Assembly (NCBI GenBank): GCA_015523125.1
Contig: WAKX01000030.1
Coordinates: 1 to 34,220, forward strand
Origin: DHVE2 group archaeon
GTDB taxonomy: Archaea > Thermoplasmatota > Thermoplasmata > Thermoplasmatales > Aciduliprofundaceae
Direction of reading: 5' to 3'
DNA: 34,220 bases
Part shown: in pieces, positions 1 through 34,220 of the stretch
How the letters are laid out: every line of letters begins with the position of its first letter
Numbering within the stretch: the stretch's first letter is position 1
The notes under the pieces: model-generated
The model's input: the letters and a program-made list of their open reading frames with translations, nothing else
Databases searched by the model: none
What the model was told of the DNA's origin: nothing
Translations under genes and position numbers: made by a program

Positions 1-1
1 A

Positions 2-112
2 CTCATATCTGGGGAAATAGATGAAATTTTGAATCCGCTCAATTACATAGGAGCGAGCAATGAGTTGATTGATAAAATTTTAGAGAAGAGGAAAACATTA
101 TATAATTCATAG
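2..112 (+). CDS. purB: C-terminal end of a probable adenylosuccinate lyase (5' truncated by window edge)
   Basis: The frame is open from the window edge and ends at TAG 110-112, giving 36 residues. The tail contains NPLNYIGAS followed by a helix-like stretch (NELIDKIL). This resembles the last helices of archaeal adenylosuccinate lyase (class II fumarase/aspartase superfamily), where a DP-x-x-Y-x-G element precedes a closing helix. Adenylosuccinate lyase acts twice in purine synthesis. The call rests on this short resemblance only; another superfamily member is possible. The galT TATA box lies inside its last codons. Confidence 0.5.
   Translation, partial: LISGEIDEILNPLNYIGASNELIDKILEKRKTLYNS
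98..105 (+). promoter_or_regulatory. TATA box for galT
   Basis: TTATATAA is centred about 27 bases before the galT ATG at 129. At normal archaeal spacing the transcript would begin at or next to the start codon, and no Shine-Dalgarno sequence is seen, so galT is probably leaderless. Confidence 0.55.
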
Positions 113-128
113 TTTTGAACTTTTTCCT

Positions 129-1136
129 ATGCCTGAAATTCGAAGAGATTACGTAATCGACTCGGAGTGGGTGGTAATATCGCCTGAGAGGAACATGAGG
201 CCTTCAGATTTCAAAGTCAATCCCGCACAAAATTCCGGCACGAGTAAATGCCCCTTTTGCCCCGGGCACGAGAGCATGACTCCCCCCGAAATTTTAGCTT
301 ACAGGGAAAATGGGGAGAGAGATGGCGAAGGTTGGTGGATTCGCGTGATCCCAAACAAATATCCGGCGCTTAGAATTGAAGGGGATTTGGATTACAAAGA
401 ATCAGGAATAATAAGAAGCATGAACGGGGTAGGGGCTCATGAGGTCATAATCGAAACTCCCGAGCACAACGCAAAACCTTATGAATTGCCCGATAAGCAA
501 ATGCACGAAATCATAAGGGCGTACATAGACCGCTATATCGACCTCACCAAAGATAAGAGATTCAAGTACATCCTGATATTCAAAAACTACGGGAAGGACG
601 CAGGGGCATCTCTCTCGCACCCTCATTCCCAGCTCATAGCCACGCCCATGATTCCCCCCAACATAGCAGAAGAGCTGGAAGGGGCGAAGAAATATTACAT
701 AAGGAGCAACGGGAAATGCATATACGACGAAATAATAAGAAAGGAGAAGGAGATAGGAGAGAGAGTAGTTCTGGAGAGCGACAATTACATAGTAATTTGC
801 CCCTATGCGTCGCGTTTTCCATTCGAGATGTGGCTTTTGCCAAAGTTCCACGAGGCTCGATTTGAGAAGATAACCCTGAACGATGAGTTCGTTTGGGAGC
901 TTGGCAGAGTTCTTAAAGAGACACTGCGCAAATTATTCGCCACCATTCCCGATGTCCCGTTCAACTACTACATTCACACCTCCCCAATAAACACGAAGAA
1001 TGAATATAGATATTATCACTGGCACATGGAGATAATGCCCCGGTTGTCCAAACCCGCGGGCTTCGAGTGGGGTACGGGCTTCTATATAAATCCCATGCCA
1101 CCCGAAAGGGCAGCGGAGATTTTGAGAGAAAAATGA
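129..1136 (+). CDS. galT: Galactose-1-phosphate uridylyltransferase
   Basis: This 335-residue HIT-superfamily enzyme transfers UMP between UDP-glucose and galactose-1-phosphate in the Leloir pathway. The zinc-type motif CPFCPGHE is at residues 41-48. The active-site His-Pro-His is at 164-166 within SLSHPHSQ, and the second His is the expected uridylylated nucleophile. A late YHWHMEIMPR element is near the C-terminus. Length is normal for the family. The ATG at 129 fits a leaderless transcript from the TATA box at 98-105. The gene sits 42 bases upstream of the glucan operon on the same strand, so it may feed hexose-1-phosphates into the same metabolism. Some archaeal GalT-like proteins use other sugar phosphates, so exact substrate is inferred. 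Confidence 0.9.
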   Translation: MPEIRRDYVIDSEWVVISPERNMRPSDFKVNPAQNSGTSKCPFCPGHESMTPPEILAYRENGERDGEGWWIRVIPNKYPALRIEGDLDYKESGIIRSMNGVGAHEVIIETPEHNAKPYELPDKQMHEIIRAYIDRYIDLTKDKRFKYILIFKNYGKDAGASLSHPHSQLIATPMIPPNIAEELEGAKKYYIRSNGKCIYDEIIRKEKEIGERVVLESDNYIVICPYASRFPFEMWLLPKFHEARFEKITLNDEFVWELGRVLKETLRKLFATIPDVPFNYYIHTSPINTKNEYRYYHWHMEIMPRLSKPAGFEWGTGFYINPMPPERAAEILREK

Positions 1137-1178
1137 GGGAAGAAAAACATAAAATACCATAACACATTTGAAGGTTGG

Positions 1179-2873
1179 ATGAGAGCTGTTGCTATAATCC
1201 TTGGGGCAATGCTCCTCTTATTGCTTTTTCCGTATTCCGCATACGCTCACACATATCATTCCATAACCTGCGATGGGAACATGGATGATTGGAGCGAGGA
1301 CGAAAGCATGGGAACCGTGAATTCCGCCACTTTTTACATAACATTTGATTTTTACAACATCTACTTTGGATTTCACAGGGGTTCTACTGACAACGATATG
1401 TTCATCGCTTTGGATGTGAAAGAGGGAGGCGCGAATAAAAGCTTAAACTGGTACGGTCAGCATGAACTTCCCTTCGATGCGGATTATTATATCGCGATAG
1501 AGAACGAGAGCTATGCGTATCTGCTAAAATACAGCAACAACAACTGGACAGAATACCGTTCGTTGAAATCGTTGGGTGGCTATATCAAGGATTGGAACGT
1601 GAATATAGAGCTTAAAATCCCCTTAAATTTAATCGGATATCCAAAAAAGGTGAATGTGATAGCATATGGGCAGTGGGAAAACGCGGTCAATGTCTGGTCG
1701 GTTTGGCCGACCACCAATCCAATGGGTAAAGGAGAGCAGAATTTCTCCAACTACATATCTCTACCAATAAAAGCTGGCATTCATCCCTCCGATTACAAAT
1801 ACGGTGTGAAATTTGCAAAGCCAAAGTTCAACATCGATGGGTACCTGACGGATTGGAGCGGGGATTCAAATCTCACCAAAATAGAGGATAGCAGCGAAGA
1901 CTCCGCCGGAGATTTGGAGAATGTGGTGGAGAACGAAGTCTACGAGCTTTACGTGACATGGGACGATAATTATCTTTACGTGGGATACGAGTACCGCACG
2001 GGTGTTTGGGGTGACAGCAAGTACGATAACGGAACTATGGTGTTCATAGACTCAGATTCACCTTGGAACGACGGAACTACGAGCTTAGACCACATGAACG
2101 TCTGGCCTCGAAAAATAGATTTTGGAAACTTCAGATGCGAATTCTTCTACGGCAAATGGGATGAGCAGAAGGGAAACTTTTACCATGTTCTAAGCGAGAA
2201 TTTCTCCCAGGACATATCCTACGACTTCATCGTGGCTACCACGGGGGGCAACGGGGTCAGAGGCGACGTTGAGATGGCAATTCCTTGGTACGTGCTTTAT
2301 GGTAAAAATTACAAAAGCGCTATGTACAACACCACCGGCGTGAAAATCTCCCTTGCGGTGGTGGGGCATGACAACGAAACGGCATTGGATACGATACCAG
2401 ATGTTGGCGATGTGACGAAGAACACCAATTGCAGCGATGAAGTTACCATAGATTACTTCTACAACACTGGAAAGATTTTCTCACCGGAACCTTTGAAAAT
2501 AGAGAATTTGACTTATAATTTCAATGGCGAAGGGGTAAATATATCGTGGGAAACTAACAGAGACGCTAATACCACCCTAACATTCGAATCAAATGGTGCA
2601 TATAAAAATTACTCCTTTGAAGCAAATAGAACTTTCATAGTAGAGATTATGGGTGTAACCAACGATACCCCGTTCAACATAACCGTGAAAGCGGAGGATA
2701 TTTACGGCAATATCGCCACGGAAGTTTTGGAGCACAAGGTAAACGAAAAGAACGAAGGAAATGAAACCAAGGAGAGCGGAGGAAAAATAGATTTGATTTA
2801 CGTATCTATCTTAGTTGCCGGAGGGATAATAATTGTTGGTGAAGTGTTAATATACAGGAGGAGAAAAAGATGA
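1179..2873 (+). CDS. Membrane-anchored surface protein with two DOMON-like (glucodextranase/CBM9-like) domains
   Basis: The 564-residue protein has a signal peptide (about 1-23, ending SAYA before HTYHS). Two DOMON-like beta domains follow, at about 24-200 and 205-430; each opens with a DG-x-x-x-DW signature (CDGNMDDW and IDGYLTDW). Next come an FN3/Ig-like stretch at about 435-525, an Asn/Glu-rich linker, and a C-terminal membrane helix (about 541-559) ending RRRKR. Such domains often bind sugars in secreted amylolytic enzymes. No catalytic motif is seen, so a glucan-binding role is inferred. The first domain is a clear paralogue of the N-terminus of the next protein. The stop overlaps the next start (ATGA), implying translational coupling. 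An AAGG element precedes the ATG by five bases. A weak A/T-rich element near 1147-1157 could be an operon promoter. Confidence 0.75.
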   Translation: MRAVAIILGAMLLLLLFPYSAYAHTYHSITCDGNMDDWSEDESMGTVNSATFYITFDFYNIYFGFHRGSTDNDMFIALDVKEGGANKSLNWYGQHELPFDADYYIAIENESYAYLLKYSNNNWTEYRSLKSLGGYIKDWNVNIELKIPLNLIGYPKKVNVIAYGQWENAVNVWSVWPTTNPMGKGEQNFSNYISLPIKAGIHPSDYKYGVKFAKPKFNIDGYLTDWSGDSNLTKIEDSSEDSAGDLENVVENEVYELYVTWDDNYLYVGYEYRTGVWGDSKYDNGTMVFIDSDSPWNDGTTSLDHMNVWPRKIDFGNFRCEFFYGKWDEQKGNFYHVLSENFSQDISYDFIVATTGGNGVRGDVEMAIPWYVLYGKNYKSAMYNTTGVKISLAVVGHDNETALDTIPDVGDVTKNTNCSDEVTIDYFYNTGKIFSPEPLKIENLTYNFNGEGVNISWETNRDANTTLTFESNGAYKNYSFEANRTFIVEIMGVTNDTPFNITVKAEDIYGNIATEVLEHKVNEKNEGNETKESGGKIDLIYVSILVAGGIIIVGEVLIYRRRKR

Positions 2874-5800
2874 AATGGTGGGTAACAGCCCTGATTTTGT
2901 TAATCATAGTTTCTGGTATTCCGTACACATCAGCTAAGACATATCACAGCATCGTTTGCGACGGGAAGCTCAACGACTGGAGTTCCGATGAATATTTGGG
3001 GGAGGATGCGTACAAAGAGGCATATCTAACATGGAATTCCACCTCGCTCTTCTTCGCGTGGAACGGAACGGCGTGGGACAATGAGGGAGATCTTTTTATT
3101 TATTTGAACACCTCCTTAGGAGGAAGCACCGCATCTTATTCCTGGAACGGCATATCTTCCCATGTGCTCCCCTTCGCAGCCGATTACTTCCTCGCAGTGG
3201 AGAAAGGTTTTGATGTGCATCTGTACTCCTGGAATTCAGATTGGAATGAAGTTAGCTACACCGGCAAAAATTATATTGGATGGAGCGGAAATAAAACAAC
3301 GGAAATCGAACTGCCTCTTAAGGATATAGGAAATCCTAAAGCGGTGGATGTTTTAATCTTTGCGCAGTGGGAATCAGAGGATCGGGTTTGGGCGTCGTTT
3401 CCAACGAACAACCCCTCCGGGAATTCGCCAAGCGTGCATTTTTACTCTTATTACCACTTCGATTTAACATCCGACGTGAGTCCAAATGACCCGTCCCATA
3501 TAATAACCATAGTTAACGAATCAAACGCTCCGAATCTTGATATAATTCACCCCATGGAAGGGGAGTTGATAAACACAACCTCATACACGATCATGGCTCG
3601 GGCCAACGATGATACCGCCGTAGATGACCTCAAAGTGCAGATTGATTCCTCTCCTCCGGAAGAAATGTACGGGTTGGGCAATGGAACATGGAAGTATCAG
3701 TGGGGCAACTACACCAAAGGGAACCATGTGATAAAGGTATACGCTTACGATGTATGCGGCAATGTGGCGATAAAAGAGGTAAACGTAACCTATGAAGGGG
3801 GGAACGGGACCAATCCAAATGCAATAAATCTTGCAATCATTTGGCACATGCATCAGCCATTATACAAAGATCTATCCACTGGGAAATATTTGGCTCCGTG
3901 GACCAGGGTGCACCTTGTACAGGAGTACGTAGACCATGCGTTTATCTTAAAAGAGCACCCGGACATGAAGGTAACAATAAATTTTGTGCCCGCTCTCCTA
4001 TACCAAATAGAGGATGTTGCCCGGGGTAATCTCACATACCGCGATGGAAAATACGTACTGGAAAACTACACCGATCCCCATTTACAATTAGCTCTTAAAA
4101 CATTAAACGGGGGAGTTGCATCCCTTTCCCAGGAAGAGAGACAGAAAATTGAAACGGAATTCTTTTGGATTGCGGACTGGATATTTCACGATAAGGATCC
4201 GTTGAATATTTATTATGCCTCCCTCGCAAATAAAGTGGATAAAGGAAAACAACTGAGCGAGCAGGAAATTTTGGATCTGGAAGTTTCTTATTTCCTGTTG
4301 CAGATTAGCAAACCCCTAATCGAGGGAAAGTACGGGAAGCAGTACATGGACTCTAAACTCTGGGGCATGCTAAATCAAAGCGGGGGATTCTCAAAAAGTG
4401 ATTTGGCATACGTGATTCAAAAGCAATTCGACATCGCCAGAATCGTACTGCCTACCTATAGAAGTATAAAAAACGCCGAGTTCACCTGCTCTCCATATTA
4501 CCATCCCATAATGCCCCTTCTTTTAATGCCGGGGTGGATTGGGCAGCAGGGTGGAGTACACGTACATAAGGGGGTATGGTATAACGATACAATCTGGCAA
4601 TTAAACGCTGGAAAGAAAGAATTTAAGGAGGTTTTTGGATATTATCCTGATGGGCTATGGCCATCAGAAGAGGCAGTTTCACAGTCCGTTATTAAACCTG
4701 TGAATCAAACAGGATTTAAATGGATGGTCTCAGATACCTATGTACTTGACAAATCCGGATACGATGTCATAGACAAGGGCAGTGATTTCATAAAGAACCC
4801 CGATTACATGTATCAGGCATACATAGCAGAGGATGAAAAGAACCATTCCTCCGTGTACATGGTGTTCCGCGACCGCGTGCTTTCGGACCGCATAGGATTC
4901 GTGTACAATCGAATGAGCGCGGAGGATGCGGTTAAAGATTTTATAAACTATGTGGAGCGCGCTGCCACGTACTTTCCGGATCCCCAGAATCACTTGGTAG
5001 TAGTGGCTTTAGATGGGGAAAACTGGATGTTCATGAACAATCCTTCCTACGAAGATAACGGTAGGGATTTCCTCAACATGCTCTACGAGAAGGTATCCGA
5101 GGATCCAAATATCAGACCGGTGACAGTGAACGAATTCTTAGAGAAGCATGGGGCCACGGGAAAAATAACTCATTTAGCCACTGGTTCATGGATGGACGGG
5201 AACTTACTCACATGGGAAGGAGAGCCTGATGAAGACACCGCTTGGAATTGGTTAGCAGAGGCAAGAAGGGAATTGGTGAATTACACGAAACTCCACGGTA
5301 ATGATTCACATGCCATGGAGGCTTGGCAATCTCTGTATCCTGCTGAAGGTTCAGATTGGTTCTGGTGGTACGGAACTGACGAAACTACGAGGGACGAACC
5401 CATGTTTGACCATCTCTTCAAGACGCACCTCATAAATGTTTACAGGGCCATAGGGGAAAATCCACCCATATACCTTACCGCTGAAATCAAAAAACCACAG
5501 AATCCGGATAGAATTGGGGGTGCATTTACCCCAAACGTTGATGGAAAGATGGAGAAAGGATGGAGTAAAGCTTTCCTGTACAACGACTCAGATACGAACG
5601 ACTCCTTTGGAATAAATCAACTCTATGTTACCTATGATCCGCAATCTCTGTACTTTTTAATCAAATTGAATAGTCCTGCTAAAAATTTCATCAACAGGGA
5701 TGTTGATCTCTCGCTGTACTTTTCCACACCGAGCCCAGAAAATATGAATCTTCCCCACATAAACTACATGCCCGTATATGGAACCACCGCCTTAGGATTT

Positions 5801-8230
5801 CCCGTAAAATACAGGGTCATGGTTTCGTTCTCTCAGGTGTTGAGCTCGGGTAAAACCACAATAGCCGTTTTCAAAGCACAGGGTGATGGGAAATGGGTAT
5901 TTACAACATCAGAGCAAACCGCAGCCATTGGAGATTACGTGGAAATAGGAATACCTCTAAATGATGTGGGGTTGAACATGGGTGAATTCGTCTATCTGGA
6001 CGCCGTTACATCTGAGGAGAGAAGCGTTGTGGATATAGCACCAAATTCTCCAGTAAAGCTTTTCATACCCTTTTTGGAAAAGAAAACTTACATTATGACG
6101 ATTCACGATAATTTGGGAGATGATAACGGGAATGGACATTATATATATCCCACCGCTGGAGACATGTGGCCCAACAAATGGCTATTCGATATAACGGAAC
6201 TTAGAATATTCAACACTTCCTACGTGCTTGGATTCGAATTCCATTTTCGCTCCATGGGAAAGGTGGTAAATGGTAAACCCATATGGAATCCGAAGTACCT
6301 GTTCTCGCAGCAGATGATAAATATATACATCGATGCTGATAGAAAAAAGGGAAGCGGAAACATAAACATGCTTGAGGGTGCTTACGCTCAAGTTCGAGAT
6401 GATTTCGCATGGGAATACGCAATTTCGGCCAGAGGATGGGACGTGTACTTAGAAAAAAGCGATGGAACAATAGTGAGGAACGGAGTGAGTGCAATAGCGG
6501 ATTTCAACGAATCAACCAAGACATGGGACAATAACACGGTCACCGTTCGTATTTCTCTGTCTCTGATAGGCCATAACTTCAGGAAATACGGATACGTTAT
6601 TGTGGTGGGTTCCCAGGACGAGTACGGTCCGGGCAAATGGAGGATAGTAAACAAAAATGTTGGTAGGTGGAACTTCGGAGGAGGCACCGACACGATTTAC
6701 GACCCGGATATAATCGACATGATCACCCCTGTGGAGGCGAATGAATCATGGATAGATTCACGAACTCAACAGGAGATTTTAGGCTCGTATAACGTTGCGG
6801 AGAAAAAATTCGCCGTGGTTCCGGGTATAGTGCTACCCGCAGGTGGAAATGGAGAGGAAAACGAGACAAATGAAACCACTCCTGTAACCAAAGGCGGTTT
6901 CCCCTCGGAAATTTACATATCTTCAGGCCTAATAATATTCGCGCTTCTACTTGTAAGCGTACATTTCCTTTGGGTTCGTACCCCAAAAGATAAGAAAAAG
7001 AAAATCGCCAAATACGGAAAAATTGGACTCGTGCTTTTCCTGATTGTCGGTTCCATCGCCCTTGTTCTATACTCCCCATCCTCATCTTCTCAGGAGGGTA
7101 AAAAAACCATAACGGTGTGGTTCACGTACACACGCGGAAGCAAAGAGTACGACACGTTCATGCGGATGATAGAAGAGTATCAAAGAATGCACCCCGATAT
7201 AGTTGTGAAAGCGGAGTGGCAGGAGTATAGTGCAGCGATAAACAAATTCATAACGCAGGCCAACGCTGGCAACCCGCCGGATGTGATTAGAATTCCTAAC
7301 GATATGATAGGCGAAGTGGCGAAGATGGGTTTCTTAGAACCGTTGGACGATTACATGGATCCAACTCTCTGGCGCTCGTACCTGCCCGAATCTCTGGACG
7401 CTATGACGTACAATGGCCATCTCTACGCCCTCCCTGCATCTTACGATTCCCTCCTCGTGATTTACAATCGAGATTTAATTAACGGAAATATAAGCAACAA
7501 TTGGACTTTGAACGATATGATTTCCATCGCCGAAAATTCTTCGGCGGAATACGGACTCGTGTTTCCAACCACCTCTTCGTATTGGTGGTTCCCGTTCCAG
7601 TACGGGTTCGGTGGGGAAATATTTCACAATGGGAAGCCGGTGGTGAACGACAACGCCTCTATATCTGCCACCAAATTTATTAAATCACTGGTTTCGAAAG
7701 GGATCATGCCCAAAACACCGGTGGATGAGCAGACAATGGTCACCTATTTCAACTCCGGAAAAGCTGCTATGATCATCGAAGGCCCATGGAAGATAAGCGA
7801 AATCCAGCTCGCGGTGCCCAACTACGGACTCGCGGTGCTTCCCAAAGCGATTAGGCCACTATCCCCTCTTATAGGATACAAGGGATACGCAATCGCAAAG
7901 GACTCTTCAAATAAAGCCCTTGCTTTCGATCTCATCAGGTTTCTCACATCAAAGGAAGTGGAGATGAATTTTGCGATGAACGCTCATACCTCGCCCACCC
8001 GCTGGGATGTTTTAGAAGATCCAAAAGTGAAGAATGACCCCATAATCAATGTGCTTAAAGATCAAGCTGCCCGAGGGCAAACTTACCCCAACGTGCCTGA
8101 GATGAGCATAGTTCAGGAGAAGGTCACCGAAGCATTGGGCAAAATTTACGAGACTGACATGCCTGTGGAAGAAGCTCTGAACATCGCGCAGGAGCAGATT
8201 GAGGAGAAGATAAGGGAGGTGAACGGGTGA
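2870..8230 (+). CDS. GH57 amylopullulanase fused through a membrane hairpin to a MalE-type solute-binding domain
   Basis: The 1786-residue order is: signal peptide (about 1-22); DOMON-like domain with CDGKLNDW; Ig-like domain (about 215-310); GH57 catalytic domain; glucodextranase-C/DOMON-like region (about 880-1330); two hydrophobic helices (about 1348-1369 and 1385-1401) around a Lys-rich loop; extracytoplasmic sugar-binding domain (about 1410-1786). GH57 marks are HMHQP (326-330), SPYYHPI, GLWPSEE with the expected nucleophile E600, LDGENW with the expected acid D715, and AEGSDWFWWYG. These fit the amylopullulanase (alpha-1,4 and alpha-1,6 hydrolysis) branch. The last domain begins TITVWFTYT and contains NPPDVIRIP, as in maltodextrin-binding proteins. 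The basic loop predicts both enzyme and binding domain outside the cell. SD sequence GGAGG precedes ATG 2870. The fusion runs in one uninterrupted frame. Confidence 0.88.
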   Translation: MKWWVTALILLIIVSGIPYTSAKTYHSIVCDGKLNDWSSDEYLGEDAYKEAYLTWNSTSLFFAWNGTAWDNEGDLFIYLNTSLGGSTASYSWNGISSHVLPFAADYFLAVEKGFDVHLYSWNSDWNEVSYTGKNYIGWSGNKTTEIELPLKDIGNPKAVDVLIFAQWESEDRVWASFPTNNPSGNSPSVHFYSYYHFDLTSDVSPNDPSHIITIVNESNAPNLDIIHPMEGELINTTSYTIMARANDDTAVDDLKVQIDSSPPEEMYGLGNGTWKYQWGNYTKGNHVIKVYAYDVCGNVAIKEVNVTYEGGNGTNPNAINLAIIWHMHQPLYKDLSTGKYLAPWTRVHLVQEYVDHAFILKEHPDMKVTINFVPALLYQIEDVARGNLTYRDGKYVLENYTDPHLQLALKTLNGGVASLSQEERQKIETEFFWIADWIFHDKDPLNIYYASLANKVDKGKQLSEQEILDLEVSYFLLQISKPLIEGKYGKQYMDSKLWGMLNQSGGFSKSDLAYVIQKQFDIARIVLPTYRSIKNAEFTCSPYYHPIMPLLLMPGWIGQQGGVHVHKGVWYNDTIWQLNAGKKEFKEVFGYYPDGLWPSEEAVSQSVIKPVNQTGFKWMVSDTYVLDKSGYDVIDKGSDFIKNPDYMYQAYIAEDEKNHSSVYMVFRDRVLSDRIGFVYNRMSAEDAVKDFINYVERAATYFPDPQNHLVVVALDGENWMFMNNPSYEDNGRDFLNMLYEKVSEDPNIRPVTVNEFLEKHGATGKITHLATGSWMDGNLLTWEGEPDEDTAWNWLAEARRELVNYTKLHGNDSHAMEAWQSLYPAEGSDWFWWYGTDETTRDEPMFDHLFKTHLINVYRAIGENPPIYLTAEIKKPQNPDRIGGAFTPNVDGKMEKGWSKAFLYNDSDTNDSFGINQLYVTYDPQSLYFLIKLNSPAKNFINRDVDLSLYFSTPSPENMNLPHINYMPVYGTTALGFPVKYRVMVSFSQVLSSGKTTIAVFKAQGDGKWVFTTSEQTAAIGDYVEIGIPLNDVGLNMGEFVYLDAVTSEERSVVDIAPNSPVKLFIPFLEKKTYIMTIHDNLGDDNGNGHYIYPTAGDMWPNKWLFDITELRIFNTSYVLGFEFHFRSMGKVVNGKPIWNPKYLFSQQMINIYIDADRKKGSGNINMLEGAYAQVRDDFAWEYAISARGWDVYLEKSDGTIVRNGVSAIADFNESTKTWDNNTVTVRISLSLIGHNFRKYGYVIVVGSQDEYGPGKWRIVNKNVGRWNFGGGTDTIYDPDIIDMITPVEANESWIDSRTQQEILGSYNVAEKKFAVVPGIVLPAGGNGEENETNETTPVTKGGFPSEIYISSGLIIFALLLVSVHFLWVRTPKDKKKKIAKYGKIGLVLFLIVGSIALVLYSPSSSSQEGKKTITVWFTYTRGSKEYDTFMRMIEEYQRMHPDIVVKAEWQEYSAAINKFITQANAGNPPDVIRIPNDMIGEVAKMGFLEPLDDYMDPTLWRSYLPESLDAMTYNGHLYALPASYDSLLVIYNRDLINGNISNNWTLNDMISIAENSSAEYGLVFPTTSSYWWFPFQYGFGGEIFHNGKPVVNDNASISATKFIKSLVSKGIMPKTPVDEQTMVTYFNSGKAAMIIEGPWKISEIQLAVPNYGLAVLPKAIRPLSPLIGYKGYAIAKDSSNKALAFDLIRFLTSKEVEMNFAMNAHTSPTRWDVLEDPKVKNDPIINVLKDQAARGQTYPNVPEMSIVQEKVTEALGKIYETDMPVEEALNIAQEQIEEKIREVNG

Positions 8231-11097
8231 AACTCAAAATATTCGCGGCGCTTCTTCTCTTTGCTTTGCTGCTTCCAGGGGTAATGGGTAATATAGTGGA
8301 CATTCATGCAACATCGGCCACTGTAGAGTGGAAAACAACCGGCGCGCAGCGGTACGATGTGTATTTGAAAAATTCCACTACCAATTTCTCTCTGTATGAT
8401 TCCGTATATGTGGGGAATGCCACGGGTTACGAAGTGAGATTCGTTGAGTATTTCTCAGACTCATGGCACTACGCCCGGTGGGAAGGCCGCTGGATAGTGA
8501 TTCCGAACAACGCCACGAAGATCCGCTACTCCCTAGGAGGATTGCAGGAGAACACAAAATACGAGGTGCGCGTAGTTGCCAATGGTAAAATCGTTGAGGA
8601 AGATTCGTTTACCACGCTCATAAGGGGAAGCGAGGCAAAAAAGAATCCTACGGCAGTTTATCTGAGCATAGCGACCATCGCCGCAATTATGCTCCTTGCT
8701 CTTTTCATAATCTCTCGAAAAGATCCGCGGGATGCCAGAAGCGCCTATCTTTACATTCTTCCAGCTCTATTGGGTCTTGCATTGGTTAGCTTTTATCCCG
8801 TGATTTACGGCTTTTACCTATCTTTCACGGATTACCGCATGGGGCACGATTTTTCGGCGCATTTCGTAGGATTGCAAAACTATGTGAACATATTCACCAA
8901 CCCGGATTTCTATTTAGTTCTGAACACAACGGTCATATGGACTATCGCAAATGTGTCAGCGCATGTTCTCATTGGCTTAGCCCTCGCTCTCGTTCTCTAC
9001 GGGAAGAGGAGGGGGAAAAGTATATACAGAACCCTTCTGCTGCTACCGTGGGCCATACCTGCGTACATATCGATTCTGGTATGGCGCGGTATGTTTGATG
9101 CAAACTACGGGCTCATAAATAGAGCTTTAGGTCTTGGAATAAATTGGCTCGGCGAGTTCCCGTACGCGTTCATCGCAGTTCTCATCACGAACATCTGGCT
9201 GGGGTTCCCGTTCATGATGATGATGTTCTTAGGGGGATTGCAGGGGATACCGAAGGAATTATACGAAGCCGCAGACATAGATGGATTCACCCGCTGGCAG
9301 AAGTTCAGGCACATAACACTTCCCATGCTGAAGCCCGTGATAACCCCCGCCGTTTTGATGGGTTTTATATGGACGTTCAACATGTTCAACGTCATTTATC
9401 TCATGACCGGCGGCGGGCCTCAGGCCGCGGGACGATTTTCTGCGGGACAAACCGATCTGCTTATCACTTTCGTGTACAACAAAGCATTTCGAGATTGGAT
9501 GTTCGGGTATGCCGCCGCGTACTCAGTGGTGATTTTCCTCATAATACTAGCCTTCAGTGTCAGTTACTCTAAGTTCACAGCATCTGTGAACAGCGAAATG
9601 AGAAGGGAAAGGAGATTTAGACTCAACAAGAAAAACGCACTTAGCGTGGCTTTCTCACTGTATGCGCTGGTATACGCTCTTTCATTCGCGGGAGTAATTT
9701 CACTCCCCATAAAAGAGCCGGCCACATACCTCCTATTCTTCCTGTTCATCGTTGCAATATTCGCGACCAGAAAGAACTACCGAGAAGCGTACCTTTATCT
9801 CACCCTCGTACTCTTCATTGATTTCGCCCTCGCGGTATATTATTGGCTCCTCACAGACATAAGGGCGTACGGGTTCTACGGATTCAATTTGCTTTCACTA
9901 TTGGACATCTTCCTTCTGCTCTATTTCTTCACCTCAAACATCAAAGAGGAATTCGGGGGAAGGGCGATCAAATTCGAAATAAGAAGGGAATTCATAAAGG
10001 CGGAGAATCCGTGGTACCCCATAATATTGGCACTCATAGCAATCGCATTCGCCATCGTTTACAGGGGGATTTACGGAATTGTGTTAGCCTCCTCGGCCAT
10101 AATTTTCCTCGCATATCTATTTCTTCCCAGAGATGAATTGCCCATGCTTGCATCGGCAATTATAGCAACTTCCAGCGTATTTTTCTCGACATACTACGGA
10201 AATTTCATTCTATCTATTCCCCTTATCATCTTCGTCCCATCGACGCTTTTGGAAGAAAAGAAAGCGATGAAATACGTGGAGTACCTAGCCACATGGGGAT
10301 TCCTTTATGGGATGCTCTTCATAATAATCGTGCCAGTGTGGTACATGTTCTGGATATCTGTAAATCCAACCAACACCCTTTTCTCGCCGAATTTGTCTTT
10401 GCTTCCCGCCGGAGCCACGTTTAATAACTACATTTATGCGATTCAGAAAACTCCTTTCCTCCTCTGGCTCAGGAACAGCTTAATCGTTGCGGGAGGAACA
10501 ACCATTCTGGGAATTGTGCTTGCTGTCACCGCCGCCTACGGTTATTCCCGCTTTGATTTTCACGGAAAGAACTCGACGCTCATGCTCTTCCTCGTCGTTC
10601 AGATGTTCCCCGGAGTGATAGTGCTCATCCCCTACTATTTGATAATGTACAACCTCGGCTTGGTGGATACTTTCATAGGGTTGATAATCGCTTACGCGGT
10701 TACGGCGATTCCCCTCATCGTTTGGATGTCAAAGGGATTCTTCGATTCAATCCCGAAATCCATAGATGAGGCCGCTATGATTGACGGCTGTTCCCGCTTC
10801 TCCGCATTCATGCGCGTCGTTCTCCCGCTTGCGACTCCGGGAATTTCCGTGGCCGCTCTATTCTCATTCATAACCGCGTGGAACGAGTTCGTTCTCGCCT
10901 ATACGTTCATGGGCGAGGAGCATTACACCTTGCCAGTTGGGATTATGCAGTTCGTTGGATTAACGGGAACCACGAGCTCCCAGTGGGGCGTGTTCGCTGC
11001 AGTATCCATCATGGTTTCCATACCTGTGGTGCTCGTATTCCTCTCCCTGCAGAGGTACCTCATATCTGGAATGACCTCAGGAAGTGTGAAAGGGTGA
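8227..11097 (+). CDS. Fused maltodextrin ABC permease (MalF-MalG single chain) with extracellular FN3-like domain
   Basis: This 956-residue protein carries both membrane subunits of a carbohydrate ABC importer. A signal peptide (1-21) is followed by an FN3-like domain (about 22-134; TSATVEWKT, NTKYEVRV), a helix at about 143-163, and a MalF unit with the ATPase-coupling EAA loop from residue 347 (EAADIDGFTRW...LP). After R459 lie about 225 residues with roughly eight extra hydrophobic segments. A MalG unit starts near 684, with its EAA loop from residue 848 (EAAMIDGCSRF...LP). The GTG start overlaps the preceding TGA, and GGAGGTG lies five bases upstream. It should pair with the tethered binding domain of the previous protein and with MalK of the next gene. 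Normal MalF and MalG are separate proteins. Transport of maltodextrins is inferred from context. Confidence 0.9.
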   Translation: MKLKIFAALLLFALLLPGVMGNIVDIHATSATVEWKTTGAQRYDVYLKNSTTNFSLYDSVYVGNATGYEVRFVEYFSDSWHYARWEGRWIVIPNNATKIRYSLGGLQENTKYEVRVVANGKIVEEDSFTTLIRGSEAKKNPTAVYLSIATIAAIMLLALFIISRKDPRDARSAYLYILPALLGLALVSFYPVIYGFYLSFTDYRMGHDFSAHFVGLQNYVNIFTNPDFYLVLNTTVIWTIANVSAHVLIGLALALVLYGKRRGKSIYRTLLLLPWAIPAYISILVWRGMFDANYGLINRALGLGINWLGEFPYAFIAVLITNIWLGFPFMMMMFLGGLQGIPKELYEAADIDGFTRWQKFRHITLPMLKPVITPAVLMGFIWTFNMFNVIYLMTGGGPQAAGRFSAGQTDLLITFVYNKAFRDWMFGYAAAYSVVIFLIILAFSVSYSKFTASVNSEMRRERRFRLNKKNALSVAFSLYALVYALSFAGVISLPIKEPATYLLFFLFIVAIFATRKNYREAYLYLTLVLFIDFALAVYYWLLTDIRAYGFYGFNLLSLLDIFLLLYFFTSNIKEEFGGRAIKFEIRREFIKAENPWYPIILALIAIAFAIVYRGIYGIVLASSAIIFLAYLFLPRDELPMLASAIIATSSVFFSTYYGNFILSIPLIIFVPSTLLEEKKAMKYVEYLATWGFLYGMLFIIIVPVWYMFWISVNPTNTLFSPNLSLLPAGATFNNYIYAIQKTPFLLWLRNSLIVAGGTTILGIVLAVTAAYGYSRFDFHGKNSTLMLFLVVQMFPGVIVLIPYYLIMYNLGLVDTFIGLIIAYAVTAIPLIVWMSKGFFDSIPKSIDEAAMIDGCSRFSAFMRVVLPLATPGISVAALFSFITAWNEFVLAYTFMGEEHYTLPVGIMQFVGLTGTTSSQWGVFAAVSIMVSIPVVLVFLSLQRYLISGMTSGSVKG

Positions 11098-11101
11098 TAG
11101 A

Positions 11102-12196
11102 ATGAGAGTGAAATTTGAAAATGTAAGCAAAAAATTCGGAGAATTCGAAGCGGTCAAAGACCTTAATTTCGAAATAGAGGATGGAGAGTTCTTCGTCATA
11201 CTCGGGCCATCTGGAAGCGGCAAGACAACGACTTTAAGAATGATCGCAGGTCTGGAGAAGCCAACTTCGGGAAGGATTTACATAGGGGAAAGAGATGTGA
11301 CAAACTTAGCTCCGAAGGATCGAAATATAGCCATGGTTTTCCAAAATTACGCGCTCTATCCGCACATGACCGTTTACGACAACATGGCCTTTGCACTGAA
11401 ATTAAAAAAGAGGGGATTCAGAAGAGTCTATACGAAGGATGAGATAGATGAAAGAGTCCATAAAGCTGCGAAGATGCTCCACATAGAAGAGCAATTGGAG
11501 AAGAAGCCCGCGCAGCTGAGCGGCGGGCAGAGGCAACGTGTCGCTTTAGGTCGCGCTTTGGTAAGAAATCCCAGCGTTTTCCTATTCGACGAGCCGCTTA
11601 GCAATTTGGATGCGAAGCTGCGAGCGGAGATGCGCGTGGAACTGAAGAGAATACATCAGGAACTGAAGGTCACGATGGTTTACGTCACGCATGACCAGTT
11701 AGAAGCCATGACACTGGGAGACAGGATAATGGTCTTAAATCGCGGAGAAATAATGCAGATGGACGAGCCAATGGCCATGTACCACAATCCTCGTAATCTC
11801 TTTGTGGCCACGTTCATAGGGAGTCCCGAGATGAACATACTGGACTGCGAAATAAAAGAAGATATGCTGGATTTCGGAGATTTTGCGCTTAATATTCCTG
11901 AAGAGCTTAAAGAAAAGTTAAAAGAGCACATTGTCTCCAAAGTCAAATTCGGAATTCGTCCGGAGGATGTGATGGACTCGCTGTTCGTAGAGAACAAGGA
12001 AGAGCAGAGAATTCGGGTGAAGGTGGACGTCATTGAGCCCTTGGGCTCCGAGATACACGCGCATTTGAAGATTGGAGAGCATGAAATATTGGCGAGATTT
12101 CCGCCGGTTGTGAAGGTAAGACCCGGGGAAGAGATGGACGTGGTTTTCAACATGAAGAGAATTCACCTGTTTCGAGATGGGGAGGCGATACTGTGA
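11102..12196 (+). CDS. malK: Maltodextrin ABC transporter ATPase
   Basis: The 364-residue CUT1-type ATPase energises the importer from the cytoplasmic face. Walker A GPSGSGKTT is at residues 35-43, the Q-loop in QNYALYPHM, the signature LSGGQ at 139-143, Walker B in FLFDEP, the D-loop as SNLD and the switch His in VTHDQ. A C-terminal TOBE/regulatory domain of about 120 residues is present, so length is normal for MalK/UgpC. It starts four bases after the permease stop. One ATPase gene with two EAA loops in one permease suggests a MalK dimer bound to the single-chain permease. The sugar could differ (trehalose, other oligosaccharides), but the amylopullulanase fusion in the operon favours maltodextrins. 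Confidence 0.93.
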   Translation: MRVKFENVSKKFGEFEAVKDLNFEIEDGEFFVILGPSGSGKTTTLRMIAGLEKPTSGRIYIGERDVTNLAPKDRNIAMVFQNYALYPHMTVYDNMAFALKLKKRGFRRVYTKDEIDERVHKAAKMLHIEEQLEKKPAQLSGGQRQRVALGRALVRNPSVFLFDEPLSNLDAKLRAEMRVELKRIHQELKVTMVYVTHDQLEAMTLGDRIMVLNRGEIMQMDEPMAMYHNPRNLFVATFIGSPEMNILDCEIKEDMLDFGDFALNIPEELKEKLKEHIVSKVKFGIRPEDVMDSLFVENKEEQRIRVKVDVIEPLGSEIHAHLKIGEHEILARFPPVVKVRPGEEMDVVFNMKRIHLFRDGEAIL

Positions 12197-13314
12197 AAGT
12201 GACCATGATGAGTTTGGAATATCCGCCAAATGTTTACGGCGGGGTAGGAGTGCACATAAAAAATCTGGTGAAGCATCTTTCCAAATATGTGGAAGTGGAG
12301 ATAAGAACCCTCAACGCAAACAGGGAAAACGATGTGAAAGAATACGAGCCATGGGAAATTTTCGATGGAAAATATCAATGGGATAGGGTATTGAGCACAT
12401 TGTCTCTGAATCTTGCGATGGTTAGGGATCCTGTGGATGCGGATATAATTCACACACATACGTGGTATGCGAACTTAGCCGGCTTCATGGCAAAGAAGTT
12501 AAACGGAAAGAAGTTGGTGAGCACCGTTCATAGCTTAGAGCCCCTGAGGCCGTGGAAGAGGGAGCAGATAGGAAACGGGTACGAGCTGAGCGTCTGGATG
12601 GAGAAAACGGGGCTGGAGAATTCCGATAAGATCATAGCGGTCTCGAAGGGTATGAAAGAGGACATAATGCGGGTATACGATATTCCGAAAGAAAAGATAA
12701 ATGTGATTTACAACGGCATAGACGTGGACAAATTCAAAAAAACCGAAAATAGAGAGGTTTTGGACGAATTGGGCCTCGACGAAAATTATGTTTTATTCGT
12801 GGGGAGAATGACGAGGCAAAAGGGCATAGACACGCTCATCGAAGCTTCGAAGTACATTGACGGAAAAATAGTTATTGTGACGGGCAAAGAAGATAGCGAA
12901 GAAACTTACGAGCACTACAGAAACCTTTTAATGGGGGAGAAGAACATAATCTGGTTCCACCGCTATTTTTCCTTGGATTCCCTTGTTCAATTGTACTCCC
13001 ATGCCGCAGTTTTCGTGACTCCGTCCATATACGAGCCCTTCGGCATAATTAACTTAGAAGCGCTGGCATGCGGCACGCCCGTGGTTGCATCTGCGGTTGG
13101 GGGAATAAAGGAGATCGTGCAGGACGGCGTGAACGGCTTCTTGGTTGAGCCCAAAAACGCGCAACAGCTGGCGGAGAAAGTTAACTTATTGCTAAAAGAC
13201 GATGACCTGCGAAAAGAAATGGGCAAAAACGGCAGAAGAAGGGCGGAAGAGTTCTCATGGGAGCGCATCGCAAAGCAAACTTACGAGCTCTACAGGGGGC
13301 TTTTGAATGATTGA
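12193..13314 (+). CDS. glgM: GT4 glycosyltransferase of the GlgM (maltose-1-phosphate synthase) type
   Basis: The 373-residue GT-B enzyme begins with a GGVGVHI nucleotide-sugar loop. It carries HTHTWYANLAG and HSLEPLRPWK, which I recognise as hallmarks of the actinobacterial GlgA/GlgM family rather than of classical GlgA (usually longer) or archaeal trehalose synthase TreT. Donor-site residues are R205 and K210 in GRMTRQKG, and the E-x7-E pair is E281/E289. GlgM makes alpha-maltose-1-phosphate from a nucleotide-activated glucose and glucose-1-phosphate and can extend glucans. The GTG start overlaps the malK TGA (GTGA), and the stop overlaps the next gene by eight bases. The kinase next door makes the same product in known systems, which strengthens the call. 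Donor (ADP- or UDP-glucose) and exact acceptor are not decided by sequence. Confidence 0.75.
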   Translation: MKVTMMSLEYPPNVYGGVGVHIKNLVKHLSKYVEVEIRTLNANRENDVKEYEPWEIFDGKYQWDRVLSTLSLNLAMVRDPVDADIIHTHTWYANLAGFMAKKLNGKKLVSTVHSLEPLRPWKREQIGNGYELSVWMEKTGLENSDKIIAVSKGMKEDIMRVYDIPKEKINVIYNGIDVDKFKKTENREVLDELGLDENYVLFVGRMTRQKGIDTLIEASKYIDGKIVIVTGKEDSEETYEHYRNLLMGEKNIIWFHRYFSLDSLVQLYSHAAVFVTPSIYEPFGIINLEALACGTPVVASAVGGIKEIVQDGVNGFLVEPKNAQQLAEKVNLLLKDDDLRKEMGKNGRRRAEEFSWERIAKQTYELYRGLLND

Positions 13315-14335
13315 GGACTGCACGAAGATAGGAGATTTGGAATTGATAATAAAAGGTGAAGAATTCGAAATGAAATATAAGGGAAGAGATGCCTTCGAAT
13401 CAGAGGAGGGCCTAAAAGCTATGCTCTCCCTCTATAAAATTGGAGAAATCGAGACGAAAAACGGGAAAAAATTCGAATTTTACGGAGATGTCGATGATAA
13501 TTTTGATAAGATGGAACGACTGGGGTACAGCACAAATAATGTGATCGCAACCGAGAGCGTGGTGGTGAAATCATACAGGAATTTGGGTAATAGAGAGCCC
13601 GAACTTTTACAGCTATTGGGAGAAGTAGCTCCTCGTGTGTTGGGCTACGGGCTCTACAACGGCAAATACATCCAAATAATCACCAAGAGATTCAACGGAG
13701 AGGATGTGGGAAAGATAATCTGGGAGAACAGGCAGAAATATCTGCGGGGAGAGGAGTGGAAAGATGATTTTGATGAAATTCTGTTTCAAATAGCGCAGAC
13801 GGTTAGAAAGATGCATGAAATCCTGAGGAAATTGGGAGAAGAGCGCGTGAAAAAAGAGGACGTTGAAAGGTGGTTAGCTAATACGATGAGCCTCGCAGAA
13901 AGCGCTGGATTGAAATTGAAGAACCACAACCAGCTATTCAGTTCGCAGGTAGATAAAGAAAAAATTGAAATTCATGGAGACCTGCATTTTGGCCAGATGA
14001 TCCTTCACCACGGGAAAATCATCATAACTGATTTTGAAGGAGAGCCTCTATACCGAAAATCCGAAAAACTGCCGCCAATAAGGGACATAGCCACGCTGGC
14101 GAGGGCTCTGGGGTACATATCTCGCGGAGAATGGGACGAGTGGGAAAAACACGGAATAGAAAAGATATACGAGTTCTACGGGTCTCAAATTTTCACCAAA
14201 AGGGAATACTATGAGTGGATGCTCGAAAGGGCTCTCTACGAAGTGAATTACGAGATGAAATACAGAAAAGAGAATGTGGATATTCCGCTCAAGGGTGCGA
14301 AGCGAATTGGAAATTTGCTGGAGGTGTTGGATTGA
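13307..14335 (+). CDS. Maltokinase-like sugar kinase
   Basis: The 342-residue protein has the aminoglycoside-phosphotransferase-like kinase fold. The catalytic loop is HGDLHFGQM (H223, D225) and the metal-binding motif ITDFEGEP (D242), followed by PPIRDIATLARAL. The HGDLHxGQ...DFEGEP...RD combination is typical of actinobacterial maltokinase (Mak/Pep2), which forms maltose-1-phosphate from maltose and ATP. The length is shorter than bacterial Mak (about 450 residues) and the N-terminal cap is reduced. ATG 13307 lies eight bases inside glgM. The position behind a maltodextrin importer and beside GlgM supports a maltose or short-glucan substrate. A different sugar or a glycosyl-glycerate is possible. 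Confidence 0.72.
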   Translation: MIEDCTKIGDLELIIKGEEFEMKYKGRDAFESEEGLKAMLSLYKIGEIETKNGKKFEFYGDVDDNFDKMERLGYSTNNVIATESVVVKSYRNLGNREPELLQLLGEVAPRVLGYGLYNGKYIQIITKRFNGEDVGKIIWENRQKYLRGEEWKDDFDEILFQIAQTVRKMHEILRKLGEERVKKEDVERWLANTMSLAESAGLKLKNHNQLFSSQVDKEKIEIHGDLHFGQMILHHGKIIITDFEGEPLYRKSEKLPPIRDIATLARALGYISRGEWDEWEKHGIEKIYEFYGSQIFTKREYYEWMLERALYEVNYEMKYRKENVDIPLKGAKRIGNLLEVLD

Positions 14336-17300
14336 GAGCTACGATAGCAATAATCTTGGTAGCTATGCTTCTCATGGTTTCGCTCCCGCAGGTTCATGAC
14401 CATAATAATTTGATTTCAAATTCTAGGAACGTAGGCGACGATGCAACCGAAGGAATAAAAATCGACGGGAAGTTCAGGGATTGGAATCTCAACGATGTGA
14501 AAGCGGTGGATAACTATGGAGATGAATATAGATTCAACGACGGGTACGACGATTCCCGCGATATTATAGCGTTCTACTATCGCTATGAAAGTTCCACTTT
14601 ATTTTTCAGAGTGGATTTTCTAAACCTGCAATATGCGGCAGAAGTTGGGAACATGGACTTGTACATTGCTATAAATTACTCATCAGGCGGACAAAATTGG
14701 CTTCCAGATTATGTGGAAACTCAAACGGATACGCCGTGGGAGATATGCTTAGCCATATATGACACATCCCACTACGCCGTTTACCTCTCAAACTGGAGCT
14801 ATGGAAACTGGAGCATCGAGGGAATAAAATACAACTCTCAGGTGGATGCTGTGGAGCTCGCATTGAATTCTTCTATACTCCAGCAGAATGGATGGGACGG
14901 CTCAGTCCCCACATTTCAGGTTTACACCACCCGAGATGGCACGAACGGAGGTCCCGGGGAAATATCTCCTGGAACGTACAACACACCTGAGAGCGATATA
15001 GTGGACGCAATAGGCTCCTCAATATACAGGGGGAACGGCAATAGCACAGGATGGCTCAACGGGAGCATACCCTCTTCCTCGCACATAACTCCCACAAAGA
15101 TTGCATTTTTGCACCACGCCAATCAATTCCTGAAGAACATATCCTACTTTGTCGGGGATAATAATGTGGGCATGTACGCGGTTCCGAGCATACACGAGTA
15201 CTGGCATGTGCCCGTTAATTTGCATATTTCCGGCACGCTCGCGGACGGAATCGAATATTATCGTCCGGATTTCAATCGATATCTCAGAAAACTCGCAGAT
15301 GAGGGGATAGCACACATGGTCGGTGGATTTTACGCAGAGTATATTCCCAAATATCTCCCGAGGGAGTTCAACAACTGGAGCATGGAGGAGGCAAAGGAAT
15401 ACAACGAGAAATACTACAACTACACCCCGCAGGTTTGTTGGATTCCCGAGCGAGTTTTCTGGCATGGATGGGATAGAACGGTTAAGGATGGAGGTTACAA
15501 AATAGTGGTTGCCGACACGGAAGTTGCATTTAACTGGTACCATCCATCATGGGCATCAGAGGGGAAGGATGAGTACTACGTGTGGAACGACTCTGGGGTG
15601 AAGGTGCTCTTCATCAGCAATACCGGCCGCGCTGGGAACTGGCAGAATATACAGGACATGCTTCCAAACCCAACGGATGGCGGTTTAAATGAGAATATAA
15701 GAAAATTACTCGTGAGAAATGAAATCGAGGATGCTGCTAACAGGTACATCCTCTACATGGACGATTGGGAGAAGTTCTTCGGCAACGCGCCGGGCTGGGG
15801 CGGGCCCGAAGTAGTTACAAATTATAACGAGAGCATAGGGTGGATAGCACAGCATCCATGGATTCACGTGGCCTCGCTGGAAGAGCTCGCAAATCTACCG
15901 GTGCATGGGAATATAACCATCGGAGACGCCTCGTACTTCTGGCTCACCCAGAATTTAGGCACCGCGGGCAGCGATTCCACCGGTCCAAATGATTCCTACG
16001 ATTTATACGACGCGTGGTATTACGACCCTTACCACGAGATAACCGTCGGCGTGCCTTATTTCAATTATACTCCCGTGGATAACATCGAAAAACTGGGTGA
16101 CTATGAAACTCCCCATACCGTTATCCACGATGTGTGGGAGAACATAAGCAAAATACCTGAATCCTCGCCCATATATGATGTTGCAATGAAATCCTTCGCA
16201 GCCATGATGTACGAGACCGCGTGGAGGGGAAAGGGGATAAGCATAACAATGCACGATGACATCTCCGACTGGGAGAAGGATCAGGCCTCACATATTAAAG
16301 ATGTGAATATCTTCCACTTTGCTCAGAAATGGTTGGACAATCCCCATGCAGGGATATGGAAAGAAGATGTGAACATGGACGGCCTTAAAGATATTGTATT
16401 TTCAAACGGCACATTGTTTGGAGTTGTATCGACAAGGGGTGGAAAAATCACCTTCCTCATGGACTCACGGGGAAGAATTCTCATAGGAAATCCCGTGGTA
16501 GGATGGCACACACAGGGCTCGGATTTCACGGACATCGTTGGCATAGCAACTTCGAATTATCACTACGAAGACAACCCTGTGCCGTATAACTTAGGCTCGA
16601 AGAGCTACGCTTTTGAAGAAATAGGATACGAGAACTCGCTTTACAATTTGAGCATGGATGGAAGCAGGATTATTGCAAATATTGGGAACATTACGAAGAC
16701 ATACTCGATAACAGCAAAGGGCATAATTGTGAATTATTCAACCCCCGATACAATCGGAGTGAGAATTACAGCCTCTCCAAACTTCAAGAATTTGACATCT
16801 TTGGAATTCGTGGCGAATAAAAGTGTAAGGGGAATAAAAAATGGCGTAGATGGGTTGTGTGCATGGGTTGCCGCCACCAACGCTTCGTTCTACTTGGAGA
16901 AGAGAGAAACAATGTCAGGGTACATGGTATACTACGGAGATGGAAATTTTTCATTTGTGTTGCAATTCTCCTCGAAAGGATACGAGAATCTCCCTCCGTG
17001 GCAGATAAAGCAATTACCCGTGCTGAGAGTTCCCGAGGATGGAAAAAGGGTGAATATGATCAATCTCAGCGAATTTTTCCGCGATGATATTTCTAAAAAT
17101 TTGAAATTTATTTTGAAATACAACGACTCTTCCGGTGTGTACGTTACAATGAACGGCACATGGGTGAGCGTTGATGCTAACACCGGAGAGAAAAATAACA
17201 ATTGGAACGGCTGGATAAACGTAACAGTTATAGCCATGGATGGAGAAGGAGCAAAAACGGATACGATTCTGCGAGTGTATATTTATCCTGTGGATGATCC

Positions 17301-17700
17301 GCCGAGCATATACGTATCTATCAAAAACAACGAAACGATAAGCAGGGATTGTATCATAACAATATCAGCAAAGGACATCGACAGTCCCAGCGTGAGCATT
17401 TGGTACTCAATAGATAGTGGAAATTTGGTCAAAGGAAACAAGGTAAAGTTGGATGTTCACAAGTTAGGCGATGGAAAACATACACTAATGGTAAAGGCCA
17501 GCGATGGAAACCTGAGTACTTACGAGAACATAACGTTCTACGTGGAGACTCCAAAATATTACACCATTCCTGCGATAGCTTCTTCTTTGATAATATTTGT
17601 CGCGCTGGTATCTGTGTGGGTATACAAAAAGAAAAAAAGATTAGCGAGTTCTCCGCAAGAACACGGGAGCAATAAGAACGAGGAAAACGGGCAGAATTAG
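14332..17700 (+). CDS. Secreted membrane-anchored GH57 glycosidase with DOMON-like and Ig-like domains
   Basis: I place the start at TTG 14332: it overlaps the kinase TGA, is preceded by GGAGGTG with five bases spacing, and opens directly on a signal peptide (RATIAIILVAMLLMV). The 1122-residue product has a DOMON-like domain opening with IDGKFRDW (about 45-210) and a GH57 domain (about 240-560). HHANQ replaces the usual HxHQP. CWIPERVFW contains the expected nucleophile E373, and YMDDWEKF the expected acid D478 (or D477). This pattern is nearest the 4-alpha-glucanotransferase/alpha-amylase branch of GH57. A second beta-rich region, two Ig/cadherin-like domains (about 890-1070), a membrane helix (about 1079-1096) and a hydrophilic tail follow. 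Exact activity is not decided. Its last 60 bases are also the 3' end of the convergent gene. Confidence 0.8.
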   Translation: MRATIAIILVAMLLMVSLPQVHDHNNLISNSRNVGDDATEGIKIDGKFRDWNLNDVKAVDNYGDEYRFNDGYDDSRDIIAFYYRYESSTLFFRVDFLNLQYAAEVGNMDLYIAINYSSGGQNWLPDYVETQTDTPWEICLAIYDTSHYAVYLSNWSYGNWSIEGIKYNSQVDAVELALNSSILQQNGWDGSVPTFQVYTTRDGTNGGPGEISPGTYNTPESDIVDAIGSSIYRGNGNSTGWLNGSIPSSSHITPTKIAFLHHANQFLKNISYFVGDNNVGMYAVPSIHEYWHVPVNLHISGTLADGIEYYRPDFNRYLRKLADEGIAHMVGGFYAEYIPKYLPREFNNWSMEEAKEYNEKYYNYTPQVCWIPERVFWHGWDRTVKDGGYKIVVADTEVAFNWYHPSWASEGKDEYYVWNDSGVKVLFISNTGRAGNWQNIQDMLPNPTDGGLNENIRKLLVRNEIEDAANRYILYMDDWEKFFGNAPGWGGPEVVTNYNESIGWIAQHPWIHVASLEELANLPVHGNITIGDASYFWLTQNLGTAGSDSTGPNDSYDLYDAWYYDPYHEITVGVPYFNYTPVDNIEKLGDYETPHTVIHDVWENISKIPESSPIYDVAMKSFAAMMYETAWRGKGISITMHDDISDWEKDQASHIKDVNIFHFAQKWLDNPHAGIWKEDVNMDGLKDIVFSNGTLFGVVSTRGGKITFLMDSRGRILIGNPVVGWHTQGSDFTDIVGIATSNYHYEDNPVPYNLGSKSYAFEEIGYENSLYNLSMDGSRIIANIGNITKTYSITAKGIIVNYSTPDTIGVRITASPNFKNLTSLEFVANKSVRGIKNGVDGLCAWVAATNASFYLEKRETMSGYMVYYGDGNFSFVLQFSSKGYENLPPWQIKQLPVLRVPEDGKRVNMINLSEFFRDDISKNLKFILKYNDSSGVYVTMNGTWVSVDANTGEKNNNWNGWINVTVIAMDGEGAKTDTILRVYIYPVDDPPSIYVSIKNNETISRDCIITISAKDIDSPSVSIWYSIDSGNLVKGNKVKLDVHKLGDGKHTLMVKASDGNLSTYENITFYVETPKYYTIPAIASSLIIFVALVSVWVYKKKKRLASSPQEHGSNKNEENGQN

Positions 17701-18699
17701 GGCGTTGAACTCAGGGACAAAGTTTCCATCGCTTACATCGCCAGATGAATCAAAGGTAACGGTGATGTAATCATTGACCTCGCCGTCCTGAACCTCGTCC
17801 CATGTGTTGGGCCCTGTGGTAGTTATGCAATCAAGAGCAAATCCACCACTCGAGGTACTCCACACATTTCCGCTATCTTTGCTATAATCGCTGTAACCTC
17901 TGGCAGTTATCACCGATATTCGCAGAGTTGGCTGATCAGACGGATTCAATCCTATTACACTCCACGCGAGTCTTATTTCGATTGTGTTATTTGTCAGATT
18001 CACCGCCATAAGCCCGTGCTGACCGGTATCTCCGGTGTAATCTACGAATTTCCAAGTATTGTTTATCACGTAGAATATGGAGCCCCAGTTCGCCGTGGAC
18101 TCGTTAAGCGGATATTCGGTGAAGTTCAATCCTTTGCCTGCGTATCGAGAATCAGCAAGGTTCACAACTATCTGATATTCCCATGCAGCGCTGGAATTCA
18201 CCGTTGTGTTAGAATTACCAGCAAACCATGTCTCTCCGCCAGATGTGCCGTTGTCTATGGCGATGGCCATCCATGTGGCCCCATTGTCACCAAGGTGGAA
18301 ACTGCTCATGTTCTTGAACTCAGCCAAGAAATATATATACGAGGAATCCCCGGTTATTCTGAATTCAGTGAGATCAACGCGCTCGTCAGGATTTCCGCCG
18401 TTGAAGTCGTTTCGCTCATCATTCATGGAATCGTTCCACACGTATTCACCGTTGCTTATCGCATAAGAATTAGCCGTGTTAGGCAAGGTTCCGGTCCAGT
18501 CGCTGGAATTTGCATCCACAGAAATGGTATGCCTAGTGGCTGTGTGATGCGGCGCCATCGTGATGATTCCCGCAACCCCGGAGAGGAGAAGAACCATCGC
18601 GATGCCCACAATAACCGCGTACTTTGCGTGTCCCTTTTTTCTTACCTCTATTCTCTTTGGTTTCAAACTCACATCCCTCCTAGTGTTTTTGGCATCCAT
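17641..18699 (-). CDS. DOMON-like surface protein with PEF-CTERM-like anchor
   Basis: The 352-residue protein has a basic N-terminus, a membrane helix (about 27-47), one DOMON-like domain (about 56-315; VDANSSDW opening, Asn/Thr/Ser-rich) and a C-terminal 25-residue tail: VPEFNAL, a hydrophobic helix, then RRTR. This tripartite tail matches PEF-CTERM sorting signals cut by archaeosortases. ATG 18699 is 25 bases from a perfect TTTAAATA, so a leaderless start is likely. An internal AGGAGGG (18675-18681) eight bases before TTG 18666 marks a possible second start (341 residues). Role is inferred: exposed glucan-binding partner of the enzymes encoded convergently. The 3' end overlaps the GH57 gene by 60 bases. 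Confidence 0.75.
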   Translation of the reverse strand: MDAKNTRRDVSLKPKRIEVRKKGHAKYAVIVGIAMVLLLSGVAGIITMAPHHTATRHTISVDANSSDWTGTLPNTANSYAISNGEYVWNDSMNDERNDFNGGNPDERVDLTEFRITGDSSYIYFLAEFKNMSSFHLGDNGATWMAIAIDNGTSGGETWFAGNSNTTVNSSAAWEYQIVVNLADSRYAGKGLNFTEYPLNESTANWGSIFYVINNTWKFVDYTGDTGQHGLMAVNLTNNTIEIRLAWSVIGLNPSDQPTLRISVITARGYSDYSKDSGNVWSTSSGGFALDCITTTGPNTWDEVQDGEVNDYITVTFDSSGDVSDGNFVPEFNALILPVFLVLIAPVFLRRTR

Positions 18700-18719
18700 G
18701 ACCCTCAAAATGCAGCCAA

Positions 18720-18727
18720 TATTTAAA
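18720..18727 (-). promoter_or_regulatory. TATA box of the 352-residue surface-protein gene
   Basis: TTTAAATA on the minus strand is an exact archaeal TATA consensus. It is centred about 25 bases before ATG 18699, which implies transcription starting at or next to the start codon. Confidence 0.65.
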
Positions 18728-18785
18728 AACTTTTTGCATTTTTCAAAAATTTTCAAAAAAAGAAATTGGGAAATAATTGAAAATT

Positions 18786-21029
18786 TCACTCTTTTCTTCT
18801 CCTCAGTATTATTGGCACTGCAACGATGAACAGCATCGGTATAGCGAGAGTCGGCGAGAGCTCGGGTACAACATGACTTGAGTCATTAGGAACAACACCA
18901 TCCTGTAGTGTATATTCAAAATAATCGGAAATAGTTGTTCCAGTACCATGTACATTCTGATTATCCGTGGTTACAGGCGCTATTGACCAAACGTATCCAT
19001 TACTGTCAGTCTGATAAAATAAAATCAATCGGATTGTAGGTTGTGAAGAGTAAGTTATCCCAATATCATTCCATGGTAGTCCAATTTCCGTACCTGACTT
19101 TGTGGTGGCAGTCTGCACACCAGTGTGATCTTGGTTATCAGTCCATTGTGAACCATCCCATTTTTTCAGATCTAAGTATGGAGTTGCTTTGTAAATATAT
19201 ATTAATCCCCAATTTGCTTTAAATCCATTACCAAAGTGAGTGGTGGCTCCTCCAATCGTGTATGCATCAGAAGAGCCCGTAGCGCCTTCGTCTGTGTCGA
19301 TATAAACCCAAATATCCTGATTGGCTTGGTCATTCCCAGTATTGTTTTTAGCTCCAACATAGAGGTTATTGCTGTCCCATGTGAGATACCATTCAATATT
19401 ATTATCTGAACCCAAATCCTCATTTGAAGCCCAGTCGGTGAAATCACCATCAACGGTTATAGTATGCTCTGCCGTTCTGGTAAGTATTATTGCCCTAGTT
19501 CCAGCCTCATCCTTCGCGCCGTTCCAGTCCGTCATCTTCACGTGGTAGCTGGTGACTTTGTAATTGCCGGGCACACTGAGCTCGAGGGCTCCGTACTCGC
19601 CATTCTTGCCAACGCCGACTTTCACCTGATCAGTGGGCTGTCCATCGTAGAGCACTCGGATTACTTGGCCGTTGAAGCCGAAAACCTGCACAGTATGCGT
19701 TCCATGGGATTGTGTTGTGAATGTGATTTCCGCATAATCATATGGGGATTTGCCCTGCTGCGGAAGCGGCGTTGCGTTGCTCCAATTTCCGCTGGGAGCT
19801 TTCTCAATTTCGGGAGCTATGTTTCCCGCTAGCATGGTTCCCTTAACGCTGGCGTAGAAGAATATAGCCTTAGAAGAGTTGTAATGCGAATACTGATATA
19901 GGTCGATGTTTGGATTTGCCACGTTGCCCGTGGGGTTGTAATTGAAGTTGTTAACACCTACTATATGATTCCAGTCATCGAAGTAGCCGTCTATCTTTAT
20001 AGTGCTTGGGGTTCCCACGTATTTTCTAAACGAATTTCCCCAAATTGTGTAAATAGAGTCGCACGCCACGGAACTTACCTTCACTTCCACACCACTCTGA
20101 TACACGTTGCTTGTGTCCACCTTGAAATAGTAGGTTTTGCCCAAAGTAAGGGTTGTACCTATTGTGTACTTTGTACCCTCCAATCCGGGTATCTGAACCC
20201 CTGCAGGATAGGATATTGTAAGGGAATCCACGTTCACAGCCCCGTACATGGGCTTTAGCTCAACTTCCAAAGTGTCATTTTTTAGAGGAGTTTGCACAAC
20301 TAACAATGCAGGTTTTTCTATTCCCACCACAGGCGTGATATCTTGTTCGTACCCGCTCTGGGCCACTATCATAATCTTCGCGTTTCTACTCATCAAATGA
20401 TTAACGCTTCCAGTGATGGTATTTCCATCGTGGTGCATTATGGCAGTCTCCTCCACCGTCCAGTTCCATATGTGCTGATTCATGCTGTTAAACTTCATAA
20501 AAGATCCTCTCAATGTTCCATTGTAGCCCTCTATCTTTATCATATAATCGGCGCCGACGTATCCAGTGTCGTACCCCGTGGCCCTGTTTGTATCGTTATC
20601 AATGAGGATATATGCTAAATTCTTGTATTTGCCGCTATCCAAAAAATTGCCTGCAAAGTTGATATAAAATTCAAAGGCACCCCTTACCTGGTGGAATGCA
20701 AATTTGTTTATGTCAATGTTTGGATTAGTTATAGCAGATAAATCATAATCCCTGTACTTCTGAATAACGTTCCAATCTGTGGTCTTAAAAGAATTAGTAG
20801 ATATTGCAAACACGCCGAATATGAGCAGAAGAACAATACCAACCACAGCCCACGCGCCCAAGCGGCCCTTTGCCGAGCTCATCATGCTCTTCTTTGGCTT
20901 TTCCGGCTTTTTGCTATTGCCGTTGATCAGGCCATCCTTATTTCCGTTGCCGTTTGTTAAACCATTTATCATGCCCCGTGTGCCATTTTTCCTCATAGAG
21001 TTACCATTTACAAAGCCTTTATCTTTCAT
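18786..21029 (-). CDS. Large DOMON-like surface protein with Asn-Gly-rich cytoplasmic tail and PEF-CTERM-like anchor
   Basis: I choose ATG 21029 because AGGAGGT lies eight bases upstream; the in-frame ATG at 21035 is too close. The 747-residue protein starts with a hydrophilic tail rich in NG pairs (NGN, INGLTNGNGN, LINGN), then a Lys-rich patch and a membrane helix (58-76). Outside are three beta-rich regions: a divergent one (about 80-330), one opening IDGYFDDW (about 340-490) and one opening VDGDFTDW (about 520-715). The protein ends VPELSPT, a hydrophobic helix and RRRKE, a PEF-CTERM-like signal. It therefore has potential membrane segments at both ends. A sugar-binding or cell-envelope role is inferred from the domains and the glucan locus. 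Confidence 0.75.
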   Translation of the reverse strand: MKDKGFVNGNSMRKNGTRGMINGLTNGNGNKDGLINGNSKKPEKPKKSMMSSAKGRLGAWAVVGIVLLLIFGVFAISTNSFKTTDWNVIQKYRDYDLSAITNPNIDINKFAFHQVRGAFEFYINFAGNFLDSGKYKNLAYILIDNDTNRATGYDTGYVGADYMIKIEGYNGTLRGSFMKFNSMNQHIWNWTVEETAIMHHDGNTITGSVNHLMSRNAKIMIVAQSGYEQDITPVVGIEKPALLVVQTPLKNDTLEVELKPMYGAVNVDSLTISYPAGVQIPGLEGTKYTIGTTLTLGKTYYFKVDTSNVYQSGVEVKVSSVACDSIYTIWGNSFRKYVGTPSTIKIDGYFDDWNHIVGVNNFNYNPTGNVANPNIDLYQYSHYNSSKAIFFYASVKGTMLAGNIAPEIEKAPSGNWSNATPLPQQGKSPYDYAEITFTTQSHGTHTVQVFGFNGQVIRVLYDGQPTDQVKVGVGKNGEYGALELSVPGNYKVTSYHVKMTDWNGAKDEAGTRAIILTRTAEHTITVDGDFTDWASNEDLGSDNNIEWYLTWDSNNLYVGAKNNTGNDQANQDIWVYIDTDEGATGSSDAYTIGGATTHFGNGFKANWGLIYIYKATPYLDLKKWDGSQWTDNQDHTGVQTATTKSGTEIGLPWNDIGITYSSQPTIRLILFYQTDSNGYVWSIAPVTTDNQNVHGTGTTISDYFEYTLQDGVVPNDSSHVVPELSPTLAIPMLFIVAVPIILRRRKE

Positions 21030-21071
21030 AGCCATTACCTCCTTATTACGGGGAAAAGTAATGGGTTGGCC

Positions 21072-21080
21072 AAATATAAA
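21072..21080 (-). promoter_or_regulatory. TATA box for the 747-residue surface-protein gene
   Basis: TTTATATTT on the minus strand predicts transcription from about 21051. That gives a leader of about 22 bases containing AGGAGGT (21037-21043), which fits an SD-led start at 21029. Confidence 0.6.
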
Positions 21081-21112
21081 CTTTACTATGATACAAATCC
21101 CCAAAATCAAGT

Positions 21113-21120
21113 TTTTTATA
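21113..21120 (+). promoter_or_regulatory. TATA box for the nucleotidyltransferase gene
   Basis: TTTTTATA is centred about 25 bases before ATG 21142 and no SD sequence intervenes, so the transcript is probably leaderless. It is back to back with the promoter of the surface-protein gene. Confidence 0.6.
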
Positions 21121-21141
21121 GCATTTTTCATTACTCCAACC

Positions 21142-21861
21142 ATGAAGGCTCTCGTACTTGCTGGAGGATATGCTAGGAGACTTGCACCTATTACAGATTT
21201 CGTAGCAAAACCCCTTTTACCATTGGGGGATAAATTGGTAATTGACTGGGTTATCGATAAAATAAGGGAAATTAAAGTAGATGAGGTTGCCGTGTCCACG
21301 AACAATTACTACAAGAAGGAGTTCGAATACTGGAGCAAATGCAGAGCGGAAAATATAAAATTGATAATCGAACCCACACACGGCGAGGAGGAGAAATTTG
21401 GAGCCATAGCAGGGATTAACTACGCTATGGATATGATGGGCGATGATGATTACATAATTGTTGCGGGAGACAATGTATTCGACTTCTCCATGAAAGAATT
21501 TTTTGAATTCTACAATAAGGTAAAAGCACCGGTCCTCGCGGTTTACGATGTGAAAGATAGAGAGAAGGCGAAAAGGTACGGTGTGGTGAAAATAAATGAT
21601 GAAGGAAGGGTTGTAAAGATGCAGGAAAAACCGCAAAATCCCGAATCAACCCTCGCGAGCACCGCCTGCTACATCTTCCCGAAAGGAACGAAGAAATTGA
21701 TAGAAGAGTACCTCGGGGAGAAAAACAACCCCGATAGCCCGGGGTATTTCATAGCGTGGCTCTCCCAAAACCACGAGGTTTATGCTCATCCCTTCTCGGG
21801 ACTCTGGAAAGACATAGGTAATTTAGATGAATATCGCTCGGTGTTCAATCAATTTCTATGA
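21142..21861 (+). CDS. Sugar-1-phosphate nucleotidyltransferase (RmlA/GlmU N-terminal type)
   Basis: The 239-residue enzyme has the nucleotidyltransferase signature LAGGYARRLAPIT at residues 5-17 and KPLLPLGDK. AGDNVFDF supplies the metal-binding Asp, and an EKP motif (MQEKPQNP) and a sugar-site stretch (DIGNLDEY) follow. Such enzymes make NDP-sugars from NTP and sugar-1-phosphate. The protein lacks the C-terminal beta-helix of GlmU, GlgC and many archaeal homologues. ATG 21142 fits the leaderless promoter; an open frame extends upstream but lies antisense to the surface-protein gene. A plausible but unproven role is making ADP- or UDP-glucose for the GlgM-type enzyme. A role in cell-surface glycan synthesis is equally possible. 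Confidence 0.85.
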   Translation: MKALVLAGGYARRLAPITDFVAKPLLPLGDKLVIDWVIDKIREIKVDEVAVSTNNYYKKEFEYWSKCRAENIKLIIEPTHGEEEKFGAIAGINYAMDMMGDDDYIIVAGDNVFDFSMKEFFEFYNKVKAPVLAVYDVKDREKAKRYGVVKINDEGRVVKMQEKPQNPESTLASTACYIFPKGTKKLIEEYLGEKNNPDSPGYFIAWLSQNHEVYAHPFSGLWKDIGNLDEYRSVFNQFL

Positions 21862-21883
21862 GCGGTTTAGAATAACCACAATA

Positions 21884-21891
21884 TTTATAAA
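21884..21891 (+). promoter_or_regulatory. TATA box for the coiled-coil protein gene
   Basis: TTTATAAA is centred about 25 bases before position 21912. The start ATG at 21922 is preceded by GGTGAT, so a leader of about ten bases is predicted. The ATG at 21912 is in another frame and soon meets a stop. Confidence 0.55.
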
Positions 21892-21921
21892 CCCGAAGAA
21901 TCATATCTACATGGTGATACG

Positions 21922-22542
21922 ATGGCGGGCAAAAAAAACAAGGGATCCAACAAGGGCACCTCTAAACCAGTAAAAAAAGAGGATAAGAATCCTCCCGTGG
22001 AACTTTTTGAGAGCGAGCAGGAGAAGAAGGTTGGCTATGAGGAGTTTCAAGCTAAGACTGGAGCTGAGGCGCTAAGAGAGAAGGAAAAATTGGCAAAGCT
22101 TAGAGAAGCGGCAAAACTTCGGAAGAAAGCAGCGGATTACAAGAAAAAAGCCTCGCTGTACAATCAGAAATACAAAGAGGAGATGCAAAAAGTGGCAAAG
22201 TATCAGGCGGAGAAGGCTAAATATCGGGAAAAAGAGGCTTTGGAGAAGAAGAAACTGAAGCAGTATAAGGATAAAATTGCCGCCATAAACGAGAAGATTA
22301 AAGCTTCTGGCTCTCTCAAAAAGCAGGAAAGCCTTCGGGCTAAAATTGCATCAATCCAGGCAAAGATGTCGCACGTGGAGGCAAGGATAACTGCGTTAAA
22401 GAAAAAAGAGGCGGAAATCGTACAGAAGATGGCCGCACACAAAGCTAAAGCGGCTGAGCACTTTCAGAAGAGCAAAACCTACGAGGAGCAGGCCAGCACA
22501 TTCATGAAGACTGCTCAATCTTTAGAACGAGAGGGAAACTAA
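21922..22542 (+). CDS. Lys/Ala/Glu-rich coiled-coil protein of unknown function
   Basis: The 206-residue protein starts with a Lys/Gly/Ser-rich disordered tail (1-30). After about residue 45 it is almost continuous charged helix with heptad-like patterning (EALREKEKLAKLREAAKLRK, later ITALKKKEAEIVQKMAAHK). There is no signal peptide, membrane helix, Cys or catalytic motif. It looks like a cytoplasmic structural or nucleic-acid-associated coiled coil. The gene has its own promoter, starts at ATG 21922 after GGTGAT, and converges on the SAM hydrolase gene with a four-base overlap of the stops. I do not recognise a family. Confidence 0.7.
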   Translation: MAGKKNKGSNKGTSKPVKKEDKNPPVELFESEQEKKVGYEEFQAKTGAEALREKEKLAKLREAAKLRKKAADYKKKASLYNQKYKEEMQKVAKYQAEKAKYREKEALEKKKLKQYKDKIAAINEKIKASGSLKKQESLRAKIASIQAKMSHVEARITALKKKEAEIVQKMAAHKAKAAEHFQKSKTYEEQASTFMKTAQSLEREGN

Positions 22543-23279
22543 TTTTTAAAAATTTTTATTTTGATTTCATCGCCAACTTTTAACCCGAGCACCCGCTCCG
22601 CGGAATCCATGTTTATTGCAAACTCTAAAAAATCCTCGCTGTTGATAAGCGCCAGCAATTCACCCTTCTTAGCGTTTCCGTAAGTTTTTTTCATTGGAAT
22701 TCTCCGATGCTCGAGATCAAATTCCACCACGTCTTTAACCATCTCCTCCGGAATGTTTGTTATAACATTTCCGAAATGGTCCACATGTATTATCTCGGCT
22801 TCTATTTCACCGTTATTCAACGAAGGCTCCCGAACGGGATACGTTCTAAAATCATCTATCTCCTCCAGCTTTGAGAAATCGCCCATGTCAACCCTTGCGG
22901 CTACGGGCGCAAATATGTCACGCCCATGAAAGGTGGGATTCTTTGCATTCATTTTTATCTCGTAAACTTTTTTTACCCTCTCTTTAACGAGGGTGAGAAT
23001 TCCGTTATCTGGGCCAACGTAGAAAGAGGAGCCTAAATCTGCCACTATGCCCCGTCGCGCCGTTCCAACTCCAGGATCAACTACGAAGAGATGAACTGTG
23101 CCACGGGGAAAATAATCCACTATTGATTTTAAAATGTACGAGGCATGTCGGACGCTGTGCCTTTTAACTCCCTGAGTTATATCGACAATTTCAGCGTTGG
23201 GATTTATTCTCTTTATTACTCCCTTCATAACCCCCGCGTAGTGGTCAGAATAGCCAAAATCTGTGGTTATTGTAATCAT
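22539..23279 (-). CDS. SAM hydroxide adenosyltransferase (DUF62 family)
   Basis: The protein belongs to the SAM-dependent chlorinase/fluorinase superfamily, whose common archaeal members hydrolyse S-adenosylmethionine to adenosine and methionine. It shows ITTDFG at the N-terminus, VVDPGVGTARR with the conserved Asp and an Arg seven residues later, and FHGRDIFAPVAA with the conserved His: the DUF62 Asp-Arg-His triad. The C-terminal domain is present (246 residues from ATG 23279). GTG 23288 directly after the acyP stop is an alternative start, but the family normally begins MITITTDFG. It is co-transcribed with acyP. Confidence 0.9.
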   Translation of the reverse strand: MITITTDFGYSDHYAGVMKGVIKRINPNAEIVDITQGVKRHSVRHASYILKSIVDYFPRGTVHLFVVDPGVGTARRGIVADLGSSFYVGPDNGILTLVKERVKKVYEIKMNAKNPTFHGRDIFAPVAARVDMGDFSKLEEIDDFRTYPVREPSLNNGEIEAEIIHVDHFGNVITNIPEEMVKDVVEFDLEHRRIPMKKTYGNAKKGELLALINSEDFLEFAINMDSAERVLGLKVGDEIKIKIFKN

Positions 23280-23288
23280 ATTCACCAC

Positions 23289-23564
23289 TCAATACCTTAT
23301 CTCAAAGTCCGCGTATCCCTCCGGTTCCCCGTACTTCACTTCCACCTTTTCCACCCTAGCATGGGGGTGCTTGTACTGACACAGATAAATTAATCTCTCC
23401 ACTTTATCCTTGGGGCCTTCGAACACCGCCTCCACCCGTCCATCCCTTAGATTTCTTACCCAGCCTGTGATTCCTAAATTCTTTGCCTTTTCCTCCGTGA
23501 ATGCCCTGAAGAACACTCCCTGAACTCGTCCGGAGAAGAACACATGAGCTTTCACCTTTTCCAT
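23289..23564 (-). CDS. acyP: Acylphosphatase
   Basis: The 91-residue protein has normal acylphosphatase length. It shows both active-site blocks: GRVQGVFFR with the phosphate-binding Arg, and [17 protein letters not shown] with the catalytic Asn. It hydrolyses carboxyl-phosphate bonds in the cytoplasm. ATG 23564 lies about 26 bases from a TATA box and has no SD, so a leaderless start is likely. The gene for the SAM hydroxide adenosyltransferase follows immediately. Confidence 0.95.
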
Positions 23565-23586
23565 GGCTCTTGCATCGAATAATGGG

Positions 23587-23594
23587 ATAAAAAA
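23587..23594 (-). promoter_or_regulatory. TATA box for acyP
   Basis: TTTTTTAT on the minus strand is centred about 26 bases before ATG 23564 in an A/T-rich gap between genes. Confidence 0.5.
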
Positions 23595-23604
23595 TTTTTG
23601 AAAC

Positions 23605-24090
23605 TCAGTACTTTCTCAATACGCTTATGGAATCCTGCATGAGCTGCGGCGGATTTGTTTTCTCGTATGAAATCTGCACTACTATCTCATCCTCACTGGT
23701 GCCACTGGGGAGAATTACATTTCTCAAAGATAGATGAACGGTCCCGTTATCTCCTGTGACTCCACCCTGAGTTATGCCGCAACCATTCAGAAGAATTTTC
23801 ACATCTTTCAATGGCGTACCATTTTGGTCGTAAACCTTAATTTCGAACTCTCCGCTCCATTTGGCCGAGCCGTCCGCTTGCGTCTCTGCGTAAATTATTT
23901 TTGTTTCATTGCCATCGATGAAAATCTCCCAGTCTCCGATTCTCTTCTCTTCCTTATTATTTTCCTCATTTTGAGTGGGAGGAACGTAGATAAAATACAC
24001 CAAAAGGATTATGAGAATCACGATGATTACAATTAGAACCGCAAGAACCGAAACCTGAATAACCAACCCTTGCTCCCTCTTTGAAATCAT
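23605..24090 (-). CDS. Small membrane-anchored protein with an Ig-like domain
   Basis: The 161-residue protein has a short basic N-terminus (MISKREQG), one long hydrophobic helix (about 9-34), an Asn/Glu/Lys linker and an exposed beta-rich domain. The segment [22 protein letters not shown], read across its length, followed by [13 protein letters not shown], resembles bacterial Ig-like or carboxypeptidase-regulatory-like beta sandwiches. It is predicted to be N-terminally anchored and face outside. I do not recognise a specific family. ATG 24090 is about 25 bases from a TATA box, again without SD. Confidence 0.65.
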
Positions 24091-24110
24091 AGTATGTAAT
24101 CTTCGAGGGG

Positions 24111-24119
24111 ATATTTATT
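24111..24119 (-). promoter_or_regulatory. TATA box for the 161-residue membrane protein gene
   Basis: AATAAATAT on the minus strand is centred 25 bases before ATG 24090 and overlaps the 3' end of the upstream glycosylase gene. Confidence 0.5.
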
Positions 24120-24996
24120 TTTTCCCTTTGGTGGGCGAAGCCTTCGAGACGAATTTCGAATCGCAGATGAAAAATCTCATATCTTCGTCCAAATCTTCCC
24201 TCACTCCTATCCTCCCGGAGCTGCATATCACGAAATCCTTCCATGGGGAGTCTGCAACGAAAATATCATCGCCTAATTTCTTTTCATTCCGTTCTCTCTC
24301 TATTCCGAATGCCCTGCTCCACTTGCCGGGGCCGTTGCAAAGCTCCTTCGTTTTTCTCCCCCCTCGATTTTTTCTCATTATATCTATCCCCACCAAGGGC
24401 TCCACGGCTCGAATCAGTATGGCTTCTGGCTCCTCACCATCGGTGGTTATGTTGAACATCCAGTTTGCGTGAACCATGTACACGAATATATGCCCACCGG
24501 GAAGCCACATTCCCCTGTTGTACTCTTTTTTCCCTCTGTAAGCCCTCGAGGCTGGGTCTTTGGGCCCAAAGTACGCCTCTGTTTCCACGATTTTCCCCAC
24601 AACATATCTTCCCTGATACTTTCTAACTATCAATTTGCCTAAAAGAGAAACTGCCACCTCCTTCGCGCCCCTCTGGAAAAATTTATCATCTAGCGTGTAA
24701 AATTTGAAACTCGAGTCAAGATTGTCCTGAAAATCGCTGACGATTGAAACTGGAAATCCCCGCTCAACGATGAATTTTTGAATCTCTTCGCTTGGGGAAA
24801 TGATTCCAATTCTCTTTCCCTGTAATCCTAAGGAGACGAGATTCTCCTCGCTTATATCCTCAATGATGAGCTTTTTCAGCTTTCCCTCAAATTTATTCTT
24901 TCTCCCAGGAACCACGAGAAAATCCAGCCAGTAAAAATCAGCGATTTCTCTCAGCTCTTCGGGAGAATAATCATATCGAGGTATAAAATAAAACAT
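24115..24996 (-). CDS. 3-methyladenine DNA glycosylase (AAG/MPG family) with extra N-terminal domain
   Basis: Residues from about 98 onward match the AAG family, which excises alkylated purines from DNA. Visible elements are IVETEAYFGPKDPAS with the catalytic Glu, RAYRG, PGGHIFVYMVHANWMFN, ILIRAVEPL and LCNGPGKWSRAFGI. The first ~97 residues are not part of the usual ~190-200-residue enzyme; this alpha/beta-looking stretch (LDFLVVPGRK, KRIGIISPSEE) is one I cannot assign. In DPASRAYRG an Arg stands where many family members have His (DPASH), so activity or subfamily should be checked. The gene follows the Sec61-beta gene by three bases and probably shares its promoter. Confidence 0.85.
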   Translation of the reverse strand: MFYFIPRYDYSPEELREIADFYWLDFLVVPGRKNKFEGKLKKLIIEDISEENLVSLGLQGKRIGIISPSEEIQKFIVERGFPVSIVSDFQDNLDSSFKFYTLDDKFFQRGAKEVAVSLLGKLIVRKYQGRYVVGKIVETEAYFGPKDPASRAYRGKKEYNRGMWLPGGHIFVYMVHANWMFNITTDGEEPEAILIRAVEPLVGIDIMRKNRGGRKTKELCNGPGKWSRAFGIERERNEKKLGDDIFVADSPWKDFVICSSGRIGVREDLDEDMRFFICDSKFVSKASPTKGKK

Positions 24997-24999
24997 AGT

Positions 25000-25173
25000 T
25001 TACGCGCCTATGGGCCAGAAGACCTTGGCAAGCTCCACTATCACCGCAAAGGCGATTGATATGTACACCACAAGCTTCGGATCTATCTTTGGGCCCTTGC
25101 TCTTCTCTTCTTCGAAGTATCGAATGAGACCAGCCGCTGACTGAAATCCTGTTCCCTTGTTCTGCTTTGCCAT
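25000..25173 (-). CDS. Preprotein translocase subunit Sec61-beta
   Basis: The 57-residue tail-anchored protein has the archaeal Sec61-beta layout: SAAGLIRYFEEE on the cytoplasmic side, GPKIDPK just before the membrane, and one helix IAFAVIVELAKVFW. It is the small subunit of the SecYE-beta channel. ATG 25173 is chosen over GTG 25182 because it lies about 25 bases from the TATA box and matches the family N-terminus. Confidence 0.92.
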   Translation of the reverse strand: MAKQNKGTGFQSAAGLIRYFEEEKSKGPKIDPKLVVYISIAFAVIVELAKVFWPIGA

Positions 25174-25193
25174 ATTTACCACATATTGCGAAA

Positions 25194-25202
25194 TAATTTA
25201 AA
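25194..25202 (-). promoter_or_regulatory. TATA box for the Sec61-beta gene
   Basis: TTTAAATTA on the minus strand is centred 25 bases before ATG 25173, predicting a leaderless transcript. Confidence 0.55.
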
Positions 25203-25213
25203 TCTTTCGCTTT

Positions 25214-25591
25214 TCACAGCTCTTTGTAGTAGGGGGATTCTATCACCAACCTGTTCATCTCATCGTCGCTCAGATTGCATATTTCGTCCAGTATCTTGTT
25301 AATTTTGCTCTTTATTTCTTCGGGCAAATCAATTTCCATCTTTTCGTTTTTCAACTTCAGATATTTTCCGTTTTCGTCTTCCACCTTCTCCACATCCAGA
25401 GAATTTATCACTTCGGGTATTTTCTCGCTGTAGAACCCGTACTGCATCTTCTGATAATCGAACTCGGTCAATTTTTTTCCTTTTTCTTTTAGATACTCGA
25501 TGTCCAGAAGTGCTGCAATCCTCGACACATAGTACGGATGCAGCCCTCCGCACTCTTTAAGCATGTATGCTATTATTTCTCTCTCGTACAT
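25214..25591 (-). CDS. Panacea/DUF4065-like helical protein
   Basis: The 125-residue protein shows REIIAYMLKECGGLHPYYVSRIAAL, then LTEFDYQKMQYGFYSEKI. This arrangement resembles DUF4065/Panacea domains, where an early helical region is followed by a Y-x(5)-G-x-Y-S segment. Panacea proteins are known as antitoxin or regulatory domains, but many archaeal relatives have no assigned role. ATG 25591 overlaps the TGA of the upstream MinD-like gene (TGATG), so it is coupled to that operon rather than to a visible toxin. The family call is tentative. Confidence 0.5.
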   Translation of the reverse strand: MYEREIIAYMLKECGGLHPYYVSRIAALLDIEYLKEKGKKLTEFDYQKMQYGFYSEKIPEVINSLDVEKVEDENGKYLKLKNEKMEIDLPEEIKSKINKILDEICNLSDDEMNRLVIESPYYKEL

Positions 25592-26460
25592 CACAACCAC
25601 CCCTTAACCACACCCGCAATTTCTTTTATCGCTTTGCTCGCCTTTGAATTGGGATCGAATTCAACCAGCGGCATCATGGAGTTGAGCGCCTTCGGTACTG
25701 ATGAATCGTAGGGAACTCTGCCGATTATCTCAATATCGTTTTCCTTTGCGAATTCTTCTAATCCGCGATATCCTTCGTTGAGCCCGTATTTGTTTATAAT
25801 CATCTTAGTTTCAATGCCAAAATGCTTCGCTAACGCGTGCATTCTCTTCATATCGCTAAGGCTCGAAGGCGTAGGTTCGCCCACTAAAAGCACTAAATTC
25901 GCACCGCTTATTGAAGAAATGACCTGACACCCTATGCCCGCTGCGGCATCCACTATGATATGGTCAATTTCCCCTTTCTCCTTCCAGCCTCTCGCAATCT
26001 TTTTCTCCTCGGTAACCAATTTTCCGCTGTTTGGCTTCCCAACATCCAGCTCCGCGCTGACTAATGGACCATATTTTGTTTTTCCGGTTCTCAGCCACCC
26101 TGAAATTGCGTCGTTTATCGTTATCGCATCCACGGGACACACTGCCTTGCACGCGCCGCACCCCTCGCAGAGATATTGCTTTATCCTGCGCCTGCCATCT
26201 ATGTAAATGGCCTCGTAAACGCACACATTATCGCAAAGACCGCAATTTATGCAGGAGTCATTGATCTCGGCGGTTTTGGCATCAGCGAAAACTTCCTCGC
26301 TATCCCAGTGGCGAATATTGAATATAATATGGAGATTCGGAGCCTCGGCATCCGCATCCACCGCGCCTATCCTAAAATCTTTGCTGAGGAGGGAAATTAG
26401 AGAGCCGGTGATCGTACTTTTTCCCACACCTCCTTTTCCACTTGCAACTACTATTTCCAT
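25591..26460 (-). CDS. MinD-superfamily P-loop ATPase with inserted ferredoxin domain (second copy)
   Basis: The 289-residue protein begins with the deviant Walker A motif GKGGVGKST. An inserted 2x[4Fe-4S] ferredoxin region follows: CINCGLCDNVC and CEGCGACKAVCP. The MinD-like DHIIVDAAAGIG switch and a C-terminal NKYGLN element come after. Family members are soluble ATPases linked to iron-sulfur handling, but their reaction is not established. SD GGAGGTGAT precedes ATG 26460, three bases after the upstream TGA region. It is paralogous to the next upstream gene and in the same operon. Confidence 0.88.
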   Translation of the reverse strand: MEIVVASGKGGVGKSTITGSLISLLSKDFRIGAVDADAEAPNLHIIFNIRHWDSEEVFADAKTAEINDSCINCGLCDNVCVYEAIYIDGRRRIKQYLCEGCGACKAVCPVDAITINDAISGWLRTGKTKYGPLVSAELDVGKPNSGKLVTEEKKIARGWKEKGEIDHIIVDAAAGIGCQVISSISGANLVLLVGEPTPSSLSDMKRMHALAKHFGIETKMIINKYGLNEGYRGLEEFAKENDIEIIGRVPYDSSVPKALNSMMPLVEFDPNSKASKAIKEIAGVVKGWL

Positions 26461-27324
26461 TCACATCACCTCCTCGATTCTTCTAACGAGATCGTTGAAA
26501 ATCTTCGCAGCTTCCCCGTCAGGGTATTTTTCAACCACTGGAACTCCGGATACATAACTGTTAAGAATTTCATCGTTCATTGGAATCTCTGCTATGATTT
26601 CAGCGCCGTATTTTTTCGCAATCTCTTCATGTTTCTCCGTGCTTCCCAAATCGCTGCGATTTATCACGATCCACGCTTTGAGGTTCAATTTTTTCAGCAG
26701 CTTGAGAATCATCTCCAGATCATGCTCTCCCAGAGGTGTGGGCTCGGAAACGGCAATTACAATCTTCGAATCTTCTATAGCCGCAGCCACATGATTGCCA
26801 GTGCCGGGCATCGTGTCGAAAAGATGAATATCAGCTGGGATACTCAAAGCTCTTCTCCTTGCTGCCAGAACTATCGGGTAAGATCTCTCCTCTCCCTCCC
26901 CCAGCAATCCTGTTACGAGCTCTAAATTATCGTGTACCTTCACGTGATATGTATTACCGACGAATCTATAATCATCCAATATTGCCCCTTCTTCCGGACA
27001 CACTAATTGGCAGGTGCGGCACCCGGAGCAAAGCGTGGGCATTAAGAAAGGATATCCTTCTTTGAATTTCACCAGCGCGTGTTCGCTGCAATTCTCAATG
27101 CATAGCCCACAGGCGGTGCATTTTTTGTAATCGAATTTCGGCTTAAATAAATTAACATCTTCCTCTTCACTCAGATTTGTGGAGAGAAGAATGTGGTCAT
27201 CCGGGCATTCCACGTCCGCATCAACGAGCACAACATGGTACTTCTTGGAGAGGGCCCATGCTAAGTTGGTAGCCACCGTACTCTTTCCGGTGCCTCCTTT
27301 ACCGCCGGTGACCGTTATTTTCAT
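26461..27324 (-). CDS. MinD-superfamily P-loop ATPase with inserted ferredoxin domain (first copy)
   Basis: From ATG 27324 (GGTGAT four bases upstream) the protein has 287 residues. It shows Walker A GKGGTGKST, a ferredoxin insert with CTACGLCIENC and CSGCRTCQLVCP, and a switch region LFDTMPGTGNH. The two MinD/ferredoxin proteins share architecture and probably act as a heterodimer; that is inference from pairing. Together with the NifX-like protein they form a cluster widespread in anaerobic archaea and bacteria whose biochemical role is open. Confidence 0.88.
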   Translation of the reverse strand: MKITVTGGKGGTGKSTVATNLAWALSKKYHVVLVDADVECPDDHILLSTNLSEEEDVNLFKPKFDYKKCTACGLCIENCSEHALVKFKEGYPFLMPTLCSGCRTCQLVCPEEGAILDDYRFVGNTYHVKVHDNLELVTGLLGEGEERSYPIVLAARRRALSIPADIHLFDTMPGTGNHVAAAIEDSKIVIAVSEPTPLGEHDLEMILKLLKKLNLKAWIVINRSDLGSTEKHEEIAKKYGAEIIAEIPMNDEILNSYVSGVPVVEKYPDGEAAKIFNDLVRRIEEVM

Positions 27325-27329
27325 GGGTA

Positions 27330-27788
27330 TCACCAACCGCCACGTCCCATTCCTCTTCCTCTACCCATTCCACGGCCCATCCCTCTGCCGCGACCTCCTC
27401 CCATGCCTCTGCCGCCGCCCATTCCAGAGCCCATGCCTCCCTGCGGATTGATTTCTGGTAGCTCTCCACGAAGGAACTTCTCCACCGCATCACCTATCCT
27501 CATGCCCGGGGCAGCGTACATTCTCACACCGGCCATCCTGAAAACTTCACCTGAATTTGGACCGACTGAGCTTGAAATCACAGCGGTGCAACCTTCATTT
27601 ATCACAGTTTGAGCCGCCTGTATCCCAGCTCCGCTGGATGTTTGTGCCCCAGGATTACCAATCACATAAACATTTCTTATCTCGTTTCCATCTATTTCCA
27701 CAACGGTGAAACTGGGGCACCTCCCGAACACCGAACTAACCATGTCATTTAACCCGCCTGAATTCTCGGATGCAATGCATATCTTCAT
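27330..27788 (-). CDS. NifX/NifB-type dinitrogenase cofactor-binding-domain protein with Gly/Met/Arg-rich tail
   Basis: Residues 1 to about 112 form the dinitrogenase iron-molybdenum cofactor-binding fold (MKICIASENSGG, SSVFGRCPSFTVVEI, GAGIQAAQTVINEGC, GPNSGEVF). Nothing suggests nitrogen fixation here; such stand-alone domains occur beside MinD/ferredoxin ATPases and may bind an iron-sulfur or metal species. The last ~36 residues (117-152) are a repeat of GMG, GRG and GMGRG units. SD GGTGAT precedes ATG 27788. It is the first gene of an operon that continues to the Panacea-like gene. Confidence 0.88.
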   Translation of the reverse strand: MKICIASENSGGLNDMVSSVFGRCPSFTVVEIDGNEIRNVYVIGNPGAQTSSGAGIQAAQTVINEGCTAVISSSVGPNSGEVFRMAGVRMYAAPGMRIGDAVEKFLRGELPEINPQGGMGSGMGGGRGMGGGRGRGMGRGMGRGRGMGRGGW

Positions 27789-27805
27789 TTTGAATCACCG
27801 CACTG

Positions 27806-27817
27806 CTCATATATGAG
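27806..27817. promoter_or_regulatory. Perfect 12-bp palindrome at the NifX-like promoter
   Basis: CTCATATATGAG is self-complementary and lies between the TATA box (27821-27829) and the predicted transcription start near 27800. This is where archaeal repressors commonly bind. Function is inferred from position only; the regulator is unknown. Confidence 0.4.
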
Positions 27818-27820
27818 TAA

Positions 27821-27829
27821 GATAAAAAA
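27821..27829 (-). promoter_or_regulatory. TATA-like element for the NifX-MinD operon
   Basis: TTTTTTATC on the minus strand predicts transcription from about 27800 and a short leader containing GGTGAT before ATG 27788. Confidence 0.45.
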
Positions 27830-27851
27830 GTTTTTGGACAAAAATGAGTAA

Positions 27852-28364
27852 TCACTCGTCGTCGCTCTGAGCCAGGGTTCTCAATCTTCCTATTCCGTCA
27901 ATCTCCCTTATGGTCTCAGCCACCGGCTCGGGTACCAGATGCTCCCACGGCTCGCCCTTTATTATTCTTCTCCTTACCTCTTTACCGGAATAGCGGGAGC
28001 GATCGTAGAAAGGTGGGGCTTCTATCTTGTATCCTTTTTCGTAGAATAATCTCTTTGTGAGGGGATTATTCGCAAATACAACATCAAAGGGCGGAGCTAT
28101 TGATTCCACATGTGCTACCCATATTGAATTGCGGTGCAGGTCTTCAATTGGTACTAAATAATAGTTGTGAATACCTACCTCTTCCAAACTCCTCGATATC
28201 ATCAAATGGCGTTCTCCGGCTGTGAACGGGTCATTGGTACTGTGCGAATACTGAGCGCTCCCTATTCCGATTATCACCGCATCGTACTTGGAGACTATGT
28301 ATTTTACCACTTCCATGTGACCGTTGTGAAACGGCTGAAACCTTCCGATTAACAACGCTCTCAT
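27852..28364 (-). CDS. nadM: Nicotinamide-nucleotide adenylyltransferase
   Basis: The 170-residue enzyme makes NAD from NMN and ATP. It has the archaeal NadM layout: GRFQPFHNGHMEV with the nucleotide-binding HxGH at 13-16, GIGSAQYSHS, TAGERHLMI, FANNPLT and the late SGKEVRRRI element. Length is typical. ATG 28364 follows a TATA-like element by about 27 bases and has no SD. It is divergent from tRNA-Ser. Confidence 0.95.
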   Translation of the reverse strand: MRALLIGRFQPFHNGHMEVVKYIVSKYDAVIIGIGSAQYSHSTNDPFTAGERHLMISRSLEEVGIHNYYLVPIEDLHRNSIWVAHVESIAPPFDVVFANNPLTKRLFYEKGYKIEAPPFYDRSRYSGKEVRRRIIKGEPWEHLVPEPVAETIREIDGIGRLRTLAQSDDE

Positions 28365-28387
28365 ACTGCGGGGTATGATTTAAAGGG

Positions 28388-28395
28388 GAATAAAA
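28388..28395 (-). promoter_or_regulatory. TATA-like element for nadM
   Basis: TTTTATTC on the minus strand is centred about 27 bases before ATG 28364. A second A/T-rich TTTAAATC lies closer, but its spacing would place the start inside the gene. Confidence 0.4.
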
Positions 28396-28417
28396 TTTTC
28401 CCCGAATTGAAGATAAT

Positions 28418-28425
28418 TTTATATA
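28418..28425 (+). promoter_or_regulatory. TATA box for tRNA-Ser
   Basis: TTTATATA is centred about 27 bases before the tRNA 5' end at 28449, the usual place for an archaeal tRNA promoter. Confidence 0.6.
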
Positions 28426-28448
28426 TCGAATTCTCCATTTCCCGTCAG

Positions 28449-28530
28449 GCGGGGATGGCCGAGCGGTACGGCGATGGCCTGCTAAGCCATTGGGCTATTG
28501 CCCGCGGGGGTTCAAATCCCCCTCCCCGCG
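28449..28530 (+). tRNA. tRNA-Ser (anticodon GCU)
   Basis: The acceptor stem GCGGGGA pairs with TCCCCGC, followed by discriminator G. The D-arm reads GCCGAGCGGTACGGC. The anticodon stem ATGGC/GCCAT encloses CTGCTAA with anticodon GCT. A long class II variable arm (GGGC-TATT-GCCC) and a T-arm GGGGG-TTCAAAT-CCCCC follow. No CCA is encoded and no intron is seen. Confidence 0.97.
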
Positions 28531-28567
28531 TTGCCATGGAGGATGAACGCGCCACCCTGCGGGTTAT

Positions 28568-29269
28568 TCATGGATTGTCCTTTGGTTTATAAGCGAAAAA
28601 CACATGCACATCAACCATGTAGAGGTTCCAGATGCTTGCAATTACTATTCCTACAAAATCCGATAGAAGATAGTTAAGCGAGGTAAATGATAAAAGATAA
28701 TAAACAAGGATATTTATCAATGTACCCACCAAAAGCACTACGTGATAAGAGAGCATTCTTCTAACAAGCGATTTCTTGAATTTTCTTCGTGAAAAAGTCC
28801 AGTAATTGTTGAGAAGGAAAGTGAGTATTATACTGAGCTCAATTGCTAGACTAAGGGAGAGTATATCCCATATCTTCAAAAACCCGTAAAAGATAGAGAA
28901 GAAAAGCATGTTGAACAAAATTCCAGAGACACTTACGATAGCATATTTCACAAATATTTTCCCGCTTTCAGATTTCTTTACAGCGTACCACACATCGCTC
29001 AATCTATTCTTTCTGTACTCAATTTTTCTATGGAGGACGCAAGCGGATTCATACTCTCTCCTTATCAAAATACGTGCTAAATTTCTATCCTCTGAAATCC
29101 CGTAAATCTTTCCTTTGTATCCAAAAATTGGAGAAAGGGGAGAGTACTCCACGGGGGGAAATACGAGCTTAGTTAGAAAAATTGCCAACCTTTCCACCGC
29201 TTTATTCGGACACACAAGCACCAAATCGCATTTTTTCATTTTTTCTTCGATCTCTTCCTTGAGATTCAT
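28568..29269 (-). CDS. GtrA-like membrane protein with N-terminal cytoplasmic domain
   Basis: The 233-residue protein has a soluble part (about 1-100; CDLVLVCPNKAVERLA, GYKGKIYGISEDR) and then four hydrophobic helices of the GtrA type. These include FVKYAIVSVSGILFNMLFF and NNYWTFSRRKF, the conserved N-x-x-WTF element between helices. GtrA proteins are linked to polyprenyl-phosphate-sugar flipping or transfer in envelope glycan synthesis, but specific function is unknown here. The N-terminal part is unassigned. It begins one base after the panE stop, as last gene of a four-gene operon, and is a distant paralogue of the first GtrA gene there. Confidence 0.8.
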   Translation of the reverse strand: MNLKEEIEEKMKKCDLVLVCPNKAVERLAIFLTKLVFPPVEYSPLSPIFGYKGKIYGISEDRNLARILIRREYESACVLHRKIEYRKNRLSDVWYAVKKSESGKIFVKYAIVSVSGILFNMLFFSIFYGFLKIWDILSLSLAIELSIILTFLLNNYWTFSRRKFKKSLVRRMLSYHVVLLVGTLINILVYYLLSFTSLNYLLSDFVGIVIASIWNLYMVDVHVFFAYKPKDNP

Positions 29270-29270
29270 A

Positions 29271-30122
29271 TCAAACCCCTGACTCCAAGAATTTTATCAT
29301 GTGGTAAATCATGCCCATGCAATCTCCCCGCGCAAATGGCTTTATTATATAATCTGCCTCCGTTTTTTTACCATTCTCTATGTCCTGAAGCATGCTCGAT
29401 TTGTTATCACCCGTTTTTTTAGCCACATCTATAGCGAGGGGATAAACATCTTCTTCGATCCCTCTTTCTCTCAAGGTAGCGTTTATCTCACTGGCCATGC
29501 ATCGGGCAATGTTTCTCAAATTCTCGCTTTCTATAATGGCGCCATTTTTAACCTTCAGTATCGAAGTCAAAGAATTTATAATCGCATTGACTCCTGCCTT
29601 GAGCCAGCGGCGCTTCATTATATCGTCCACCGCTTCCGTTCTGAGCCCCGCTTCTGTGAAATTTTCCGCTATTTTAACGACTCTTTCACTTATCTCACCA
29701 CTAATTTCCCCAATATATGTGTCACCGTACCCTGCGTGGAGCACAACTCCCGGAGATAATAGGGTGGCACCATGGGTAATCACACCTGGTATCACATCTA
29801 AAGGCTTAAGAAGCTCAACTATCCCCACTCCGTTTTGAAATGTTATAACCGGTTCACCTGCGTATTCTCTCATCACTATTTTTTTCGCTTCTTCAGTCTG
29901 GTACGCTTTCACGGAGAATATAATTAAATCCGCTCCACCGGGATAGTAATCGAGTGCGTCAAGATGAAAAATTCCAGAAGTTAGACCGCGAACTTCGAGG
30001 CCTTTTTCCCTTATATTTTCCAGATGTTTTCCTCGGGTGATTAGAAGAACATCATTCTTATTCGACAGGAGCGCTCCCAGCACGCTCCCCAGCGCTCCCG
30101 CCCCCATCACCGCTATCTTCAT
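29271..30122 (-). CDS. panE: 2-dehydropantoate 2-reductase (ketopantoate reductase)
   Basis: The 283-residue protein reduces ketopantoate to pantoate with NAD(P)H on the way to coenzyme A. The Rossmann motif GAGALGSVLG is at residues 7-16. FQNGVG, the KxxxN region (RRWLKAGVNAIINSLTSIL) and the C-terminal family element (RGIEEDVYPLAIDVAKKTGDNKSSM, spread over the substrate helix) follow. ATG 30122 is chosen because GGTGG lies five bases upstream. The start lies 65 bases inside the upstream GtrA gene in another frame. Confidence 0.9.
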   Translation of the reverse strand: MKIAVMGAGALGSVLGALLSNKNDVLLITRGKHLENIREKGLEVRGLTSGIFHLDALDYYPGGADLIIFSVKAYQTEEAKKIVMREYAGEPVITFQNGVGIVELLKPLDVIPGVITHGATLLSPGVVLHAGYGDTYIGEISGEISERVVKIAENFTEAGLRTEAVDDIMKRRWLKAGVNAIINSLTSILKVKNGAIIESENLRNIARCMASEINATLRERGIEEDVYPLAIDVAKKTGDNKSSMLQDIENGKKTEADYIIKPFARGDCMGMIYHMIKFLESGV

Positions 30123-30588
30123 CTTTTCCACCTTTGAAGATAAACTTCTTCATTATTATGTAGTTCCATATCGTGGCGAAGAACACCGCCCAGGCGTTGG
30201 CCCAGAAGCGGTTTCCAACGAATAATATGTATCCGTAAAACACGATGAATAGAAGCCACTGGAATACAGCGCCTATGAACAACGTGCCTTCGTAGCTTAG
30301 AAAACGCATCCATATTGAATTCTCATAGTCAGTTTTGAAAACCCACTGGTCGTTGAGAATGAAAGTGACTATAATTCCGGCTTCCACGGAGAGCCAGAAC
30401 GGCCAACGAGTAATATCAACATCGAGGGTCTTATCGATGTATGTGAGAATAAAATACTGGGTAAAAAAGCCAAGAAGACCAACCAAAACAAATTTCCAGA
30501 GTATACCGGGAGGGAACAAGTGGAGGGCTTTTTTAACCGCGCTATCATCCGCTTCCACTTCTTCCTCGCACACCTCTTCTTCACTCAT
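30058..30588 (-). CDS. GtrA-like membrane protein
   Basis: The 176-residue protein has an acidic N-terminus, then the GtrA unit of four helices. It begins WKFVLVGLLGFFTQYFIL and includes the conserved LNDQWVFKTDY. A low-complexity tail (GDGGGSAGERAGSAP) ends it; this tail is translated from the same DNA as the start of panE, which explains its odd composition. It overlaps the TPR gene start by eight bases. Known relatives act in lipid-linked sugar handling, sometimes fused to dolichyl-phosphate mannose synthases; no glycosyltransferase lies beside it here. Confidence 0.82.
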   Translation of the reverse strand: MSEEEVCEEEVEADDSAVKKALHLFPPGILWKFVLVGLLGFFTQYFILTYIDKTLDVDITRWPFWLSVEAGIIVTFILNDQWVFKTDYENSIWMRFLSYEGTLFIGAVFQWLLFIVFYGYILFVGNRFWANAWAVFFATIWNYIIMKKFIFKGGKDEDSGDGGGSAGERAGSAPVE

Positions 30589-31351
30589 TCTCTATCGCCT
30601 TTAGGGTCTCCTTTGCCTCATCATCATCGGGATTTCTCTTAAGTGCTTCTTTTATATATCTCTTAGCCTCTTCCTTCATATCCATCGCTAAATAGCACAT
30701 TCCCTTGGCGTACCATGAATCGGGGTCATCCGAGAGCTTTATGCTCTTATCGAATGCATTTATTGCGTCTTTGTACCTTTCGAGATAGTAAAGCGCTAGG
30801 CCCTTGTTGTACCAAGCGTTGTCGTATTCTTCGTCGAGGGAAATGGCTTTCTCGGCGGCCTCCAACGCCTTCTCATATTCTTCTTGGAATATCAAACTAA
30901 CCGCAAGATTGTTCCAAGCTTCCTCGTCTTCGGGATTGATTTCAATTATCTTCTTGTAGTATTTGGATGAGGCCTTGAAATCTTCGAGGGAATCGTAGCA
31001 GGATGCTAAGTTGTAAAGTGCATCGGTTAACATATCTTTATCCTCAGGTTCTATCTCCACAACTCTCCTGAAGTATTTTGCTGCCTCTTTGTAATCTTCA
31101 TTGTCGAATAGAAGCATGCCTTTGAGAAGAAGTAAATCAACGTCGTCCATATCTTTCTTGAGGAGTTCGTTCACTATCTCCAAAGCTTCCTCGTCTTTGT
31201 CCATGCTGCGATATATGTACGCTTTGTAAGTCATGGCTTTTTTATTATCGGGCTCTTTTTCCAGAATCCCGTTTATCAGTTCCAGCGCCGGCTCGAACAG
31301 GCCCATTTCTATGTAGCCCTGAATATCCTTTTCCCAGTTTTCTTCTGCCAT
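30581..31351 (-). CDS. Tetratricopeptide repeat protein
   Basis: The 256-residue cytoplasmic protein consists almost wholly of about seven TPR units (for example AWNNLAVSLIFQEEYEKALE and AWYNKGLALYYLERYKDAIN). TPR arrays mediate protein-protein contacts; the partner is unknown. ATG 31351 is 25 bases from a TATA box with no spaced SD, so it is probably the leaderless first gene of the TPR-GtrA-panE-GtrA operon. Confidence 0.9.
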   Translation of the reverse strand: MAEENWEKDIQGYIEMGLFEPALELINGILEKEPDNKKAMTYKAYIYRSMDKDEEALEIVNELLKKDMDDVDLLLLKGMLLFDNEDYKEAAKYFRRVVEIEPEDKDMLTDALYNLASCYDSLEDFKASSKYYKKIIEINPEDEEAWNNLAVSLIFQEEYEKALEAAEKAISLDEEYDNAWYNKGLALYYLERYKDAINAFDKSIKLSDDPDSWYAKGMCYLAMDMKEEAKRYIKEALKRNPDDDEAKETLKAIENE

Positions 31352-31355
31352 AACC

Positions 31356-31709
<354 letters not shown>

Positions 31710-31731
31710 AAGTTAGTTAATTAATCCAAAC

Positions 31732-31739
31732 TATTTAAA
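31732..31739 (-). promoter_or_regulatory. TATA box for the ribbon-helix-helix gene
   Basis: TTTAAATA on the minus strand is followed by the self-complementary TTAATTAA (about 31717-31724) before the start. That is a plausible autoregulatory operator for the encoded protein. Confidence 0.55.
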
Positions 31740-31753
31740 CTTTGCCAAAAAAA

Positions 31754-32218
31754 TTAAGAAGATTGTTTAACCTCCCCGTCATCACCCACTACGTGGAGTT
31801 TAATGGTTATCTCTTTTTGGCCCTCTTCTTGGATTTTTTGCCCGTATATCGTGGTTATTGCCTTCAGTAGTAAATCCCCGTATTTGATTAGGTTCTTATC
31901 CGGATGCTCTTCCGCTAAAGAGGAGAGATTATATAGCACGTCTTTGAGCTCTTCGATTAAGCCATCCCTATCGGAGAGGAAAAGCCTTCTTATCCGCCTT
32001 TGTGCGTCCATGGGGAGCTTGTTGAGAAGGCATGGGTGTGCCCTCTCTCCGTGTGGCTTTGTTACCCATTCCTGTTGTGCCATTGGCATCAGCGGACATT
32101 TATCCCATAGCGGGCATGATGGGCTGCAGTATTTTCTTTTGGCTATTCTCTTGGCAATTGTGGACTGGCTCCCGCCTTTTCTCCCTTCCTCTTTAGCGTT
32201 CTCTTTCGTAAACGGCAT
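31754..32218 (-). CDS. KGG-motif, Cys-rich protein of the element (possible packaging or DNA-binding protein)
   Basis: The 154-residue protein starts FTKENAKEEGRKGGSQSTIAK when read across 3-23, a basic KGG-type N-terminus frequent in phage small-terminase-like proteins. A Cys cluster follows (YCSPSCPLWDKCPL, then HPCLL), which could bind zinc. The rest is helical (DGLIEELKDVLYNLSSL) with a late strand (ITIKLHVVGDD). GGTGG lies upstream of ATG 32218, which sits two bases after the stop of the preceding gene. Function is not established; the terminase idea rests on the N-terminal motif only. Confidence 0.6.
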   Translation of the reverse strand: MPFTKENAKEEGRKGGSQSTIAKRIAKRKYCSPSCPLWDKCPLMPMAQQEWVTKPHGERAHPCLLNKLPMDAQRRIRRLFLSDRDGLIEELKDVLYNLSSLAEEHPDKNLIKYGDLLLKAITTIYGQKIQEEGQKEITIKLHVVGDDGEVKQSS

Positions 32219-32220
32219 GG

Positions 32221-32646
32221 TTATCCACCTATTTTATAAGAGCTTATGTATAGTCTATCCAGTATTTCCAAATCATCAACTTTGAAAGTTTTAACTTCTC
32301 CCTCTGGCATCCATGCCTTTCTCTGGTTCTTTGCCTCCACTTGGCTCTTTTCCCATCCGAGGAGCATGGTCACTTCGCCGGTATCCCGATTGTAACCAAT
32401 CCATAGGCCACTAAATAGGGGAGCGTTATAAATTCCCTGCTTTTCTATGTCCGCCTTCATTTTGAACCGCCATACCCAAAACCTTCTGGTGTCGCTCCTG
32501 TTCAGCCGCTCCCAATACTTGCGTTGTTTCTCATCTTTTATTTGCTTCAAAACTTTGTTTAGTTTCTTCTCGTTCTCTTTCTTTACCTGTTCGTTCCTCT
32601 TCCTTATATTCTCTATTTTTCTTATTCTTTTTTCAATCTCGTTCAT
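32221..32646 (-). CDS. Element protein with N-terminal coiled coil, unknown function
   Basis: The 141-residue protein has a highly charged helical first half (IEKRIRKIENIRKRNEQVKK and on to about residue 50). A Trp/Tyr-rich globular half follows (FWVWRFKMKAD, LFSGLWIGYNRDTGEVTMLLGW, read in parts). There is no membrane helix and no motif I recognise. SD GGAGGG lies seven bases before ATG 32646. The start overlaps the upstream gene by 14 bases, consistent with a compact viral or plasmid operon. Confidence 0.6.
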   Translation of the reverse strand: MNEIEKRIRKIENIRKRNEQVKKENEKKLNKVLKQIKDEKQRKYWERLNRSDTRRFWVWRFKMKADIEKQGIYNAPLFSGLWIGYNRDTGEVTMLLGWEKSQVEAKNQRKAWMPEGEVKTFKVDDLEILDRLYISSYKIGG

Positions 32647-32956
32647 ATATATCCCTCCTTTTGCCTACGGGCCACTTTAATTTTTTCCGTGGCCTCAAAT
32701 CTATTTCTTTTATAGTGCGGATAATCCTTATATCCGCTAAGGGGAATTTAAGAAATTTCCCCTCCAGCCATGCGGGCCTCTGCGCTATTTTCACGATGAT
32801 GTAATCCTCGCCTTTTTCCATTATAGTTCCGTCGTATTGCTGCGCATATTGCCCTTTCTCCTTCTCTTCGCTTACTAACACAAATGTTATAAAGTCCCGC
32901 GGGGCTGTTCTCCCGATTATCCCGCTGGGTATCGGTTCTACAATCTCATAACCCAT
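32633..32956 (-). CDS. Small beta-rich element protein, unknown function
   Basis: The 107-residue protein is mostly predicted strands (FITFVLVSEE, DGTIMEKGEDYIIVKIAQ) with a basic C-terminus (RPRKKLKWPVGKRRD). GAGGTG precedes ATG 32956. No family is recognised. The basic tail would allow nucleic-acid contact, which is inference. Confidence 0.6.
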   Translation of the reverse strand: MGYEIVEPIPSGIIGRTAPRDFITFVLVSEEKEKGQYAQQYDGTIMEKGEDYIIVKIAQRPAWLEGKFLKFPLADIRIIRTIKEIDLRPRKKLKWPVGKRRDIYERD

Positions 32957-32972
32957 TTTTTACACCTCTTTT

Positions 32973-33221
32973 TTACAACCTTTCTTCTTCTCTTAGCGGG
33001 CTCTCTGGAGCGTCCGCAGGCACGGCCACAACGTCAATATCTGCGGCTCGGTGCCATTGTTCTCCCCGTGCAGATATCGGAAGTGTGCAAGCAATACGCA
33101 CATATTGCCCATCCGTGGACACTCCCGTTATCGTGCCTTCATAAAGCGTCGTGTCCAACATATCTTCTCCGCTAAGGGAGTATATTATTTTCTTTCCCAC
33201 CCAACTTTTGGCATTTTCCAT
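32973..33221 (-). CDS. Small SH3-like element protein, unknown function
   Basis: I start it at ATG 33221 because GGAG lies eleven bases upstream in a good leader and the longer frame would overlap the upstream gene. The 82-residue product looks like a small beta barrel (WVGKKIIYSLSGED, LYEGTITGVSTDGQYVRIAC). It ends in an acidic/Pro tail. No family is recognised. Confidence 0.55.
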   Translation of the reverse strand: MENAKSWVGKKIIYSLSGEDMLDTTLYEGTITGVSTDGQYVRIACTLPISARGEQWHRAADIDVVAVPADAPESPLREEERL

Positions 33222-33234
33222 TTTTACCACTCCT

Positions 33235-34220
33235 TCATGCTTCAACCTTTGCACAACCAGAGGATTCCCACATAACCATGGTGTCCCCCAGCGCCATGCC
33301 ATCCGGTACGTCTATTTGCTCTTCGGGCAAATTGCGGATTAGCACACTAAAACTTATTTCGGCCGTGGTGCGCTTTGCTATGCCCCGCTTCTCCATTATT
33401 TTTAAAACTTTTTTAGAAACTGGTATTACCTCCCCACGCTTTACCGGCGGTACGTTGTGGTCTGGCAATGCAATCCCGTTTATGTCTCTCAAAAGCTCCA
33501 CGTGCTCATATTGCGGGGGCTCGGGATATATGGCCGCTAAAGAGGGGATATATGTAAGTGTGAATCCCGCCGGTGCGTCCGTGTGTATCACGGGGGGTAT
33601 ATCGGGGGCCAGCTCAAAGCCGCGGATGTTGTTTATTTCCAACTTTGCCCCATTGTGTTTAAATGGGTCGTCGTTATTCGCTGAGGAGGATGATATGGTT
33701 CCAGCGGTTCCAGAAGTTCCAGCATACTTACATACACCAGAAAAACAGGCTTTTTTATCCTTCTTACCCTTTAGTGGTGTAATCCTTTTTTTCTGATAAC
33801 CTTTCGGTGTATGCATGGTAGTTGGAACCTCTGGAACTCTTGGAACCATGTTATAATCAATTCTTTCATCTTGGATTGGCCATGGTATTTCGCCCACTTC
33901 TCTGAAATCTACATATCTACGCCAATTTTCCGCCCACCGCATGGGATTTTCCAGAAGGATTATATGGGGAGTTTTTTGCTTATCCTTGATTTTGAGTTTC
34001 TTCTTTTGCACCTTAAAGCCCAATTCTTTGAGAATTTCCTTATCCTTTCGGGTAAACTGGCCTATCATCTCCCTGAGCATTCCCGTGGTGATAACCAGCG
34101 GTTTACCCTCATCTTCTTCGCTGTAAAGATAGTCATTTCCATCCTCCTTAGGATCATAAAGGTAATCCCTGAATTTTTCCGATAAATCTTCAGTATTTCC
34201 CTCCAATAGCTCTACGATAG
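33235..34220 (-). CDS. C-terminal part of a larger element protein, possibly replication-related (5' end outside window)
   Basis: The frame is open to the window edge, so the 323 residues after TTG 34206 are only the 3' part. Visible are an acidic stretch with two DYLY copies, a winged-helix-like region (ITTGMLREMIGQFTRKDKEIL), and KTPHIILLENPMRWAENW. Next come a Pro-Val repeat (VPRVPEVP), a low-complexity Gly/Thr/Ser stretch (GTSGTAGT), and a late region LPDHNVPPVKRGEVIPVS followed by KIMEKRGIAKR. The last resembles small beta domains at the ends of archaeal GINS-type replication proteins. A helicase or primase C-terminus is a guess. The gene contains the inverted repeat at 33695-33849. Confidence 0.5.
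   Translation of the reverse strand, partial: IVELLEGNTEDLSEKFRDYLYDPKEDGNDYLYSEEDEGKPLVITTGMLREMIGQFTRKDKEILKELGFKVQKKKLKIKDKQKTPHIILLENPMRWAENWRRYVDFREVGEIPWPIQDERIDYNMVPRVPEVPTTMHTPKGYQKKRITPLKGKKDKKACFSGVCKYAGTSGTAGTISSSSANNDDPFKHNGAKLEINNIRGFELAPDIPPVIHTDAPAGFTLTYIPSLAAIYPEPPQYEHVELLRDINGIALPDHNVPPVKRGEVIPVSKKVLKIMEKRGIAKRTTAEISFSVLIRNLPEEQIDVPDGMALGDTMVMWESSGCAKVEA
33695..33849. repeat. Imperfect 44-bp inverted repeat with 67-bp spacer, built from 9-bp GTTCCAGnn units
   Basis: The left arm 33695-33738 and the reverse complement of 33806-33849 agree at 34 of 44 positions by direct comparison. The first nine and last eight bases match exactly. Each arm carries three tandem units of the type GTTCCAGnn. 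Both arms are inside a coding region: read on the minus strand they encode a Val-Pro repeat (right arm) and a Gly-Thr-Ser repeat (left arm). Confidence 0.85.

Follow-up and report, generated by a model that had tools for sequence, protein, structure and literature searches.

A long-standing question in polysaccharide use is whether the coupling of an external depolymerase to an uptake receptor pays by limiting public-goods loss. A gene of a DHVE2 group archaeon raises this question, as its reading frame joins an amylopullulanase to a solute-binding protein (SBP). Does a single polypeptide both cut starch outside the cell and capture the products for import? The window, the whole stretch of DNA analyzed here, comprises 34,220 nucleotides of contig WAKX01000030.1. 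The reading favored here, and considered probable, is that one membrane-anchored protein performs both extracellular steps of starch use and originated from the merger of two adjacent overlapping genes. The amylopullulanase half would cut starch at the cell surface, and the SBP half, kept beside the enzyme by a two-helix hairpin, would catch the released maltodextrins and hand them to a MalFG-MalK2 importer, whose genes are the next two in the operon. The components of this model that we infer are the topology, the activity, the sugar specificity, the direction of fusion, the integrity of the chain, and the benefit of proximity or fixed stoichiometry.

The gene forms a single frame with an ATG start, 1786 codons, and no internal stops, and encodes a chain of 1786 residues (~202 kDa). 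The modules are arranged in the order of signal peptide, carbohydrate-binding-like module, Ig module, GH57 domain, Glucodextran_C, two-helix membrane hairpin, and MalE-type SBP. Residues 1340-1410, where a stop or frameshift would have separated the two halves, were read through and the frame is unbroken. The features of the gene are as follows.

2870..8230, + strand: fused amylopullulanase-SBP gene (ORF and Pfam; intact in two further metagenome-assembled genomes, MAGs)
2870..2938, + strand: predicted signal peptide, residues 1-23, MKWWVTALILLIIVSGIPYTSAK (hydropathy maximum at 1-19)
2939..3514, + strand: N-terminal carbohydrate-binding-like module, residues 24-215 (homology to parts of the ORFs at 1179-2873 and 18786-21305(-))
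3530..3739, + strand: Ig-like module Big_7, residues 221-290 (Pfam)
3833..5161, + strand: GH57 catalytic domain, Pfam span 322-764 (resemblance to solved GH57 enzymes extends to ~853)
4667..4669, + strand: E600, catalytic nucleophile position (motif GLWPSEEAV; role per PMC6037648)
5012..5014, + strand: D715, catalytic acid position (motif ALDGENW; role per PMC6037648)
5342..5368, + strand: CSR-5, AEGSDWFWW, residues 825-833 (double-Trp ending as in amylopullulanases; PMC6037648)
6092..6820, + strand: Glucodextran_C module, residues 1075-1317 (Pfam)
6911..6967, + strand: TM1, residues 1348-1366 (hydropathy; aligns with the anchor at the C-terminus of the separate amylopullulanase)
6968..7021, + strand: basic loop, net charge +7, predicted to be cytoplasmic; the fusion junction (alignment with unfused relatives; charge count)
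7022..7078, + strand: TM2, residues 1385-1403 (hydropathy; aligns with the signal anchor at the N-terminus of the separate SBP)
7106..8227, + strand: MalE-type solute-binding domain, residues 1413-1786 (Pfam, closest solved structures, AlphaFold, Foldseek)

The Pfam matches to GH57, Glucodextran_C, and the SBP families, all in this one chain, lie far above their cut-offs. GH57 is matched at residues 322-764 with an E-value of 4e-52 (177.8 bits against a cut-off of 21.2) and Glucodextran_C at 1075-1317 with 1e-47; by sequence, the solved structures nearest to residues 321-853 are GH57 enzymes. In this family, the glutamate of CSR-3 is the nucleophile and the aspartate of CSR-4 is the acid (PMC6037648), and both are present in the fused chain as E600 (LWPSEE) and D715 (LDGENW). 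CSR-5 closes with WW, and two terminal tryptophans at this position are a fingerprint of amylopullulanases, with exceptions (PMC6037648). Taken on domain score, catalytic residues, and the CSR-5 ending, the enzyme half is a predicted GH57 amylopullulanase. The N-terminal module shares 36% and 34% identity with the ORFs at 1179-2873 and 18786-21305(-) (E-values of 5e-31 and 3e-16), and may bind carbohydrate.

The second half is matched by SBP_bac_8 at residues 1433-1726 (E-value 1e-38, 134.2 bits against a cut-off of 27) and by SBP_bac_1 at 1426-1698 (4e-36, 125.9 bits against 26). The NCBIfam MalE equivalog model NF007011 scores 133.5 bits, below its curated cut-off of 291, so that the domain is MalE-like and not an equivalog by this model. 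The solved structures nearest in sequence to residues 1415-1782 are maltose/maltodextrin-binding proteins. AlphaFold2, run on residues 1341-1786 with 18 related sequences, returned a mean pLDDT of 88, with two lobes in the SBP part (~83-98 per 10-residue block) and the hairpin modeled as two helices at lower confidence (~61-70). The top Foldseek matches of the SBP model are again maltodextrin-binding proteins (2zyk, TM(target) 0.91; 2zyn, 0.90; E-value 1e-32). The original prediction had placed a GH57 amylopullulanase with E600 and D715 and a full MalE-type binding domain in one polypeptide; the ORF, the domain scores, the catalytic motifs, and the confident binding-protein fold obtained after residue 1410 bear this out. 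Among 13 binding-site positions of Escherichia coli MBP, four are identical (K15, D65, Y155, W230) and one is conservatively replaced (E111 to D), while the changed positions include W62, E153, and W340; this partial match weighs against the favored model. Maltodextrin is the likely ligand as judged from these comparisons.

The genes flanking the fusion supply the context for its binding domain.

1179..2873, + strand: membrane-anchored surface protein, 564 aa (its N-terminal module resembles the one in the fused protein; 4-bp overlap with the fused gene)
8227..11097, + strand: MalF and MalG fused, 956 aa; signal sequence, Fn3-like domain, and TM at the N-terminus (BPD_transp_1 matched twice; MalF and MalG profiles; EAA loops in both halves)
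11102..12196, + strand: MalK-type ATPase (Pfam/NCBIfam profile matches)

The hallmarks of a MalEFGK2-type importer are present: both permease halves retain EAA loops, the ATPase is of the MalK type, and the MalFG gene overlaps the fused enzyme-SBP gene by 4 bp. An AlphaFold model of the fused MalF-MalG, built with five sequences, was discarded for its low quality (mean pLDDT 39). None of the three fusion-bearing genomes has a PF13416 protein other than the fused SBP. The two other PF01547 proteins of the window's genome resemble, by inspection, tungstate/molybdate-type binders, one of them beside its permease, and a second carbohydrate-type SBP was not detected in this MAG, which is 95% complete and could be missing one. 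The fused SBP is most likely the one on which the importer relies, since it is the only carbohydrate-type SBP detected and MalFG and MalK are encoded directly downstream. The same observations, together with an unfused orthologue that occupies the same operon position in relatives, speak against the reading in which the C-terminal domain has lost its role in import and is instead a sensor or a supplementary module by which the enzyme binds starch or dextrin. The partly changed MBP-type pocket and the other binding-type modules of the enzyme would fit such a role, which is nevertheless quite improbable.

How the two halves are held together depends on the hairpin. The hydrophobic segments of the chain lie at residues 1-19, 1348-1366, and 1385-1403, with no other long ones, and the loop between TM1 and TM2, LWVRTPKDKKKKIAKYGK, has 18 residues and a net charge of +7, in agreement with the membrane hairpin with a basic inner loop that had been predicted. 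The signal peptide and the positive-inside rule would place both ectodomains outside the cell, which supports the earlier claim that enzyme and receptor are both extracellular. The ectodomains are linked solely via the hairpin, with a tether of roughly 10 residues following TM2, and this arrangement supports the co-anchoring of enzyme and SBP at a fixed 1:1 stoichiometry. The original prediction went further and spoke of substrate channeling; the chain implies proximity only, and no tunnel or ordered transfer between enzyme and SBP is evident from the sequence. SBPs are usually in excess over the transporter, and such excess is restricted when each SBP is tied 1:1 to a large enzyme, which counts against the favored model.

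The window derives from a MAG, and an error of sequencing or assembly that joined two genes therefore has to be considered. The same intact fusion is present on contigs JALWEL010000201.1 (98% identity) and JAADDK010000019.1 (75%), from MAGs of the same DHVE2 genus. Relative to the 75% relative, synonymous differences are saturated (pS 0.70-0.87) and the frame is intact over the junction; an artefact is accordingly improbable in the extreme. A MAG chimera is ruled out by the three contigs with the fusion. Compared with the most distant fused relative, the hairpin region (1361-1415) contains no gaps, all modules of the gene are under purifying selection, and dN is 0.18 for the SBP and 0.13 for GH57. 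Of the eight genomes of the genus, three carry the fusion; the system is absent from the other five, some of which are incomplete, and this absence from most of the genus counts against the favored model. None of this kind is present in 10 other genomes of the family. No enzyme-SBP fusion was found outside the genus among ~650 Thermoplasmatota genomes, with a search for relatives that covered the class; other phyla were covered for close relatives, by a peptide-pattern scan of 84,980 species' genomes whose short patterns, taken from one sequence, reach only that far. No plasmid-borne copies were found. The enzyme-SBP fusion, carried by a few deep-sea-vent archaea, is rare and conserved, and sits inside an otherwise familiar starch-uptake operon.

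The origin of the fusion can be traced in two genomes (G267 and G270) of Thermoplasmatota family f11, which belongs to the same class but another family. Here, the same operon runs amylopullulanase (1462/1441 aa), SBP (410 aa), fused MalFG (900 aa), and MalK, with enzyme and SBP as two ORFs that overlap by 4 bp (ATGA). Gene order and membrane anchors are shared with the window at ~48% and ~44% identity, whereas the enzyme and SBP are separate and the enzyme carries ~45 extra C-terminal cytoplasmic residues. In the alignment, the unfused enzyme ends with a TM segment, basic residues, and this tail, and the unfused SBP begins with a signal anchor; the fused chain is without the tail, and the C-terminal anchor of the enzyme abuts the N-terminal anchor of the SBP. 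By eye, the tail is SHOCT-like in loci L063 and L064, with no Pfam match. In the enzyme gene tree, the fused and f11 unfused forms group with support of 95/93 under a midpoint root, with a tool warning that the join involves long branches. The two-gene arrangement would represent the state before fusion, and the direction would be fusion rather than fission. Two adjacent overlapping genes may have merged in frame, such that the anchor of the enzyme, minus its cytoplasmic tail, was joined to that of the SBP. As both anchors already existed, the origin of the fusion would be simple, and an anchor-to-anchor join would leave the topology of either ectodomain unchanged. The enzymes in other families of the window's order are more distant than those of f11, a hint that the operon may have been transferred horizontally. 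The MalF-MalG one-chain fusion also occurs in f11 (L063, L064) and is for this reason probably older than the enzyme-SBP fusion.

The same origin lends itself to a second interpretation, which shares the architecture of the favored model and differs in why the fusion persists. The fusion may have been fixed by chance between parts that were already co-anchored and co-expressed, with the halves working as before and no kinetic benefit. The junction of two existing anchors, the overlap of the partner genes, the confinement to one genus, and the other fusions (MalF-MalG and SBP-MalF) in the same operon type of relatives all agree with it. That the fused frame outlasted synonymous saturation weighs on the other side, though persistence by itself is no proof of benefit. 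Fixation without benefit is a serious possibility, somewhat short of an even one.

A cut by a protease or signal peptidase after TM2 would count against the favored model, as the chain would then be a precursor of an ordinary separate enzyme and an anchored SBP. Archaeal signal peptidases could act after TM2, where the fused protein of L065 has an Ala-x-Ala-like stretch, YAAPPATAKGK, and an unfused relative has AFATQTSG. The window and the third fused locus, L066, have SPSSSSQEG at this position, without Ala-x-Ala, and no cleavage motif is common to the three fused proteins; such processing is unlikely. An internal translation restart that would yield a separate SBP is not indicated either: ATG is absent from the hairpin region of the window's gene, and the three fused genes share no start codon at a common position there. 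A start at GTG 1416, preceded by GGAGG in the window, was rejected, as L065 does not preserve it and its product would be without the membrane anchor.

The favored model, an uncut and anchored enzyme-receptor chain, can be set beside several described systems. In the mdx cluster of Thermococcales, the amylopullulanase gene typically separates malK from the rest of the transporter genes (PMC2246101, PMC10667668), as in the Pyrococcus furiosus cluster with PF1938-1936 and PF1933 (PMC2246101) and the MD system of Thermococcus barophilus (PMC10667668). A GH57 amylopullulanase, a MalE-type SBP, MalF, MalG, and MalK are likewise clustered in the window, and external starch cleavage with maltodextrin import, which the mdx systems perform, is predicted here from the genes. 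In contrast, enzyme, SBP, MalF, and MalG are separate genes in Thermococcales, consistent with the earlier statement that enzyme and binding protein are normally separate, and are combined here into an enzyme-SBP and a MalF-MalG chain. GlnPQ and OpuA also contain SBPs within larger membrane-anchored chains of fixed stoichiometry, but these are joined to the membrane domain of the transporter, where the fusion described here has an enzyme that cuts polysaccharide outside the cell. A Bdellovibrio protein deposited as 'transport permease homologue', the source of the MalE domain in PDB 6ffl, is to judge from that name probably another SBP linked to a permease. In the same operon type of another member of Thermoplasmatota (L068:3735-6386, 883 aa), the SBP is also fused to a neighbor in one ORF, but to the downstream permease MalF rather than the upstream enzyme. 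SBP-bearing frames of ~830-945 aa occur in ~25 other genomes (families f34/f42), several with a lipobox-like N-terminus, and would be fusions of the same kind. The original prediction knew of no described system of this form, and the literature searched likewise yielded no fusion of an SBP with an enzyme that cuts polysaccharides.

The fusion is genetic evidence that the GH57 amylopullulanase and the SBP act together, and these operons show an importer condensing via repeated fusion within one phylum. A more far-reaching proposal is that three chains (enzyme-SBP, MalF-MalG, and MalK) make up a machine for starch uptake, in which the cutter is permanently attached to the receptor and products are caught before they diffuse away. 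This proposal is tentative and on balance doubtful; if true, the machine would be a natural, physically coupled cleavage-and-import complex. The natural fusion and its unfused sister operon form a ready-made comparison.

The neighborhood of the operon contains further genes of related function. A GlgA-like glycosyltransferase (12193-13314) adjoins a gene (13307-14335) with no Pfam match, a weak similarity to maltokinase/TreS C-terminal models (NCBIfam), and the kinase-like HGDLHFGQM...DFEGEP, which is possibly an archaeal maltokinase. A second GH57-type protein (14215-17700) has a signal sequence and a C-terminal TM, and its motifs WIPERVFW and DDWEKFFG point to an active enzyme of the alpha-amylase type; translation of this frame probably begins further downstream than 14215, still within the end of the preceding gene. 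A GalT-like protein is also encoded, and the locus may constitute an island for alpha-glucan uptake and storage. A promoter scan with the bacterial sigma-70 pattern gave no useful information, which is unsurprising in an archaeon. The N-terminal module of the fused enzyme, which belongs to no Pfam family, is shared by the membrane-anchored surface proteins encoded at 1179-2873 and 18786-21305 (-), and a further one at 17641-18789 (-) has a weak Glucodextran_C match; the three are possibly a family of surface glucan-binding proteins.
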